Below are positions 1 to 64,000 of a stretch of 64,000 nucleotides of DNA, one piece after another (positions within the stretch are counted from its first letter, which is position 1; the number at the start of each line of letters is the position of its first letter). Source of the DNA: Chloracidobacterium sp. (lineage in GTDB: Bacteria > Acidobacteriota > Blastocatellia > Chloracidobacteriales > Chloracidobacteriaceae); the NCBI GenBank assembly GCA_025057975.1, contig JANWUV010000002.1, forward strand, positions 124,001 to 188,000, written 5' to 3'. Made by a program: the position numbers and the translations under genes. The notes under the pieces were generated by a model. It saw only the letters and a program-made list of their open reading frames with translations, made no database searches and had not been told where the DNA came from.

Positions 1-128
1 TTGTGGCGTCGGCGAATGAGCGGGAGATTGCCTTCAAGTTTCCCACCGAAGCCGAACTGCAACGCGCCGCCAAAGTGCAAACAAGTCCGCCTCACAAAGG
101 CGGCAAGCCATCTAGAGGGGTCCGCTGA
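1..128 (+). CDS. C-terminal tail of an unidentified gene, cut by the window edge
   Basis: Reading frame 3 is open from the left edge to a TGA at 126-128 and encodes about 41 residues, beginning VASANEREIAFKF and ending GGKPSRGVR. The stop overlaps the ATG of the next gene (TGATG), the usual layout of translationally coupled genes in one operon. The tail is too short to identify. Since the following gene is a CARF-HEPN protein, a type III CRISPR subunit or another accessory gene is plausible, but this is inference from context only. Confidence 0.6.
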   Translation, partial: VASANEREIAFKFPTEAELQRAAKVQTSPPHKGGKPSRGVR

Positions 129-1480
129 TGAATGCGTCAAACGCCTTAGTGTGTACGGTCGGCACCGGCGACAAAAACAGGATTGAAGAAACTTTGCTCA
201 ATCCACTCAAGCAGTCGCTGCGCACAGGGCAGTGGGAAACCATCGTTCTGTTGCCTTCACAGGGGACGAAGGTCTACGCAGAACGGTTGTGCGAAGAAGA
301 GCAACCGGCAATGCCGGGCTGTTCCATTGAGATTCGGCCGTTGCCCGCCGCCGGGGAAGAAGATGACGCCGACGCTTGCTTTGCGCATTTCGACAGCGTA
401 CTGGCGTCGCTGATCCAAGCAGGCGTACAACCAAGGAATATCACGGCTGATTTTACGCGCGGCACAAAGGCGATGAGCGCGGCGCTGGTCTTAGCGGCGG
501 TACGCCACGGGCTGCCGGTCGTGCGCTACCTTTCCGGCGCGCAACGCGATGAGCGCGGTATGGTCGTCGCCGGCAGCGAAAAGGTTTTGGAAATTCAGAC
601 GATTGTTGTAACCGCGCAGCGGCGGCTTGACGATGCAGTCCGGTTCTTCCGGCAGGGTGACTTCCCAGCGGCGGCGGATACGGTGCGCCCATCTGTGACC
701 GAACAATGGCCGGAAACACTGCGGAATGAGGCGGAGCGATTGCGCACATGGGCGGATTTTTACGCCGCTTGGGACCGACTTGACTACAGGGAGGCGGCCC
801 GGCTTGCCGACCAATTTCACGCTGTCGGCGCGGATCAGAACCTTCCTACCGACCTCAACAGCTACGCGCCGACGCCCAAAGTGATCGAATGGGTCAAATA
901 CTTGGCGGCGGACCTTCCAGATGAGCTACAGGGAAAGGCGCGGTCGCTGCGGTCGCTGGTGATTGATCTGTTGGCCAACGGCGAACGGCGACTGGCGCAT
1001 CGGCAATATGAAGACGCCCTGATTCGCGCTTATCGCGTCCTGGAGTTGCTTGGGCAAGCGCGGCTTTTTGACAAAGGGTACGACTCGGCCGCGCTCCCCC
1101 CGGAGGATGAAAAAGTCAGGGATTTCCAAGATCATCTCACCAGAAAGAAAGACAGACCGCTTGAAGCAGATCAGCGAAGCGGAAAGCTCAAGGCGTCGCG
1201 TGAGCAAGTCGCTCGTTTTCTGAAGTTTCTCAACGATGACTTCGGCCAAAAGCTTATTGACACGGCCGAAGCCAAAGAAGGCGGGACAGCGAGCAAGCGG
1301 CGTAACCAGAGCGTCCTCATTCATGGCTTTGCCGTCGTATCCGACGCGGAAGGTCTTGCGAAGTTGTACCGGCAACTTGAAGCGCTTGTGCGAGAGGACG
1401 GCGGCGCGGAGGTTGACGACCGCCTCAAGACGGCGCGCTCGGTTCCCTACCCTTCGCCTGAGCTGCGCCAAAAAACCTAA
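128..1480 (+). CDS. CARF-HEPN CRISPR-associated ribonuclease (TIGR02710/Csm6-Csx1-like)
   Basis: A 450-residue protein. The N-terminal domain looks like a CARF sensor of cyclic oligoadenylate: a first glycine-rich strand-loop near residues 7-17 (VCTVGTGDKN) and a second conserved motif DFTRGTKAM at 108-116, typical of the TIGR02710 group. A helical, Arg- and Ala-rich middle follows. Near the C-terminus, R392-N-x5-H399-G matches the R-x4-6-H active site of HEPN ribonucleases. Known for the family: Csm6/Csx1 proteins are switched on by cyclic oligoadenylate made by the type III Cas10 complex and then cut RNA non-specifically. The ATG overlaps the stop of the upstream gene, so it is probably the last gene of an operon entering from the left. 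Its stop overlaps the stop of the opposing acyltransferase gene by 3-4 bases. Family assignment is from motifs and fold order; the exact subtype is uncertain. Confidence 0.8.
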   Translation: MNASNALVCTVGTGDKNRIEETLLNPLKQSLRTGQWETIVLLPSQGTKVYAERLCEEEQPAMPGCSIEIRPLPAAGEEDDADACFAHFDSVLASLIQAGVQPRNITADFTRGTKAMSAALVLAAVRHGLPVVRYLSGAQRDERGMVVAGSEKVLEIQTIVVTAQRRLDDAVRFFRQGDFPAAADTVRPSVTEQWPETLRNEAERLRTWADFYAAWDRLDYREAARLADQFHAVGADQNLPTDLNSYAPTPKVIEWVKYLAADLPDELQGKARSLRSLVIDLLANGERRLAHRQYEDALIRAYRVLELLGQARLFDKGYDSAALPPEDEKVRDFQDHLTRKKDRPLEADQRSGKLKASREQVARFLKFLNDDFGQKLIDTAEAKEGGTASKRRNQSVLIHGFAVVSDAEGLAKLYRQLEALVREDGGAEVDDRLKTARSVPYPSPELRQKT

Positions 1481-3345
1481 CCGGCGCGCGACATCCGCCG
1501 CTGGTGATACGCCAAGAACGCTTCGGCTTCGGCGCGGCCCATGTAGCGTTCCAGCGTCCGCCGGTCGCTGTCGAGCAAATCCACCATAATCAAACCGTCC
1601 AGCGCGTCCCCGAAGTCAGGATCTATGTTGAAGGCTAACACCTTGCCGCCCAGCTTGAGGTACTGCCGCAACAAGACCGGAACGCCCTTGGCGTCCGGCT
1701 CAATGTCGGCGACAAAGGCTGAAACTTCCTCGATGTCCGCCGCCGGAATACTCGGCGACTTCAACCCCAACAGCGTCTGCGCAATCGCCGCCGTCCGCGA
1801 TTCAAACGGCATACGCGGACGCACCAGCCGCGCCAGTTGCGGCTGAAAGTTGTTGGCCTTGAGAAACTCAACCATCAACCGCCGCGACGCCGTACGGTAC
1901 TCATTCGTAATGCTCACCGGGCCGAACAAAACGCGGTAGCGCGGATGCTGCGCAATGTAGCGCCCAATCCCCTTCCAAAGCAGCATCAACGGCGCGTAGC
2001 TTTTCTGGTACTCCCGCCGTACGAAAGACCGTCCCAGTTCCAGCGCCGGCCCGATGCTGCGCAGAAAGGCCGTACCGTAGGCGAACAGCGTGTTGGTGTA
2101 CAGCCCACGCTTACCGAAACGGGCGACAATTTCATCCGTCCGCCCAAAGCGATACCCGCCCGCAATCTCTCGCCGCTCGTGGTTCCAAACGAAAAGGTGC
2201 TGGTAGTAGGCGTCAAATGTGTCCACGTCCAGCGACTTGCCTGTCCCTTCACCCGCCTCTCGAAAGGTGATTTCCCGTAGGCGTCCGATCTCGTGCAAGG
2301 TGTGCGGAATCTGTTCGGCGTCGGCGCACCAAACCGTGAACTCCCCCTGCTCAACCAGTCGCTGACTTGCAGGCAGCGCCTTGATTTCAGCTTCCAGCAA
2401 CGTCACGTCGCGGGGCGCGGCAATCATCATCGGCGCACGCGGTCGGCGCGGCGTCAGCATAGCGGGCAACTTTGGCAAACGCAGCGGCGCCGCTAGGGCG
2501 CGTGGGAAGCGTGAGACAGGTTCGGTGCGCGACGCCAACAGGTAAGTCCGTTGCCGGAGATGCGCCGTCAGCGCCTCGTCGTCCAAAGCCCTGAGCTTGC
2601 TCCACGGAATCGGATGCCCAATCCGAACCTCAATCTCACGGTTGCGCTTGTTGAGCAACTCGTGCGGCAGCATCGCCGTGCGCAGGCGCGGATGCACAAA
2701 GCCAGCCATCTGAAACAGCGCGCCGTTACGACCATCAAAGTACACGGGTACGACCGTGGCCTCGCCGGCACGCACTAAACGGGCGACCGTCGTTTTCCAA
2801 GCCGGGTCCGTCACAACTCGCTTGCCCGCCTGCCAGTGCGCGACTTCGCCAGCCGGAAACATCCCGATTGCGCCGCCCTGCGCCAACAAGCGCAACGCTG
2901 CGCGCAGCGGGCGCAGGTTAGCATAGGGCGAGTCAGGCCGCTCAAACGGGTCAACCAAGATAAAGTAATCGCGCGCTTCAGGAATGCAGCCGAGTAAATA
3001 GTTTGCCATCACCTTGGCGTCGGGGCGTACCGAGCGCAGCATTGAGGTCAAAATGATGCCTTCAATGCCACCGAACGGATGGTTGGCGACCACCACAACG
3101 GGACCGGTCGCCGGTAAGCGCGCTAGGTCGCTGTCAAGGACATGGTATTTGACGTTGAGCGCCTCCAGCACCGCCTCAAAAAACGCATGTACGTCGCCGC
3201 CGGTCGCTGCGACGACTTCGGCGTAAAGCTCGTTGAGCCGGTGAAACAACAACCAACGTTCAAGCAGGCTTTTAACGGGCGCAAACATCCGCTGGCGGAG
3301 CGGATCACGAAACGGCGTTGGCAGTTGAAAAATCCGACGTGACAT
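1477..3345 (-). CDS. Bifunctional acyltransferase: PlsC-type domain plus GNAT acyl-ACP domain (OlsF-like)
   Basis: A 622-residue protein with two acyltransferase domains. The N-terminal half carries a PlsC/LPLAT motif, ANHPFGGIEG near residues 87-96, followed by PAGEVAHW and PVYFDGRNG blocks of glycerolipid acyltransferases. The C-terminal half (about 330-600) resembles the GNAT-type N-acyltransferases of the OlsB/hemolysin group, with WNHERREIAGGYR and ELGRSFVRREYQ. In other bacteria such a fusion (OlsF) makes ornithine lipids: one domain N-acylates ornithine, the other O-acylates the lyso-lipid. That role is inferred here. The start is placed at ATG 3345; a TTG four codons upstream is also possible. 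The gene stands alone, tail to tail with the CARF-HEPN gene. Confidence 0.8.
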   Translation of the reverse strand: MSRRIFQLPTPFRDPLRQRMFAPVKSLLERWLLFHRLNELYAEVVAATGGDVHAFFEAVLEALNVKYHVLDSDLARLPATGPVVVVANHPFGGIEGIILTSMLRSVRPDAKVMANYLLGCIPEARDYFILVDPFERPDSPYANLRPLRAALRLLAQGGAIGMFPAGEVAHWQAGKRVVTDPAWKTTVARLVRAGEATVVPVYFDGRNGALFQMAGFVHPRLRTAMLPHELLNKRNREIEVRIGHPIPWSKLRALDDEALTAHLRQRTYLLASRTEPVSRFPRALAAPLRLPKLPAMLTPRRPRAPMMIAAPRDVTLLEAEIKALPASQRLVEQGEFTVWCADAEQIPHTLHEIGRLREITFREAGEGTGKSLDVDTFDAYYQHLFVWNHERREIAGGYRFGRTDEIVARFGKRGLYTNTLFAYGTAFLRSIGPALELGRSFVRREYQKSYAPLMLLWKGIGRYIAQHPRYRVLFGPVSITNEYRTASRRLMVEFLKANNFQPQLARLVRPRMPFESRTAAIAQTLLGLKSPSIPAADIEEVSAFVADIEPDAKGVPVLLRQYLKLGGKVLAFNIDPDFGDALDGLIMVDLLDSDRRTLERYMGRAEAEAFLAYHQRRMSRAG

Positions 3346-3422
3346 GAGCGCGCGCAAAACTCCCTACGAAGGCTGGCACGGCCTATCCAGCGTTCGTAAC
3401 GCCGATGTGAAAAGCGTCTATC

Positions 3423-4541
3423 TTAAGTCTTGCTTGTCGCCTGCACGAAAAAGTCCTTCACCGCTGCAATCACATAGTTTTGTTGCTCGGTCGTCAACTC
3501 GGCGTACATCGGCAGCGACACAATTTCATCCGCCAGCCGCTCGGTGATGGGGAAGTCGCCGCGCGTGTAGCCTAAGTCGGCGTAGGCGGCTTGAAGGTGA
3601 ATCGGGACAGGGTAGTGGATGACAGTCGCAACGCCGCGCTCGGCAAGGTGCTTTTGCAGCGCGTCACGGCGTCCGGTGCGGACAACGTACAGGTGGAACA
3701 CATGGTCACCGTGAACAACACGCGGCAGCCTCAAGTCACCGACGCCTTCAAGCGCGTGCGTGTAGGCGGCGGCGTGGGCTGCCCGGCGGGCGTTCCAGTC
3801 GTCGAGGTGGGGCAGCTTGACGCCCAGCACAGCCGCCTGCATCGTATCAAGCCGCAGGTTGTAGCCCTTGACCACGTGCTTGTATTTGACTTCCTGCCCA
3901 TAGTTGCGCAGAAACCGCACTTTCTCGGCGAGCGCGTCATCGTCGGTGACAAGGCCGCCGGCGTCGCCGTACGCGCCGAGATTCTTGCCCGGATAAAAGC
4001 TAAAACAGCCAGCGTCGCCAAAGGCGCCGACGCGCCGCCCGCGATACCGTGCGCCATGCGCCTGCGAGGCGTCTTCAATCACGCGCAGACCGTGCCGTCG
4101 GGCGATGGCGAGAATCGGATCAAGATCGGCCGGCTGCCCATAGAGGTGAACCGGCATGATGGCTTTCGTCCGCGATGTAATGGCGGCTTCTAGGCGCGCT
4201 GGATCGAGGTTGAAGCTGTCTTCCTCGACCTCGACCAGCACCGGCCGCGCGCCCACAGCCGACACCGCTAGCGCTGATGCGATGAAGGTATGCGCCGGAA
4301 CAATGACTTCATCGCCGGGGCCGACGCCAAGGGCTTCCAACGCGAGCTTGAGCGCGTCCAGTCCACTAGCGACCCCAACGCAGTGCTTCGCGCCGATGTA
4401 ATCCGCAAAGGCGCGCTCAAAGTCGCTAACTTCCTTGCCAAGAATGAAGTTGCACTGCTGCATCACGCGCAGTACGGCGGCGTCCAACTCGGTTTGGAGC
4501 GACCGGTACTGCGCCTGTAAGTCAACAAAGGGAATCTGCAT
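3423..4541 (-). CDS. DegT/DnrJ/EryC1/StrS aminotransferase (WbpE-like)
   Basis: A 372-residue PLP-dependent sugar aminotransferase of the DegT family. The protein opens with MQIPFVDLQAQYRSL, the usual start of this family, which fixes the ATG at 4541. The PLP-binding lysine lies in FSFYPGKNLGAYGD, and the cofactor pocket includes IEDASQAHGARYRG. Members transfer an amino group from glutamate to a keto-sugar nucleotide. The neighbour at 5289-5864 is a WbpD-type N-acetyltransferase, and WbpE plus WbpD act in sequence on a UDP-3-keto-GlcNAcA intermediate in Pseudomonas, so a 2,3-diacetamido-uronic acid or related envelope sugar is a fair guess. The dehydrogenase steps of that route are not in this cluster. 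Confidence 0.88.
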   Translation of the reverse strand: MQIPFVDLQAQYRSLQTELDAAVLRVMQQCNFILGKEVSDFERAFADYIGAKHCVGVASGLDALKLALEALGVGPGDEVIVPAHTFIASALAVSAVGARPVLVEVEEDSFNLDPARLEAAITSRTKAIMPVHLYGQPADLDPILAIARRHGLRVIEDASQAHGARYRGRRVGAFGDAGCFSFYPGKNLGAYGDAGGLVTDDDALAEKVRFLRNYGQEVKYKHVVKGYNLRLDTMQAAVLGVKLPHLDDWNARRAAHAAAYTHALEGVGDLRLPRVVHGDHVFHLYVVRTGRRDALQKHLAERGVATVIHYPVPIHLQAAYADLGYTRGDFPITERLADEIVSLPMYAELTTEQQNYVIAAVKDFFVQATSKT

Positions 4542-4564
4542 GGCGCGCCTTTCTGTTTGCGGCG

Positions 4565-5344
4565 TTATTTTTTCAGGCCAAGCCCAAGGTAAATCACAGG
4601 ACGAAGAATACTCCACCAGCCGGAGAAGGGTTTCATCTTTGTGTAGCCAAGCTCCTTCGGCGGATAAATCTTTGTTACCGGCACTTCTTTGAAGCCATAG
4701 CCAAGGCGAATCGCCTTGAACAGCAGGTAAGGCTCAAGTTCGTATCTGTCAAGCCAATCTTGGTCAATGTTAATGCGTGGGTCGTCAAAGATGGACAATC
4801 GAATAGCGCGAAAGCCGTTGGTGCTGTCGGTAACACGCCGCCGCACTGCGAGGGAAAACAGCAGTGGGTGCACGAAGCGCGTCGCCAGTTGGCGATAGAG
4901 CGGCATGTTGCCGAAGTCGCCGCCCGGTAAGTAACGTGAACCTTGAACAAAATCGCACTCGCCGCTGATAATTGGCTCTAATAGGCGCGGGATTTCCGCC
5001 GGTCGGTCTTTATCATTGCCGGCGAGAATGACAATGACATCGTAGCCCTGTTCTCGGGCATAACGAATCGCCGTCCGAATAGCTGCGCCGGCCCCTAACC
5101 GTCGTTCGTGGCGGAGGTGAATGACGCCTTTCTCACGGATGACCCGCGGCGTGCCGTCGGTTGAGGCGTCGTCCACAACGGCAATCGCGTCCACAATGTT
5201 TGGTGGAAAGCGGTCAAGGACGCGCCCAATTTTCTGCTCCTCGTTGAAGGCAATTGGGACGGCGAGCACTTTGAGCGTCGCACGCCGATTACTCAATGCG
5301 GAGGACGCCGGTTGAGGTTCGGCAGTACCGGTCGCCACATTCAC
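4565..5344 (-). CDS. Family 2 glycosyltransferase
   Basis: About 259 residues of a GT2 glycosyltransferase: LAVPIAFNEEQKIG at the N-terminus, VVDDASTDGTPRVI nucleotide-binding region, GNDKDRPAEIPRL in place of the usual D-x-D/DGD metal segment, then QGSRYLPGGDF and STNGFRAIRLSIF. This pattern is close to dolichyl-phosphate mannose synthase-like enzymes, which move a sugar from a nucleotide donor to a lipid phosphate or growing glycan. There is no ATG at a suitable place. GTG 5344 is chosen because AGGAGAGG lies upstream; TTG 5296, overlapping the stop of the acetyltransferase gene, and TTG 5368 are alternatives. It sits between the aminotransferase and acetyltransferase genes on the same strand. 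Confidence 0.8.
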   Translation of the reverse strand: MNVATGTAEPQPASSALSNRRATLKVLAVPIAFNEEQKIGRVLDRFPPNIVDAIAVVDDASTDGTPRVIREKGVIHLRHERRLGAGAAIRTAIRYAREQGYDVIVILAGNDKDRPAEIPRLLEPIISGECDFVQGSRYLPGGDFGNMPLYRQLATRFVHPLLFSLAVRRRVTDSTNGFRAIRLSIFDDPRINIDQDWLDRYELEPYLLFKAIRLGYGFKEVPVTKIYPPKELGYTKMKPFSGWWSILRPVIYLGLGLKK

Positions 5345-5864
5345 AGCACGTCGTTTCCTCTCCTTCAAAAATCAGGCGCGCACCGCAGCGACAGACCCAA
5401 CCACGCACCGTCGCCGGGTTGCCAAAGCAGAGCGCATGAGGCGGCACGTCTTTGGTGACGACCGACCCCGCGCCGATCATCGCATACTCGCCGATGCGGA
5501 CGCGGCAGACAATCGTTGCGTTGGCCCCAACAGTCGCCCCGCGTTCAATGTAAGTGGGATGACACACCCAATCAGGCTTGCGACTGCGCGGCAACAAGTC
5601 GTTGGTCAGCGCGACATTAGGGCCAAGAAATACGTCGTCGCCAAGATGGACGCCGTTCCAGACCGAAACGCCGTTTTTGATGGTGACGCGGTGGCCGACG
5701 ACCGCGCCAGACTCAATGTAACAGTGGTCGCCAATGTTACAGTCTTCACCGATGATCGCGCCGGGCAAGACATGGGCAAACGCCCAAATGCGCGTGCCGC
5801 GCCCGATCCGGTCACTTTCGACCAGCGCCGTCGGGTGCTTTCGGTAAGGCAGCGCTTCGCTCAT
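5289..5864 (-). CDS. Hexapeptide-repeat N-acetyltransferase (WbpD/WlbB-like) with zinc-ribbon tail
   Basis: A 191-residue left-handed beta-helix acyltransferase. Imperfect hexapeptide repeats run through most of the protein (for example IGRGTRIWAFAHV, GEDCNIGDHCYIE, IGAGSVVTKDVP). GNPATVRGWVC marks the end of the helix. The last 30 residues hold C-x-C and C-C-x-C-G-x3-C, a probable zinc ribbon seen in several WbpD/WlbB relatives. These enzymes acetylate the 3-amino group of UDP-GlcNAc3NA. ATG 5864 is used; a TTG three codons upstream is possible. The pairing with a WbpE-like gene two genes downstream supports a shared aminosugar pathway. Confidence 0.87.
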   Translation of the reverse strand: MSEALPYRKHPTALVESDRIGRGTRIWAFAHVLPGAIIGEDCNIGDHCYIESGAVVGHRVTIKNGVSVWNGVHLGDDVFLGPNVALTNDLLPRSRKPDWVCHPTYIERGATVGANATIVCRVRIGEYAMIGAGSVVTKDVPPHALCFGNPATVRGWVCRCGARLIFEGEETTCCECGDRYCRTSTGVLRIE

Positions 5865-6002
5865 ACAAAACAAAACGGCGAGACAAACTTCTTTATGCCC
5901 CCATGCTATGCCGCTTGAGACTTTTCGCCAAGTGCCTCACAGGCGGACGCTGTGACCGCTTACGCAGCAGTCTCGCTCACTGTTCCGGTTCTCCCTGTCT
6001 AG

Positions 6003-6398
6003 TTAGGGATGTGGCGTGGCAGGTGGAGCCGCTTCGCCCTCTCCCGTCCAAACAAGAACCATATCATGAGGCTTGACCAAGCCCATTTCGCGCGCCGGCC
6101 GCTCAATAGCGCGTGGGTCAACTTCTAAACGGCGCAACGCTTGACGGAGTTGGTGATTTTCAGCCGCCTGTACGGCGACTTGCTCCTGCAAGCGCCGGCA
6201 AGTCTCCGTCGCGGTCCGAAGCTCCGCGTGCGTACGCAGGGTGACTGTAACGCACACGCCAGTCAGCCCGATAAACACCATTGCCACCAACGCATACAGC
6301 GGGACGCCCAGCGTCAGAGCGCGCGGTTTCGGCAGCGCCAGCACTTGCTCCCGGCGGAGTCGCTCGTTACTGATGAATAAAACTCTTGCCTGACTCAA
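6003..6398 (-). CDS. FtsB/DivIC-like septum formation initiator protein
   Basis: A 131-residue bitopic membrane protein: a basic N-terminal tail, one membrane segment near residues 31-53 (LGVPLYALVAMVFIGLTG), a coiled coil about 55-92 rich in Leu, Gln and Glu, and a short C-terminal region, DPRAIERPAREMGLVKPHD, matching the DivIC/FtsB family. These proteins form the FtsB-FtsL-FtsQ division complex. The start is TTG 6398, inside the end of the phosphohexomutase gene (32-base overlap). A strong GGAGG six bases before the TTG supports it. The coupling to a sugar-phosphate mutase is unusual. Confidence 0.78.
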   Translation of the reverse strand: MSQARVLFISNERLRREQVLALPKPRALTLGVPLYALVAMVFIGLTGVCVTVTLRTHAELRTATETCRRLQEQVAVQAAENHQLRQALRRLEVDPRAIERPAREMGLVKPHDMVLVWTGEGEAAPPATPHP

Positions 6399-7767
6399 GC
6401 AGCACCTCCACTTCCGCTTCCGTCTGCGCTTCGGCGTAACAGCGGGCCAGCGGCTCGGTTCCCGACAGACGAATCAAGACCCAGGCCTCATTTTCCAGAA
6501 AAAACTTGACGCCGTCGGTGCGGTCAATCCGTAAAACGCGCTTACCGCCGAAAGCCTCCGGCGGCGCTTCTTCCAACCTTCGTTGCAGATTCAGCCGTCC
6601 TTCCGGCGTCAACCGCACTCCGATGCGCCGGTTGACTAGCGCCCCGACCTCTTCCGCCAATTTGGTCAGCATCGCGCCAATGGATTGTCTCCGCCGCGCC
6701 GCCATCTCCGCCGTTAGAGCGCAGGCCAGCAGGCCGTCCTTCTCCGGAATGTGTCCCTTGATAGACAGGCCGGCGCTTTCCTCGCCGCCAAGGAAAATTT
6801 TCCCTTCCAGAATCAGCTCACCGAGAAACTTGAACCCAACCGGCGTCTCGTGAATTGGGATGCCGCGCCGTGCCGCCACACGATCGAGCCAGTGCGAGGT
6901 TGCCACGCTTCGCCCGACGCCTTCCCGCCACCCACGTGACTCGTGCAAGTAATCCACCAGCAGCGCCAGAATGGCGTTAGCCGGAATAAACCTTCCATCG
7001 CGGTCAACTACGCCGAACCGGTCGGCATCGCCGTCCGTCGCCAACCCTAAGTCATAGCCGTCGCGGACAACAACTTCCTTGAGTTCCAATAAATTGGCTT
7101 CAGACGGCTCAGGGCTGCGTCCGCCGAAGTATGGGTCGCGCTGGTCATGCAGGGTCGTCACCTCACAGCCGTAAGCGCGTAGGAACGCATCAAGGTAGCC
7201 GCGTCCTGTCCCCCACAGCGCGTCATAGGCGATGCGCAGCGGCCGTGAATGCAACACGTCACCGTCAATCTTTTCAGCCAGTACACTGAGGTACAGCTCG
7301 CACAGGTCCACCGTTTCCACTTTCCCCGCCGGAACAACCGAGACGGTCAGGGCGTCGCCCGCAAGGCGGCGCTGAATAAACGTTTCAATCCGCTTTGTGA
7401 CTTCCGGTAGGGCCGGCGCGCCGTTGGCCGTCGAGAACTTCATCCCACCGTACTCCGGCGGGTTGTGGCTGGCCGTAAAGTTGATACCGCCGCGTGCGCC
7501 GTAGGTCCGAATGGCAACCGATAGCGCCGGGGTCGGCGTGTCACGAGCGGTGACATGCACGTCAAACCCGCGCTTCGCCAGTTCTTCGGCGCAGACGGCG
7601 GCGAACCTTTCCGCCATAAAGCGGGGATCATAACCGACAATAAGCAAGCCGCCCGCGCCTGTGCTCTGTAACTCGTCGGCGATGGCTTGCGTGACAAGCC
7701 GAACGTTGGTGAAGGTGAACTCATCCGCCAGAATCGCCCGCCAACCGGATGTGCCGAAGGTAATCAT
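6367..7767 (-). CDS. Phosphoglucomutase/phosphomannomutase
   Basis: A 466-residue alpha-D-phosphohexomutase. It opens MITFGTSGWRAI, the classic start, so ATG 7767 is preferred to the GTG two codons upstream. The phosphoserine loop is TASHNPPEYGGMKF near residue 100. The metal loop is DGDADRFGVVD near 245. The sugar-specificity loop GGEESAGLS lies near 330, and the phosphate-binding RLSGTEP near the C-terminus. It interconverts hexose 1- and 6-phosphates and so feeds nucleotide-sugar synthesis, which suits the downstream aminosugar genes. The exact sugar (glucose or mannose) cannot be read from the sequence. Confidence 0.9.
   Translation of the reverse strand: MITFGTSGWRAILADEFTFTNVRLVTQAIADELQSTGAGGLLIVGYDPRFMAERFAAVCAEELAKRGFDVHVTARDTPTPALSVAIRTYGARGGINFTASHNPPEYGGMKFSTANGAPALPEVTKRIETFIQRRLAGDALTVSVVPAGKVETVDLCELYLSVLAEKIDGDVLHSRPLRIAYDALWGTGRGYLDAFLRAYGCEVTTLHDQRDPYFGGRSPEPSEANLLELKEVVVRDGYDLGLATDGDADRFGVVDRDGRFIPANAILALLVDYLHESRGWREGVGRSVATSHWLDRVAARRGIPIHETPVGFKFLGELILEGKIFLGGEESAGLSIKGHIPEKDGLLACALTAEMAARRRQSIGAMLTKLAEEVGALVNRRIGVRLTPEGRLNLQRRLEEAPPEAFGGKRVLRIDRTDGVKFFLENEAWVLIRLSGTEPLARCYAEAQTEAEVEVLLESGKSFIHQ
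6399..6412 (-). promoter_or_regulatory. Shine-Dalgarno site deciding the TTG start of the FtsB-like gene
   Basis: On the minus strand the sequence GTGGAGGTGCTGC precedes TTG 6398, giving GGAGG with a spacing of six. It lies inside the 3' end of the phosphohexomutase coding region, so the FtsB-like protein is probably translated from the same mRNA. Confidence 0.65.
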
Positions 7768-8067
7768 GGACACTTTGCCGCCGCTCGAAGCGCGCTTCGA
7801 GTCTTTCCAAAGACACTGGAATCAACCACTTGTCACCGGTGGGAAAAGGACGTTCCAAAGAAGGTGCGCCACACTACCATACGCCAACCCACGGGGACAA
7901 TGCTTTTTTCAGCCTACCAGGCAGCGGACATACGGTGTCGTCTCTCCTTGCGCTGGAAGAAAACACTATGAATACTCGCCAATCAGCCCCGCAACAACCT
8001 CGGCGCCTGCCCGGCTGCTATGTTCGCCGCGCGCCGACAGATTGTGCAGCATGTGTTAGGTGTCCCC
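7768..8067. other. Divergent intergenic region, about 300 bases
   Basis: This region separates the leftward phosphohexomutase operon from the rightward HD-GYP gene and should hold both promoters. No clear -35/-10 pair, operator or riboswitch fold was recognised, and I saw no c-di-GMP riboswitch signature. A short frame from ATG 7968 (about 36 codons) ends at 8078, just past the HD-GYP start codon at 8068. It may be a leader peptide or chance. Confidence 0.4.
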
Positions 8068-9897
8068 ATGAAGCGTAAGAAGCCGACCAAAATTCTCTAC
8101 ACGTTTTTGGCCGTTATCCTCGCTTTGACTATTGCGCCGCTGGCGACCGTCAGTTGGAAGCTCATCGGTCTTGGACGCGAGGCCATGCGTCGCAATGAGC
8201 GTGTTGAACAGCTTCGTTCGGTTCTGCTAGTGGCGAACGAATTGCAAACCTACATCGGCGGCTACCGGCAGCAGGTGAGGGGGCTGGCGCACACGCTTGA
8301 GGTGACCGGTGGGGTAGAGACGTTACTCAAACAGAGTGGAACAGCGCGCGATCAATATTTGGAGAAGTTTCTGGGTAATGATCCCAACCTTATTCTGCTA
8401 GGGATTGTCCCGCAAAGCGCCGGTCAGGACACGCAGCTTGTTGCGAAATGGAACAAGGACAAAATTGCCGCTGAAGAAGTCCGAGGCGCTGTCAGTGAGG
8501 CCTTGCAGGCGGTCAATCTGCGTCCCAACCAAACTTATGTGGGCAAGCCGCAGTACATTCGCTCAAGCAGCGAATTTGCGATTGTGTTGGCGCAGGCGCT
8601 ACCCAGGCCAGACGCCCCGCCGGTAGGACAACAGGAGATTATCGTCGCTGTCGTCAGCTTGGAGCCGATTTTCAATTTGGTCAATGTGACCTCGGCCAGC
8701 GGCAATCTCGATCACGAAACGCTGATGCGTAATGGGAGTCGCGTCGTGCTCTTGGTTGACAAGGAAGGGTACGTGCTGGCGCATCCCGACCGGAAGATGG
8801 TGTATTCCCAAGCCAACTTGGCCGACTGGAGTATTGTCACTAAGTGGCGGGGTACCATCGAGGTGGATTTTTCCGCGCCGCTGGCCGAGCCGTTTGAGAT
8901 CAATCTGGGCGGCCAGCGCCTCTCCATGCTGGGAAGCTGCGCGACGGCGCGGATTGCGCCTGATGTCCCGTTGGGTGTCATCGCCGTCATCAACGAAGCG
9001 GCGGCTTATTCATCGGTGACAACCATGATCTGGCAGGCGGCGGCAATGACACTTGTGACAGCACTCATTGCCGCTGTGGTTGGGGTACTACTCGCCTACT
9101 GGATTGCCTCCCCAATTGCAGCCGTCGCCGCCGGCGCGCGCGCCATCGCCGAAGGTGATTTCTCACGGCGCATCACCGTGCGCAGCCGCTCCGAAATCGG
9201 CCAACTCGCCGACGACTTCAACACTATGGCCGATCACATCCAGCGGTACATCAACGACCTGCGCTTCGCTGTCAATGAAAACCGGGAGTTGTTCCTTGGG
9301 ACGGTCAAGGCGCTGGCGGAAGCGATTGACGGCAAAGACCCCTACACACGTGGTCATTCCGAGCGCGTCAAAATGTATTCCGTGCTCATGGCGGAGCAAA
9401 TGGGCCTAAGTCAGGAGGAAATTGAGGACATTCGCGTCGCGGCGCTTCTGCATGATGTGGGCAAAATCGGGATTGAGGATCGCATTCTGAAAAAACCGGC
9501 GGCGCTGACTGAAGAAGAATACGCCATTATGAAGACGCACCCAGAAAAGGGCGCCAAAATTATGGCAGAGATTCCGCAGATGAAAAAATACATCCCCGGC
9601 ATGTACTACCACCACGAATGCATGGACGGCCGCGGTTACCCACTTGGTTTGAAAGGTGACCAGATTCCGTTGATGGCGCGCATCATCAGCGTCGCCGACA
9701 CGTTCGACGCTATGACGACCAACCGTCCCTACCAGCGCGCGATGCCGACCGACGTGGCCGTACAAAAGATCTGGTCGTTTGCCGGGACGCGCTATGACCC
9801 AAACGTGGTGGCTGCCCTTGAAAGCGCGCTCAAGGCTGGCAAACTAGACGAAGTGATCCAAGGCTACCAAGTTGCGCTTGCGGCCGGCAAAGCCTGA
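8068..9897 (+). CDS. Membrane HD-GYP phosphodiesterase with Cache-like sensor and HAMP domain
   Basis: A 609-residue receptor. After a basic start (MKRKKPTK) comes a membrane helix near residues 10-32, a periplasmic sensor of about 270 residues resembling dCache domains (VVLLVDKEGYVLAHPD), a second membrane helix near 310-335, a HAMP linker ending in EIGQLADDFNTMADHI, and an HD-GYP output domain. The catalytic motifs are intact: HDVGKIGIEDRIL and HHECMDGRGYPLG. HD-GYP domains hydrolyse cyclic di-GMP. ATG 8068 is preferred because AGGTG lies just upstream; an ATG 16 codons earlier has no ribosome site. A membrane diguanylate cyclase at 55153-57030 could supply the substrate. Confidence 0.9.
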   Translation: MKRKKPTKILYTFLAVILALTIAPLATVSWKLIGLGREAMRRNERVEQLRSVLLVANELQTYIGGYRQQVRGLAHTLEVTGGVETLLKQSGTARDQYLEKFLGNDPNLILLGIVPQSAGQDTQLVAKWNKDKIAAEEVRGAVSEALQAVNLRPNQTYVGKPQYIRSSSEFAIVLAQALPRPDAPPVGQQEIIVAVVSLEPIFNLVNVTSASGNLDHETLMRNGSRVVLLVDKEGYVLAHPDRKMVYSQANLADWSIVTKWRGTIEVDFSAPLAEPFEINLGGQRLSMLGSCATARIAPDVPLGVIAVINEAAAYSSVTTMIWQAAAMTLVTALIAAVVGVLLAYWIASPIAAVAAGARAIAEGDFSRRITVRSRSEIGQLADDFNTMADHIQRYINDLRFAVNENRELFLGTVKALAEAIDGKDPYTRGHSERVKMYSVLMAEQMGLSQEEIEDIRVAALLHDVGKIGIEDRILKKPAALTEEEYAIMKTHPEKGAKIMAEIPQMKKYIPGMYYHHECMDGRGYPLGLKGDQIPLMARIISVADTFDAMTTNRPYQRAMPTDVAVQKIWSFAGTRYDPNVVAALESALKAGKLDEVIQGYQVALAAGKA

Positions 9898-9951
9898 TAT
9901 ACTCTTTGTTGGTTCTCAACCGCGCCGGACCAACCGGCCCCTACGACGCCC

Positions 9952-11601
9952 ATGCTGTTGAATCGTTACTTTGCGCGCTTCGCGCTGCTGCTCATGGTTG
10001 TCTCCGCCGTTGGCGGCGGACTGACAATGCGTTTCAGTTCGGCGGGCCGAGGCCATCAGGTTGGGCCGCCGGAACACCAGCAGCGCGCTGAACTGGAGCG
10101 GCTGATGCGCGAGGCGCAGGAGGTGGTCATGGCGCACTACGTCGCGCCGACATCGCCGGAAGCGCTGACGAAAGCCGCCATTCAGGGCATGCTCCATGTA
10201 CTGGATCCGCACTCGAACTTCTTCGACAGCAAAGAGTTTCAGGAGATGCGTACGGAGCAGCACAGCCGTTTCTACGGCATCGGCGTCTCGATTGCGCGGC
10301 GGAATGACCGGGTGTACGTCCTCGCCACCATCCCGAACACGCCAGCGGCGAAAGCCGGTCTGCGCGCCGGCGACGCCATCCTCAAGGTCAATGATGAAGT
10401 CGCCGTGGAGTGGACGACCCGTCAAGTGCTTGAAAAGGTGCGCGGCGAACGTGGCGAGCCGGTCTCAATCACCGTTGAGCGATTAGGCGTCCCGAAACCC
10501 CTGACCTTTTCAATGGTCCGGGACGCCGTACCACTGCCTTCGATTCGGACGGCGTTTATGGTGCGTCCCGGCATCGGCTACATTGCGCTGTCGGGCGGCT
10601 TCAACACAACGACGGAAGACGAACTGCGCCGCGCTATGAACGAGCTGACGGCGCAGGGGATGCAGTCCCTGATTCTCGACCTGCGCGGCAATCCTGGCGG
10701 CTTGCTGCCGCAGGCGGTCAGCGTGGCTGACATGTTTCTGCGGCGCGACCAAAAAATTGTCGCCGTCCGGGGCCGCGCCGGCCACGGCGGCGAAGAAGCG
10801 CGGGAATACCGCGCCAAAAACACGGCTCCGTTTGAAAAGCCGCTGGTCGTGCTCATTGATCGTCACTCGGCTTCGGCTTCGGAGATTGTCTCTGGCGCGT
10901 TGCAGGACCATGATCGCGCCCTCATTGTCGGTGAACCGAGCTTTGGCAAGGGGCTTGTGCAGCGTGTGTTTGAACTGCCCTTCGGGGCTGGTCTCACTCT
11001 GACAACGGCGAAGTACTACACGCCCAGCGGGCGCTGCATTCAGCGCTCTTACGCCGGTGGTTTGCTTTACGCCTACTACACGCACCAGTCCGCCGAGTCC
11101 GCGCCGGTTGGTGAAGCAACGGCGACCGATATGGGGCGGACGGTTTACGGCGGCGGCGGCATTACTCCCGACATCATCGTGAAATCGGAGAGCTTCACCG
11201 CCGTTCAATCGAAGCTCTCTGACGCGGCTTTTGAATTCGCCCGGCATTTGGCCGCCGGACTCGTGCCGGGACTGGTGAACTACCGCATTGAACGCACCGA
11301 GCACCACCGTCAGTTGCGCGACAGCGATTTCCCAATCACAGACAAGGTGACGGCGGCGTTTCGTGAGTTTCTCAAAAACGACGCCCGGTTTGCTGGGCTT
11401 GAAAGCGCCGTGATACCCAACTTGGAGTTTACAAAACGCCAAATCCGGCAACACTTGGTGACGGCCGCCTACGGTACGGAGGCTGGTTTTCGCCTCCAAC
11501 TGACCGCCGATCCACAGCTTCTGCGTGCGATTGAGGCTGTCCCACAGGCGGTGGAGTTGGCGCAGCGCGCTTGGTTGGCCGCCGGACAGCGCCGTGAGTG
11601 A
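9952..11601 (+). CDS. ctpA: S41 family C-terminal processing protease (CtpA)
   Basis: A 549-residue serine protease. The N-terminus is a signal peptide or anchor (residues 6-25, hydrophobic). A PDZ domain spans roughly 90-175, with the ligand loop and IPNTPAAKAGLRAGDAILKVND. The S41 core contains LRGNPGGLLPQAV, the serine in SASASEIVSGAL near 306-312 and the lysine in GKGLVQ. These Ser-Lys proteases cut the C-termini of periplasmic or photosystem-type proteins. About 150 residues after the core (from 400 on) resemble no domain I recognise. The gene starts 54 bases after the HD-GYP gene and may share its transcript. Confidence 0.9.
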   Translation: MLLNRYFARFALLLMVVSAVGGGLTMRFSSAGRGHQVGPPEHQQRAELERLMREAQEVVMAHYVAPTSPEALTKAAIQGMLHVLDPHSNFFDSKEFQEMRTEQHSRFYGIGVSIARRNDRVYVLATIPNTPAAKAGLRAGDAILKVNDEVAVEWTTRQVLEKVRGERGEPVSITVERLGVPKPLTFSMVRDAVPLPSIRTAFMVRPGIGYIALSGGFNTTTEDELRRAMNELTAQGMQSLILDLRGNPGGLLPQAVSVADMFLRRDQKIVAVRGRAGHGGEEAREYRAKNTAPFEKPLVVLIDRHSASASEIVSGALQDHDRALIVGEPSFGKGLVQRVFELPFGAGLTLTTAKYYTPSGRCIQRSYAGGLLYAYYTHQSAESAPVGEATATDMGRTVYGGGGITPDIIVKSESFTAVQSKLSDAAFEFARHLAAGLVPGLVNYRIERTEHHRQLRDSDFPITDKVTAAFREFLKNDARFAGLESAVIPNLEFTKRQIRQHLVTAAYGTEAGFRLQLTADPQLLRAIEAVPQAVELAQRAWLAAGQRRE

Positions 11602-11658
11602 CCGCCTGCGTGTTCTTCGCCCGGCGGCGCAATGTTTTGGAAGGAGTTATCCCTCGTT

Positions 11659-12828
11659 ATGCCTCAAACGGATTTCTTGAATTTCGACAGTTTGCTGGCT
11701 CCGGAAGAGATACAGATTCGGGAGGTTGCCCGACAGTTCGTCCGTGAGCGCGTGTTGCCGGTGATAGAAGACTGCTACGAGCGCGGCGTCTACCCGACTG
11801 AACTCATCAAGCCAATGGGGGAACTTGGCTTTTACGGCTGTACTTTGCCGGAAACCTACGGCTGCGCCGGCCTCAACAATATCGCTTACGGCCTCATCAT
11901 GCAGGAACTGGAAGGGGGCGATTCAGGAGTGCGGAGCTTCGCCTCGGTGCAAAGTTCGCTGGTGATGTACCCGATTTATATGTACGGCACGGAGGAGCAG
12001 AAGCGCAAATGGCTGCCGGCGCTGGCGAAGGGCGAGAAAATCGGCTGTTTTGGTTTGACCGAGCCGGATTACGGCTCAAACCCGGCTGATATGGTGACGC
12101 GCGCCGAGCGGACAAAGTACGGTTGGAAGCTCAACGGCGCGAAGATGTGGATTACTAATGGCTCTATCGCCGACGTGGCTGTTGTCTGGGCCAAAACCGG
12201 CGCGGACGCCCGTAGTATTCGCGGCTTTTTGGTCGAGAAAGGAACGCCCGGTTTCAGCGCGCCGGAAATCAAAAGGAAACACTCGCTGCGGGCCTCGATT
12301 ACGTCGGAACTGATCTTCCAAGACTGTGAAATCCCGGAAGAAAACATTTTGCCGAACGTGGAAGGATTGCGCGGCCCGCTGTCGTGCCTCAATCAAGCGC
12401 GGTACGGCATTGCGTGGGGTGCGGTGGGGTCGGCCATGGCGACCTACACGACGGCGCTAGAGTATTCGCTGTCACGGATTCAGTTCGGCAAGCCCATTGC
12501 GGCCTTTCAGCTGACACAGCGCAAGCTGGCGGATATGATCACAGAAATCTCAAAGGCGCAGCTATTGGCCTATCATGTCGGCAAGCTCAAGGACGCCGGA
12601 AAGGTCACGCCAGCGCAGATTTCCATGGCCAAGCGCAACAATGTGGCGATGGCGCTGGGAGTCGCCCGTGAAGCGCGGACGATTCTTGGCGCAAATGGCA
12701 TCAGCGCCGAATATCCCGTCATGCGGCACATGAACAATCTTGAATCGGTGTTGACCTACGAGGGCACGCACGATATCCACACGCTGATTATCGGCGCAGA
12801 AGTCACCGGCATTCAAGCTTTCAAGTAG
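11659..12828 (+). CDS. Acyl-CoA dehydrogenase, glutaryl-CoA dehydrogenase type
   Basis: A 389-residue flavoprotein. Features of the glutaryl-CoA dehydrogenase branch are DFLNFDSLL at the start, [30 protein letters not shown], the substrate-binding arginine region [12 protein letters not shown], and the catalytic glutamate in [12 protein letters not shown], followed by ITGIQAF-like VTGIQAF. It would oxidise and decarboxylate glutaryl-CoA to crotonyl-CoA in lysine or aromatic breakdown. ATG 11659 follows AAGGAG at about 12 bases; an in-frame ATG at 11632 lies before this site. No other gene of the pathway is next to it. Confidence 0.9.
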
Positions 12829-12901
12829 CCAAGCTCCGCATAGAAACGCTGAATTTGCGCCGCATCTCCGGCGTCATTGCGCCTCGGCGCGAGCTTTGAT
12901 C

Positions 12902-14887
12902 ATGCCGTTTGAACTTGTTGCACCCTACGCGCCCTGCGGCGACCAGCCGGCGGCGATTGAAACACTGGTCAAAAACTTCCAAAACGGCGCCAAACACCAA
13001 ATTTTGCTCGGCGTCACCGGGTCGGGCAAAACCTTCACCGTTGCCAACGTCATTGCCCGGCTTCAGCGCCCGGCGCTCGTCATGGCGCACAACAAGACGC
13101 TCGCCGCGCAGCTTTACCAAGAGTTCAAGAGCTTTTTCCCACACAATGCAGTCGAGTACTTTGTCAGTTACTACGACTACTACCAGCCGGAGGCTTATGT
13201 TCCAGCGACCGACACCTACATCGAGAAGGAAGCCACCATCAACGACGAGATAGACCGGCTGCGGTTGTCGGCGACGCGGGCGGCTTTTGAGCGGCGCGAC
13301 TTCATTATCGTCGCGTCGGTGTCCTGCATTTACGGCATCGGCGATCCTGACGCTTACTTCGGTATGATCTGTTTCGTCGAACCGGGCCAGACGATCCGCC
13401 GCAACAAGCTCATCGAGCGGTTGGTCGAGTTGCAGTATGACCGTGACGACGAAGACTTTGCGCGCGGGACGTTTCGCGTCCGAGGCGATACGGTGGAAGT
13501 GCATCCGAGCTACGCCGAGCAGGCGCTGCGGATTTCCTTCTGGGGCGACGAAATTGACGCGCTGGAGCTGTTTGACCCCCTGCTGGGCGAAACGATTGAG
13601 CGGATTACGCACAAGTACCCCATTTATCCCAAGTCGCATTACGTTACGCCGAAACATATTGTCCAGCGGGCGATCGAGACCATCCAGCGGGAGTTGGATG
13701 AGTGGGAGGCAGTGCTGCTGGCGCAGGGTAAGACCGTTGAAGCGCAGCGCCTGCGCCAGCGAACAACCTACGACCTGGAAATGATGCGGGAGCTGGGTTT
13801 CTGTCGCGGCATTGAGAACTATTCACGGCATTTGACGGGGCGACGGCCGGGCGAGCCTCCGCCGACGCTGTTTGACTATCTGCCGGATGATACGCTCATT
13901 GTCGTGGACGAAAGCCACCAGACCGTGCCGCAGGTACGCGGCATGTATGCCGGCGACCGTTCGCGCAAGCAAACCCTAGTGGATTTCGGTTTCCGGTTGC
14001 CCAGCGCATTGGACAATCGTCCGCTGAACTTCGCCGAGTGGGAACAGCGCGTCGGACAGGTGCTGTTTGTGTCGGCGACGCCGGGGCCATACGAGTTGGC
14101 CTGTACCGGGGGAGAAGTCGTTGAGCAAATTATTCGTCCAACAGGTCTGCTCGATCCGGTCATCAGCGTTCGTCCAGTACGCGGACAGATTGACGACCTG
14201 TTAGGCGAGATTCGACAGTGTAAGGCGCGGGGCGAACGGGCGCTGGTGCTGACGCTGACAAAAAAGATGGCCGAGGATTTGACGGACTACTACGCCGAGG
14301 TCGGCGTCAACGTCCGCTACCTGCACGCCGACATTGAAACGCTCGACCGCGTCAAGATCATCCGCGACCTACGCCGGGGCGATTTCGACGTATTGGTAGG
14401 CGTCAACCTGCTACGCGAAGGGATGGATTTACCAGAAGTGTCGTTGGTGGCGATCCTCGACGCCGACAAGGAAGGCTTTCTGCGCAGTGAAGCCTCGCTT
14501 ATTCAGATCATTGGACGCGCCGCGCGGCATGTGAACGGTAAGGCGATCCTCTACGCCGACCGTGTGACCGACTCAATGCGCAAGGCGATGGATGTGACGG
14601 CGTACCGCCGCCGCGTTCAGCAGGCGTACAACCTCGAACACGGCGTCACGCCGCGCAGCATCGTCAAGCCTGTTGAAGCGACGCTGGTGACGGCGCACGA
14701 GGCGGCTTATTTCAAGACGACGCTAGATCTGGAGCAGTTCGAGGCGTATGCGCCGGAGCGTTTGGAAGCCACCATTGCGCAACTGGAAGCGGAGATGCGC
14801 GCGGCGGCCAAGGCGCTTGAGTTTGAAAAGGCGGCGGCGCTGCGCGACAAGATCAAGTACTTGAAGTCGCGGCAAGTGTTCGCCTGA
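12902..14887 (+). CDS. uvrB: Excinuclease ABC subunit B
   Basis: A 661-residue UvrB. It has Walker [15 protein letters not shown], the beta-hairpin region [12 protein letters not shown] used to probe damaged DNA, the DEAH-like VVDESHQ motif, helicase motif [23 protein letters not shown], and the C-terminal UVR coiled-coil domain (about 620-660) that binds UvrC. It acts with UvrA and UvrC in nucleotide excision repair. ATG 12902 is used; a TTG two codons upstream is possible. The length is typical of the family. Confidence 0.97.
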
Positions 14888-14944
14888 ACCGAGGCGTTGC
14901 CCGCTTCGGGCGAGCGTTGCACCGCGCTCGTTTTGCGCTGTTTG

Positions 14945-15574
14945 ATGCCTACTCGTTTGTGGCTTGTGCGGCACGGCAAAACGGACAATCCCGAACAGCG
15001 GTGCTACGGCTGGCGGGATGTGCCGTTGCATGCGGAAGGTCATGAGCAGATGCGCCGGTGCGCGGCGAAGCTCCGGCAGGTGGCATTGGCGGCGGTTGCG
15101 ACGAGCGACTTTACGCGGACGATGGAAAGCGCCCGCTACTTTGCGAAGCCACGGGCGCTGGTGGTGCAACCGTACGCCGCGTTGCGTGAGATTCATTTCG
15201 GCGCGTTGGAAGGGCTGACGTTCAGCGAAGTCGAAGCGCGCTACCCGGCGACGGCGCGGGCGTGGGTTTCATCCCCGGCGACAGTTCACTTCCCGGATGG
15301 TGAGTGTTTCGCCGACGTACGGGCGCGGGTGACGCCGTGGGTGGAAAACTGGCTGCGCCGCTGGGCGGGGACGACGACACTGCTGGTCATTCACAGCGGC
15401 ACAATGCGGGCGCTGGTGCAGTGGATGACCGGCTGTGACCCGCACGCGACCCTGATGGTCAAAATTGCCTATGGAGACGCCCTGCTTTGTACGCAGGACG
15501 CCGCCGGTTCACCATGGCGGATTGAGCATATCCCGTACGAGGAGACGACCGGCGTCAGGCTTGTGCTCCAGTAG
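14945..15574 (+). CDS. Histidine phosphatase family protein
   Basis: A 209-residue protein of the phosphoglycerate mutase-like superfamily. The catalytic RHG motif lies at the start (TRLWLVRHGKTD), with the second histidine in VIHSGTMRALV near 165 and the acid in EIHFGALEGLTFSEVE near 85. The sequence resembles alpha-ribazole phosphatase (CobC) and broad-specificity phosphatases; the substrate cannot be decided. ATG 14945 is chosen because it gives the standard N-terminus. It follows uvrB after 57 bases. Confidence 0.85.
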   Translation: MPTRLWLVRHGKTDNPEQRCYGWRDVPLHAEGHEQMRRCAAKLRQVALAAVATSDFTRTMESARYFAKPRALVVQPYAALREIHFGALEGLTFSEVEARYPATARAWVSSPATVHFPDGECFADVRARVTPWVENWLRRWAGTTTLLVIHSGTMRALVQWMTGCDPHATLMVKIAYGDALLCTQDAAGSPWRIEHIPYEETTGVRLVLQ

Positions 15575-15680
15575 TTTCAGGAACGGCCAAGAAAACCGTC
15601 CCCTGGCAGGCGTCCATGTCTCCGGTGATGGCGCACTCGGCGGTACGGCCTATGCCTTCTCTAAAAAAAAACGGCGCACG

Positions 15681-16133
15681 TTACTCAACCGGCGGCGGCG
15701 CGCTTTCAGTCGGCGACGTTTCTCCTACCGGCAAATCCGCTGAACCCTTTTCTGCTGTCGCAGCTAGCGATGCCGCTCCCTTCAGCCGCGTGTCCAGTTC
15801 ACGGATGCGCGCCGCTTTACCGCGCAACTTGCGCAGATAGTACAGCTTGGCGCGGCGGACGCGCCCACGACGCACCACCTCAATTTTGTCAATGCTAGGT
15901 GAATGCAGTGGGAAAATGCGCTCGACTCCAACCCCAAAACTCACCTTGCGCACCGTGAAGGTTTCGCGGACGCCGCCATGCTTGCGAGCAATCACAATGC
16001 CTTCAAAAACCTGAATCCGCTCCTTTTCACCTTCCTTGATCTTGACATGGACACGCACTGTATCGCCGGGACCGAATGATGGATGTTCACGCAGGTAAGC
16101 TTGCTCAACAGCCTGCAGTTCGGGCTTGATCAT
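15681..16133 (-). CDS. rplS: Ribosomal protein bL19
   Basis: A 150-residue bL19 of the large ribosomal subunit. The core (about 1-115) is standard: [47 protein letters not shown], and [14 protein letters not shown]. The last 35 residues or so are an Ala-, Ser- and Pro-rich tail beyond the usual end near 115-120. Its start overlaps the end of trmD by 29 bases. It is the last gene of the ffh-rpsP-khpA-rimM-trmD-rplS block. Confidence 0.95.
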
Positions 16134-16923
16134 GGTCTCTGGTTTCCTCGCACGCTAAGATTGATGGGGCTTGACGCGCCGGCGGCGTCGCCGACGCAGA
16201 CAGCAGCTCCGTCAGCAACCGCCGGTCGGTGTCGTCCAGCCGCGTCGGGTCAGTTAAGAGGTCGGGACGGTAACGGAGTGTTTTTCGCAACGCCGCCCGC
16301 CGTCGCCACAGTTCAACTTCCGCATGGTTGCCGGTGAGTAGTTCGGCAGGGACAGACCAACCACGATAGGTCGCCGGACGGGTGTATACTGGATAGTCAA
16401 GCCGTCCGGTCTGAAACGACTCATGCCGCGCCGAAGTCGGACTACCCAGCACTTCTGGGACAAGCCGGATGACGGCATCCATCACCACCATCGCCGCCGG
16501 TTCGCCGCCGCTTAGAACATAATCCCCAATTGAAAGCTCCTCCGTCGCCACATGCTCGGCGATACGCTCATCCACGCCTTCGTAACGCCCGCAAATTAAC
16601 ACCACCTGCGTACGCTGGCTCAGGCGCAGCGCCGCCGCCTGATCAAAACGCCGTCCTTGGGGCGACAGTAGGATAATCGCTGGATCGGCCTGGCCATGGG
16701 TCAGCGCCTCCACCGCCCGAACAATTGGCTCCGGCTTAAGTACCATGCCGTCTTCTCCGCCGTACGGTCGGTCATCCACAACCTGATGGCGGTCGTACGT
16801 CCAATCGCGTAGGTTGTGAATCCCAATAGCGACTTGGCCACGTTCGAGCGCACGGCGCACAATGCCATGCGTTAGGAAACCGTCGAAAAACGCCGGGAAA
16901 ATGGTGAGTACGTCGAACCGCAT
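16105..16923 (-). CDS. trmD: tRNA (guanine37-N1)-methyltransferase
   Basis: A 272-residue TrmD, which methylates G37 of tRNAs and prevents frameshifting. Characteristic blocks are [46 protein letters not shown], the trefoil-knot SAM site [12 protein letters not shown] and [16 protein letters not shown]. The C-terminal 35 residues run past the usual end and overlap the rplS start. It lies between rimM and rplS as in most bacteria. Confidence 0.97.
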
Positions 16924-16987
16924 GGCTTACTCTACCGCCGTCGGCGTCGGCCGAAGCGCCGGATGACGGTCACCCCTCTCTTCGCTA

Positions 16988-17542
16988 TCAATCCAGCAGC
17001 CCCTCCGGGGGCGCAATCCGAATGCGCTTGGCGACTACGTCCACTTCCGTGCAGATGGCACGGACAAACGGAATGAGGTATTCCCGCCGCCGCCCGTTTG
17101 GATGCGCTTGCTCTACAACCAGCAAACCGCCTGCGTACGGTGCAAAATCCGTTACTGTCCCCACCAATTCGCCGTGCGCCAACTCGACACGGCAGCCGAT
17201 CAGTTCGTCGTAAAAGAACTCGTCCGGCGGCGGTGTGACGCGCGCCGACAGCGGTACGCAGACCCGGTAACCCGCTAACGGCTCGACTTGACTGATGTGG
17301 TCGAGGCCGACGAACTTCAGAATAAGCTTAGTTTTGTGAAACCAAGCCGACTCAATTACCGCCGCCCGCTCAGTCCCCTGCGGTGGGCGTAGCCAGACTG
17401 CCACGCCGGGCGCAAAACGTTCCGGATAATCGCTTAGCGAAGTCGCTACCACCTCGCCGCGCAACCCACGCGGACGCCGGATGGTCGCAATCGTCACCCA
17501 TGCTTCGTTGGGTTGCGGCGACGTTCCTCTCGGCGCGCTCAT
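16988..17542 (-). CDS. rimM: 16S rRNA processing protein RimM
   Basis: A 184-residue RimM, a maturation factor for the 30S subunit head that binds uS19. The N-terminal beta-barrel has VTIATIRRPRGLRGEVVATSLSD, and the PRC-barrel domain has YDELIGCRVELAHGELVGTVTDF and ending LIPFVRAICTEVDVVAKRIRI. Its ATG overlaps the khpA stop by four bases, so the two are translationally coupled. About 65 bases separate it from trmD. Confidence 0.95.
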   Translation of the reverse strand: MSAPRGTSPQPNEAWVTIATIRRPRGLRGEVVATSLSDYPERFAPGVAVWLRPPQGTERAAVIESAWFHKTKLILKFVGLDHISQVEPLAGYRVCVPLSARVTPPPDEFFYDELIGCRVELAHGELVGTVTDFAPYAGGLLVVEQAHPNGRRREYLIPFVRAICTEVDVVAKRIRIAPPEGLLD

Positions 17543-17778
17543 TCCTCTACCTCCAGCGTCACACGCCGCGCCGGGGCGCTGCCGATGGCGGACAACACGC
17601 TACGCATCGCTGTGATTGTTCGGCCATGGCGGCCAATGATTTTCCCGACATCTTGGGGTGCAACCGTCAGCCTGATTTCCAAGGTCTGCCCGCGCATTTC
17701 GGCCACCGCTGACACTGCTTCGGGGTTGTCCACCAACGCGCGCGCCATATGCTCCACCAAACGCACCGGGTCCGCCAT
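17539..17778 (-). CDS. khpA: KH-domain RNA-binding protein KhpA
   Basis: A 79-residue single-KH protein (YlqC family). The GxxG loop is KIIGRHGRT within DVGKIIGRHGRTITAMR. Homologues bind small RNAs and affect cell division in Gram-positive bacteria. The start at ATG 17778 (MADPVRLVEHMARAL) matches the family; a longer upstream frame is not needed. It lies between rpsP and rimM as is usual. Confidence 0.92.
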   Translation of the reverse strand: MADPVRLVEHMARALVDNPEAVSAVAEMRGQTLEIRLTVAPQDVGKIIGRHGRTITAMRSVLSAIGSAPARRVTLEVEE

Positions 17779-17827
17779 TGCCGCCGTCCTCACTGCGTCG
17801 CTCTCGCCGCTCCGGCGAGCGCCGCTG

Positions 17828-18100
17828 TTACGACTTGGATGCGGCCGAAGCGGCCGCCTCAGCTTCCCGGCGCGCGCGCGCAATCAATGCCCGAACCGTG
17901 TCGGACGGCTGCGCGCCGCACTTGAGCCAGTAATCCACCCGATCCAGCTTGATGACCAACTCTTCAGGATCAGTTAGTGGATTGCGATAGCCAAGAATCT
18001 CAATAAAGCCGCCGTCGCGCTTCGAGCGTTTCTCGGCGACGACAATGCGATAAAACGGACGCCGACGTTTACCACGGCGCGTCAGACGAATGGAAAGCAC
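17828..18100 (-). CDS. rpsP: Ribosomal protein bS16
   Basis: A 90-residue bS16 of the small ribosomal subunit: LSIRLTRRGKRRRPFYRIVVAE, RDGGFIEILGYRNP, and VDYWLKCGAQPSDTVRALI are conserved. The last 15 residues form an Ala-rich tail. The start codon is GTG 18100. It follows ffh after 80 bases and leads the khpA-rimM-trmD-rplS genes. Confidence 0.95.
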   Translation of the reverse strand: MLSIRLTRRGKRRRPFYRIVVAEKRSKRDGGFIEILGYRNPLTDPEELVIKLDRVDYWLKCGAQPSDTVRALIARARREAEAAASAASKS

Positions 18101-18180
18101 GGCTGTTTTTCCTCCACAGGTTGGAAAAGTTAACCTTCCGTTTTTGTCCCAAACAGTTACCCCTCTTCGCTGGATGCAGG

Positions 18181-19671
18181 TTATCTGCGTTTTTTCTTCT
18201 TTTTTGGCGGAGTATGCTGCTTACTGCGTTTGCCGCCACTCAACCCACCACCGGGCGCAAAACCACCGCGCAAGGCGGCTGGACGCAAACCGCCGAGAGC
18301 TCCACCGCCACCTAACCCACCGCCAAAAAGCCCACCCAAGCCGCCAAACAGCCCGCCGCGTGTCATTTCCTGCATCATGCGGCGCATCATCGCAAACTCT
18401 TTGAGTAGCTCTTCAACTTTACTGACGGTCGTGCCGCTGCCTTTGGCGACTCGCCGACGGCGTGATTTGCTGTTCGCCAGCAGCGTGTAGTCCTCCCGTT
18501 CCTGTTTCGTCATCGAGTTGATGATAGCCTCGGTTTCCTTGAGCTTCTGCTGCATCATTTGGGCTTGCTGTGGCGTCAGACGCAGATTGAGACCGCCGAG
18601 CAAGCCGTCCGGCAACATTCCCAGCAACTTATCGAGTGAACCGAGTTTACTCACTTGCCGCAGTTGCGCACGGTAGTCTTCCAAGGTGAAGCGATTTTCC
18701 AACATGCGCTGCTGTAGGCGTAGCGCCTCCGCTTCGTCTACCTGCCGCTGCACCTGCTCAATCAGCGACAACACATCGCCCATACCGAGGATGCGCCGAG
18801 CGATGCGGTCAGGATAAAACGGCTCTAAGGCGTCATACTTTTCGCCGACGCCGACAAACTTCACCGGGCAGCCAATGACGCTGCGGATGGAAAGCGCCGC
18901 CCCGCCGCGTGTATCGCCATCCATCTTCGACAGCACGACGCCGGTCAGCCCGATGCGCTGGTGAAACTCAGTCGCGCTCCGTACGGCGTCCTGCCCAATC
19001 ATGGCGTCGGCGACAAACAGCGTCTCAACAGGGTTGAGTTCAGCCTTGAGCTGCGCCAACTCAGTCATCAGTTCGTCGTCAATGTGCAGCCGGCCTGCTG
19101 TATCCACCAGCAACGTATCAAAGCCGCGCAACTGAGCGTCGCGGTAGGCGGCGCGCGCCAGCGCCAGCGGGTCGTTTGTCGTCGCATCCTCATATACCGG
19201 GACGCCAATCGCCTGACCGATCACAGCGAGTTGTTCGCGCGCCGCCGGACGGTACACGTCCACCGAGACCAACAGCGGATGACGCTTGCGCTGCTGCGCC
19301 AGAAAACGGGCGATCTTACCAGTCGAGGTCGTTTTGCCTGACCCTTGCAAACCGACCATGAGAATGACATTGGGGTTCTGGGCGGTGAAGGCAAGGTCCG
19401 CCGCATCGCCGCCCAGCAGGGCGACCATTTCATCAAAAACGATCTTGAGCACTTGCTGTTCGGGTGAGAGCGCCAGCCAGACTTCCTGCCCAATAGCCTT
19501 TTCCTTGACGCGCTCTACGAACTGCTTGACGACGCCATAGTTGACATCGGCTTCCAGGAGGGCGATACGAATGTCGCTCATCGCGGCATTGATGTGCGCT
19601 TCCGTGAGTTTGCTCTCGCCGCGCAGCGTCTTGAGCGTTTTTTTCAGTTTTTCCGAAAGCGCCTCAAACAT
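18181..19671 (-). CDS. ffh: Signal recognition particle protein Ffh
   Basis: A 496-residue SRP54-type GTPase that targets nascent membrane proteins to FtsY. The N domain is followed by the G domain with GLQGSGKTTSTGKIA, DVYRPAAREQL, DTAGRLHID and SKMDGDTRGGAAL, then the methionine-rich M domain (MLPDGLLGG, QMMQQKLKE, RRRRVAKGSGTTVSKVEELLKEF). ATG 19671 is preceded by AGGAGG eight bases upstream, which rules out the longer frame. The C-terminal 60 residues are very glycine-rich and end in a lysine/arginine cluster, longer than usual. Confidence 0.97.
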   Translation of the reverse strand: MFEALSEKLKKTLKTLRGESKLTEAHINAAMSDIRIALLEADVNYGVVKQFVERVKEKAIGQEVWLALSPEQQVLKIVFDEMVALLGGDAADLAFTAQNPNVILMVGLQGSGKTTSTGKIARFLAQQRKRHPLLVSVDVYRPAAREQLAVIGQAIGVPVYEDATTNDPLALARAAYRDAQLRGFDTLLVDTAGRLHIDDELMTELAQLKAELNPVETLFVADAMIGQDAVRSATEFHQRIGLTGVVLSKMDGDTRGGAALSIRSVIGCPVKFVGVGEKYDALEPFYPDRIARRILGMGDVLSLIEQVQRQVDEAEALRLQQRMLENRFTLEDYRAQLRQVSKLGSLDKLLGMLPDGLLGGLNLRLTPQQAQMMQQKLKETEAIINSMTKQEREDYTLLANSKSRRRRVAKGSGTTVSKVEELLKEFAMMRRMMQEMTRGGLFGGLGGLFGGGLGGGGALGGLRPAALRGGFAPGGGLSGGKRSKQHTPPKKKKKRR

Positions 19672-21442
<1,771 letters not shown>

Positions 21443-21466
21443 CCGCCGGTCACGTCCCGCGCCTAG

Positions 21467-21488
21467 CCGGCGCATCCGTTTGCGCCGG
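21467..21488 (+). terminator. Hairpin downstream of guaB
   Basis: A perfect 8-base-pair inverted repeat, CCGGCGCA and TGCGCCGG with a six-base loop, begins 25 bases after the guaB stop and lies between convergent guaB and ndk. No T-run follows, so it may be a Rho-assisted or bidirectional stop, or an mRNA-protecting stem. Confidence 0.4.
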
Positions 21489-21586
21489 ATTGACGACGGT
21501 TCGTAGGGCGGGCGTAAGTGGTTGCTGTCGTCGGCGCACACGCCGCCGCCAAGCTGCTTCGACAGCGCTTCCTCCTCGGTCGCGCG

Positions 21587-22006
21587 CTACAGCAGTTCAC
21601 TTGCTGCAAAGAAGAACGCAATCTCTGAGACGGCGTTTTCTGGGGAGTCCGAACCATGAACGGCGTTTTCGCCGACATCCGTTCCGAAATCGCCTCGAAT
21701 CGTCCCCTTGGGCGCGTCCTTCGCATTGGTCGGCCCCATCAAGTCGCGCCAAGCGCGCACCGCGTCTTCCTTTTCCAACGCCATAACGACAACGGGACCG
21801 GAGCACATAAAATCCACCAACTCGCCAAAGAATGGACGCTCCCGGTGAACTGCGTAAAAGCTTTCAGCCTGCGGACGGGTTAGGCGCATCATCCGCAGGC
21901 CGCGCAACCGAAAGCCGGCGTCGGTAATGCGTTGGATGATGTTGCCAATGTTGCCGGCGCGGACAGCGTCCGGCTTGATGATGGCTAGAGTCATTTCAAG
22001 TGACAT
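21587..22006 (-). CDS. ndk: Nucleoside diphosphate kinase
   Basis: A 139-residue NDK that balances nucleoside triphosphate pools. Conserved: LAIIKPDAVRAGNIG, HRERPFFGELVDFMCSGPVVVMALE, MGPTNAKDAPKGTIRGDFG, and the phosphohistidine in NAVHGSDSPENA. The start is placed at ATG 22006; ATG 21994 and ATG 22024 are also in frame, and none has a strong ribosome site. Downstream of sucD on the same strand, after about 106 bases. Confidence 0.95.
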   Translation of the reverse strand: MSLEMTLAIIKPDAVRAGNIGNIIQRITDAGFRLRGLRMMRLTRPQAESFYAVHRERPFFGELVDFMCSGPVVVMALEKEDAVRAWRDLMGPTNAKDAPKGTIRGDFGTDVGENAVHGSDSPENAVSEIAFFFAASELL

Positions 22007-22112
22007 CGTCTGAGTTAACTCCATAAAGGCAAGAATGAAACGGGTTCGCAGGCCGGCGACGCCCATCCCTAGGCGCTGGAACAAGCAACCTGCCGAATGA
22101 TGCTGGAGGTTG

Positions 22113-22991
22113 TTACGCCATCCGCCCAATAACCTCGGCGACCTTTGCGCCAATCTCCGCCGGACTCTCAACTACGTGCATCCCGGCTGCGCGCATCGCC
22201 TCCATCTTTTCCGCCGCCGTACCTTTGCCGCCAGCGATAATGGCGCCGGCATGGCCCATCCGACGGCCGGGAGGAGCGGTACGTCCCGCGACAAATCCAA
22301 TCACCGGCTTAGTCATTGACTGCTTGACGAACGCGGCGGCCATTTCCTCATCCGTTCCACCAATTTCGCCGATCATAACCACGGCGTCCGTGTCAGGATC
22401 ATCCTGAAACAGGCGCAGGACATCCACGAACCGCAGGCCGATGATCGGGTCGCCGCCGATGCCGACACAGGTGGATTGCCCAAGGCCAAGTTGTGTGAGC
22501 TGAAAAACCGCCTCATACGTCAGCGTCCCGCTGCGGGAAACGACGCCAATTCGTCCGGGACGGTGAATATGCGCGGGCATAATACCAACTTTACACTCGC
22601 CGGGCGTGATGACGCCCGGACAGTTCGGCCCAATCAGCCGAACGCCCCGCTTTTTGACGAAATCAAAAGCCCGCATCATGTCCACCGTCGGGATGCCCTC
22701 TGTGATGCAAACAATCAACGGCACGCCTGCTTCAGCAGCCTCCATGATCGCGTCCGCACCAAAGGCGGGCGGGACGTAAATGACGCTTGCGTTGGCCCCG
22801 GTGGCAGCGACGGCCTGCGCAACGGTGTCAAACACTGGAACGCCCTCGTGCGTCGTACCCCCCTTGTTGGGGGTCACGCCCGCCACAATCTTCGTGCCGT
22901 ATTCCTTCATTTGTCGGGCGTGAAACGTGCCTTCGCGTCCGGTGATGCCCTGCACCACAAGACGAGTTTCTTTGTTGACTAAGATACTCAT
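22113..22991 (-). CDS. sucD: Succinyl-CoA synthetase alpha subunit
   Basis: A 292-residue alpha subunit of the citric-acid-cycle ligase. [21 protein letters not shown] fixes ATG 22991. The CoA-binding Rossmann domain follows with [27 protein letters not shown] and SRSGTLTYE, and the phosphorylated histidine is in [11 protein letters not shown] near 247. The beta subunit gene sucC is not beside it in this window. Confidence 0.96.
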
Positions 22992-23053
22992 AAGCGCGGA
23001 TGTCAGCCTTCCGCCGCGCCGACCGTTGACGTGCGCGGCGGAGCGAGAAAGAC

Positions 23054-24184
23054 TCAAAACTTGAGTCGGATGTACTTGAACGGCGAGAGCCGTACGTCAT
23101 AAATGGTCTTCGTTAGTTCCGCCGTGAATTCAGCCAGTTCGCGCCGGAGGCGTCCGTCGTGAAGCCATTTCCCGGCAGTGCCTTCGGCGCGCTCCAATCG
23201 TCCACGGACAGCCGCTGCGCCATCACGCGTCGCCTGCAACTTTCGGCGGAAGGCGGCGTCCTTTGCCGCCCGTCCTAGGGCGCTTTGCTCGGACGCCCGC
23301 CGCAGTGCGTCAAAGCGCTCCGCCAGACGGTTATAACGTGCTTGAAGCCGCGTCGCCTGCTCACGCCACTTCGGGTCGGTTAGCAACTTCCCTGTCGCAC
23401 CGCGCCCAGCTTCCAGATTGACGCGCAGTTGGGCGGCGGCGGTCTGAAGCGCGGCCACGCGCGGGCGCAAGCGGCGTCGCGCCGATGCAGCGAAACCCGA
23501 CCCCGTGCGAAGCGATTGTTCAAGTGCTCCTAGCTCGGCCTGCAAGGCGGTAAGCTGGTCGGCTAGTTCACGGCGTTTGAGTGCTGCACCCAGCGTGCCT
23601 TCACCGCGTTCAAGCCGAGTCTGAACCCCCACAAGCCGCTCCCGCATCGCCAGTAGATTGGCGTTGACTTCGGCACTGCGCAGGGCAATGGTACGCGAAT
23701 CGCCTTCGATTCGTCCGGCAATGAAATCGCCCTCCGCAACGGGCGGCGCGGCAGCGCTGCCCGGCAGGATGTCCACAATCCGGTCAGCCAATGTCCCTTC
23801 GCGCTTGAGGACGGCGACGGCGTCCCGGTGGATGAGCTGCGTTACGCTGAAGCCCGTCAGCCGCCGGTCAATACCGAGCGCCACCTGAACCTGCGGAGTG
23901 TCATTTTCAACACGCCCGCGAGCATCCAACAACGTGAGCCGCTGCACCGCGCCGACTTTGACGCCGGAGAGCCGTACTTCCGCGCCGGGACGCAATCCGT
24001 CCACGTCGTGAAACACCACGTAGAGCGTGAAGCGGTGGCGCGCTTGGTACGACTGCCACCCCAGCGCCGCCGCCACGATTGCGAGCGCCAGCGTCACCAG
24101 CCAGAACGTGCGTCGCTTGGCCGGCTCGTATCGTTCGGCGCTGCGGGTCGGCGCGATTTCTCCAACGGGCGGGCGGGAAGCCAT
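23054..24184 (-). CDS. MlaD/MCE family lipid-transport protein
   Basis: A 376-residue membrane-anchored periplasmic protein. One membrane helix lies near residues 27-44. The MCE domain follows ([29 protein letters not shown]), ending around residue 155. The rest is helical and Arg-, Ala- and Leu-rich with coiled-coil character. MlaD-type proteins form hexameric rings that shuttle phospholipids between membranes with an ABC permease and ATPase. Those partner genes are not present here, so this is an orphan or part of a scattered system. It ends 62 bases before the sucD start on the same strand. Confidence 0.8.
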
Positions 24185-24401
24185 GCGACGGGCACCAGGC
24201 TGGGGTCAACCGTACGGCCGCAGAGCATAGTGCGCCGGACGACTGTGAGGCAACCGCCGACCTCATACAAAACTTTTCTGGAACACGCTTCCCCAAAGGC
24301 GGTATAGCTGCGTGCGATTGAAATTAAACCGGCGCGTAAACCGGTGCGCGGCGGAACCCGCCCCCAGCCCGCCGCACGTACGCGCGTTTCTCCAGACTCC
24401 A

Positions 24402-27400
24402 ATGACACGTATGCTTCGCTGTTTCCATTGCCTACTGCTTGGCCTGCTGCTTGCGGCGGTGATGACCGTTTTGAGCCAAGCGCAGGAAACCACCCGCCCG
24501 TTGCTCGCACGCACGCCGACCGCCAACCGTACGCACATCGTCTTTGCCTTCGCCGGCGACCTGTGGCGCGTCCCACGAAGCGGCGGTGAGGCCGTTCAAC
24601 TCACCAACCATCCCGGTGTTGAGGCGGACCCTATCTTTTCACCTGACGGAAGACTGATTGCCTTCACGGGGCAGTATGACGGCAATACGGATGTTTATGT
24701 CGTACCAGCAACGGGCGGCATCCCGCAGCGCCTGACCTATCATCCCGACGTAGATCGTGTCGTCGGTTGGACGCCGGACGGCAGGCGCGTCTTGTTTGCA
24801 AGCGCCCGGTTGAGCGAGTCGGGACGGACGCAACGCCTGTTCACCGTGGATAAAAACGGCGGCCCGGCCGAGCCGCTGCCGTTGCCAATGGCCACGTACG
24901 GCAGTTTCTCGCCGGATGGGTCCAAACTGGTCTATGAACCCCTCCCGCGCGCCTTCGCAGCGTGGAAACGCTATCGCGGCGGGCGGGCGTCGTACCTGTG
25001 GGTGGCCGAACTGGCCGATTCAAGTGTGACGAAAATTCCGCGCACCGACGCCAACGACTTCAATCCGATGTGGATCGGGAAGACAATCTACTTCCTCTCC
25101 GACCGCAACGGCCCTGTGACGCTTTTCGCCTATGATCCGACGACCAAAAAAGTAACGCAGGTGCTCAAACATGACGGCTTGGACATCAAATCCGCTTCGG
25201 CGGCGGTCGGCGGCGACGAGGCGATTGTGTACGAGCAGTTTGGCGGCCTGCATGTGTTCGATGTGAAAACCGGCAAACATGCGCCGGTCAACATCACGCT
25301 CAACGGCGACATCAGCAGTATCCGCCCACGCTTCGAAAAGGTTGGAACGCGGATAACGGACGCCGCCGTATCGCCGACCGGCATGCGCGTCGCGTTTGAA
25401 GCGCGCGGTGAGATTCTGACCGTCCCCGCGGAGAAGGGCACGATTCGCAATCTGACGGCGACGCCGGGCGCGGCGGAACGCAATCCGGCTTGGTCACCAG
25501 ACGGTCAATGGGTCGCCTATTTTTCCGATGTTTCGGGAGAGTATGAACTGCACCTGCGGGAGCAGACCGGCGTCGGCGAACTCAAGACAATCAAGCTGGA
25601 GCCGTCGTTTTACTACTCGCCCACGTGGTCGCCAGACAGCAAGAAAATTGCCTTCACCGACAAGCGGCTCAACTTTTGGCTGGCCGATGTAGAAACCGGA
25701 ACGGTCGTCAAGTTTGATACGGCGCAGCGCACCGGCGGCGCAGGCTTCCGGCTGCGCGCGCCGGCGTGGTCGCCCGACAGCCAGTGGCTCGCCTATACGA
25801 AGCCGATGCGTTCGGCCTACAGCGCGGCCTTTGTTTACAGCCTCGAAAGTAAGCAGGTCACACAGATCACTGACGCCGCCAGCGACATCACCGGCGCGGT
25901 CTTTGACCGCAACGGCAAGTACCTATACCTGCTTTCCAGTACGAATATTGGCCCGGCGCTCAACGGCTTTGACATGTCGAGCTACGCGCACCGCAACGAC
26001 ACCGTTCGGTCGGTACACGCCGCTGTGCTGCGCAAAACCGACCCATCGCCCGCCGCCCCGGAAAGCGATGACGAAAAGGTGGGCGAAGAGAAAAAAAGCG
26101 GTGACGGCACGGCGGCCGGCGGCGGGACGGGACGACCGGGCGACAAGCCCAAGGAAACGCCGAAGGTCGTTATTGACTTCGATGGGCTAAGCCAACGCAT
26201 CGTCGCCCTGCCGATTCCAGCGCGCGCTTTTGTCGGCTTTGACGTAGGGAAGTCGAATACGTTGTACCTGTACGAGTCTAGCGGCGGCGGACCCGGTGGT
26301 GGGCCAAGCACAGCGGGACTCATCGTGCACAAGTTCGACGTGGAGAAGCGGAAGCTTGAAAAAATTCTGGAAGGCGTTGCCCGCTTCCAGCCGACGGCGA
26401 ACGGTGAGAAGTGTCTCTACCAGCAGGGACAAAACTGGTTCATCGCCTCCCTGAGCGCCCCCATCAAACCGGGTGAGGGCAAGCTGCGGACGGAGGAAAT
26501 GGAAGTCAAGGTCGAGCCGCGCTTGGAGTGGGCGCAGATGTACCGCGAAGTGTGGCGGCTGGAGCGCGACTTCTTCTACGACCCGACGTACCACGGCTTG
26601 GATTTGCAGGCGACGGCGCGGAAATACGAGCCGTATCTCAAGGCCGTTATGCACCGGGCGGATTTGAACTATCTCTTTGAGGAAATGCTTGGCGAACTGA
26701 GCGTCGGGCATCTCTACGTACGCGGCGGCGACTTGCCGGAAATCAGACGTGTATCGGGCGGGCTGCTCGGCGCGGATTACACGGTTGAGAACGGCCGCTA
26801 CCGCATCGCCAAGATTTACGAAGGCGAGAACTGGAACCCGCAGCTTCGTGCGCCGCTGACGCAGCCGGGCGTCAACGTCAACGTCGGAGATTACATTCTG
26901 GCCGTCAACGGCGAAGAAGTGACGGCGGCCGAGGACATTCATCGGTATTTTGAAGGGACGGCCGACAAGCAAATCGTCTTGAAGGTCAGCCCGACGCCGG
27001 ACGGTTCCAACGCCCGGACAGTCACGGTCGTGCCGACGGCGAGTGAGTCAAGTCTCCGCAATTTGGCGTGGATTGAAGGCAACCGGCGGCGCGTCGCCGA
27101 ACTGAGCGGCGGGCGGCTGGCCTACCTCTGGCTGCCGGATACGGCGGCGGGCGGCTACACGAACTTCAACCGTTACTTCTTCTCGCAACTCGACAAGGAA
27201 GGGGCGGTTGTGGACGAGCGGTTCAACGGCGGCGGACAGGCGGCCGACTACATCATTGACTACCTGCGCAAGCCGCTGCTGAGTTACTGGGCGGTACGCG
27301 ACGGTGAGGATTTCCGCACGCCGTTTGGGACGCTGCCAGGGCCGAAAGTTATGATTATCAACGAGTACGCCGGTTCGGGCGGCGATTTGATGCCGTGGAT

Positions 27401-27725
27401 GTTCCGGCGACTTGGCATCGGGCCACTGGTTGGCAAGCGGACATGGGGCGGGTTGGTCGGCATCGGTGGCTATCCGGCGTTGATGGACGGCGGGACGGTT
27501 ACGGCCCCGCACTTTGCGTTCTATTCGCCGGAAGGCAAGTGGGAGATTGAAAATCACGGCGTTGCGCCGGACATCGAAGTTGAGCTTGACCCGCAGGCGT
27601 GGCGCAACGGGCGCGACACCCAGCTTGAACGGGCGGTGGCGGTCGCTATGGAAACCCTGACGAAGAATCCGCCGCCCGCGAAGCCGAAGCGTCCAGCGTA
27701 TCCAAACTACCACCCTCGGAAGTAG
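24402..27725 (+). CDS. Secreted tricorn-type protease with beta-propeller, PDZ and S41 domains
   Basis: A 1107-residue exported protein. The start at ATG 24402 gives a signal peptide of about 27 residues ending in SQAQ; an ATG three codons on is possible. Two beta-propellers follow, shown by repeats of the PD40/WD type (FSPDGRLIAFTG, WSPDGQWVAYFSD, WSPDSKKIAF, WSPDSQWLAYT). A low-complexity linker near residues 553-590 is rich in Glu, Lys, Gly and Pro. The C-terminal half has a tricorn core domain, a PDZ domain (VNVGDYILAVNGEEVT) and an S41-like protease domain with NEYAGSGGDLMPW, KRTWGGLVGIGGYP and ENHGVAPDIEVE. Tricorn protease in archaea degrades peptides from the proteasome. Here the export signal suggests periplasmic or outside peptide breakdown. 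Confidence 0.92.
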   Translation: MTRMLRCFHCLLLGLLLAAVMTVLSQAQETTRPLLARTPTANRTHIVFAFAGDLWRVPRSGGEAVQLTNHPGVEADPIFSPDGRLIAFTGQYDGNTDVYVVPATGGIPQRLTYHPDVDRVVGWTPDGRRVLFASARLSESGRTQRLFTVDKNGGPAEPLPLPMATYGSFSPDGSKLVYEPLPRAFAAWKRYRGGRASYLWVAELADSSVTKIPRTDANDFNPMWIGKTIYFLSDRNGPVTLFAYDPTTKKVTQVLKHDGLDIKSASAAVGGDEAIVYEQFGGLHVFDVKTGKHAPVNITLNGDISSIRPRFEKVGTRITDAAVSPTGMRVAFEARGEILTVPAEKGTIRNLTATPGAAERNPAWSPDGQWVAYFSDVSGEYELHLREQTGVGELKTIKLEPSFYYSPTWSPDSKKIAFTDKRLNFWLADVETGTVVKFDTAQRTGGAGFRLRAPAWSPDSQWLAYTKPMRSAYSAAFVYSLESKQVTQITDAASDITGAVFDRNGKYLYLLSSTNIGPALNGFDMSSYAHRNDTVRSVHAAVLRKTDPSPAAPESDDEKVGEEKKSGDGTAAGGGTGRPGDKPKETPKVVIDFDGLSQRIVALPIPARAFVGFDVGKSNTLYLYESSGGGPGGGPSTAGLIVHKFDVEKRKLEKILEGVARFQPTANGEKCLYQQGQNWFIASLSAPIKPGEGKLRTEEMEVKVEPRLEWAQMYREVWRLERDFFYDPTYHGLDLQATARKYEPYLKAVMHRADLNYLFEEMLGELSVGHLYVRGGDLPEIRRVSGGLLGADYTVENGRYRIAKIYEGENWNPQLRAPLTQPGVNVNVGDYILAVNGEEVTAAEDIHRYFEGTADKQIVLKVSPTPDGSNARTVTVVPTASESSLRNLAWIEGNRRRVAELSGGRLAYLWLPDTAAGGYTNFNRYFFSQLDKEGAVVDERFNGGGQAADYIIDYLRKPLLSYWAVRDGEDFRTPFGTLPGPKVMIINEYAGSGGDLMPWMFRRLGIGPLVGKRTWGGLVGIGGYPALMDGGTVTAPHFAFYSPEGKWEIENHGVAPDIEVELDPQAWRNGRDTQLERAVAVAMETLTKNPPPAKPKRPAYPNYHPRK

Positions 27726-27729
27726 TCGT

Positions 27730-27756
27730 GGAGTACGGGCATCTTGCCCGTACTCC
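27730..27756 (+). terminator. Perfect 12-bp hairpin just after the tricorn-like gene
   Basis: GGAGTACGGGCA and TGCCCGTACTCC are exact inverted repeats with a three-base loop, beginning five bases after the stop codon. There is no T-run. The right arm is also the first copy of a direct repeat family that continues to 27807. Confidence 0.5.
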
Positions 27757-27807
27757 AAAACTTGCCCGTACTCCGAGCTTGTCCCTACTCCAACTTGCTC
27801 GTACTCC
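27743..27807 (+). repeat. Four direct copies of a 14-base unit
   Basis: The unit CTTGCCCGTACTCC occurs at 27743 and 27761 exactly. Variants with one or two changes occur at 27778 (CTTGTCCCTACTCC) and 27794 (CTTGCTCGTACTCC). Start-to-start spacings fall from 18 to 17 to 16. This could be decay of a tandem array or of a mobile palindromic repeat. Confidence 0.7.
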
Positions 27808-27840
27808 AAGGCTCTTCCGCCTGTCGGTCAGTGGATGGCA

Positions 27841-27859
27841 AGCAGGCGCGGACGCCTGC
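27841..27859 (+). repeat. Small palindrome GCAGGCG-N4-CGCCTGC
   Basis: A 7-base-pair inverted repeat separated by four bases lies 34 bases after the direct-repeat cluster and just before the end of ugd. It is a second short palindrome in the same 144-base gap and might serve as a terminator for either convergent gene. Confidence 0.4.
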
Positions 27860-27869
27860 GCTCCAATGG

Positions 27870-29174
27870 CTACTTGCGTCCGACGCCAAGGTAACGAAAT
27901 CCGGCGCGCCGGGCTTGCGCCGGATCGCAAACGTTGCGCAGGTCGGCGATGGCCGGCGTCCGCATCACGGCATGAAGCCGTTCCAAATCCAGCTTGCGGT
28001 AGAGATTCCACTCAGTGGCGATGATGAGTAGGTCGCAGCCGGCGGCCGTCTCATAGGGGTCTTCACAAAACGTCACATCCGGCAGCAGCGCTTGGGCTTC
28101 GGGGATGGCGACGGGATCGCTTGCTCGGAGCGTCACTCCCAACGCCCGTACGCCCTTCGCAATCGCCAGCGCCGGCGATTCGCGCAGGTCGCTCGTTTCG
28201 GGCTTGAACGTCAATCCCAGTAGCCCGGCGACCTTTTCGTGGTACGGCTCGCCCAGCAGCGTTTTGATTTTGTGCAGCATGGCGTCGTGCATGCCAGCGT
28301 TGACGGCAATGCCGGCTTCGACAATCCGCAGCACATGGCCGTGGCTGCGCGCCAGATGCGCCAGCGCCTGTGTGTCCTTGGGAAAACATGAACCGCCGTA
28401 GCCTGGCCCCGGCGACAAAAACTTGTTGCCAATGCGACTGTCTAGGCCCATCCCATGCGCGACATCCACGACATCGCAGCCCAGCCGATCGCACAACAAC
28501 GCCATGTCGTTGATGAAGGAAATCTTGACGGCCAGAAAGGCGTTCGAGGCGTACTTGATGAGTTCCGCAGTCTCGACTGTCGTGGCGACGAGCGGGACGC
28601 CCGTTTGCAGCAGTGGTGCATAAAGGTCGCGTAAAATTGCGTTCGCCTGCGGGTCTTCACAGCCGATGATGATGCGCTCCGGGTGCATAAAATCGTTGAT
28701 GGCGTCGCCTTCGCGCAGGAATTCGGGATTTGACGCCACGCTGAAACTCGCTCCGGCCGGACACCGTTCCTCCATTACGCGCCGAATGGCCTGGCCTGTC
28801 CCAGTTGGGACGGTGCTTTTCGTGACGATAACCTTATAGCCGTCCAGCGCCTCGGCGATCTGCGCGGCGACGGCCTCAACCTGCGATAAGTCGGGGCTGC
28901 CGTCAGGGTTAGGCGGTGTCCCAACGGCAATAAACACCACCAGCGCCCCCTGAACGGCGGCTTTCAGGTCGGTTGTGAAGTGAATCCGGCCGGCGCGGCG
29001 GTTTTTCGCAATCAGCACGTCAAGACCCGGCTCGTAAATCGGGACGCGCCCCTCTTTCAACATGGCGATTTTGGCGACGTCTTTGTCCACGCAGGTGACG
29101 TGGACGCCGAATTCCGCAAAGCAGGCCCCAGTGACGAGACCCACGTAACCTGTACCCACGATAGCGATGTGCAT
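27870..29174 (-). CDS. ugd: UDP-glucose 6-dehydrogenase family protein
   Basis: A 434-residue nucleotide-sugar dehydrogenase. The N-terminal NAD site is MHIAIVGTGYVGLVTGACFAEFG. The central dimerisation region has LIKYASNAFLAVKISFINDMA, the catalytic cysteine is in GPGYGGSCFPKDTQALAH near 261, and the C-terminal UDP-binding domain contains GLTFKPETSDLRESPAL. It makes UDP-glucuronate for envelope glycans; a related UDP-sugar substrate is possible. It lies 71 bases after kdsD on the same strand. Confidence 0.93.
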   Translation of the reverse strand: MHIAIVGTGYVGLVTGACFAEFGVHVTCVDKDVAKIAMLKEGRVPIYEPGLDVLIAKNRRAGRIHFTTDLKAAVQGALVVFIAVGTPPNPDGSPDLSQVEAVAAQIAEALDGYKVIVTKSTVPTGTGQAIRRVMEERCPAGASFSVASNPEFLREGDAINDFMHPERIIIGCEDPQANAILRDLYAPLLQTGVPLVATTVETAELIKYASNAFLAVKISFINDMALLCDRLGCDVVDVAHGMGLDSRIGNKFLSPGPGYGGSCFPKDTQALAHLARSHGHVLRIVEAGIAVNAGMHDAMLHKIKTLLGEPYHEKVAGLLGLTFKPETSDLRESPALAIAKGVRALGVTLRASDPVAIPEAQALLPDVTFCEDPYETAAGCDLLIIATEWNLYRKLDLERLHAVMRTPAIADLRNVCDPAQARRAGFRYLGVGRK

Positions 29175-29245
29175 GGCGATGTTTGCGTTCTAGCCGAGGT
29201 CGCGCGGTCTGCTTTTTGCGACTCTGGCAAAGCGCCGATAGGCTG

Positions 29246-30256
29246 TCAAACCGGTTGGTTCGTACCGACGGGTGGGACAGGCGACAGGACGCCCCAGAGG
29301 TCATGGAGATGCACGATCCCCTCAACGCGGTCGGCGGCGTCCACGATGATCAAAGACGTAATCCGGTGGTCTTCCATCGCGCGCAGCGCCGCCACCGCTC
29401 GGTCGCCGGCGCGCGCCGTACGTGGTCGCGAATGTCGGGAACGGCGTCCAGCCAGCGCCTGCGTCGCCGTCAACTGCAAAAACACGTCCGGTTGATGCTC
29501 CATCAGGCGTCGCAAGTCGCCGTCGGAAATCACGCCGACCAGTCGCCCTTCAGCGTCCACGACGGTCGTTATGCCGAAACCCTTGCGCGAAATCTCGTGG
29601 ATGATGTCCGGCATCAGCGTCGTCGGCGCGACGCGGGGTACGTCGTCGCCGACGTGCATTACATCGCGCACCCGCAGCAGTTCGCGTCCAAGCTTGCCGC
29701 CGGGATGCCGGGCGGCGAAGTCTTCGGGAGCAAAGCCACGCGCCGCACCGACGGCGACGGCCAGGGCATCCCCTAGCGCCATAGCCGCCGTGGTGGAAGC
29801 CGTCGGAGCAAGGTTGAGCGGACAGGCTTCACTGTCCACCCACGTGAGCAAAACCGCCGTCGCCGCGCGTCCAAGCGTCGAATCGTCACGCCCTAGGACA
29901 GCGATGAGCGGCAACGCCATCCGCCGAAAGCTAGGCAGCAGCCGAACAATTTCGTCCGTCTCGCCACTATGGGAAAACACGAGCAGCACATCTTCTTCGG
30001 TCACGCGCCCAATGTCGCCGTGCGCGGCTTCCGCTGGATGCAGGAAAAACGACGGCGTACCTAGACTGGCGAGCGTCGCCGAGGTCTTGCGCGCAACGAA
30101 GCCGCTTTTGCCCATCCCCAGCGTCACGACATGCCCACGTCCGGCAAGAATAATCTCCACGGCGCGGTCAAAGTCGGCGTTCAAGCGGTCTACCAGACGC
30201 GCGACGGCTTCCGCTTCAACCCGCAGCACCTGCCGTCCACGTTCGAGATGTGTCAT
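29246..30256 (-). CDS. kdsD: Arabinose-5-phosphate isomerase (KpsF/GutQ/KdsD family)
   Basis: A 336-residue protein with an N-terminal SIS sugar isomerase domain (VVTLGMGKSGFVARKTSATLASLGTP is at about 42-67, then HPAEAAHGDIG and FSHSGETDEIVRLLP) and two C-terminal CBS domains from about 210 on. It converts ribulose 5-phosphate to arabinose 5-phosphate, the precursor of Kdo in lipopolysaccharide, so the cell probably has a Gram-negative envelope. The start codon overlaps the stop of the small upstream gene by four bases. Confidence 0.92.
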   Translation of the reverse strand: MTHLERGRQVLRVEAEAVARLVDRLNADFDRAVEIILAGRGHVVTLGMGKSGFVARKTSATLASLGTPSFFLHPAEAAHGDIGRVTEEDVLLVFSHSGETDEIVRLLPSFRRMALPLIAVLGRDDSTLGRAATAVLLTWVDSEACPLNLAPTASTTAAMALGDALAVAVGAARGFAPEDFAARHPGGKLGRELLRVRDVMHVGDDVPRVAPTTLMPDIIHEISRKGFGITTVVDAEGRLVGVISDGDLRRLMEHQPDVFLQLTATQALAGRRSRHSRPRTARAGDRAVAALRAMEDHRITSLIIVDAADRVEGIVHLHDLWGVLSPVPPVGTNQPV

Positions 30257-30555
30257 GCGTTGTCCTTCTTGTCCTTGTCCGCGTCATGACGGCCAAGCTC
30301 AATCATGGCTTCGGCGCGGGCGTAGCGTCCGCCGACTTTGCCGGCCATTTCACCCAAGTCAGTGTCCAGTCGGTCAAGCTCGCCGAGCATTCGCGCCAAT
30401 CCGGGACTGAGATTCGCGACTTCAGCCGACGAAGCAGGGGCGTCGCGCAAAAGCTGAAGTTGTTCCATGAAGGCGCGCTCTTCGTCGGTCAGTGTCCCCT
30501 TGTACTGCTTCAACAGGAGGGCGTTGTACTGGGCTTGTTGTTCCGGGGTCAGCAT
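30253..30555 (-). CDS. Small helical protein of unknown function
   Basis: A 100-residue, charged, probably all-helical soluble protein, opening MLTPEQQAQYNALLLKQY and ending in a Lys/Asp-rich tail. No signal peptide, membrane segment or known motif is seen. Its stop overlaps the kdsD start (ATGA) and it begins 40 bases after sbcC, so it is probably cotranscribed. The opening residues resemble the small zinc-free dksA-like or scaffold proteins only in composition, and I assign no function. Confidence 0.65.
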   Translation of the reverse strand: MLTPEQQAQYNALLLKQYKGTLTDEERAFMEQLQLLRDAPASSAEVANLSPGLARMLGELDRLDTDLGEMAGKVGGRYARAEAMIELGRHDADKDKKDNA

Positions 30556-30595
30556 CGGCGTTCTCCTCGAAAACGGCGGCGCTCAGTGTGGTCAT

Positions 30596-33500
30596 TTAGC
30601 CGCCGATGATAAAGACTTGGCTGGCGCCGCGTCCATTCGGTCTAACCTCAACTCGGTAGCCAATCCGCTCAGTCAGTTCTGGGATGTGGGAAATCACTCC
30701 AATCTGGCGGCCAGTCGCCTGCAACTGGTCAAGCATCCCCAAGGCGACTTCAAGCGATTGCGAATCGAGCGTGCCGAAGCCTTCGTCAATAAACAGCGAC
30801 TCAACCACCACTCTGTTGGCGGACATCGCCGACAGTCCCAGCGCGAGCGCGAGTGAGATCAGAAACGTCTCGCCGCCCGACAGCGTGGTGATGGGACGAA
30901 CAGCGTCAGCCATGGCGTGGTCAATGACCTGTAGCTCCAGCTCTGCCCCTCGAACCGGCGCAAGCCGGTAACGCTGACGAAGCTGCTGCAAATAGTGGTT
31001 GGCGTGGTCAAGCAAAGTTTGGAAACGTAGGCTCTGAGCGAACAGGCGAAACTTCTTGCCGTCCGCCGAGCCGATCACGTCATTGAGTTTCGCCCAAACT
31101 TCGTACGTCGCGCGCTGTGCTTTGATTTTTTCGGCTAGGTCCAAAGCGCGGCGGCGGAGTTCGTCATCTTGCCGGAGCCGTTCGGCAAGCGCGCCAATTG
31201 CCTTGTTGGCTTCGGCGATTTGCACATCCAGTTCTGCAAGCCTGGATTCAACATCGGCATGCAGCATGGTCAGTGGGTTTGACGCTAAGTGCGCGTCAAG
31301 CTCGCGTTGTTTGCTTTCAAGCGCGCCCTTGGCGGCGACACAGGCGTGATCAAGCGCCTCGATGCGCGCTTTCAATGCCTGTCGTTCAGCAACTGGAACA
31401 GACAACAATGCATTCAGTTCTTCAACGTCTAGGCCGGCAGCGGCGAGCGCCGCATCCAGCGCCATACGCGCGTCGGCGGCCTCTTGGGCAGCTATGGCGC
31501 ACTGCGCTTCGGCTGCCTTAAGAGCGGTTTCGGCGGCGACTTTGCGACTCGCAGCTTCGGTCAATTTTTGACGCGCGTCATCCAGCCGACGGTCGGTTTC
31601 GTGAAGCGCGTCGTCAAGCGCCTTGACCACTTCCGCCGTCGGCTTTCCATCGAGTAGCGCGGCGCGTGACCGGCGATGTTGCTCAAGTTCGGCGGCGACG
31701 GCGGCGCGTTCGTCTTCAGCTTGTTCGCGCGTTGTTTGAGCCGCGTGGTACGCCGACTGCCGGCCGGCGATGTCGCGTTCGATGTCGCTGCGGCGCGTCA
31801 AAGCGGCCTGCCGGCTTTGCTCCGTGGCCTCCCACGCTTTGACAAGCGCCTGCGCCCATTCAAAGAAGGCGTCGGCGTCCGCATCCAGCTTCACCCGCCA
31901 CTCGGCTTCCCACGCAAAAGCCGGCTCAAGCGCCTGAAGCGCCTGTTCACGTTGCGCCGTTTGCGACTCGCGTCGGGTTCGGCAAAGCCTCCAGTCGCCT
32001 TCCAGGCGTTGTTTTTCGGCTTCGAGGCGTTGCAACGCTTCCTGCGCCGACTGCGCTTGGGCGCTGAGTTGGTTGACGCGGTCTTGAGCCGCATCGCGTT
32101 CGCTGCGCGCCGCTTCGTAGGCGTTTTCATCCTCGTCAAGCTTGGCTTTTTCGGCGGTGAGCCGCCCAAAAGCGGCTTCTAGGCTCGCCTGCGCACGAGG
32201 GTCGAGCGGCGACGCCGGGAAGCCGGATGGGCGCAACGTCTCCCACTGTACGCATTGGCTTTGCCGACGGGCTTCGGCTGCGGCAAGACGTTCCTGCCCA
32301 GCCTTGGCGCTGGTTTCCTCGGCGGCGATATGTTTTTCAACTTGTCGGAGCTCGGCGTCGCGCGCAGCAAGCGCCTGCTGCGCTGCGTCAAGCTCACTTT
32401 TGAGGCGGGCGACCAACTCGCTCGGTGGGGCTGGTTGGTCAGCGTCCGGGTGCTCGGTTGAGCCGCACAACGGGCAGGGTTTTCCGGGGAACAACAGGTC
32501 GGGGCGGCGTGCAGCCAGTTCTTCCGTCGCTTGCGCCAAGCGCAGTTCTTGTTCGCGCGCGTTCCTCTCCGCTTCAAGCGCCCTGCGACCGCCGGTTAGT
32601 TCAGCGTGTTGTTGCTTGAGCCGGGCAAGGGCGTTTTGGGCGGCGCGGACATCGCGTTCAGCGGCGGCGCGGTCGGCTTCCGCCTGGACAGCTTCCTCCC
32701 ACAGTCGCTTGAGTCGTTCCAGCCTCTTTTGCTGCTCCTCAAGTTGACGCCGTGTTTCCTGTCGCGCCGCGGGCGACCGCACTGCCTGAAGCGCCTCAAA
32801 CACCTGCGTCGCAGAGGAGAGCGCCGCCGTCGCTGCTTCCAGTTGCACGTTCGCTTCCCGAACGATCTGCCGCGCCTGCTCAAGCGCATCCGTGAGCGTC
32901 CCTATCGCTTCGCCTAGTTGCGCTTCTTCGTCCGACAATCGAACAATTTCCCGACTGGCGGCGGCGTAGGCCTGGATGTCGCGCTCCCACAGCGACGATT
33001 GTCTGACCAGTGTTTCCAAATGCCCCTGTGCGGCAAGCCACTGGTTGGCCCGTCCGATGGCTTCGTCAACTTCAGCTCGTTCAAGGACGGCCTCTTCAAG
33101 CTTGGCATGTGCGTCCCGTTCCCGCCGAGCGGCTTCTTCGCAGCGGCGCTCGACCTCCGCGTGTCGCTTGGCGGCTTCGGCAAGCCGCACGTCAAGCGCG
33201 CGCGCCTGCTCAAATTCCGGTTGCTTGGCTTCGCGCTCGGCTTGGATGGCGCGTAATTGTTCCTCAGCTTCCTGTGCTTGACTTTGCGCTTCAGCGAACG
33301 CCTCGCCTGCGGCGCTAAGCCGCTCCACAGCGGCGGCTTGCTGCGCGGCGGCCTCATCGTACGCCTCACGCGCCCGAAGACAGCGTTCCGAAAGATGACG
33401 CAAGCCTTCGGCCTGCTCGATTCGCGCCAGATACGCAGCGTCTCCGTCAGCCTCCTGGCGCGCTTCCACGGCGGCTTGGTGCGCAGCTTTGGCCTCCCGG

Positions 33501-34336
33501 AGATCGCGCTCAAGCGTGTCCCGCCGCGCGCACCACTGTCGCGCGGCTTCATAAGTTTGCCGCTCATCTGTGAGCCGTCGGCGTTGTTCTTCACGAGCTT
33601 CTTTTTCCGCCTGCGCCGCCGCCCGCTCATCGTCAGAAAGCAGCTGAAGCCCACCCGCTTCGGCTTCCAGCGCAGCGAGTTTCGCCTTTTCGGACTTCTC
33701 GCGCTCGTGGGCGGCTTTGGAGAGATCGGCATAGAGCTGAGTGTTGGTCAGTGCTTCCAAGATTTGGGCTCGTTCGTCCGCGCTGGCTTTGAGAAACGCG
33801 GCGAAGTCACCCTGCGCCAGCAGAACCGACCGACAAAACTGCTCGTAGGTCAGCCCGACCTCGTTGGCAATCAAGGCGCGAGTCGCTTCTTTTTGATGCT
33901 CGGTTTTTGATTCACCTTTGGTCAGGTCAAAAAACTCGCTCTTTACATCCTGAAACTTGCCTGTCGCTTTGCCGCGCGCCCGCCGGACACTCCACCTTGC
34001 CCGCCAGCAACGGTTGTCGTAGCCGACGAAATCCACTTCGGCAAAGGCTTCCGCTGCGCCGCGTCGGACGATGTGACGAACGTCAGTGATGGTCAGCCCA
34101 TCCTCCTCCGAGGCGTCTGCGTCGTCGGGTACGCGGTAGCCGCCGCGTTCGCCCTTGACACGCGGCACACGGCCGTAGAGCGCCAAACACATGGCGTCCA
34201 GCAGCGTGCTTTTGCCCGCTCCGGTCGGCCCTGTAATGGCGAATAGTCCGGCTTGGGCAAGCGGGCCGTCGGCAAGCGACACATCAAATTCGGTCAGTGA
34301 GGCTAGATTGCGGCCGCGAATGGCGAGAATTTTCAT
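30596..34336 (-). CDS. sbcC: Nuclease SbcCD subunit C
   Basis: A 1246-residue SMC-like ATPase (Rad50 homologue). The N-terminal ATPase half begins MKILAIRGRNLASLTEFDV with Walker A ITGPTGAGKSTLLDAMCLALYG. Two very long coiled coils flank the zinc hook, CPLCGS, near residue 624. The C-terminal half has the signature motif TLSGGETFLISLALALGLS and Walker B VESLFIDEGFGTLD. With SbcD it opens and trims DNA hairpins and protein-blocked ends. ATG 34336 is used, seven bases after the sbcD stop; an upstream extension in frame is not part of the family. Confidence 0.95.
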   Translation of the reverse strand: MKILAIRGRNLASLTEFDVSLADGPLAQAGLFAITGPTGAGKSTLLDAMCLALYGRVPRVKGERGGYRVPDDADASEEDGLTITDVRHIVRRGAAEAFAEVDFVGYDNRCWRARWSVRRARGKATGKFQDVKSEFFDLTKGESKTEHQKEATRALIANEVGLTYEQFCRSVLLAQGDFAAFLKASADERAQILEALTNTQLYADLSKAAHEREKSEKAKLAALEAEAGGLQLLSDDERAAAQAEKEAREEQRRRLTDERQTYEAARQWCARRDTLERDLREAKAAHQAAVEARQEADGDAAYLARIEQAEGLRHLSERCLRAREAYDEAAAQQAAAVERLSAAGEAFAEAQSQAQEAEEQLRAIQAEREAKQPEFEQARALDVRLAEAAKRHAEVERRCEEAARRERDAHAKLEEAVLERAEVDEAIGRANQWLAAQGHLETLVRQSSLWERDIQAYAAASREIVRLSDEEAQLGEAIGTLTDALEQARQIVREANVQLEAATAALSSATQVFEALQAVRSPAARQETRRQLEEQQKRLERLKRLWEEAVQAEADRAAAERDVRAAQNALARLKQQHAELTGGRRALEAERNAREQELRLAQATEELAARRPDLLFPGKPCPLCGSTEHPDADQPAPPSELVARLKSELDAAQQALAARDAELRQVEKHIAAEETSAKAGQERLAAAEARRQSQCVQWETLRPSGFPASPLDPRAQASLEAAFGRLTAEKAKLDEDENAYEAARSERDAAQDRVNQLSAQAQSAQEALQRLEAEKQRLEGDWRLCRTRRESQTAQREQALQALEPAFAWEAEWRVKLDADADAFFEWAQALVKAWEATEQSRQAALTRRSDIERDIAGRQSAYHAAQTTREQAEDERAAVAAELEQHRRSRAALLDGKPTAEVVKALDDALHETDRRLDDARQKLTEAASRKVAAETALKAAEAQCAIAAQEAADARMALDAALAAAGLDVEELNALLSVPVAERQALKARIEALDHACVAAKGALESKQRELDAHLASNPLTMLHADVESRLAELDVQIAEANKAIGALAERLRQDDELRRRALDLAEKIKAQRATYEVWAKLNDVIGSADGKKFRLFAQSLRFQTLLDHANHYLQQLRQRYRLAPVRGAELELQVIDHAMADAVRPITTLSGGETFLISLALALGLSAMSANRVVVESLFIDEGFGTLDSQSLEVALGMLDQLQATGRQIGVISHIPELTERIGYRVEVRPNGRGASQVFIIGG

Positions 34337-34343
34337 AGCGTCT

Positions 34344-35588
34344 TCAGAGTGACAGCGAGGTTTCCGGCGCACACTCCCGCTGCGTTTGCTCAAGAAGTTC
34401 CCGAAAGGCGTTGCACAGCGCCGGCGGCGGCTCGTCTTTGTACTTTGTCCGATAGCACCGAAGAAAAACGTCGCTTGGCTGAAGATCGTGCAAGTTTTGA
34501 ATGGGCGCATCGGCGGGCGGCGTGTCACCGCGCTGCGGATAAGCGACGTGGATGGCGACGATTTCCACTGCTTTGTCTTCAACGGCTTTATCAATGTCCG
34601 CCTTTAGGGTTGGCTGCGGCTGATCAACCGCAACGTGGACCTCCACAAGCGGCGGCAGGCGACCATCGTCATCCGACTTTTGCGGGAGTTGACGCAAAGC
34701 CTCCAAGATGACCTGAAGCGGGGCTGCACCCTGCTTGGGAATTCGGTGCAAATCGCGCGCGCGCGGAATGGGCAGCGGCGTGATGCGGACACGCTCGCCG
34801 TCCAAGTCAACGAGAACAACTCGGTGTTTGTAGTGACGTTCGTTCATCGAAAGCGGCAATGGTGAGCCGCTGTAGCGGACGTGCTTTTTTCCGGCGACGC
34901 GCTGCGCCCTGTGAAGGTGGCCCAGCGCGACATAGGCGACATCAGGTGGAAACAGCTCAACCGGCAGGGCGTCCAGATTGCCACGCTGGATGGCCCGCTC
35001 GGTGTCAGAAACCTTGCCGTTGACCATGAAGGCATGCCCCATGGCGACTAACGCCTGTCCCGCTTGGCGTTTTTGGCGGGCGACGTCAAAGCATTCGGCG
35101 TAGAGCGCCATCACACCCTGGACCAAATCGCCCGACGCGCCGACATCGAACGGACGAACGAAAGGCATGGCGACACACCACGCAGCGACCTCGCCATTGG
35201 TATTGGTCAGCGGGACGAGCAGGCGCTCGAAGTCGAGGGTTTTGTCGCCGCGGCGCGGGACGCCTCCGACGACCCGTACGTTGAACGCCGCCAGCAAATC
35301 AGCCGGCGCGTCAAGGCGACCGGCTGAATCGTGATTGCCGCCGATGACGACGACATCCAGCTTGGGCAGCCGGGCGCGGCACTTGGCAAGGAAGTCATAG
35401 TACAGCCTTTGCGCCGCAGCGGGTGGGTTGGCGGCGTCAAAGACGTCGCCGGCAATCAACAGCGCATCCACCCGCTCGCGTTCAAGGACACCAAGCAACC
35501 AGTCGAGAAAACAAGCCTGCTCGGCGTCGCGCGAAACAACGCCCAGGGTTGCGCCAAGATGCCAGTCTGCTGTGTGCAGCAAGCGCAT
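34344..35588 (-). CDS. sbcD: Nuclease SbcCD subunit D
   Basis: A 414-residue Mre11-type metallophosphoesterase. Motifs: RLLHTADWHLGATLG (D, H), LIAGDVFDAANPP, VVIGGNHDSAGRL, and GHAFMVNG followed by VALGHLHRAQ for the metal site. The C-terminal capping domain follows. It acts with SbcC and lies upstream in the same operon. It starts 12 bases after the stop of a response regulator gene. Confidence 0.95.
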   Translation of the reverse strand: MRLLHTADWHLGATLGVVSRDAEQACFLDWLLGVLERERVDALLIAGDVFDAANPPAAAQRLYYDFLAKCRARLPKLDVVVIGGNHDSAGRLDAPADLLAAFNVRVVGGVPRRGDKTLDFERLLVPLTNTNGEVAAWCVAMPFVRPFDVGASGDLVQGVMALYAECFDVARQKRQAGQALVAMGHAFMVNGKVSDTERAIQRGNLDALPVELFPPDVAYVALGHLHRAQRVAGKKHVRYSGSPLPLSMNERHYKHRVVLVDLDGERVRITPLPIPRARDLHRIPKQGAAPLQVILEALRQLPQKSDDDGRLPPLVEVHVAVDQPQPTLKADIDKAVEDKAVEIVAIHVAYPQRGDTPPADAPIQNLHDLQPSDVFLRCYRTKYKDEPPPALCNAFRELLEQTQRECAPETSLSL

Positions 35589-35600
35589 GGCTCGCCGGCG

Positions 35601-36335
35601 TCACACGTTCGTTGGTGAACTTGGGGCAGTTGCATACTCAAACTTATAGCCCTGCCCCCAGACCGTCTGGATGTAAACCGGACGGCTTGGAACCGGCTCA
35701 ATCTTAGCCCGCAGCCGCGCAATATGAGGGTCAACATTGCGCAGGTAGCCTTCTTCGTTCCGCAACTCGTCCAGCAGTCGGTCGCGGGAGAAGACCTGCC
35801 CAGGCCGCCGCGCCATTGTCAGTAATATGCGGAACTCCGTCGGCGTCAGATCAATCGGTTTGCCGTTGCGAATGACGCGGCGGCGAATCACGTCAATCGA
35901 GAGATCACCGCGCACGAGGATTTCCTCAAACTCTGGGACGAAGGCATGCCGCCGCAGAATGGCTTGCAGCCGTGCGCCGAGTTCCAGCATGTTGAACGGC
36001 TTGGTGAGGTAATCGTCGCCGCCGTACGCAAAGCCGCGCAGGCGGGTGTCCAATTCGCTGTCTGTTGATAGAAACAGAATCGGCGACTGAATCCCGCACT
36101 CACGGAGTTGACGGCAGATTTGCAGACCGTCAAGGTCAGGCATGACAACGTCGAGAATAATCGCCTGCGGTCGGTGCCGTGTCGCTAACTCAATTGCTTC
36201 CCGTGCCGTGGCCGCTTCCATCACGGCGAAGTTCTGTCCGCTTAGGTAGGCCCCAATCGTCAGGCGAATCGTTGGGTCGTCGTCAACAATCAGCACGGTG
36301 GGTTTGGTGATGTCGGTCTGGGTCATTTCGGTCAT
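35601..36335 (-). CDS. OmpR/PhoB-family response regulator
   Basis: A 244-residue regulator. The N-terminal receiver domain has TVLIVDDDPTIRL, the phosphate-accepting aspartate in IILDVVMPDLDGLQ, and FGGDDYLTKPFNM-like AYGGDDYLTKPFN. The C-terminal winged helix has DVIRRRVIRNGKPIDLTPTEFRILLTMARRPGQVFSRDRLLDEL and ends YIQTVWGQGYKFE. No histidine kinase is adjacent. It precedes sbcD by 12 bases, so it may be cotranscribed with the sbcDC genes. ATG 36335 and ATG 36326 are both possible starts. Confidence 0.9.
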   Translation of the reverse strand: MTEMTQTDITKPTVLIVDDDPTIRLTIGAYLSGQNFAVMEAATAREAIELATRHRPQAIILDVVMPDLDGLQICRQLRECGIQSPILFLSTDSELDTRLRGFAYGGDDYLTKPFNMLELGARLQAILRRHAFVPEFEEILVRGDLSIDVIRRRVIRNGKPIDLTPTEFRILLTMARRPGQVFSRDRLLDELRNEEGYLRNVDPHIARLRAKIEPVPSRPVYIQTVWGQGYKFEYATAPSSPTNV

Positions 36336-36505
36336 AAGCGTCTCGTTTTTGGAGTTTGGATAAAGGGCTGTCTCGCCGCTTTCGAGCGGTGGATTGAGCG
36401 TTCGGCTCACGTTGTCGCCGCGCCGCTTAGCACTTGTGCTACAAAGCGGCTGTACGTTCTGGGGGTTACCCTGCCTTATTCCTTACGCCCGGAGGTCTTT
36501 CTGTC

Positions 36506-37558
36506 ATGATCGGAGAAATTGAGCGCCTGCTCGGCGACGAAGCGGAAGCATTGCTGACCTATCGCGCCAAAGGCATTCCCGCCGAACATTTACATCTACC
36601 AGGCCCGGATTTTGTAGATCGGGTTTTCGCCCTATCCGACCGTTCGCCGCAAGTATTGCGTAGCTTGCAGCAACTCTTCAACCATGGCCGATTAGCCGGA
36701 ACAGGTTACATGTCCATCCTGCCGGTTGACCAAGGGGTTGAGCATAGCGCTGGCGCTTCATTTGCGCCCAATCCGATCTACTTCGACGGTGAGAACATCA
36801 TCAAACTCGCCATCGAAGGCGGTTGTAACGCAGTGGCGACGACGTTCGGCGTCCTTGGTTTCGCTGCGCGCAAATATGCACACAAAATCCCCTTCATCGT
36901 CAAAATCAACCACAATGAGTTTCTGTCCTACCCGAACAAGTACGACCAAGTGATGTTTGGGCAGGTCAAACAAGCGTGGAATCTGGGCGCAGTGGCGGTC
37001 GGCGCAACCATTTATTTCGGCTCGGCGGAATCCAGCCGTCAGATTCAAGAAGTTTCCGAGGCGTTTCAGGCGGCGCATGAACTGGGGATGGCGACGATTT
37101 TGTGGTGCTACACGCGCAACGCCGCATTCAAAACCGCCGAAAAGGATTACCACGTCGCCGCCGACCTGACCGGGCAGGCCAACCATTTGGGTGTGACGCT
37201 TCAAGCCGACATCGTCAAGCAAAAACTACCGGAAAACAACGGCGGCTATGAGGCGCTCAAATTCGGTAAGACACACAAGAAGGTCTATACCGAACTGGCG
37301 ACCGATCATCCCATTGAATGGACGCGCTATCAGGTGGCGAACTGCTACATGGGGCGGGCCGGTCTCATCAACAGCGGCGGCGCGTCAGGCGACAACGATT
37401 TTGCGGAAGCCGTTCGCACAGCCGTTATCAACAAACGCGCTGGCGGGATGGGACTTATTTCCGGGCGCAAAGCGTTCCAGCGGCCGATGGCGGAAGGCGT
37501 CAAGCTCCTGAACCTCATTCAGGATGTTTATCTTGCGCCGGAAGTGACCATTGCGTGA
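36506..37558 (+). CDS. fbaB: Class I fructose-bisphosphate aldolase (FbaB/DhnA type)
   Basis: A 350-residue aldolase of the archaeal-type class I family, with the TIM-barrel blocks [41 protein letters not shown] (Schiff-base lysine), [34 protein letters not shown] and [12 protein letters not shown]. It cleaves or forms fructose 1,6-bisphosphate through a lysine Schiff base and needs no metal. ATG 36506 follows GGAGG at a spacing of 10. Its stop overlaps the GTG start of the next gene. Confidence 0.93.
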
Positions 37559-38346
37559 GCCTAGCGCCTTATCTCAGTTTCGTCATCCCAGCCTACAACG
37601 AAGCCGAGCGAATCGCGCCGACGCTGACCGGCGTCGGCGCATATTTCCGCCACCAGCAGGGCGGTGTGGAAGTCATCGTCGTGGACGACGGCTCAACCGA
37701 TGCAACGGCGGTGATCGTCGCCAAGATGCAGCCTTTACTTGCCGCTCAGGGCCTGGCGCTTTACCTCCTACGCAACCCTGGCAACCACGGCAAGGGGTAC
37801 AGCGTTCGTCGCGGTTTTCTACAAGCGCGCGGCGACGTGGTGGTGTTTTCGGACGCTGACCTTTCAACGCCGTTAACCGAAACGCCAAAGCTGCTTGGTC
37901 CGCTTGAGCGCGGCGAGTGCGAGGCGGTCATCGGTTCGCGCGACCTACCCGACTCGCAGATTGGCGTTCACCAGTCGCCGTGGCGCGAGTTCGCCGGGCG
38001 CAGCTTCAACCGCTTTGTGCGCCTGCTGACCGGCTTGCCCTACGCCGACACCCAGTGCGGCTTTAAGGCGTTTCGGCGCGAGGTCTTCACGCCCATCTTT
38101 CGCGCGCAACGGACAACGGGTTTCGCCTTCGATGTGGAGATTCTCTACCTCGCCCGTAAGGCTGGCGTGCGCGTTCTGGAAATTCCGGTCGTCTGGAACC
38201 ATGCCGAAGGCTCGAAGGTCGGGTTGAACTGGCGTTCCATCAAACCGTTCTGGGATGTCGCGGCGCTTTGTTGGCGCGACTGGCGGGGGGGTTACGCCGA
38301 ACTGTCGGCGACGCCCTTCCCTTCCCTGTCAGGTTGCACAAAATGA
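37555..38346 (+). CDS. Family 2 glycosyltransferase, dolichyl-phosphate glucose synthase-like
   Basis: A 263-residue GT2 enzyme: [48 protein letters not shown] with a D-x-D-type metal site, [23 protein letters not shown] and [21 protein letters not shown]. These match bacterial ALG5-type polyprenyl-phosphate glycosyltransferases. The start is GTG 37555 in the sequence GTGA overlapping the aldolase stop, so the genes are coupled. The last 55 bases overlap the thiL gene on the opposite strand. Confidence 0.85.
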
Positions 38347-39314
38347 TCGTAGCCGCCGGCTCGTAACGGGCGTAGTTCATCGGCGAGGCGCAACGCCACA
38401 GTTGGGCCTTCTGTGATACGGCCGATACAGGTCAGCAGAAGGCCCTCGGCGGCGAGCGCTTTACGCAGATCAAGGACGGCTGGAACCTGCCTAGGTGCGA
38501 CCGTAAACAACAGTTCGTAGTCTTCGCCACCGTCAAGCGCCAGTTGTCGCGCACCGTCGGCGTCTCCGGCGACAGCGACGGCGGCCGGTGCAACCGGGAG
38601 CGCCTCAGCCTCCAGCACGGCACCGACCCGACTTGCTTCACACAACCGAATGAGGTCAACCGAGAGGCCGTCACTAAGATCAATCATCGCCGTCGCCAGT
38701 TGACGCTCGGCAAGGTAACGCCCCAGCTTGAGACGCGCTTCAGGGAACAGAAAGCGCGCCCGTGCTGCGGCGTCCGGCGGCGTAAGCCCCTGCTCGAGGG
38801 CGCGGAAAGCCGCTGCCGCTGCGCCCAGCGTCCCACTCACAAACAGGTAGTCGTCCGGCCGCGCCCCGGCACGTGTCACAGCGCACGCCGGCGCAACATC
38901 GCCGATAAGGGTGACGGCGATGAACAAGCCATGCGGAGAGGCGATTGTGTCGCCGCCGACCAGTGCAACCTGTGTTCGGTCGGCCAGCGCCAGCAAGCCG
39001 TTCACGACGCCTTCTGCAAAGGCATGAGCGTCGGACGGTATTGCTAGGGAAAGCAGACAACAGCGGGGAGTCGCCCCCATTGCGGCGCAATCGCTGAGGT
39101 TGGCGGCCAGCGCTTTGTGCCCCACCGCTTCCGCCGGCACATAACGCCGACGGAAGTGCACATCCTCCACTAACGCATCGCTCATGACGACTAGTTGGCG
39201 GTTCGGGGGCGGCGTCAGGATGGCGGCGTCGTCGCCGATCCCAAGCAAGATGTCAGAGCGCGTTTGGGCCGCCCGTTGCTGAAGCCAGCGGACAAAGTCA
39301 CGTTCGGAACGCAT
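38292..39314 (-). CDS. thiL: Thiamine-monophosphate kinase
   Basis: A 340-residue ThiL that phosphorylates thiamine monophosphate to the active diphosphate. Motifs: LGIGDDAAILTPP, VSDALVEDVHFRRRYVP, ALAANLSDCAAMGATPR, LVGGDTIASP, VSGTLGAAAAAF and MIDLSDGLSVDLIRLCEAS. The ATG at 39314 (MRSERDFVRWL) fits the family. The 3' end overlaps the opposing glycosyltransferase gene by 55 bases. Confidence 0.95.
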   Translation of the reverse strand: MRSERDFVRWLQQRAAQTRSDILLGIGDDAAILTPPPNRQLVVMSDALVEDVHFRRRYVPAEAVGHKALAANLSDCAAMGATPRCCLLSLAIPSDAHAFAEGVVNGLLALADRTQVALVGGDTIASPHGLFIAVTLIGDVAPACAVTRAGARPDDYLFVSGTLGAAAAAFRALEQGLTPPDAAARARFLFPEARLKLGRYLAERQLATAMIDLSDGLSVDLIRLCEASRVGAVLEAEALPVAPAAVAVAGDADGARQLALDGGEDYELLFTVAPRQVPAVLDLRKALAAEGLLLTCIGRITEGPTVALRLADELRPLRAGGYDHFVQPDREGKGVADSSA

Positions 39315-39406
39315 AGCGTTTCGCGTCGCGGTTGGGGGCGCGCGCAACCCCATTCCTTCGCGGACTATGCTACAACAAGACATCCAGCGTCATACGGTGG
39401 AGCGCC

Positions 39407-41704
39407 ATGTCGGCTGAGCACCCGGTAAGCATTGTTGATCCCCAAGAAGCGACACGGGCGCTGCGAGCGTATCGCTTGCGGCGCATTCGCACGTTGTCGC
39501 TGCTGATGCTCGTCATCGTCTTGTGTGGGGCGCTGGTCGTGCAGGCGGCGTTCAACGTACTGCCGTTTTTATCCCCGCGCAGCGTCTCTGGGACGCTGCT
39601 GCTGTACGCCCTTTCAGCGTTGAACTTTCTGGCGCTCATCATCCTGCTGGCGCTCCTCATTCGCAACATCGTGAAGTTGCAGCAGGAACGACGGCAGCGG
39701 ACGCTGGGGGCGTCCTTTCAGACGCGCCTCGTCACCGCTTCACTGGTGGTTTCGGCGTTGCCGCTTCTAATGCTGTTTTTCTTTGCGTATGGTCTCCTCA
39801 ACCGCAGCTTGGACAAGTGGTTTAACCTGCCGGCGGAACGCTACCGCGAGGACGCGGTCGCCATCCAACGCTTGGTACTGACGCGCGAAATGCGTGCGCT
39901 GCACGATGATGGGCGGGCGGTCGCCCGCCGCTTGGCGGCGTACGAACAGCAAACTGCTCCGTCGCGCACGTCCGCCATAGCGGCATTAGCGCCGAGTCTC
40001 GCCGCACGAGTCTTTACTGAAGAAGCCCGTGCGCTGGGAATTGAAGCCGGTCAGTGGTTTGACGAACAAGGTGGTGTCCGAGCCTCTTTTGGCGACTGGT
40101 CGGCGTTGCCGGCGGCGTTCGTGGCGGACCTGCGGCGGCGCGCCGCCGATCCGTTTCCCACCGGCCATCTAGAAAGCGAACTCAGCACGTACATCGCCGC
40201 CGCCGTCCCGCTCGAACAGAACGCCGGCGTGTTGGTCGTCATTCGGACGATGCCGCCGGTGCTTGATCAGAAAATCGCTGAACTGACGCGGGTCGCCAAT
40301 CAGCGCGCCACCCTCATCGCCGAATCACGGACGATCAAGCTCAACTACTTGCTGATTCTGGGCTTCGTGACATTGTTTTTGATGTTCGGGGCGATGTGGT
40401 TCGCCGTCACGACGGCGCGCGTCGTCGTCGTCCCGCTGCGCGCCTTGGCGGAAGCGACGGAAGCTGTCGCACGCGGCAACCTTAACTATGTTGTACGTGT
40501 TGAGGCGCATGACGAACTGGCCGTGTTAGTGGAGTCCTTCAACGCTATGGCGCAGCAGCTGCGCGTTCAGCGCGCACAGTTGGATGAGCGCCGCCGCTAC
40601 ATCGAAACGATTCTGGGCAGTTTGTGTACAGGCATTGTGTCACTCGACATGCAGGGACGGGTGACAACCGTCAATCCGGCGGCCTGCAACATGCTGGGAG
40701 CGAGCATCGCCGTTGGTGACGACTTTCTAAGCTATGTCCCTGCACCCAACCGAAGCGATTTTGAGCGGTTGCTGAGGCGCGTGCGACGGGTACGACAAGC
40801 TAGCTTGGAAACGGAAATCCGCCTGCCGGAACGGCCGTCATTGCAGGTGGCGCTGACGGCGACCGCCCTTTCGGACACGGAAGGACGACCGACCGGCGTG
40901 GTGCTCATGCTTGACGACATTTCACCGATTATGCAGGCGCAGCGAAGCGCCGTCTGGAGCGAAGTCGCTCGGCGCATCGCCCATGAAATCAAAAACCCCT
41001 TGACCCCGATTCAGCTCTCCGCCGAACGGATTGCGCGCAATGTCGCCCGTCATGCCGGCCATTTGCCGCGTCTGCAAGCAACGGTGGAGGAATGCGCGGC
41101 GAGTATCATCGGCGAAGTGGCGACGCTTCAACGGTTGGTGGATGAGTTTTCCCGCTTCGCTAAGTTGCCGGACGCCCGCTTGGAACCCGGTTCACTGGAT
41201 GAGATTGTGGAACGGACCGTCGTTTTGTATGCCGACCGGTTGGGCGCGATTCAGCTGACGACCGACCTTGCCGGAGACCTGCCGCCGGTGTTGCTTGACG
41301 CCGAGCAGATCAAGCGATGCCTTGTCAATCTGATTGACAACGCTCTCCACGCGATTGAGGCCGGCGGCGAGAAACCGGCGCGCGGTGAAATTCACATCAA
41401 AACCTGTCACTTGCTCGCGACTGAAAAGGTTCAGCTGCGTGTGGCGGACACCGGGGTTGGCATTCCTCCGGAAGCCCGAGACCGCCTGTTTGAGCCGTAC
41501 TTTTCAACGCGCGAGCGTGGTACAGGCCTAGGCTTGGCGATTGTGGCGCATATTCTGTCCGACCATCAGGCGACGATTCGGTATGAGCCGAATCATCCCC
41601 GTGGCGCGGTGTTTGTCATCGAGTTTCCGGTGGCTGAAGCCGCGCCGCAGCGAGTTCCGGCGGAAATCGAACCGGCGCCGCCGGCGACTTCCCACGTCGT
41701 TTGA
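39407..41704 (+). CDS. NtrY-like sensor histidine kinase
   Basis: A 765-residue membrane kinase. Membrane helices lie near residues 29-50, 66-90, 110-135 and about 310-330, with a periplasmic region of about 170 residues between the last two. HAMP follows (VVPLRALAEATEAVARGNLNYVV), then a PAS domain (about 405-510), the phosphoaccepting H526 in ARRIAHEIKNPLTPIQLSAERI, and an ATPase domain with NLIDNALHAIE, VADTGVGIPPEARDRLF and RGTGLGLAIVAHIL. This is the NtrY architecture used in nitrogen or redox sensing. No NtrX-type regulator is adjacent. Confidence 0.92.
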   Translation: MSAEHPVSIVDPQEATRALRAYRLRRIRTLSLLMLVIVLCGALVVQAAFNVLPFLSPRSVSGTLLLYALSALNFLALIILLALLIRNIVKLQQERRQRTLGASFQTRLVTASLVVSALPLLMLFFFAYGLLNRSLDKWFNLPAERYREDAVAIQRLVLTREMRALHDDGRAVARRLAAYEQQTAPSRTSAIAALAPSLAARVFTEEARALGIEAGQWFDEQGGVRASFGDWSALPAAFVADLRRRAADPFPTGHLESELSTYIAAAVPLEQNAGVLVVIRTMPPVLDQKIAELTRVANQRATLIAESRTIKLNYLLILGFVTLFLMFGAMWFAVTTARVVVVPLRALAEATEAVARGNLNYVVRVEAHDELAVLVESFNAMAQQLRVQRAQLDERRRYIETILGSLCTGIVSLDMQGRVTTVNPAACNMLGASIAVGDDFLSYVPAPNRSDFERLLRRVRRVRQASLETEIRLPERPSLQVALTATALSDTEGRPTGVVLMLDDISPIMQAQRSAVWSEVARRIAHEIKNPLTPIQLSAERIARNVARHAGHLPRLQATVEECAASIIGEVATLQRLVDEFSRFAKLPDARLEPGSLDEIVERTVVLYADRLGAIQLTTDLAGDLPPVLLDAEQIKRCLVNLIDNALHAIEAGGEKPARGEIHIKTCHLLATEKVQLRVADTGVGIPPEARDRLFEPYFSTRERGTGLGLAIVAHILSDHQATIRYEPNHPRGAVFVIEFPVAEAAPQRVPAEIEPAPPATSHVV

Positions 41705-41745
41705 GGGGCGGCTAGGAACGATTCCTGAACGAGGAGGCGTCATCA

Positions 41746-42183
41746 ATGCAATGTCTGAAACCCTTGATACGCTTGATGTTGAACTTCGGCTTGGCGCTTG
41801 CGTTGGTTGGGCACTTGGCCTGTAAGAAGCAGGAGCGCCCGGATGAAGCGGTGGTCGCCGCCAGTCAGTCGTCGCGGGACAACGCAACGCGGGCAAGTAT
41901 GCTCACTATCGCCCGCGTGCAGTCATCGTTCCACGCCGCCCACGGACGCTATGCATCTATGGCTGAGTTGGTGGATGCTGGTTTCTTACCCAACGACCCT
42001 TCTGACGCCCGAATGTCACAATTTTTCATTGAAGCTTCGGAAAATGCCTTTGCCTGCTATAGTGTCCCCACTGACTACCCGGCTTCAGGCCGGATGTCGT
42101 ATTTCATTGACCAAACAGGCAAACTACGCGGGAGCGACCGGCGCGGCGGACGCGCTTCCGCCACTGACCCAATTATCGAGTAA
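41746..42183 (+). CDS. Pilin-like small lipoprotein of unknown function
   Basis: A 145-residue exported protein. The N-terminus is hydrophobic (residues 6-22) and ends in GHLACKK, a lipobox-like LAC with the cysteine near residue 26. The mature region, RASMLTIARVQSSFHAAHGRYASMAELVDAGFLPNDP, resembles the head of type IV-like pseudopilins found in Acidobacteria, including the residue pattern of the fibre helix and the small beta domain, but the prepilin cleavage signal is missing. It follows the NtrY-like kinase by 41 bases on the same strand. No function is assigned. Confidence 0.65.
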   Translation: MQCLKPLIRLMLNFGLALALVGHLACKKQERPDEAVVAASQSSRDNATRASMLTIARVQSSFHAAHGRYASMAELVDAGFLPNDPSDARMSQFFIEASENAFACYSVPTDYPASGRMSYFIDQTGKLRGSDRRGGRASATDPIIE

Positions 42184-42206
42184 CCAACTTCCGAACCGGC
42201 GATTGG

Positions 42207-42234
42207 TGCACTGGCGTCGTGACACGCCGGTGCA
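42207..42234 (+). terminator. Hairpin after the lipoprotein gene
   Basis: TGCACTGGCGT pairs with ACGCCGGTGCA over 11 base pairs, one of them G-U, with a six-base loop. It starts 23 bases after the stop. Only AAAACATT follows, with no T-run, so it is a possible but not classic terminator. Confidence 0.45.
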
Positions 42235-42437
42235 AAACATTGACGCTGACACCATTACAACGGCTGCAGCCTGAAGAATTGCCGCTTCTCTGGCTGGGCC
42301 ACAAGCGGAGTAGCGAAAACCGAGGAGCTAGGATGAGAGCATGATCGGCGTCCCCCTGAGACGCTGCGCCGGCTAGTCGCCATGTCCAGCAGACAACGGC
42401 GGGCGGCCAAACGCGCTGTTTTTCAAATTCCCACTTA

Positions 42438-42455
42438 GTGGTTCGCAGGAACCAC
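42438..42455 (+). promoter_or_regulatory. Short hairpin upstream of gatC
   Basis: GTGGTTC and GAACCAC form a perfect 7-base-pair stem around a four-base loop, 46 bases before the gatC ATG. Whether it acts as an operator, leader stem or chance repeat cannot be told. Confidence 0.35.
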
Positions 42456-42501
42456 CTACAACGCCAGTATTTTTCACCCTTTCCCGTGCTTGAGGGAAAC
42501 G

Positions 42502-42789
42502 ATGGCTATCACGATTCAAGATGTTGAAAAAATCGCCCAACTGGCCAACTTGCGCCCGACGCCCGCCGATCTACCCCGGCTGGCGGCGCAAATGGGCGCA
42601 ATTGTTGAGTACTTTGATCGCTTGAATGAGTTAGACACGACGGATGTGCCGCCGATGGCCCACTGTACAGCTATTGGCGATACGGCGTTACGCCCTGACA
42701 TTCCCCACACGCCGCCCGGCACGGAGATCGCCTTGGCGAATGCGCCGGAAGCCGGTTATGGGCACTTCAAGGTGCCCCGCGTGCTCTGA
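42502..42789 (+). CDS. gatC: Asp/Glu-tRNA amidotransferase subunit C
   Basis: A 95-residue GatC. ITIQDVEKIAQLANLRPTPADLPRLAAQMGAIVEYFDRLNELDTTDV is the family core, and PDIPHTPPGTEIALANAPEAGYGHFKVPRVL is the usual ending. GatC stabilises the GatA-GatB complex that turns misacylated Glu-tRNA(Gln) or Asp-tRNA(Asn) into the amide form. gatA and gatB are not next to it. ATG 42502 follows GAGGG; a TTG four codons upstream is not needed. Confidence 0.92.
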   Translation: MAITIQDVEKIAQLANLRPTPADLPRLAAQMGAIVEYFDRLNELDTTDVPPMAHCTAIGDTALRPDIPHTPPGTEIALANAPEAGYGHFKVPRVL

Positions 42790-42822
42790 CACTTCAGGAC
42801 AACCCCCACAGGGCGCAGCATC

Positions 42823-42953
42823 ATGAACTCGGACGGCAAGGAAAACTTGGGTTGGCGCGCCGTTCTCCGGTGGACGCTCTGGAAGACGGTCTGGTGGCTG
42901 ACGCTGGTTGCGGCAATTCGGGCGCAGGTTTCCCAACCCCAAACATTGTCTAA
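42823..42953 (+). CDS. Possible signal peptide region of the downstream receptor kinase, in another frame
   Basis: Frame 1 starting at ATG 42823 reads MNSDGKENLGWRAVLRWTL, then a hydrophobic stretch with several Trp and Val, and ends in IRAQVSQ, an Ala-x-Ala-type cleavage site. This looks like a Sec signal peptide of 30-35 residues, the normal start of two-component-propeller receptors, but the body of the receptor continues in frame 3 from about 42954. The frame-1 reading runs out at 43056. The two are probably one gene broken by a one-base shift near 42945-42956; see findings. Confidence 0.55.
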
Positions 42954-42989
42954 CAACCGGCGTTCGGCGACGGCGGACAGGCGTCCCCG

Positions 42990-45900
42990 ATGGCGTTCTT
43001 GCCGGGGTCGCGCACCTTCACCGACGCCGACGGCCTACCGCAAAACTCCGTTATGACAATGACCACCGACGCCGATGGCTATTTGTGGGTCGGGACGCAG
43101 GACGGCGCGGCGCGGTATGACGGACATCAATGGCAACGGTTCAACATGCCCAGTGAAAGGGGGTCAAACTGGGTACGGGCGCTGTTGCCGGCGACGGACG
43201 GGCGGCTCTGGTTTGGCACCGACGCCGACGGCGTTTTTGTTCGGAAGGAGGGGCGGTTTACCGAGCACTACCACGCCGGCCAAGCTGGCTTTCCACACAA
43301 CACGGTCACGGCGCTGGCGGAACTGCCGAACCGGGGCGGCCGTCCAACAATCTGGGCCGGGACGCTGGGCGGCGGACTGACGCGCTTTGACGGCGAGCGG
43401 TGGCATACATTCAAACAGTCCAACGCCGGTTTACCAAGCGACCGCATCCGCGCGCTGCTTGCTTCCGAACGGGACGCACAACCGCTGCTGTGGGTGGCGA
43501 CTGAAGCAGGGTTGGTCGAGTGGCGGGACGACCGTGTGCAGCGCATCCACTCAACGGCGACCGGACTTCCCGCCGACGACATTCGGGCGTTGGTTGAAGT
43601 GCGCACGCCGGACGGCGACCAAACCCTCTGGGTCGGCTTCGCCAACGGCGGCGTCGCCGCCTACCGCGCCGGACGGTGGACGCTGCTGCGCGCCGACTTC
43701 AACGGCACGCGACAAATCCGCAGTTTGACGGCGACCTATGCGCCGAACGGCGAATGGACGCTCTGGGTCGGCACGAACGGCGGTGGGCTGGCCGCCTACT
43801 GCAAGGGCGAGTGGACGCTCTACAACGTGGATTCCAAGGTCATTCCCAACAGCGAAGTTTCATCGCTGTACGAGACGCGCCAGGGCAACGGCCCGCCGCT
43901 GTTGTGGGGCGGAACAAACGGCGGCGGCTGGGCGCGTCTGCGGCTGGGCGCATGGCATCGCGTTCAACTCATCCCGGATGTGATTCCCACGGTGGGCGTC
44001 AAGGCGCTGCTGGAGTACGCGGAAGCCGACGGTTCCCGTACGTTCTGGATCGGTACGCGCAACCATGGCGCGGCCTGTTTACGGGGCGGTCGGTGGGAAG
44101 TGTTTCAGCTCGAAAACAGTCCGCTGCCCAGCCGGTTTGTATCCTGCTTATACCGAACCGACAAAGCGTCCGACGGCCCGGCCGTGTGGCTTGGGACGGC
44201 GACCGGTGGGCTAGCCCGCCTGCAAAACGGCCGGTGGACGATTTTCAACCGTGACAACAGCGTCCTACCGGACAACGGGGTTTGGAGTATGCTCGAAACC
44301 GAAGACGACGCCGGACGGCCGCAACTTCTGATTGGAACGGAAAAGGGCATGGCGGTATGGCGGGACGGCGAACTGCGGCGCTTTGCGGACGACACACGCC
44401 TGCCTAACCCGTATGTGACGGCGTTGTTGGCGACCAACGAGCCGACCAGCGGCAAACGCCTGTGGTTCGGCACGTTCGGCGGCGGCGTGGCCAGTCTGTA
44501 CCGTGGTCAATGGACGGTCTATGACCGCGCCAACGGCGCGCTGCCCAGCGACGTGGTGCGCTCCCTACATTGGATGGAACACAACGGCGAACGAACGCTG
44601 TGGGTTGGTACGTACGGCGGCGTCGCCGTCGGCGATCTACAGAGCGGCGCTCCAACGTGGCATGCGTTGCGTGACAACACCGACCCGGCGCTGCCGAACA
44701 ACGTCGCGTACGAAGTTCGTCACGACCGGCAAGGGCGCGTGTATGTGTTTACCAATCGGGGCGTGGCGCGACTGACGCGCAGTGCGACATCCGGCTGGCG
44801 ACAGCCGACAGTGGAGACATTCACCACCGAGGACGGCTTGCCCAGCAACGAATGCAACGGCGGTGCAGGGCTGTGCGACACCGAGGGACGACTCTGGATC
44901 GGGACGGTCGCCGGACTGGCGATGTTCGATGAGCGCAGGGAAATCACGGAGCGGATGAGCGCGCCGCCGCGTCTGACGCGCGCGCTCATTCGGGATCAGG
45001 AAGGCCGGTTTGACCAGCCGTTGACGCTCGCCTACGACCAAAACGCGATGACGTTTGAGTATGAGTTGCCGGGCTTTTTCCGGTGCGCTGAGACCCAGTA
45101 CGCCACGCAGTTGCTCGGCTATGACGCCGAGCCGACGCCTTGGACGACCGACCGGCGGCGAACTTTCGCCAGTTTGCTGCCCGGAACGTATGCCTTCCGC
45201 CTGCGCGCCCGCGACTATCTTGGACGGGTGCAGGAAGTGACGACGGCCGGTTTCACCATCCGGCCGCCGTGGTGGGCGCGCTGGTGGGCGTTCGTGTTGT
45301 ACGCCTTGGCGTTTGTCGGACTGGGCTTTAGCGTCATGCAGTGGCGCGTGTATCTCCTACGGAAACGGACGCTCGAACTGGAGGCCAAGGTCGCCGAACG
45401 AACGGCCGCGCTCGCCGCCGCCAATCAAAACTTAGCCGAAAAGAACGAGAAGCTCGCGGCGGCCAACCACGATCTGGCGCGCAAGAACGAAGAACTGGCT
45501 GAGGCGCAGCGACGCACAAACTTGGTGTTCAGCGCCTTGGCGGAGGCGTTGCCCGGTACGGTGCTCGACGGCAAGTACCGACTGGATGTGAAAATCGGAG
45601 CGGGCGGCTTCGGCACCGTGTACGAAGCCACCCAGTTGACGCTCAACCGCAAGGTGGCGGTCAAGGTGTTCCGGCCGTCGCCCGGCAACGACTCACCGCA
45701 GGCGTTGGAGCGTTTTCGGCGGGAGGGCGTCTCCGCCTGTCGCGTCAATCACCCCAACGCGGTGGCGGTGTTGGGTTCGGGCGTCTCAGCCGAAGGCATC
45801 GCCTACATCGTCATGGAGTTGCTGCAGGGCTACACGCTGGCGGATGAACTCCGGCGGTGCGGCAGATTGCCGCCGGAGCGGTGCGCGGAGATTCTGATTC

Positions 45901-46514
45901 CCGTGTTGGATGTTCTCGAAGCCGCCCACGCGGAAGGCGTCATTCACCGCGACATCAAGCCGGACAACATCTTTCTGCACCAGACGAAAGACGGTGAAGT
46001 CGTCAAGGTGGTGGACTTCGGCGTGGCGAAGTTGATGGGCGAAGACCCGCTTGGTGAGCAAACCGTCAGCGCGCTGGGAACAGTAGTCGGGACGGCCGCC
46101 TATTTGGCCCCCGAACGGATCAAACACTTGGTTTACGATGGAAAATCCGACGTGTACGCCGTCGGCGTCACGCTTTACCAGATGCTGACTGGAGCGCTGC
46201 CGTTTACCAGCACGAGCGGTTTTGTCGGCATCGCTCTGCAGCACTTGACGCACCAGCCGCGCCCCACCCACGAAGTACGGCCCGATGTTCCTTACGAACT
46301 GAGTCAGTTGGTGGCACAGGCGCTGGAGAAGGACCCGGCGGCGCGTCCCACCCCGCGTGACCTGGTCTTGGCGTTGAGCTGGCGCCTATCTCAGCCGATG
46401 CTATACGACAGTCGCGGCTTTCCAAAAGTCGTACCGAGCGGCGCAGCGCCGTACGACGAGCACAATACACCGACACTCACCTTTGATGAACGCCTACCGT
46501 CGTCCGAAACCTGA
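42990..46514 (+). CDS. Two-component-propeller receptor with Ser/Thr protein kinase output
   Basis: A 1174-residue protein from ATG 42990; the frame opens at 42954. About fourteen repeats of the type LWVGTxGGGLAxY-x-G-x-W fill residues 10-650, consistent with two seven-bladed Reg_prop propellers. A Y_Y_Y domain follows (about 665-755: YDQNAMTFEYELPGFF, LPGTYAFRLRARDYLGRVQE), then one membrane helix near 761-785, a heptad coiled coil (LAEKNEKLAAANHDLARKNEELAEA), and a Hanks-type kinase from 860 to 1130 with GAGGFGTVYEAT, VAVKVF, HRDIKPDNIF, DFGVAKL and GTAAYLAPERI. The kinase looks active. Usually this sensor ends in a histidine kinase, so the Ser/Thr kinase output is unusual. No signal peptide is present in this frame. 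Its end overlaps the next kinase gene. Confidence 0.88.
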   Translation: MAFLPGSRTFTDADGLPQNSVMTMTTDADGYLWVGTQDGAARYDGHQWQRFNMPSERGSNWVRALLPATDGRLWFGTDADGVFVRKEGRFTEHYHAGQAGFPHNTVTALAELPNRGGRPTIWAGTLGGGLTRFDGERWHTFKQSNAGLPSDRIRALLASERDAQPLLWVATEAGLVEWRDDRVQRIHSTATGLPADDIRALVEVRTPDGDQTLWVGFANGGVAAYRAGRWTLLRADFNGTRQIRSLTATYAPNGEWTLWVGTNGGGLAAYCKGEWTLYNVDSKVIPNSEVSSLYETRQGNGPPLLWGGTNGGGWARLRLGAWHRVQLIPDVIPTVGVKALLEYAEADGSRTFWIGTRNHGAACLRGGRWEVFQLENSPLPSRFVSCLYRTDKASDGPAVWLGTATGGLARLQNGRWTIFNRDNSVLPDNGVWSMLETEDDAGRPQLLIGTEKGMAVWRDGELRRFADDTRLPNPYVTALLATNEPTSGKRLWFGTFGGGVASLYRGQWTVYDRANGALPSDVVRSLHWMEHNGERTLWVGTYGGVAVGDLQSGAPTWHALRDNTDPALPNNVAYEVRHDRQGRVYVFTNRGVARLTRSATSGWRQPTVETFTTEDGLPSNECNGGAGLCDTEGRLWIGTVAGLAMFDERREITERMSAPPRLTRALIRDQEGRFDQPLTLAYDQNAMTFEYELPGFFRCAETQYATQLLGYDAEPTPWTTDRRRTFASLLPGTYAFRLRARDYLGRVQEVTTAGFTIRPPWWARWWAFVLYALAFVGLGFSVMQWRVYLLRKRTLELEAKVAERTAALAAANQNLAEKNEKLAAANHDLARKNEELAEAQRRTNLVFSALAEALPGTVLDGKYRLDVKIGAGGFGTVYEATQLTLNRKVAVKVFRPSPGNDSPQALERFRREGVSACRVNHPNAVAVLGSGVSAEGIAYIVMELLQGYTLADELRRCGRLPPERCAEILIPVLDVLEAAHAEGVIHRDIKPDNIFLHQTKDGEVVKVVDFGVAKLMGEDPLGEQTVSALGTVVGTAAYLAPERIKHLVYDGKSDVYAVGVTLYQMLTGALPFTSTSGFVGIALQHLTHQPRPTHEVRPDVPYELSQLVAQALEKDPAARPTPRDLVLALSWRLSQPMLYDSRGFPKVVPSGAAPYDEHNTPTLTFDERLPSSET

Positions 46515-48285
46515 TGTCGTTCCGATGCGCCGTCGCCCCCAGCAGGGACGGGCGTTGACGGCGGCGTTGGTGGCGTTGCTGACGGGTGTGTGTCTAGTTG
46601 GTCTCTGGGCGACCTACGCCTTGCGCCATGCCTATGAGCGTGAAGCCGAAGGACGTGCGCAGGCGGAAGCACTCTTGGCGGCGCGGCGACTGGCCGCCGT
46701 CATCGGCGCTGTGAGTGAACTTTCGGCGGCGCATCTGCCACCGCCGCACACCCCACCCAACTTGAGTATGGCGGCGGCGCTCTATGATCTGACTGGCAAG
46801 CGCGCTGCCGCGACCTACGGCGGGTCGGCGGCGCATGAGTTGCCATTGCCGGAACGCCTCCCCATTGAACCAACTGGAATAGACGGCGAGCGAGTCAGCC
46901 GCTTATCCGGGGGAGAGTGGTTGGTGACCGTACCGTTGTACACGGCCGCTAGGTCGCCGGTTGGAACGCTGGGCGTGGTGGTGCGCCATCGCACCGTTCG
47001 GCTCTCCGCCATCGTCATCCGCTTGGCGTATGAACTCCCGTTGTGGCTGGCTGTCGCCGCCGCCGGATTCTGGCTAGTTCGCCATCTTGTTGCACCGTCC
47101 CGAACGCTTGCCGGCTCGTCCGACAGCCGTGCGCCAACGTCAGCGGCTTCGGTTGAAGTTGTCATGGCTGGCTATCAGGCTGTTATTGACCGCCTACAGT
47201 CGGCCGGGCGGGAACTAGAACGCCTGCGCAGCGACGCCGAAACGCGTGCCGTTGCCCAGGCGCAGTTCAGCGACCGGCTTGTGGCCAGCATTCCTGACGC
47301 GCTCATTGTAGCGGCGGCAGACGGCACAGTTGTGTTGGCGAACTTGGCGGCGCAGCGGTTGTTTGGTCGGTCGTCAGGCGTTGACTACCGTGTGTTTTTT
47401 GCGGACGCGCCGGAACTAGCTGAGATGATCGGCGCCGCTCTGATGGACGGCAGCCTGCGGCGGAAAGCTGAAATGGAAGTGGTGCTTGCCGGCCACCGGC
47501 GAACGCTTGATGTGAGCGTGGCGCCGATTCCCGGAGCGGCAAGCGTCCTTTGCTTGGTCGCCAATATCACAGAGTTAGCGGCCTTGCGGGCAACGATGCG
47601 AGCCAAGGAAACCCTCGCCGGCGTCGGCGAACTGGCGGCAGGCGTGGCGCATGAGTTCAAAAACTCCTTGGCGACAATAGACGGCTACGCGCGCCTGCTG
47701 GCGCAGGACGCGCCGCAGTCACCGGCGGCGGCGGCGTTGCGGGGGGAAGTGCGCCGATTAACGCAGGTCGTGACGGATTTTCTGACATTTGCGCGGCCGA
47801 TGCGCGTCGCCTTCGCGTCCGTTAACCTGTCGGATATCGCAGCCGAAGTCGTCACCGCACTGTGCGAGACAGCCGAGCGACGCGGCGTGACATTGGAGGT
47901 TGCGCCGGACTTACCAATGGTCGCCGGGGATGCGGGCCTGCTCCGGCAGGCTTTGGAGAACCTTCTTCGCAACGCCATCGAAGCCATCCCGGACGACGCG
48001 CCGACAAAACGGGTGACACTCCGCGCGGAAACCGACCCGACTAAGACAACGCTCATCGTCGAGGATTCCGGCGGCGGTCTGCCGCCGGAGGTCGCCGCGA
48101 ATCTCTTCGTGCCCTTTTTCACGACGAAAAAGCATGGGCATGGGCTGGGACTGGCTATTGTTCGGAAAATCGTCCTCGGTCACAATGGGCGCATTGAGGC
48201 TAGCAACCTACCCCAAGGCGGCGCACAGTTTCGCATCTCGTTGCCTCTGCAAACACCTGCTGAAACGCGAGGTTTCGCACGATGA
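46486..48285 (+). CDS. Membrane sensor histidine kinase
   Basis: About 599 residues. A membrane helix lies near residues 23-43 and a second near 180-200, with a periplasmic region between. Then a PAS-like segment (about 265-370: ASIPDALIVAAADGTVVLANLAAQRLFGR), the phosphoaccepting H389 in AAGVAHEFKNSLATIDGYARLLA, and an ATPase domain with NLLRNAIEAIP, VEDSGGGLPPEVAANLF and GHGLGLAIVRKI. The start is ATG 46486, overlapping the receptor kinase gene by 29 bases; ATG 46525, just after that gene's TGA, is an equal alternative. Coupling to a Ser/Thr kinase gene suggests a shared pathway. Its stop overlaps the next gene. Confidence 0.88.
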   Translation: MNAYRRPKPDVVPMRRRPQQGRALTAALVALLTGVCLVGLWATYALRHAYEREAEGRAQAEALLAARRLAAVIGAVSELSAAHLPPPHTPPNLSMAAALYDLTGKRAAATYGGSAAHELPLPERLPIEPTGIDGERVSRLSGGEWLVTVPLYTAARSPVGTLGVVVRHRTVRLSAIVIRLAYELPLWLAVAAAGFWLVRHLVAPSRTLAGSSDSRAPTSAASVEVVMAGYQAVIDRLQSAGRELERLRSDAETRAVAQAQFSDRLVASIPDALIVAAADGTVVLANLAAQRLFGRSSGVDYRVFFADAPELAEMIGAALMDGSLRRKAEMEVVLAGHRRTLDVSVAPIPGAASVLCLVANITELAALRATMRAKETLAGVGELAAGVAHEFKNSLATIDGYARLLAQDAPQSPAAAALRGEVRRLTQVVTDFLTFARPMRVAFASVNLSDIAAEVVTALCETAERRGVTLEVAPDLPMVAGDAGLLRQALENLLRNAIEAIPDDAPTKRVTLRAETDPTKTTLIVEDSGGGLPPEVAANLFVPFFTTKKHGHGLGLAIVRKIVLGHNGRIEASNLPQGGAQFRISLPLQTPAETRGFAR

Positions 48286-48815
48286 GCCTGATGATCAGTA
48301 TGCTGCTGGTTGGCAGCCTGGTCGGCGAGCCGATTGCTGCGGCTAGCGACCCGTGGTTGGCGGCGCAGGCGTCGTCTCAAAGCAAGAAGCAACCACGACG
48401 GCCCCCGCGTCGCTCGGCGCCGCCCACCGAGCCGACGCCCCTGCCCGACGACTTGCCACTTGGCGCACAAGAGCTTCTGGTAACCATCAAAGCTGGTGGA
48501 ATGAACCCATTGGTTGGCGCTTCCCCCTCCGCTGCGGCGGCGCGTGAAGCAGTAGCGACGCCGAGTGAGAACAGCGAAAGCACCGAGGCCCCTCTCTCAC
48601 CAGAGGAAGTGTGGCGACGTGCAGTGGAAGAGGCGCGTGAAGAACTGCGGGACGCCGAAGCGGAGAAACAGCGCCAAGACAACGCCGACAGCCCACCGCC
48701 ACCCGGACAAGATGCATCTCTCCGTGTTTTCAAGGCGCGGGAGAACCTCCGTCGTCTGCTCGAAGAAGGCAAGGCTAAGCAGTACCGCGAGCGACCAGTG
48801 GAAACGCAACCGTAG
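48282..48815 (+). CDS. Proline-rich, charged small protein, probably exported
   Basis: A 177-residue protein of unknown function. The first 22 residues are hydrophobic and end in IAAAS, a possible signal peptide. A Pro/Arg-rich stretch follows (residues 33-60), then a charged helical region (about 105-170) with EEARE, DAEAEKQRQ and FKAREN that may form a coiled coil. The start overlaps the histidine kinase stop (ATGA), so the two are coupled. No known domain is recognised. The start could also lie at ATG 48291. Confidence 0.6.
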   Translation: MSLMISMLLVGSLVGEPIAAASDPWLAAQASSQSKKQPRRPPRRSAPPTEPTPLPDDLPLGAQELLVTIKAGGMNPLVGASPSAAAAREAVATPSENSESTEAPLSPEEVWRRAVEEAREELRDAEAEKQRQDNADSPPPPGQDASLRVFKARENLRRLLEEGKAKQYRERPVETQP

Positions 48816-48908
48816 CGCACCTTCCAATCAGGTTTTGGTATAAGCCGCCGCTGGCCATACCCTGTTTGTTGTGACGCACCACCTCACTCACTGTGGCCGG
48901 TAACGTCT

Positions 48909-49361
48909 CTAAGCGTGCGCTAGGTGTGCGGTGTCGGTACGCGGCGGCGTGTCCGAGGCGTGGCGACCCAACTTACGCCGGATCAGGTCGTGCAGACGGT
49001 CGAAATCAATCGGCTTAGTCAGGTAATCCGACTCTCCAAGCGGCAGGCCTTCTTCGCGGACGTACTCAATGTTGGATTGCGCCGAGATAATGATCATCGG
49101 CACATCCCGCAGCTCGCGGTAATGATCCTTTTCGCCAATCAACGTCATCACCGCCGGCCCGCTGATCTGCGGCATCATAATGTCAATGATGACCAAATCG
49201 GGCTTAGACCGCTTGAGGGCGCGGAGGCCAGCCAGACCGTCTACCGCCGTTTCAACCTCATACCCTTCGGCGGTGAGTTCGTCCCGTAACAGGTCAAGTA
49301 CGTCTTGATTGTCATCAATAACCAGAATTCGCGGTTTTTTTTCAGATGATAAACGTCCCAT
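48909..49361 (-). CDS. Single-domain response regulator
   Basis: A 150-residue receiver domain: PRILVIDDNQDVLDLL with the acidic pair, the acceptor aspartate in LVIIDIMMPQISGP, the conserved Ser in MIIISAQSN and the lysine in SDYLTKPIDFD. There is no output domain; the last 15 residues are a polar tail. It is the last gene of the set hybrid kinase, regulator, regulator on the minus strand. ATG 49361 is preferred over the longer frame from 49430. Confidence 0.88.
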   Translation of the reverse strand: MGRLSSEKKPRILVIDDNQDVLDLLRDELTAEGYEVETAVDGLAGLRALKRSKPDLVIIDIMMPQISGPAVMTLIGEKDHYRELRDVPMIIISAQSNIEYVREEGLPLGESDYLTKPIDFDRLHDLIRRKLGRHASDTPPRTDTAHLAHA

Positions 49362-49489
49362 GCAGCTTGCCGACGGGGACGAGAAGTGTTGCAATGCGCC
49401 GGCCACGCCGGCCACAACAGGTGGCGTCAAAACTTTCTACGATTTGGCGCTGTTTGTCCACTGTCCAGCACGCTGTCAGCTGTACCGGG

Positions 49490-49891
49490 TTAGGCGTCCG
49501 ACGGACTGGAGGGTGCTGGTCGTTGCGCCTGCTCTAGAAGTTGGCGAATCACCTGCAACACGTCTTCCGGGTTCGCTGGCTTCGCCAAGTACTGGTCGCA
49601 GCCGGCCGCTCGAAAACGCGCCTCATCCCCGGTCATCGCATGGGCGGTCAGCGCCAGGACAGGTACGGTCGCCAAAGCTGGCTGCGCCTTGATGCGGCGA
49701 GTCGCCTCAAGCCCGTCAACCGTTGGAAGGGAGATGTCCATGACGATGACATCCGGCCGAAAAGCCGCCGCCGCTTCAACCGCGCTGAGGCCGTCACCGA
49801 CTGCGTACACCTCGAAGCCTTCCGCCTCCAACTCAAACGTGAGAATCTCACGGCTGTCGGCGTTGTCCTCAACGACCAGCACGCGCGTCAT
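49490..49891 (-). CDS. Single-domain response regulator
   Basis: A 133-residue receiver: TRVLVVEDNADSREIL, acceptor aspartate in VIVMDISLPTVDGLEATRRIK, threonine in VLALTAHAM, and KPANPEDVLQV at the end. This pattern is close to DivK/CheY-like and hybrid-kinase receivers. Its ATG overlaps the hybrid kinase stop by four bases, so it is probably that kinase's partner. The second regulator follows after about 128 bases. Confidence 0.9.
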   Translation of the reverse strand: MTRVLVVEDNADSREILTFELEAEGFEVYAVGDGLSAVEAAAAFRPDVIVMDISLPTVDGLEATRRIKAQPALATVPVLALTAHAMTGDEARFRAAGCDQYLAKPANPEDVLQVIRQLLEQAQRPAPSSPSDA

Positions 49892-52053
49892 GACGACAAC
49901 GTTCCCACCGCGCCGGCGGCTTCGATCTGACGGCCGGACGTTTCCTGCTCGATTTTTTGCAGGTTGTTGAGCAGCCATGTGCGGTCAAGCGGCTTGGGGT
50001 GGTAGCCGATGACCATGGGGAACTCAAAAGCCGTTTGCGCCATCCGGCGGTCGGCTTGACTGACGACAATCACCGGAATCCCGCTCAAGGTTGGGTCCTC
50101 CGCCAACCGCTCCAAATACGTCAAACCGCTAACGCCGGGGAGAATCAAGTCAAGAACAACCACGCGCGGCCGCAACACCGTCGTTAACTCCAATCCTTCG
50201 GTCACATTGTGGGCGCTGATGACCGTGTAGCTGGTCAGGTCCAGCATCGTTTTCAACTGCTGCGCCAAATCCGGCTCATCATCAATACACAGAATGATGC
50301 GGTTGTCCGGGGACGGGCGCGGCAACAAAATGGGCTTTTCACTGGCCTCCATCCGTTCGTGCTCCCGCAGACGCACCGGCAAACGCACGCGAAACACCGA
50401 CCCCTTGCCGACCTCGCTTTCCACTTCGATGACGCCATCCAGCAGGAGAATGTTTTTCCGCGCAATTGCCAGTCCCAACCCTGTGCCACCGTACTTACGG
50501 GTGGCCGAGCCGTCCACCTGCCGGAATTCTTCAAAAATATGCGGCAGGTCTTTTTCGGCGATGCCGATGCCGGTGTCCCGCACTTCGATGGTGAACGTCT
50601 CGGCGCTCGGCTCAAACTGAAGCGCCACAGTGACGCCGCCCTGCTCGGTAAACTTAAGCGCATTGGACACTAGATTCGTCACTGCCTGCCGCAGCCGCGC
50701 CGGGTCGGTTGCCACAGGCGGCGTCTCTGACGGCGCTTCAAGGTTGAGCGTCAACCCTTTTGCGCGCGCCAGCGCGTCCAGCGGCGCGATAATCTCCGAC
50801 AGGAAACGCACCGGATCAATTTCGCTTACTTTGACCTCCATTTTGCCGGCTGCGATCTTCGAAAAATCAAGGAAGTTGTTGATGAGTTCGAGCAAGTTCG
50901 TCGAGTTCTCAGCGATGCGCGTCAGCGCGCGGGTCTGCGCTTCGGTCAGCGCGCCGTAGCGCCCACGTTGGAGCAACGACGTGTAGCCGATGATGGCGTT
51001 GAGCGGCGTCCGGAGTTCGTGTGACATGTTCGCCACAAACTCCGACTTGAGCCGATTGCTCTCCATCACCGCCAGATTGGCGCGGCGTAGGTCTTCGTTG
51101 ATTTTGCGCAGCTGACGCTGGTTCTCATAAAGCTCGGAGTTCGCCAGCAAAAGCTCCTGATTGGCGTTCATCAAATCCATTGAACGCTCTTCGACCTTCT
51201 CTTCGAGGGTCTGCGCAAACGACTCCAACTCAGCGACGTAGTGTTGAAGCGTTTCGCGCATTTGGACGAAAGCGCGCGCCAGAGCGCCGATTTCATCCTT
51301 GGCCTCGGTGCAGATAGGGTAGGTGTAGTCGCGCCGCGCCATGGCGCGCACCGCTTCCAACAACCGCCCCAGCGGTTGCGTGACGAAGTACCGCAGGATG
51401 AGCGAGAAAAACGCCACGATAAATAGCCCCGTCAGGGTGACTTCCAAAAACAACAGCTTGAAGTGCTCAATGATGAGGAAGTTCATCCGATCAGCGCGGG
51501 CGCTCACCGCGACGATCCCTGTCGCCGGCCCTGCCGGCGTCGTGCGGAACGGCGCATAGGCCGAAATCCACGTCCCCCGCTCGTCCACATACAAGTCTGT
51601 CGCCAGCGCTTCCTGCCGCTCGACCGCCTGCCGGGCCTCAGGACGCAAAAGATGAACCGGTGGCCTGTCCATCAGCGTCTCAACTGGGACGAACTGACCA
51701 TCCCGCCAGTAAAACAGGCCAATTGGCTGATCCAGTTCGTTGACGCGCTGGACAGCGCGCAGCTGCGCCGTCAGGGTCGCTAGCGCCTGCAAGTCGGTCG
51801 TCGGTTGCGGCAGCAGCTTGGTAACATCCAGCAATGTAGCGGTTGTGGCGGCGATGTGCTGCAGCTGGCGGCTTTGCTCGGCGATCTTGTCGCGGCGCAG
51901 GTTGCGATAAAACAGGTAGTCCACGCCGAAAATGAGCGGCGCAGCGCACACCAACGTGGCTAGGAGAATCTTGTAGTGCAGGCGTCCGTGAAACAACGGC
52001 TCGTCGTTTGTCGGCGCAGCCTTTTCGCCCATGGCTTCACTCTGAACAACCAT
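49888..52053 (-). CDS. Hybrid sensor histidine kinase/response regulator
   Basis: A 721-residue hybrid kinase. Membrane helix near residues 27-48, a periplasmic sensor of about 145 residues, a second helix near 205-225, HAMP (TQPLGRLLEAVRAMARRDYTYP), a long coiled coil (about 275-335), the phosphoaccepting H345 in FVANMSHELRTPLNAIIGYTSLL, ATPase motifs NLVSNALKFTE, VRDTGIGIAEKDLPHIFEEF and GTGLGLAIARKN, and a receiver at about 580-700 (ILCIDDEPDLAQQ, VLDLILPGVSG, KPLD). The ATG overlaps the serS stop (ATGA), an odd pairing. The two single-domain regulators downstream are likely partners. Confidence 0.92.
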   Translation of the reverse strand: MVVQSEAMGEKAAPTNDEPLFHGRLHYKILLATLVCAAPLIFGVDYLFYRNLRRDKIAEQSRQLQHIAATTATLLDVTKLLPQPTTDLQALATLTAQLRAVQRVNELDQPIGLFYWRDGQFVPVETLMDRPPVHLLRPEARQAVERQEALATDLYVDERGTWISAYAPFRTTPAGPATGIVAVSARADRMNFLIIEHFKLLFLEVTLTGLFIVAFFSLILRYFVTQPLGRLLEAVRAMARRDYTYPICTEAKDEIGALARAFVQMRETLQHYVAELESFAQTLEEKVEERSMDLMNANQELLLANSELYENQRQLRKINEDLRRANLAVMESNRLKSEFVANMSHELRTPLNAIIGYTSLLQRGRYGALTEAQTRALTRIAENSTNLLELINNFLDFSKIAAGKMEVKVSEIDPVRFLSEIIAPLDALARAKGLTLNLEAPSETPPVATDPARLRQAVTNLVSNALKFTEQGGVTVALQFEPSAETFTIEVRDTGIGIAEKDLPHIFEEFRQVDGSATRKYGGTGLGLAIARKNILLLDGVIEVESEVGKGSVFRVRLPVRLREHERMEASEKPILLPRPSPDNRIILCIDDEPDLAQQLKTMLDLTSYTVISAHNVTEGLELTTVLRPRVVVLDLILPGVSGLTYLERLAEDPTLSGIPVIVVSQADRRMAQTAFEFPMVIGYHPKPLDRTWLLNNLQKIEQETSGRQIEAAGAVGTLSS

Positions 52054-53330
52054 CAGCCCAATCGCGTCAGTCCGCCCAGATAGGGACGCAGCGCCGGTGG
52101 GATGACGACCGAACCATCCGCCTGCTGGTGGTTCTCAAGTAGGGCCAGCCACGTCCGCCCGACCGCCAAACCCGACCCGTTAAGCGTGTGCACAAACTCC
52201 GGTTTCGCGCCGGCTTCGCGGCGGAAGCGGATGTCGGCCCGCCGCGCCTGAAAGGCCTCAAAGTTGCTGCATGAGGAAATCTCCCGATAGGCTTGCTGAC
52301 TGGGCAGCCAAACTTCTAAATCGTACGTCTTGGCTGAGGCAAAGCCCATATCGCCGGTCGCTAAAACAACCTTGCGGTAGGGCAGCTCTAGCCGCTGGAG
52401 CACGACTTCTGCGTTAGCCGTCAGACGTTCCAACTCAGCGTAGCTTTCCTCCGGTTTCACAAAAGCCACCAACTCCACCTTGTCAAACTGGTGCTGGCGG
52501 ATCAGCCCGCGCGTGTCGCGCCCATAGCTGCCCGCCTCGCTCCGAAAGCAGGGCGTATAAGCGACATAGCGGATGGGCAACTGCGCCCCATCCAGAATTT
52601 CACCGCGATGCAGGTTCGTTACCGGTACTTCCGCTGTCGGAATCAGGTACAAACCGCGCTCGTCGGTCAACTTGAACAGATCTTGCTCGAACTTGGGGAG
52701 TTGTCCCGTCCCAAACAGCGCGTCGCCGTTGACAATGAAGGGCGGTAGCACTTCGGTGTAGCCGTGCTCGGTCAAGTGCAGATCGAGCATGAAGTTGATG
52801 AGCGCCCGCTCCAGCTTGGCACCCAAGCCCTTGAGGACGGCGAAGCGCGCGCCGGAGATTTTGGCGGCGCGTTCTAGATCGAGGATGCCGAGCGCTATTC
52901 CCAGTTCGACGTGATCTTTCGGCTCAAAGTCGAAGCGGCGCGGCTCACCCCACCGTGCAACTTCCTGGTTGGCGGATTCATCGCCGACTGGGACGGAGCG
53001 ATGAGGAACATTGGGTATGATGCGTACTAGCTCCTGCAACTGCGCCTCAACGCTTTCCCGCTCGGCTTCAAGGGCTTCAATGGCGGCTTTGAGCTCCCGC
53101 ATTTCCGCCCGTTTCGCCTCGGCTTCGTCCCGTTGACCAGCCTTGAGCAGCGCGCCGATTTGCGGGCTAATCCGATTGAGCGTGGCTTTGCGCTGTTCGA
53201 CCTCCCCGATCAGCCGCCGACGTGCGGCGTCAAGCTTAATGAAGTTGTCCAAGGTCAGGTCGGAGCGGCGGTTGACGAGGGACTGACAAACAAGGTCAAA
53301 GTTTTGGCGGATGAAGTCGAGTCCAAGCAT
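52053..53330 (-). CDS. serS: Serine-tRNA ligase
   Basis: A 425-residue class II synthetase. An N-terminal coiled-coil arm (about 30-105: [18 protein letters not shown] through EALEAERES) binds the tRNA variable arm. The catalytic domain has motif 2 in [28 protein letters not shown] and motif 3 with [18 protein letters not shown]. It charges tRNA(Ser) (and tRNA(Sec)). The stop overlaps the start of the hybrid histidine kinase. It lies 64 bases after the mutase gene on the same strand. Confidence 0.96.
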
Positions 53331-53394
53331 AGGCTACAGGCGTTTTAGTACCGCCCTGAACGAGAAGCCGGCGGGAAAGGGTTGTGAAGCCGTC

Positions 53395-54981
53395 CTAAAT
53401 CACGATGGTTTCCTGATACTCGCCAAACACACCCCGCAGCCGGTCGGAAATCTCGCCGACTGTCGCATAGTTCTCCACGGCGTTGAGGATGTACGGCATG
53501 AGGTTTTCTGTGCCGCGCGCCGCGGCCTCCAGCGCATCGAGCGCCGCCGTCCACGCGGCTGCGTCCCGCCGCGCCCGCAATGCGCGTACCCGCTCAATCT
53601 GCGCCCGTTCGGCTTCGGGGTCAATCCGCTGGATTGGAATCGGTTGCTCTTCCTCCACTTGAAAGCGATTGACGCCGACGACAACGACTTCGTTGTGTTC
53701 CACAGCGCGCTGGTATTCGTAAGCCGCCTGTTGGATTTCACGCTGTGGAAAGCCCTGCTCAATTGCCGCCAGCATCCCACCCATCGCGTCAATCTTTTCG
53801 ATGTAGGCAGCCGCGCGGCGTTCCAGTTCATCAGTCAGAGCCTCGACAAAGTACGACCCGCCCAACGGATCGGCGACATCCGCAACGCCGGATTCATACG
53901 CCAGCACCTGCTGGGTGCGGAGCGCAATGCGCGCCGATTCCTCTGTCGGTAGACCCAAGGCTTCGTCTTTGCTGTTGGTGTGTAGGGATTGCGTGCCGCC
54001 CAGTACGGCGGCGAGCGCCTGAACGGTGGTGCGAATGACATTGACTTCGGGCTGCTGCGCCGTAAGCGTGCTGCCAGCCGTCTGCGTGTGGAAGCGCAAC
54101 ATCCAGGCCCGAGGGTTGGTAGCGCCGAAGCGTTCCCGCATGATCTTGGCCCACATGCGCCGAGCGGCGCGAAACTTGGCGACTTCCTCGAACAGGTTGT
54201 TGTGGGCGTTGAAAAAGAAAGACAAGCGCGGGCCGAACGTGTTGACATCGAGACCGGCGGCGATGGCCGCCTCGACGTAGGCAATGGCGTCGGCCAACGT
54301 GAAGGCAATTTCCTGAGCGGCCGTCGCGCCCGCTTCGCGGATGTGGTAACCGGAAATCGAAATGGTGTTCCAGTTGGGCACTTCGCGGGCGCAGTAGGCA
54401 AACAGGTCGGTGATGAGTCGCAGCGAGGGACGGGGCGGATAAATGTACGTGCCGCGCGCGATGTACTCCTTGAGAATGTCGTTCTGCACCGTCCCGTTGA
54501 GCTTGTTCGGCGGAACGCCCTGCCGTTTGCCGACGGCGATGTAAAGCGCCAGTAGAATCGGCGCCGTGGCGTTGATGGTCATCGAAGTCGAAACTTGGTC
54601 GAGCGGGATGCCGTCGAACAACGTCGCCATGTCTTCGATGGAATCAATGGCGACGCCGACTTTGCCGACCTCGCCCAACGCAAGCGGCGAATCTGAATCC
54701 AAGCCGATCTGGGTCGGCAAATCAAAGGCGACGCTCAGGCCGGTCGTCCCCTGAGACAGCAAGTAGCGGTAACGCGCGTTGGATTCGGCCGCCGTTGCAA
54801 AACCAGCGTACTGGCGCATCGTCCACAGTTTGGCGCGGTACATCGTAGCGTGAATGCCGCGTGTAAAAGGGTACCGGCCCGGTTCTTCGTCACCAGCGGC
54901 CGGGGCGTCGGCGGGTAGGTAGTAGGGCTTTAGCTCAATGCCGGACGAAGTAAAACGCTTGGCTTCGACTTTTGGAGACAT
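53395..54981 (-). CDS. Methylmalonyl-CoA mutase-type large subunit, no B12 domain
   Basis: A 528-residue catalytic TIM-barrel chain of an acyl-CoA mutase: [128 protein letters not shown] and [22 protein letters not shown]. The cobalamin-binding domain of about 130 residues is absent, so a separate small subunit must exist elsewhere. The tyrosine after RQ and the arginine in YIARGTY fit a methylmalonyl-CoA rather than isobutyryl-CoA pocket, though this is from memory of the family. It would interconvert succinyl-CoA and methylmalonyl-CoA. ATG 54981 is preferred. Confidence 0.9.
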
Positions 54982-55152
54982 AACGCCGTGTGGGGAACGC
55001 GGAGTAACGAAGTTCAAGGGCGACACAGGAGCTTACGAGTGCGTGACACGATGATAGTGTGTCAAACGGGCGTTTGCTACATTGCCGGCCCGCAAAGCGA
55101 CATCCTTTCCGCCTGAAGCGGTGGCTCTAGGCTGATTCGCTGAGGCTTGCGT

Positions 55153-57030
55153 ATGCCGTCACGCTTGACCCGAACCCCCTTTGGTTTCCCCTACGCACTG
55201 CTGGTTTGGGGGCTTGGGACGCTCTTTTGGCTATTGGTGGTCGTTCTCGAACTCAAGACGCTAGGAGCGATACGGGGCGATGTACGCCATCTGTTGAGCG
55301 GGCGGGATGGTGTGGCGGCGGGTGTGTTCTTGCTGCTGTTTGTCCTGTGCTCATTTTTGCGCCGGCGCTCGGAAACCTACCTCTACACCCCAGCCGAAGA
55401 CGGCCTGACGGTGCTGTTTGTCTTGGTCTTTCCCAAGGAAGTCACCATTCTCCTGCTTGGGATAGCCGGCATTCTGGAAGCGGTTAGTCAGCAGGCCGAG
55501 CGCTTGCAAAAAGGGCTGCCCGTTGGGGGCTGGCTCATTGCGCTTGGGGAAGTGCTCTTCCATGGCTCGGTGGCAGCCTTCATCGGTCTGACGGGCGGCA
55601 CGATGGAGCAGGCGTTGCATCTGACTGAGTGGCATACCCGTCCGCAGTTTCATCTGCGCGAACTGCTGACCATCCCGCTAATTTACCTATCAGTCTTTCT
55701 CATGCGGGTAAGCGTGTCGTTCCTCACCCTCTGGGTGCGGGGCGTTTCGTTCGCGGCGTTCTGGCAGGAGGTGCGCGCCACGCAGTCGGTCATTACCTTT
55801 CTCGCCGAATTCGCCACCGTCGTCCTCTCAATCATGATTGCGGTGGTCTATGCGCGACTTGATTTCCCACCGGTGCTCGCGCTGGGAACGGTGTTGGTGG
55901 CGTTGGTGGCCCTGCTGAGCCAGCAGGCGGCGGCGCTTGCGCGTCAACAACGCACCATCGCCGAAATGAAAATCCTCGTCGGCGTGGGGCGGGCGTTGAG
56001 CAATCCGGCGCAAACTCGCCGTGAACTGCTCAAAGCCCTGTACTATGAGGGACGCGATTTGTTTCAAGCCGACTCCCTGGCGGTTTATCTCTTTCCCGAA
56101 GACGGTACAACGCCGCGCACACTGGAGTGGCAGCCCATTGCAGCCAACCAGCCCAAGCGGGAGCGGCGCGGCGTGGAACGCGATTCCCAGCAAAGCGACC
56201 TGTGGAACATCACTGGTGAGCGCGAGAGGCTTCAGCCAGAAATGGACGCGCTGGGGTTGGCGGAGTGGTGCGTTCGGCACAAGCAGGCGCTGCGGATCGG
56301 CGATTTGGAGCGCGAAGCGGCTGCGTACGGCTACCGCTGGTTGACCGAACGACTGCCCTATCGCTCGTGGATGGGTGTACCGCTGGAAGCGGAAAAGAAA
56401 ACCTTAGGCGTCATCAGTGTCGCCAGCCATCGGCCGCGGGCGTTTTCCGAGCAGGACGAGACCATGCTACGAGCATTGGGACAGCAACTGGTTGGTGCGC
56501 TGGAAAACGCCCGACTCTATGAATTGGCGACGGTGGACGGACTGACTAGCCTTCTCAACGCCCGTACCGTCCGAGCGAAACTGGCCGAAGTGTTCGCCAA
56601 AACGCTGGCGTCAAACAGCCAGATGGCCGTCCTGATGTTCGACATTGATCACTTCAAGAAGGTCAACGACACCTACGGTCACGAAGTCGGGAACGAAGTG
56701 CTACGCCATTTGGCGCAGTTGGTACGAAGCAAACTGCGCGACACTGACATTGCTGGGCGCTATGGCGGCGAAGAGTTTCTCGTTGTGCTGCCGCAGACAC
56801 CGGCCAAAAACGCCGTAGAGGTCGCTGAACGTCTCCGCCGTCACATCGAGAGCCGTCCGGTCGCCACCGCCGCCGGGGAGTTGCACATCACGGCCAGTTT
56901 CGGCGTGGCGGCCGTTCCAAAGCTGCCTGTCGCCACGCCGGAAGAACTCATTGCGGCGGCCGACAAGGCGCTTTACGCCTCCAAGCGCGACGGACGCAAC
57001 CGCGTCACAGAAGCGTCACTGTCGGCGTAA
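55153..57030 (+). CDS. Membrane diguanylate cyclase with GAF domain
   Basis: A 625-residue protein. Seven or so hydrophobic segments fill residues 10-255. A GAF domain follows (about 280-455: LVGVGRALSNPAQ, WMGVPLEAEKKTLGVISVASHRPRAFSEQD). The C-terminal GGDEF domain has DGLTSLLNARTV, MFDIDHFKKVNDTYGHEVGNEVLRHLA and GRYGGEEFLVVLP; the catalytic motif GGEEF and a product-inhibition site RDTD five residues before it are both intact. It makes cyclic di-GMP. ATG 55153 follows GAGG at a spacing of about seven. The HD-GYP enzyme at 8068-9897 could degrade the product. Confidence 0.92.
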   Translation: MPSRLTRTPFGFPYALLVWGLGTLFWLLVVVLELKTLGAIRGDVRHLLSGRDGVAAGVFLLLFVLCSFLRRRSETYLYTPAEDGLTVLFVLVFPKEVTILLLGIAGILEAVSQQAERLQKGLPVGGWLIALGEVLFHGSVAAFIGLTGGTMEQALHLTEWHTRPQFHLRELLTIPLIYLSVFLMRVSVSFLTLWVRGVSFAAFWQEVRATQSVITFLAEFATVVLSIMIAVVYARLDFPPVLALGTVLVALVALLSQQAAALARQQRTIAEMKILVGVGRALSNPAQTRRELLKALYYEGRDLFQADSLAVYLFPEDGTTPRTLEWQPIAANQPKRERRGVERDSQQSDLWNITGERERLQPEMDALGLAEWCVRHKQALRIGDLEREAAAYGYRWLTERLPYRSWMGVPLEAEKKTLGVISVASHRPRAFSEQDETMLRALGQQLVGALENARLYELATVDGLTSLLNARTVRAKLAEVFAKTLASNSQMAVLMFDIDHFKKVNDTYGHEVGNEVLRHLAQLVRSKLRDTDIAGRYGGEEFLVVLPQTPAKNAVEVAERLRRHIESRPVATAAGELHITASFGVAAVPKLPVATPEELIAAADKALYASKRDGRNRVTEASLSA

Positions 57031-57109
57031 GCGATGCACTTGACGCGGAGCTTTGTTAGCCCGCCGCGAGATCGCTCTCGGAGATCGCGCCTGTACAACC
57101 CCGGCAACC

Positions 57110-57129
57110 CCCGCCCAGGCCGGGGCGGG
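57110..57129 (+). terminator. Hairpin between convergent diguanylate cyclase and hpt genes
   Basis: CCCGCCC and GGGCGGG form a perfect 7-base-pair stem with a six-base loop, two bases before the hpt stop codon and 80 after the cyclase stop. No T-run follows on either strand. Confidence 0.4.
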
Positions 57130-57131
57130 CG

Positions 57132-57683
57132 TCATGACGCCGTTTGGCACGCTGGGTCAAGCGCCGCAACGTACGGCAGGTTGCGGTATCGCTCGCCGTA
57201 GTCTAAACCAAAACCGACCACAAACTCGTTGGGAATTGTGAAGCCAACGTAGTCCACATCTACCGCTCGTCGCCGTCGCTCCGGCTTGTCCAGCAGCGCT
57301 GCTACACGAACGGACGCCGCTTCGCGCCGGCGGAACATATCTAGCAGGTAGGACAAGGTGAGGCCGGTGTCCACAATGTCCTCGACGATGATGACATCCT
57401 TGCCCTTGAGACTGGTATCGAGGTCTTTGAGCAGGCGAACTTCGCCGGACGATTTCGTTGACGCGCCGTAGCTTGATACAGCGATAAAGTCCACCGTGAC
57501 CGGCAAATCAATCGTTCGGAGCAAATCTGCGCCGAACGGCACGGCGCCCTTCAAAACAACGACCAGCAGTGGCGACCGTCCGGTGTAATCCTGCGTAATG
57601 GCGGCGCCCAGTTCTCGAATGCGCGCTTGAATGCGCGCAGCCTCAAACAGTACGGTAAGTTGTGGCTGATCAAATTCGGGCAT
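57132..57683 (-). CDS. hpt: Hypoxanthine phosphoribosyltransferase
   Basis: A 183-residue purine salvage enzyme that joins hypoxanthine or guanine to PRPP. The PRPP-binding signature is VIIVEDIVDTGLTLSYLL. Other blocks: VVVLKGAVPFGADLLRTI, VDFIAVSSYGASTKSSGEVRLLKDLD, DYVGFTIPNEFVVGFGLDYGERYRNLPYVAALD. The length is standard. It is divergent from the amidohydrolase gene, with about 70 bases between the starts. Confidence 0.95.
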   Translation of the reverse strand: MPEFDQPQLTVLFEAARIQARIRELGAAITQDYTGRSPLLVVVLKGAVPFGADLLRTIDLPVTVDFIAVSSYGASTKSSGEVRLLKDLDTSLKGKDVIIVEDIVDTGLTLSYLLDMFRRREAASVRVAALLDKPERRRRAVDVDYVGFTIPNEFVVGFGLDYGERYRNLPYVAALDPACQTAS

Positions 57684-57754
57684 GGCGCTTCCTCCTTTGT
57701 CGGCATCTCCTAACTAACGCGGACCGGCTGGTGTGCAAGCTATCAACTAAGGCG

Positions 57755-59524
57755 ATGATGAGGGAAGCGACCGGCTTCCGGCCGCCGTGGGGAAAAAGGG
57801 CTGTGGTGCGACGAGTGGTTTGGTTGGTTCTCGTGGTTTGGTTGGGGAGTTGGCCGGCGTCCGTTGTGGGACGGACGCCGCCAGCCGACGCATTGTTTTT
57901 CAACGGCGTCATTTACACGCTGGACGAACGCCAACCGCAGGCGGAGGCTGTCGCCGTCCGGCGTGGTCGCATCGTCTTTGTCGGTACCAAGTCCGAAGCT
58001 ATGGCCTATCGCGGCGCTCGGACGCGCCTCATAGACTTGGGTGGAGCCGTCATGTATCCCGGCTTTACCGACGCCCATTGCCACCTGTTTGGAATCGGTG
58101 AACGAGAACTAACGCTCAACCTTGAGGGGACGACCACCCGCGAGGCTTTTTTGGCCGCCGTCAAGGCCCAGGTCGCTCGGACGCCGAAAGGCGAGTGGGT
58201 GGTCGGACGCGGCTGGATTGAGACCTTCTGGACGCCGCCGACCTTTCCGACCGCCGCCGAGTTGGACGCCATCGCCCCGGAGCATCCGGTGTATCTGACG
58301 CGCGCCGACGGCCATGCCAGCGTCGTCAACTCACGGGCGCTAGCGTTGGCCGGCGTCAACGAAAAAACGCCGAATCCGCCGGGCGGCGACATTCTCCGCG
58401 ATCGCGCGACCGGCAAACCGACCGGCATGCTGATTGACGCCGCCCAAAGCTTGGTCGGACGGCTGTTGCCCAAGCTGTCGCCGGAGGACTATGAACGGGC
58501 AGCCGTGGCGGGGGCGCAGCGTGAGCTGTCACTAGGGTGGTGTACGATCCACAACGCAGGCAGTTCACTGTTGGAAACTGCGATTTTGCGGCGGCTGTGC
58601 CGGGAAGGAAAAATCAAGCTGCGCATCTACAACGCCGCCGCCAACCGTCCAGCGGAAGTCGCAGCGCTCTTCCGCAGCGGCCCGATTATCGGCGAAGCCA
58701 ATGGACGTTTCACTATGCGCGCCATCAAGGCGTACATGGACGGTGCTCTGGGGTCGCGCGGCGCGGCGTTGCTTGCCCCGTACAACGACGCGGAAACTTC
58801 GGGACTGTTCCTGACGCAACCGGACGACTTGCGCGCGCTATGTCGGCGGGCGCTGCGGGCGGGAATTCAGATTGAAACACACGCCATCGGCGACCGTGCT
58901 AACCGGCAGGTATTGGACATTTACGAGCAGGTTTTTCGTGAAATTCCGGCGGCGCAGCGGCGCGTCCGCGACCCGCGCTGGCGCATTGAACACGCCCAAG
59001 TGCTGCATCCCGACGACATCCCGCGCTTTGCCAAACTGGGCGTCATTGCCTCGATGCAGCCGTCGCACGCCATTAGCGACTTACACTTTGCGCCGCGCCG
59101 ACTGGGGTTGGAACGTCTGGCCGGTGCTTACGCTTGGCGGTCACTGCTGGACACCGGCGCCGTCATTGCCGGCGGTTCAGATGCACCGGTTGAGCGCGGT
59201 GAGCCGTTGATTGAGTTTTACGCCGCCGTCGCGCGTAAGGACTTGACTGGTTTTTCAGGCGAAGGCTGGCATCCTGAACAGGCGGTTGGGCGGCTTGAGG
59301 CGCTCAAAATGTTGACGCTATGGCCAGCCTATGCCGCCTTTGAAGAACGCGAAGCAGGCAGCATTACTGTCGGCAAGCGCGCCGACTTCACCGTGTTGTC
59401 GGCCGACTTATTCACTGTCCCAGAAGCCGATATTCTCAAGGCGCGCTGCGTGATGACCATTGTCGGCGGCGAAGTGGTTTTCGCTGCTGGCGCTTTTGCT
59501 GAAAAAGCCGTCGTCTCTCACTGA
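57755..59524 (+). CDS. Exported amidohydrolase (YtcJ-like)
   Basis: A protein of about 589 residues. A twin-arginine-free signal sequence (VVRRVVWLVLVVWLGSWPASVVGR) suggests export. The amidohydrolase fold begins at FFNGVIYTLDERQPQAEAVAV, with metal ligands in GFTDAHCHLFGIGERE, later HAIGDRANRQV, RIEHAQVLHPDDIPRFAKLGVIASMQPSHA, and the final aspartate in AGGSDAPVERGEPL. YtcJ/N-substituted formamide deformylase-like proteins act on amides and related compounds; the substrate is unknown. The start is uncertain: ATG 57755 and ATG 57758 are adjacent and GTG codons near 57805 would give a shorter signal peptide. Confidence 0.87.
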   Translation: MMREATGFRPPWGKRAVVRRVVWLVLVVWLGSWPASVVGRTPPADALFFNGVIYTLDERQPQAEAVAVRRGRIVFVGTKSEAMAYRGARTRLIDLGGAVMYPGFTDAHCHLFGIGERELTLNLEGTTTREAFLAAVKAQVARTPKGEWVVGRGWIETFWTPPTFPTAAELDAIAPEHPVYLTRADGHASVVNSRALALAGVNEKTPNPPGGDILRDRATGKPTGMLIDAAQSLVGRLLPKLSPEDYERAAVAGAQRELSLGWCTIHNAGSSLLETAILRRLCREGKIKLRIYNAAANRPAEVAALFRSGPIIGEANGRFTMRAIKAYMDGALGSRGAALLAPYNDAETSGLFLTQPDDLRALCRRALRAGIQIETHAIGDRANRQVLDIYEQVFREIPAAQRRVRDPRWRIEHAQVLHPDDIPRFAKLGVIASMQPSHAISDLHFAPRRLGLERLAGAYAWRSLLDTGAVIAGGSDAPVERGEPLIEFYAAVARKDLTGFSGEGWHPEQAVGRLEALKMLTLWPAYAAFEEREAGSITVGKRADFTVLSADLFTVPEADILKARCVMTIVGGEVVFAAGAFAEKAVVSH

Positions 59525-59559
59525 GAAGCCGCTGCTTCGATGAGAAGCCGCTGCTTCGA
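59522..59559 (+). repeat. Perfect 19-base tandem duplication at the amidohydrolase stop codon
   Basis: TGAGAAGCCGCTGCTTCGA occurs twice in a row (59522-59540 and 59541-59559). The first copy begins with the stop codon itself. Such a recent-looking exact duplication points to slippage or a local event. Confidence 0.85.
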
Positions 59560-59975
59560 GAAGATCAGCCCCAGAAGCATAGCGCCATGCCGATCACGCG
59601 GCGGCGCACGCCGCCAAAGTGCGTAAACACCCCTAAGCGCACCACGATGCGGGGCCGCCGCCCAAGGGGAGACAAACTGTTACGCCGTTCAGAACAAGCC
59701 GAAGTTGTTGCTAATGAAAGACCTCATATCAACACCCGGCCTTACTGGCCGGCTGGTGCGATTTCCGAAGACAATCTAGCGGGTCAACGCACCGGCCAGC
59801 GGCGGGAAACGGTCACAGTGCGTCAAACCAGACGGCCTACAAAGTGGGCGACATAAACTCCTGCCCGCTGCGGAGAAGGCAACCCGGCAACCGAGTAGCA
59901 TTCCTCTCACGGAGGCGGCGGCACGTCTCTGACCAAAAGGAGAGGTTGGAGTGCGATACCTCTCCGGAAACAGCT
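59525..59975. other. Non-coding gap of about 450 bases
   Basis: The gap separates the rightward amidohydrolase gene from the end of the leftward CrtC-like gene. It holds the 19-base tandem duplication at its left end and a terminator for the CrtC-like gene at its right end. A 90-codon frame at 59587-59856 is Arg/Pro/Thr-rich, has no ribosome site and no recognisable feature; I do not believe it is a gene. Nothing else is recognised. Confidence 0.5.
59935..59965 (-). terminator. Rho-independent terminator of the CrtC-like gene
   Basis: On the minus strand GGAGAGGT, an 11-base loop and ACCTCTCC form a perfect 8-base-pair stem ten bases after the stop codon, followed by TTTT. This is the best intrinsic terminator in the window. 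Confidence 0.65.
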
Positions 59976-61142
59976 CTAGGTCACGAGCCAAATGAGGGCA
60001 GTGCGCCCCAGCCGGACGACCGGGGCCGGCAACAACGCCCCCCGACTCGCCGGACGCTGAATGCGGGTGTTGATCATTGGGCGAAAAATCCGCCGGCGCA
60101 AGCGTACGCCGTCAAGCGTTTCCGAGACACCGTACGTGTTCCCATTGGACTCCGTCCCCGGCCCGCTCAGGAAACGAACGTAAAAAGGGCCGGAGTCCAC
60201 CATGTACTGCTGGCGAATTGTCCACGTCTCACCGGTCGCCGGCAGGGTGATGCGTAAATGGTGTGGGTACTTTAGCCCCAGCCAGTTGCGCCGTTGAGCT
60301 TCAAACACAACCTCAATGGCGTCTGTCACCAGCTGCGGCTGCGCGCCGTCAAACACCGCCCCAAATGAAAATGCGCCTGGCTGACCGGGGAACGGCTCAT
60401 TCCGGTAATAAATCAGCATCCGATCACCCCGCCAGCATCGGCCCCAGTGCCAACGATTGATGGCGCGCAACATCGGTACGGTGTCGTAGTTGTGGTCGTG
60501 GTAGCCGCGTCCTGTGAATGTCACGCGCCGCTCGCAACGGCCATTTGCGTCGGTGATTTCCAGCGCCCCGTGCGTGGTACAGACCGGCGCAACCAGATTC
60601 CACGTATGCGTTCCATGCGCCATACCCGGCGCACCCACACCGGACGCCGCCAGCGCCGGGGCAAACCAGTTCTCATTGAGGTTACGGAAGGTAAACGTCC
60701 CGGTCAGCCGGCGCCCAATCGCTACTGGAATCACGGTCGTGACTTCAGTCAGTTCAACATCAACCACAAGGTGGTAGGTCGCTGTCGCCGGATCGTAGGT
60801 AAAGGCGTTACGTCCCGTCCACACCGCCGGCTGAGTGGTCGAGGCTGTGAAGTCATCGTATTCAACCAAGGCGTAGGCGATCGGACGCCCGCGATGATAC
60901 AGCGCAAACGAAAACGCCGCGTAGTCGCAGGGGTTGGGCGGGGCGGCGCAACCACGCTCGTAGGCCTCAAGGTGCGCGTTGTAGTCCGCCGAAAACGGCA
61001 TGCCGCAAAACCAGATGGCAACCAGCCCGTATTCGTGGTCTTCGGAAAGCGCATCAAAATACCACCACTCGTAAGCGCCCGGCTGGCGCAGCGCATGCCA
61101 CGCATCTTCCGCGCGGCTGGCGATCATTCGCATATGTTCCAT
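59976..61142 (-). CDS. CrtC/AttH-family protein (carotenoid 1,2-hydratase-like)
   Basis: A 388-residue protein of the CrtC/AttH fold. The family hallmarks are AYEWWYFDALSEDHEYGLVAIWF near the start, GRGYHDHNYDTVPM with INRWHWGRCW near residue 220-240, and LIYYRNEP. In purple bacteria CrtC adds water across the 1,2 double bond of neurosporene or lycopene. Related proteins have other lipid roles, so the substrate is open. No other carotenoid gene is nearby. ATG 61142 is preferred; TTG 61154 is also in frame. Its presence is compatible with, but does not prove, a phototrophic host. Confidence 0.78.
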   Translation of the reverse strand: MEHMRMIASRAEDAWHALRQPGAYEWWYFDALSEDHEYGLVAIWFCGMPFSADYNAHLEAYERGCAAPPNPCDYAAFSFALYHRGRPIAYALVEYDDFTASTTQPAVWTGRNAFTYDPATATYHLVVDVELTEVTTVIPVAIGRRLTGTFTFRNLNENWFAPALAASGVGAPGMAHGTHTWNLVAPVCTTHGALEITDANGRCERRVTFTGRGYHDHNYDTVPMLRAINRWHWGRCWRGDRMLIYYRNEPFPGQPGAFSFGAVFDGAQPQLVTDAIEVVFEAQRRNWLGLKYPHHLRITLPATGETWTIRQQYMVDSGPFYVRFLSGPGTESNGNTYGVSETLDGVRLRRRIFRPMINTRIQRPASRGALLPAPVVRLGRTALIWLVT

Positions 61143-61306
61143 TGTCCGCCGCAACCCAAAATAAAACAGCCTTTTGCCCTCGGCACGCAGCGCGCGCTGC
61201 TTGGGCCCCTCTACGGCTTGGGTTGCAGGGGTTCACCGTTGTTCGGCAAAGTGGGGACGCTTCGCCGTTGATCTGTTTTCAAGCCTCATAGGGGAAGGGG
61301 CGCATT

Positions 61307-61324
61307 GCCGCCCGGTTGGGCGGC
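61307..61324 (-). terminator. Hairpin downstream of rpoZ
   Basis: GCCGCCC and GGGCGGC form a perfect 7-base-pair stem with a GGTT loop, beginning 29 bases beyond the rpoZ stop on the minus strand. No T-run follows. Confidence 0.4.
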
Positions 61325-61352
61325 GAAGCGCCGACTCACTTGTAGAAAAACG

Positions 61353-61631
61353 CTAAATACTGATGATCCCATCCTCGTGATGAGGAATCGAGCGTTCACG
61401 CGGCGGCAGAATCTCAAAGGGCACCAGCCCCTTGCTGACCTCCTCCAACGCAATGCGCGTCGGTTTGTGACTGGTCGAACGAATACGCGGCTCCTTTCCT
61501 TTCTGGAGTTGCTTACTGCGCGCCGCCGCCACCAGAACCAAGCGGTATTTGCTGTCTGGGATGGTACGGATTTGGGGTTTTTCTGTTTCTGGCGTCGTTG
61601 TCCCAGCGTTCGTCGTTTCAGCGTTCGTCAT
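61353..61631 (-). CDS. rpoZ: RNA polymerase omega subunit
   Basis: A 92-residue omega subunit, which helps fold the RNA polymerase beta-prime subunit. The core is DSKYRLVLVAAARSKQLQKG followed by KPTRIALEEVSKGLVPFEIL. The first 20 residues are a Thr/Asn-rich extension. ATG 61631 is preferred to the upstream GTG at 61655. It follows gmk after about 24 bases, the common yicC-gmk-rpoZ order. Confidence 0.9.
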   Translation of the reverse strand: MTNAETTNAGTTTPETEKPQIRTIPDSKYRLVLVAAARSKQLQKGKEPRIRSTSHKPTRIALEEVSKGLVPFEILPPRERSIPHHEDGIISI

Positions 61632-61655
61632 AGGCTGTATCCGTCTCCTTACCAC

Positions 61656-62309
61656 TCACAAAGTCATCGCTTCAGGGCGGAACGTTTCCACAATAGCGTC
61701 TAGTTTTTTTTCCGACAGACGCCACCGTTCGCGCTCCGCCTCAATAATGCAGACTAACGCGCGTAGCGCGCGCTCTAGATCGTCGTTGACGACGACGTAG
61801 TGAAACTCCCGGAAGCGCCGAACCTCCCGACTGGCGTTTTGTAATCGCTGTGCAATCGCCGCCGGATCATCGCTGCCCCGCGCAAACAACCGCCGGCGCA
61901 GCACTTCATAGTTCGGCGGCATGATAAAAATCCGAGCGGCTTCGGGCATAATTGTGGCCAAGCTTTCCGCCCCTTGCACGTCAACATCCAGAATCAAATC
62001 CTGACCACGTTCGAGGGTGGTTTCGACGAATTTCCGGTGCGTACCATAAAAGTGTCCGTGAACAACCGCCGACTCTAAGAACTCGCCGTGTTCGCGCATG
62101 CGTTCGAAGTCGTCCGGTGAGACAAAGTAGTAGTGCTCGCCGTGTCGCTCGCCGGGGCGCGGCGGACGAGTTGTGTAGGAAATCGAGTAGTGAAGATTGT
62201 CCACTTCAGCCAGCAGACGGCCTAGCAACGTGGACTTTCCCCCTCCCGAAGGCGCAGAGATAACGACCAGCATGCCGCGACGTGCAGGCGTCAGGCGGTC
62301 ATTCGACAT
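61656..62309 (-). CDS. gmk: Guanylate kinase
   Basis: A 217-residue GMP kinase: MLVVISAPSGGGKSTLLGRLL (P-loop), YSISYTTRPPRPGERHGEHYYFVS, HGHFYGTHRKFVETTLERGQDLILDVDVQGAE, FIMPPNYEVLRRRLFARGSDD. It converts GMP to GDP. The start overlaps the end of the yicC gene by 11 bases, so the two are probably coupled. Confidence 0.96.
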   Translation of the reverse strand: MSNDRLTPARRGMLVVISAPSGGGKSTLLGRLLAEVDNLHYSISYTTRPPRPGERHGEHYYFVSPDDFERMREHGEFLESAVVHGHFYGTHRKFVETTLERGQDLILDVDVQGAESLATIMPEAARIFIMPPNYEVLRRRLFARGSDDPAAIAQRLQNASREVRRFREFHYVVVNDDLERALRALVCIIEAERERWRLSEKKLDAIVETFRPEAMTL

Positions 62310-63177
62310 TCTGGACTTGCTCCTTCATCTTCTCGACTTCGATCTTGATGGCGAGCGCCATGTCGTGAATCACAGTGTCGCCGGCTTTGGCAAGCATCGT
62401 ATTCACCTCGCGGTTCATTTCCTGTAAGAGAAAATCCATTGCTTTCCCGACGCCGGGCGTCTCACTGGTGAGCAACTCACGCATCTGCGCCGTATGGCTG
62501 CGCAACCGGGCGATTTCCTCTGTGATGTCACAGCGTTCGGCCGCATATGCGGCTTCCTGCGCTAAACGCGCCTCATCCACCCCGCCTAAGTCGCGCAGTA
62601 ACGTCTGTATCCGTCGTTCCAGCCGCGCGCGCTGAGCGTCAAAAACCGTCGCCGCCGCCGCTTCAATCGCAGGAATGCGCGCGGCGACGGCGTCTAGCCG
62701 AGCGGCGATGTCGTGCGCCAATACCTCGCCTTCGGCGCGGCGCATGGCGTCTAGAGCGTCTAAGGCCTGGCCGGCGGCGTCCAGTAGTCCTTCCGCCAAG
62801 CGCGCTATCAATGCTTCATCCAACGCTAAGGCGGGTTGAATGGCGCCAGGCAGGCGTGCAATGAGGCTCAAATCAAAATCGCCAGCGACGCCTGTCGCCG
62901 CCTGTGCTTCCCGCAAGGCGGCGACATACCCCTGCACCAGTGGGAGGTTGACGTGAAACTTGATCGGACGCTGCTGTACAAGGCCGACCGTCGCCTCCAC
63001 CCGCCCGCGCTGCACACGCGACTGCACGAGCTTGCGGAAGGAGACTTCCATAGCCGCCAACTCGGACGGCAGACGAATCTGAATATCGAGAAACCGGTTG
63101 TTGACCGTCCGCAGTTCAACCGTCAACGAAAACTCGTCTGTAGCAACGGCGGCGCGGCCAAAACCCGTCATGCTTTT
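62299..63177 (-). CDS. YicC family endoribonuclease
   Basis: A 292-residue YicC/YloC protein. It starts MKSMTGFGRAAV, the family signature, with VELRTVNNRFLDIQIRLPSE and VRLQQEM-like KAMDFLLQEMNREVNTMLAKAG near the C-terminus. Family members cut RNA and influence small-RNA turnover in E. coli. ATG 63177 is fixed by the motif. It leads the yicC-gmk-rpoZ block. Confidence 0.93.
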   Translation of the reverse strand, partial: KSMTGFGRAAVATDEFSLTVELRTVNNRFLDIQIRLPSELAAMEVSFRKLVQSRVQRGRVEATVGLVQQRPIKFHVNLPLVQGYVAALREAQAATGVAGDFDLSLIARLPGAIQPALALDEALIARLAEGLLDAAGQALDALDAMRRAEGEVLAHDIAARLDAVAARIPAIEAAAATVFDAQRARLERRIQTLLRDLGGVDEARLAQEAAYAAERCDITEEIARLRSHTAQMRELLTSETPGVGKAMDFLLQEMNREVNTMLAKAGDTVIHDMALAIKIEVEKMKEQVQNVE

Positions 63178-63290
63178 CATTGGCAAGACCAGCCCCCGCA
63201 AGCGGTCATTTGACGGCTGTACCACATGGCTAAGCCTAGCACTATACCAAAAAATCGAACCAAAAGTCCGACCGCTCCCGCTCCGCCGCT

Positions 63291-64000
63291 TTAGCCGGCG
63301 TCCTGTGTCCCCGGCGACAGTCGAGCGACCAGTTCCGGCAGCCGGCTTTGGAGGCGAGCTTCATCCAGCGTGAGCACTTGCTGGCCGTCGTAGATGACAC
63401 GCCCCTGAACGACAGTCAGCATGACATCGCGGCCGGTCGCCGCTGTCGTTATCGCCGTCACCGGATCATAAACCGGCTCAAGGTGTGGGCCGACAAGCGT
63501 AATGCCGACAAGATCGGCGTCTTTGCCGACTTCCAGCGTCCCGATTCGGTCGTCTAATCCCAACGCGCATGCCCCGTCCAGGGTCATCCAACGCAAGAGC
63601 GCGTCCGCTGACAACAACTGACCATCCCCTTGCGCTGCGCGACCTAGCAGTTGAGCGAACCGCCCTTCGTCCAGCAGGTCGCAAACGTTGTTGGAAGCAA
63701 CGCTATCTGTGCCCAACCCGACGCATACGCCCCGCTGGCGCATGCGGCTGACCGGCGCAATGCCGTGGCCGAACTTGGCGTTGGATTTTGGGCAGTGCGC
63801 GACACTCGCGCCGTAAAATGTCAGCAGCCCAATATCTTCCTCGGTTGCACGGACGGCGTGGATAAGCAACGGTTTTACGCGCAGAACATTGAGGTCGCTC
63901 AGGTAGCGGATTGGCGAGGTGCGCGGCGGCGTCCAAGCAATGCCGCGCTCCCGCAAAAACGCAGCGAACGGCCCCTGGCCGCTGCGCAGAAAATCATCCT
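63291..64000 (-). CDS. Amidohydrolase/deaminase (MtaD-SsnA type), 5' end cut by window edge
   Basis: The C-terminal 236 residues or so of an amidohydrolase; the frame is open to the right edge (DDFLRSGQGPFAAFLRERG). Motifs: LLIHAVRATEEDIGLL, VAHCPKSNAKFGHGIAPVSRM, VGLGTDSVASNNVCDLLDE (catalytic aspartate) and GTLEVGKDADLVGI. This pattern is that of methylthioadenosine/S-adenosylhomocysteine deaminase or aminofutalosine deaminase; the substrate cannot be decided from this part. It lies 113 bases before the yicC gene on the same strand. Confidence 0.85.
   Translation of the reverse strand, partial: DDFLRSGQGPFAAFLRERGIAWTPPRTSPIRYLSDLNVLRVKPLLIHAVRATEEDIGLLTFYGASVAHCPKSNAKFGHGIAPVSRMRQRGVCVGLGTDSVASNNVCDLLDEGRFAQLLGRAAQGDGQLLSADALLRWMTLDGACALGLDDRIGTLEVGKDADLVGITLVGPHLEPVYDPVTAITTAATGRDVMLTVVQGRVIYDGQQVLTLDEARLQSRLPELVARLSPGTQDAG

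Follow-up and report, generated by a model that had tools for sequence, protein, structure and literature searches.

A predicted Chloracidobacterium receptor with an HTCS-type double propeller, a Hanks-type Ser/Thr kinase and a frame break at its signal peptide

RESULTS

Anatomy of the receptor gene

The window, that is, the whole 64,000-nucleotide stretch of Chloracidobacterium sp. DNA analyzed here, contains a gene that probably encodes a one-pass envelope receptor, in which a predicted exported ectodomain of the HTCS type is followed by a membrane helix and a PknB-like kinase, and in which the frame break near the start would be an error or a very recent loss. The main ORF runs from an ATG at 42990 to 46514 in frame 3, where the reading has been open since 42954, directly after a TAA at 42951. 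The gene and its neighbors, all on the forward strand, are laid out as follows.

42502..42789, forward: gatC-like gene directly upstream (start codon inferred from the ORF list)
42823..43056, forward: frame-1 ORF with candidate signal peptide at about 42823-42924
42951..42990, forward: poorly conserved linker behind the frame-3 stop (42951), the place at which frame 1 would cross to frame 3
42954..46514, forward: receptor kinase body, frame 3, first ATG 42990, 1174 aa (ORF list, Pfam, alignment)
43050..44927, forward: 14 predicted propeller blades, residues about 21-646 (AlphaFold2 strands, Foldseek match to BT4663, Reg_prop 5e-21)
44970..45260, forward: Y_Y_Y-type beta domain, residues about 661-757 (sub-threshold Pfam match, alignment to 4a2l)
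45279..45344, forward: single predicted transmembrane helix (hydropathy; helix 765-803 in the AlphaFold2 model)
45345..45536, forward: probable coiled coil, residues 786-849 (model helices 765-803 and 808-849, low confidence there)
45528..45578, forward: juxta-kinase element FSALAEALPGTVLDGKY (conserved in alignment A1)
45576..46364, forward: Hanks-type Ser/Thr kinase domain, PknB-like (PF00069, 172 bits)
46486..48285, forward: PAS-type histidine kinase that overlaps or abuts the receptor gene, its start being uncertain
48282..48815, forward: small ORF, third gene of a conserved block (counterpart 49-53% identical in 6/6 congeners)

An earlier note on this DNA, made from the letters alone, had described this anatomy, and our searches and model likewise predict 14 blades followed by a Y_Y_Y-type domain, a single membrane helix, a probable coiled coil and a Hanks kinase. 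Both ORFs, with the signal peptide in frame 1 and the body in frame 3, lie where that note had placed them. It had also let its reading hang on whether the front end matches Reg_prop profiles, and Reg_prop scored 72.5 bits against the window protein in Pfam.

The outer part of the receptor is, by sequence and predicted fold, the sensor type of the gut Bacteroides protein BT4663. The ectodomain matched BT4663 with an E-value of 1.3e-38 in phmmer and of 9e-137 in a profile search, and among its Foldseek matches BT4663 occupied ranks 1 to 9 and 11 (best E-value, 2e-43). From the strands of the AlphaFold2 model (mean pLDDT, 82.1), we counted 14 four-stranded blades by hand. Y_Y_Y reached 18.7 bits in the window protein, below the Pfam cut-off of 26.6; the region aligns to BT4663 (4a2l) as far as residue 763 and is also backed by the Foldseek fold match, and in one relative (L042) Y_Y_Y exceeds the cut-off with 33.8 bits. 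These matches classify the front end as a putative HTCS-type periplasmic Reg_prop double propeller with Y_Y_Y.

The most hydrophobic 19-residue stretch spans residues 765 to 783 (1.84), and the second separate one, residues 924 to 942 (1.64), falls within the kinase domain. Residues 796-811 and 843-851 of the coiled-coil stretch mostly have pLDDT values below 50, and this part is thus weakly predicted. In addition to the 172-bit Pkinase match in Pfam, the kinase domain matched PknB in both profile and Foldseek searches. K892, E912, HRDIKPDN (986-993) and DFG (1009-1011), which we take to be the catalytic residues and motifs of a Hanks kinase, are invariant in all 21 aligned proteins; the lysine, HRD and DFG signatures that a Hanks kinase needs for catalysis can be assigned in the window protein. 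HisKA, HATPase_c, Response_reg and HTH families gave no Pfam match in this protein at an E-value of 0.01.

In related genomes this front end is also joined to histidine kinases, and one could therefore regard the kinase as a mere fusion artefact or decayed appendage on an ordinary HTCS. We give this reading almost no weight, because 20 relatives have the same layout, the catalytic residues are unchanged throughout the alignment, and pN of the kinase part (0.11-0.12) is as low as that of the propeller (0.11-0.13) in comparisons with three orthologs.

Distribution and exchange of the output domain

The propeller kinase occurs in all seven genomes of the genus, apparently Chloracidobacterium, and in further Acidobacteriota, and what the earlier note had proposed from one gene, a receptor in which a Ser/Thr kinase replaces the histidine kinase, thus represents a conserved class. 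Among 80 retrieved loci (the best 80 of 537 relatives), 20 ORFs, mostly from Acidobacteriota, carry both propeller and kinase. In an 8.3-Mb genome (G301), 20 of 70 matches extend unbroken from residue 611 or earlier to at least residue 1120, as counted by hand. The phylum search scored no more than two candidates per genome. A propeller protein from another family of the phylum (L179 in G032) fell into the kinase class as well.

On a 79-tip propeller tree, the output changes between kinase and non-kinase 12 times by parsimony, this being an undirected count on one FastTree topology in which several internal supports are low. The tree was built from 79 of the 86 classified ORFs, with the cut loci L003 and L004, the propeller-only protein L005, two cut copies of L130 (L006 and L007) and the incomplete L031 and L035 dropped, and with six outputs reassigned by eye to GGDEF and one to histidine kinase. 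The ortholog group of the window protein sits beside three GGDEF proteins with a support of 0.91. By sequence, one front end has repeatedly been joined to a Ser/Thr kinase, a histidine kinase or GGDEF. Conversely, the same kinase module was found behind 7TMR-DISM, dCache-HAMP, PAS and receiver domains, and FSALAEALPGTVLDGKY or close variants also occur in kinases with other front ends.

Orthologs and selection

Orthologs sharing 73-79% identity are present in all six congeneric genomes. Between the window copy and the six orthologs, dN/dS is 0.11-0.15; with dS near saturation (1.0-1.6) and the ratio averaging over long times, it would not reveal a very recent loss. The window branch (0.101) is shorter than those of G002, G003, G004 and G006. 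Purifying selection on the downstream frame is normal, with no sign of decay; an old pseudogene was considered and finds no support in dN/dS or branch length.

The frame break at the signal peptide

The earlier note had suggested comparing relatives at the break and had raised the idea of a required frameshift or reversible switch. In each of the six congeneric orthologs the frame is continuous, extending 171 to 222 bases upstream of the matched start, and begins with a signal-peptide-like hydrophobic stretch, judged by eye, in frame with the propeller. Among the seven genus genomes, an out-of-frame signal peptide was seen in the window assembly only. There, third-position GC in frame 1 is 0.77 over 42823-42981, and we placed the cleavage site by eye after AIRA. 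Against four of the six ortholog signal peptides, the frame-1 peptide scored above most shuffles (1, 8, 16 and 22 of 500 reached its score), and frames 2 and 3 scored below frame 1. Against the other two, 273 and 214 of 500 shuffles reached the score, meaning no detectable similarity, and frame 2 outscored frame 1 (28 versus 23-24).

We conclude that the break most likely reflects a sequencing or assembly error or a mutation of very recent date rather than a switch. Two overlapping open frames in the right order and offset are what one would expect if programmed −1 frameshifting or a reversible phase-variable switch joined the signal peptide to the receptor. However, the frame-1/frame-3 overlap holds no X_XXY_YYZ slippery heptamer, no base run exceeds four within 42901-43060, and the break is not kept in relatives; with the downstream frame under normal purifying selection as well, the switch is not supported, and we consider it very improbable. 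A local error in the draft contig, the true gene being continuous, is somewhat favored: the assembly is a draft of 86 contigs and the gene is continuous in 6/6 relatives and under selection, although no homopolymer longer than four bases lies at the site. It is possible, if rather doubtful, that a real recent frameshift inactivates or mislocalizes the receptor in this strain, where a start at ATG 42990 would yield a protein that lacks the signal peptide and takes up the wrong topology. The assembly does read that way, and the 60-kb comparisons described below argue against a generally error-ridden window, but this is the only propeller kinase listed in all seven genus genomes, no relaxed selection was seen, and the remaining 1174 codons are free of stops.

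In three 60-kb comparisons, between 14 and 21 ORFs of each relative matched the window at 55% or above. A single candidate frameshift row arose in the window, and we judged it to be a weak short-ORF match; this argues against generally error-ridden sequence. A reciprocal comparison with six relatives, which is insensitive to divergent termini and missed the known break, returned four candidate rows in the window and one in G003. None of the four was judged convincing evidence of a generally frameshift-ridden window: the G005 row was a short ORF match, the G004 row extends across a gene on the opposite strand that is presumably thiL-like, and the two G003 rows were short ORFs within window ORF 57755-59524, itself open.

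Neighboring genes

The upstream gene, which we take to be gatC, has a counterpart at the same place in 6/6 other genus genomes (85-89% identity). The histidine kinase is likewise the next gene in all six congeners; a Pfam search on 46489-48282 placed HATPase_c and HisKA over the cut-off and PAS below it. The small ORF that follows had no Pfam match.

In one relative (L048), an ECF sigma gene lies downstream of the receptor kinase gene and encodes the motif HTLQTTALINE. According to PMC13147305, the phosphothreonine of ECF43 sigma factors lies in a QTTA consensus. In the window, no ECF gene, and hence no adjacent ECF with a phosphorylatable motif, stands beside the receptor; eight PF07638 matches occur elsewhere in the genome. 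Relatives of the ECF domain of L088 were found in two (L048 and L088) among 50 loci plus the window; an ECF sigma factor was therefore rejected as a general partner, and we keep the sigma link as weak.

Two further arrangements were observed among the loci: in L060 a propeller histidine kinase adjoins a receiver-Ser/Thr kinase, and L088 holds receiver, kinase and ECF in one chain.

DISCUSSION

The function of the receptor, including kinase activity, is assigned by homology. In the mechanism that we envisage, one membrane helix and a probable coiled coil would connect an exported double propeller with Y_Y_Y to the kinase. Ligand binding would alter the receptor dimer, the change passing along Y_Y_Y, the helix and the coiled coil, and the kinases would phosphorylate one another and, after that, Ser/Thr targets. 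The output would be Ser/Thr phosphorylation, where the Bacteroides sensors use a phosphorelay. An ECF43-like sigma factor might be one target, a weak suggestion from a single relative, and the co-conserved histidine kinase next door is another putative one.

More tentatively, and short of thinking it probable, we suggest that in Blastocatellia and related Acidobacteriota one Hanks-kinase module (coiled coil, FSALAEALPGTVLDGKY-type element and kinase) took over the role of the histidine kinase behind many sensors, a propeller histidine kinase passing its phosphate to a receiver-Ser/Thr kinase as in L060 and the relay being short-circuited by fusion in the window gene. If so, sigma factors phosphorylated on Ser/Thr would be the end point of His-Asp relays (compare L088).

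The predicted receptor would wire a well-studied sensor ectodomain to another kinase type, with the output repeatedly switched inside one phylum. Natural pairs with related front ends and different outputs could serve as a test bed for how propellers signal through one helix, whatever the enzyme. The receptor also points to lineages in which Ser/Thr kinases may be general receptor outputs, as in plants and animals.

We found no Reg_prop/Y_Y_Y receptor Ser/Thr kinase in the literature searched. Within that literature, the earlier suggestion of an undescribed class holds for the Reg_prop double propeller/Y_Y_Y architecture and falls for propeller-sensing Ser/Thr kinases as such, since PknD is already known. 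Like the ECF43-coupled PknS/EcfK and PknT/EcfP, the window protein is a predicted transmembrane Hanks kinase, but it differs from them in having no ECF neighbor; in the relative L048, an ECF with QTTA is nearby. With Reg_prop/Y_Y_Y-GGDEF proteins it has the front end in common and not the output enzyme (GGDEF assigned by eye). HTCS also carry a DNA-binding (HTH) domain. The kinase fold is similar to that of PknB of Mycobacterium tuberculosis. PknD of the same species is a Ser/Thr kinase with an extracellular six-bladed propeller (PMC2877116) whose NHL repeats stand after the kinase (PMC2877116, PMC1262709). Instead of a six-bladed propeller C-terminal to the kinase, the window receptor has 14 predicted blades and Y_Y_Y N-terminal to it. 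In PMC3243724, the front end of Bacteroides HTCS is described as two seven-bladed Reg_prop propellers and a Y_Y_Y domain, with a membrane helix after them. The window protein resembles BT4663, BT3049 and BT4673 in its homologous double propeller and Y_Y_Y and in the membrane helix that follows, but where the Bacteroides proteins continue into HisKA/HATPase and receiver domains, its predicted output is a Hanks-type Ser/Thr kinase.

A conserved propeller receptor with a Ser/Thr kinase output

Two open reading frames were delimited at the receptor locus, with residues numbered from the ATG at 42990:

42823-43056, frame 1: open frame with a probable signal peptide (basic start, hydrophobic stretch and alanine-rich end, judged by eye)
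42954-46514, frame 3: receptor body, open after a TAA at 42951, first ATG at 42990

In the receptor, the Pfam score reached 172 bits for Pkinase and 72.5 bits for Reg_prop, both over the cut-off, while Y_Y_Y, at 18.7 bits, fell under its cut-off of 26.6. Structure prediction with AlphaFold2, using the window protein together with 20 relatives, reached a mean pLDDT of 82.1 and a pTM of 0.61. The model contained 14 four-stranded blades, counted by eye, then a beta domain (residues 661-757), a helix crossing the membrane (765-803), another helix (808-849) and, last, the kinase fold; residues from about 790 to 850 were modeled with low confidence. Hydropathy placed the top membrane segment at residues 765-783, and the next separate one falls within the kinase domain. 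The catalytic residues of the kinase were unchanged in all 21 aligned proteins. The earlier note had described a propeller receptor with a Ser/Thr kinase and an out-of-frame signal peptide, and this observation was right. Its interpretation as a receptor was also right in kind, the protein being a conserved variant and more than a one-strain curiosity. Among relatives, the receptor recurred as an ortholog in each of the six other genomes of its genus (73 to 79% identity), but the out-of-frame signal peptide did not, the frame being continuous in all six.

The frame break in the window copy

The third-position GC of the frame-1 open frame (0.77) equals that of the receptor body in its own frame. 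In all six orthologs the frame extends 171 to 222 bases upstream of the matched start and covers a hydrophobic segment that, by eye, resembles a signal peptide; the G006 ortholog offers only GTG or TTG starts. The frame-1 peptide resembled four of the six ortholog starts more than most shuffled controls did, whereas for the remaining two there was no likeness beyond shuffles and frame 2 scored slightly higher. Because of the GC content, the continuous orthologs and the likeness to ortholog starts, we take the frame-1 segment to be the probable signal peptide of the receptor and the window copy to have been broken once, apparently within a poorly conserved linker.

The break is most simply explained either by an error in sequencing or assembly or by a mutation of very recent date. 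We lean slightly toward an error; a very recent mutation is possible, if less probable. Comparison with the six orthologs gave dN/dS values of 0.11 to 0.15 (dS, 1.0 to 1.6), and the window branch (0.101) was under those of G002, G003, G004 and G006; G001 and G005 formed a close pair on a long stem. The reversible switch proposed earlier is unsupported, as the orthologs are continuous and neither a slippery heptamer nor a base run longer than four was found at the break.

Gene neighborhood and possible sigma factor output

The order gatC, receptor, PAS-type histidine kinase and small open reading frame (ORF) is kept in all six congeners, and the receptor may work together with this histidine kinase. 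The third gene of the receptor block, a small conserved ORF at 48282-48815, had no Pfam match. Elsewhere in the window, ORF 57755-59524 matches G003 in two frames near base 11906 of locus L128, which suggests a frameshift in the G003 copy.

In one relative (L048), an ECF gene containing QTTA (11688-12293) comes after the receptor kinase (7746-11591) and before another kinase. According to sections of PMC13147305, the threonine that is phosphorylated in ECF43 sigma factors lies within the consensus QTTA. The neighboring gene and this consensus together support a putative route from receptor to sigma factor, for this relative only. The window genome has eight PF07638 matches, all away from the receptor, and three ECF proteins of its relatives (L139, L140 and L142) carry QPTA in place of QTTA.

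Distribution of propeller kinases

At least 537 relatives turned up among the 84,980 species genomes scanned. Among the best 80 loci, which were retained, 20 had an ORF spanning propeller and kinase, including two cut by contig ends (L052 and L057). Twelve of the 20 were labeled Chloracidobacterium or Blastocatellia and five Acidobacteria; two came from a MAG labeled Actinomycetota, yet with scaffolds named Acidobacteria, and one from a MAG labeled deltaproteobacterium, with a single match at 1e-60 in that genome. This last propeller kinase (L046:7794-11318) could reflect transfer, mislabeling or contamination.

Within the phylum, where scoring took in two candidates from each genome, 48 of 297 genomes matched at 1e-60. 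Among the 65 rows, 9 spanned both parts, 38 were confined to the propeller half and 18 to the kinase half, with two pairs of half-matches (G057 and G069) each sharing one open frame. The Blastocatellia MAG SSF51 (G301) had 70 matches at 1e-60, and by our own count 20 among those listed began no later than residue 611 and ran unbroken to at least residue 1120. In the window genome, the receptor was the only gene spanning both parts among the matches listed. Another match there (C16:70545-71876; query residues 708-1134) crosses a TAG; because the open frame at that site (L134:1960-3915) starts just before the kinase, it was not counted as a second receptor.

Tandem propeller kinases occur in G001 (L137:2871-6554 and 6555-10319) and G006 (L138:2160-5831 and 5611-9486). 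Since their kinase halves are near-identical within species (816/819 and 813/816 bases) and 86% identical between species, with propellers only 38 to 41% identical, these pairs point to concerted evolution of the output domain. In 29 other pairs from five genomes, compared without two receptors missed by the search pattern, the kinase halves were 57 to 66% identical.

Exchange of inputs and outputs

The 86 propeller ORFs classified in the fetched loci led to a Ser/Thr kinase in 47 cases, a histidine kinase in 23 and other outputs in 16, with incomplete ORFs included. On a propeller tree of 79 tips (46 of them kinase tips), parsimony needed 12 changes of the kinase/non-kinase label, while 200 shuffles averaged 25.2 changes and never needed fewer than 19; the label therefore tracks ancestry yet has switched many times. 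The Ser/Thr kinase L055, for instance, is grouped as a pair with L130, a histidine kinase from the window genome (support 0.99), and a GGDEF group adjoins the window receptor's group (support 0.91). On contig C3 of the same genome, in L132:2888-7066, a similar propeller front end leads into a membrane helix, behind which stands what appears to be an ATPase domain; the helix and the ATPase motif were judged by eye.

The kinase, with the FSALAEALPGTVLDGKY element or a close variant, also stands behind 7TMR-DISM (L058, L059 and L080), 7TMR-DISM with PAS (L071), dCache-HAMP (L061) and receiver domains (L060 and L062). In L066 a related kinase follows PAS, and in L088 another is fused to a receiver and an ECF domain; neither matched the element pattern. 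The fusion (L088:7617-9692) has its receiver, Ser/Thr kinase and ECF sigma factor within one 691-aa open frame, and an ORF upstream of it gave a histidine-kinase-type match. L060 contains two overlapping open frames, 82-4179 for a propeller-histidine kinase-receiver protein and 4164-5723 for a receiver-Ser/Thr kinase; from gene order we infer that this pair is a two-protein form of the window gene's single chain.

Comparison with known receptors

We found no report of a Reg_prop/Y_Y_Y receptor Ser/Thr kinase in full-text searches of open-access papers; subscription papers or annotation databases may describe one. Known architectures were taken from sections of PMC3243724 (the Bacteroides hybrid two-component sensors) and of PMC2877116 and PMC1262709 (the PknD propeller). 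Foldseek ranks 1 to 11 for the receptor model were chains of the hybrid sensors BT4663 and BT3049 (E values, 2e-43 to 3e-40; target TM-score, 0.72 to 0.77; rmsd, 5.2 to 6.1), followed by BT4673 and then PknB. The single ectodomain sequence matched BT4663 at 1.3e-38, and a family profile of the receptor matched BT4663 at 9e-137 and PknB at 7e-72. Fold and sequence searches agree in matching the window receptor to BT4663 and PknB.
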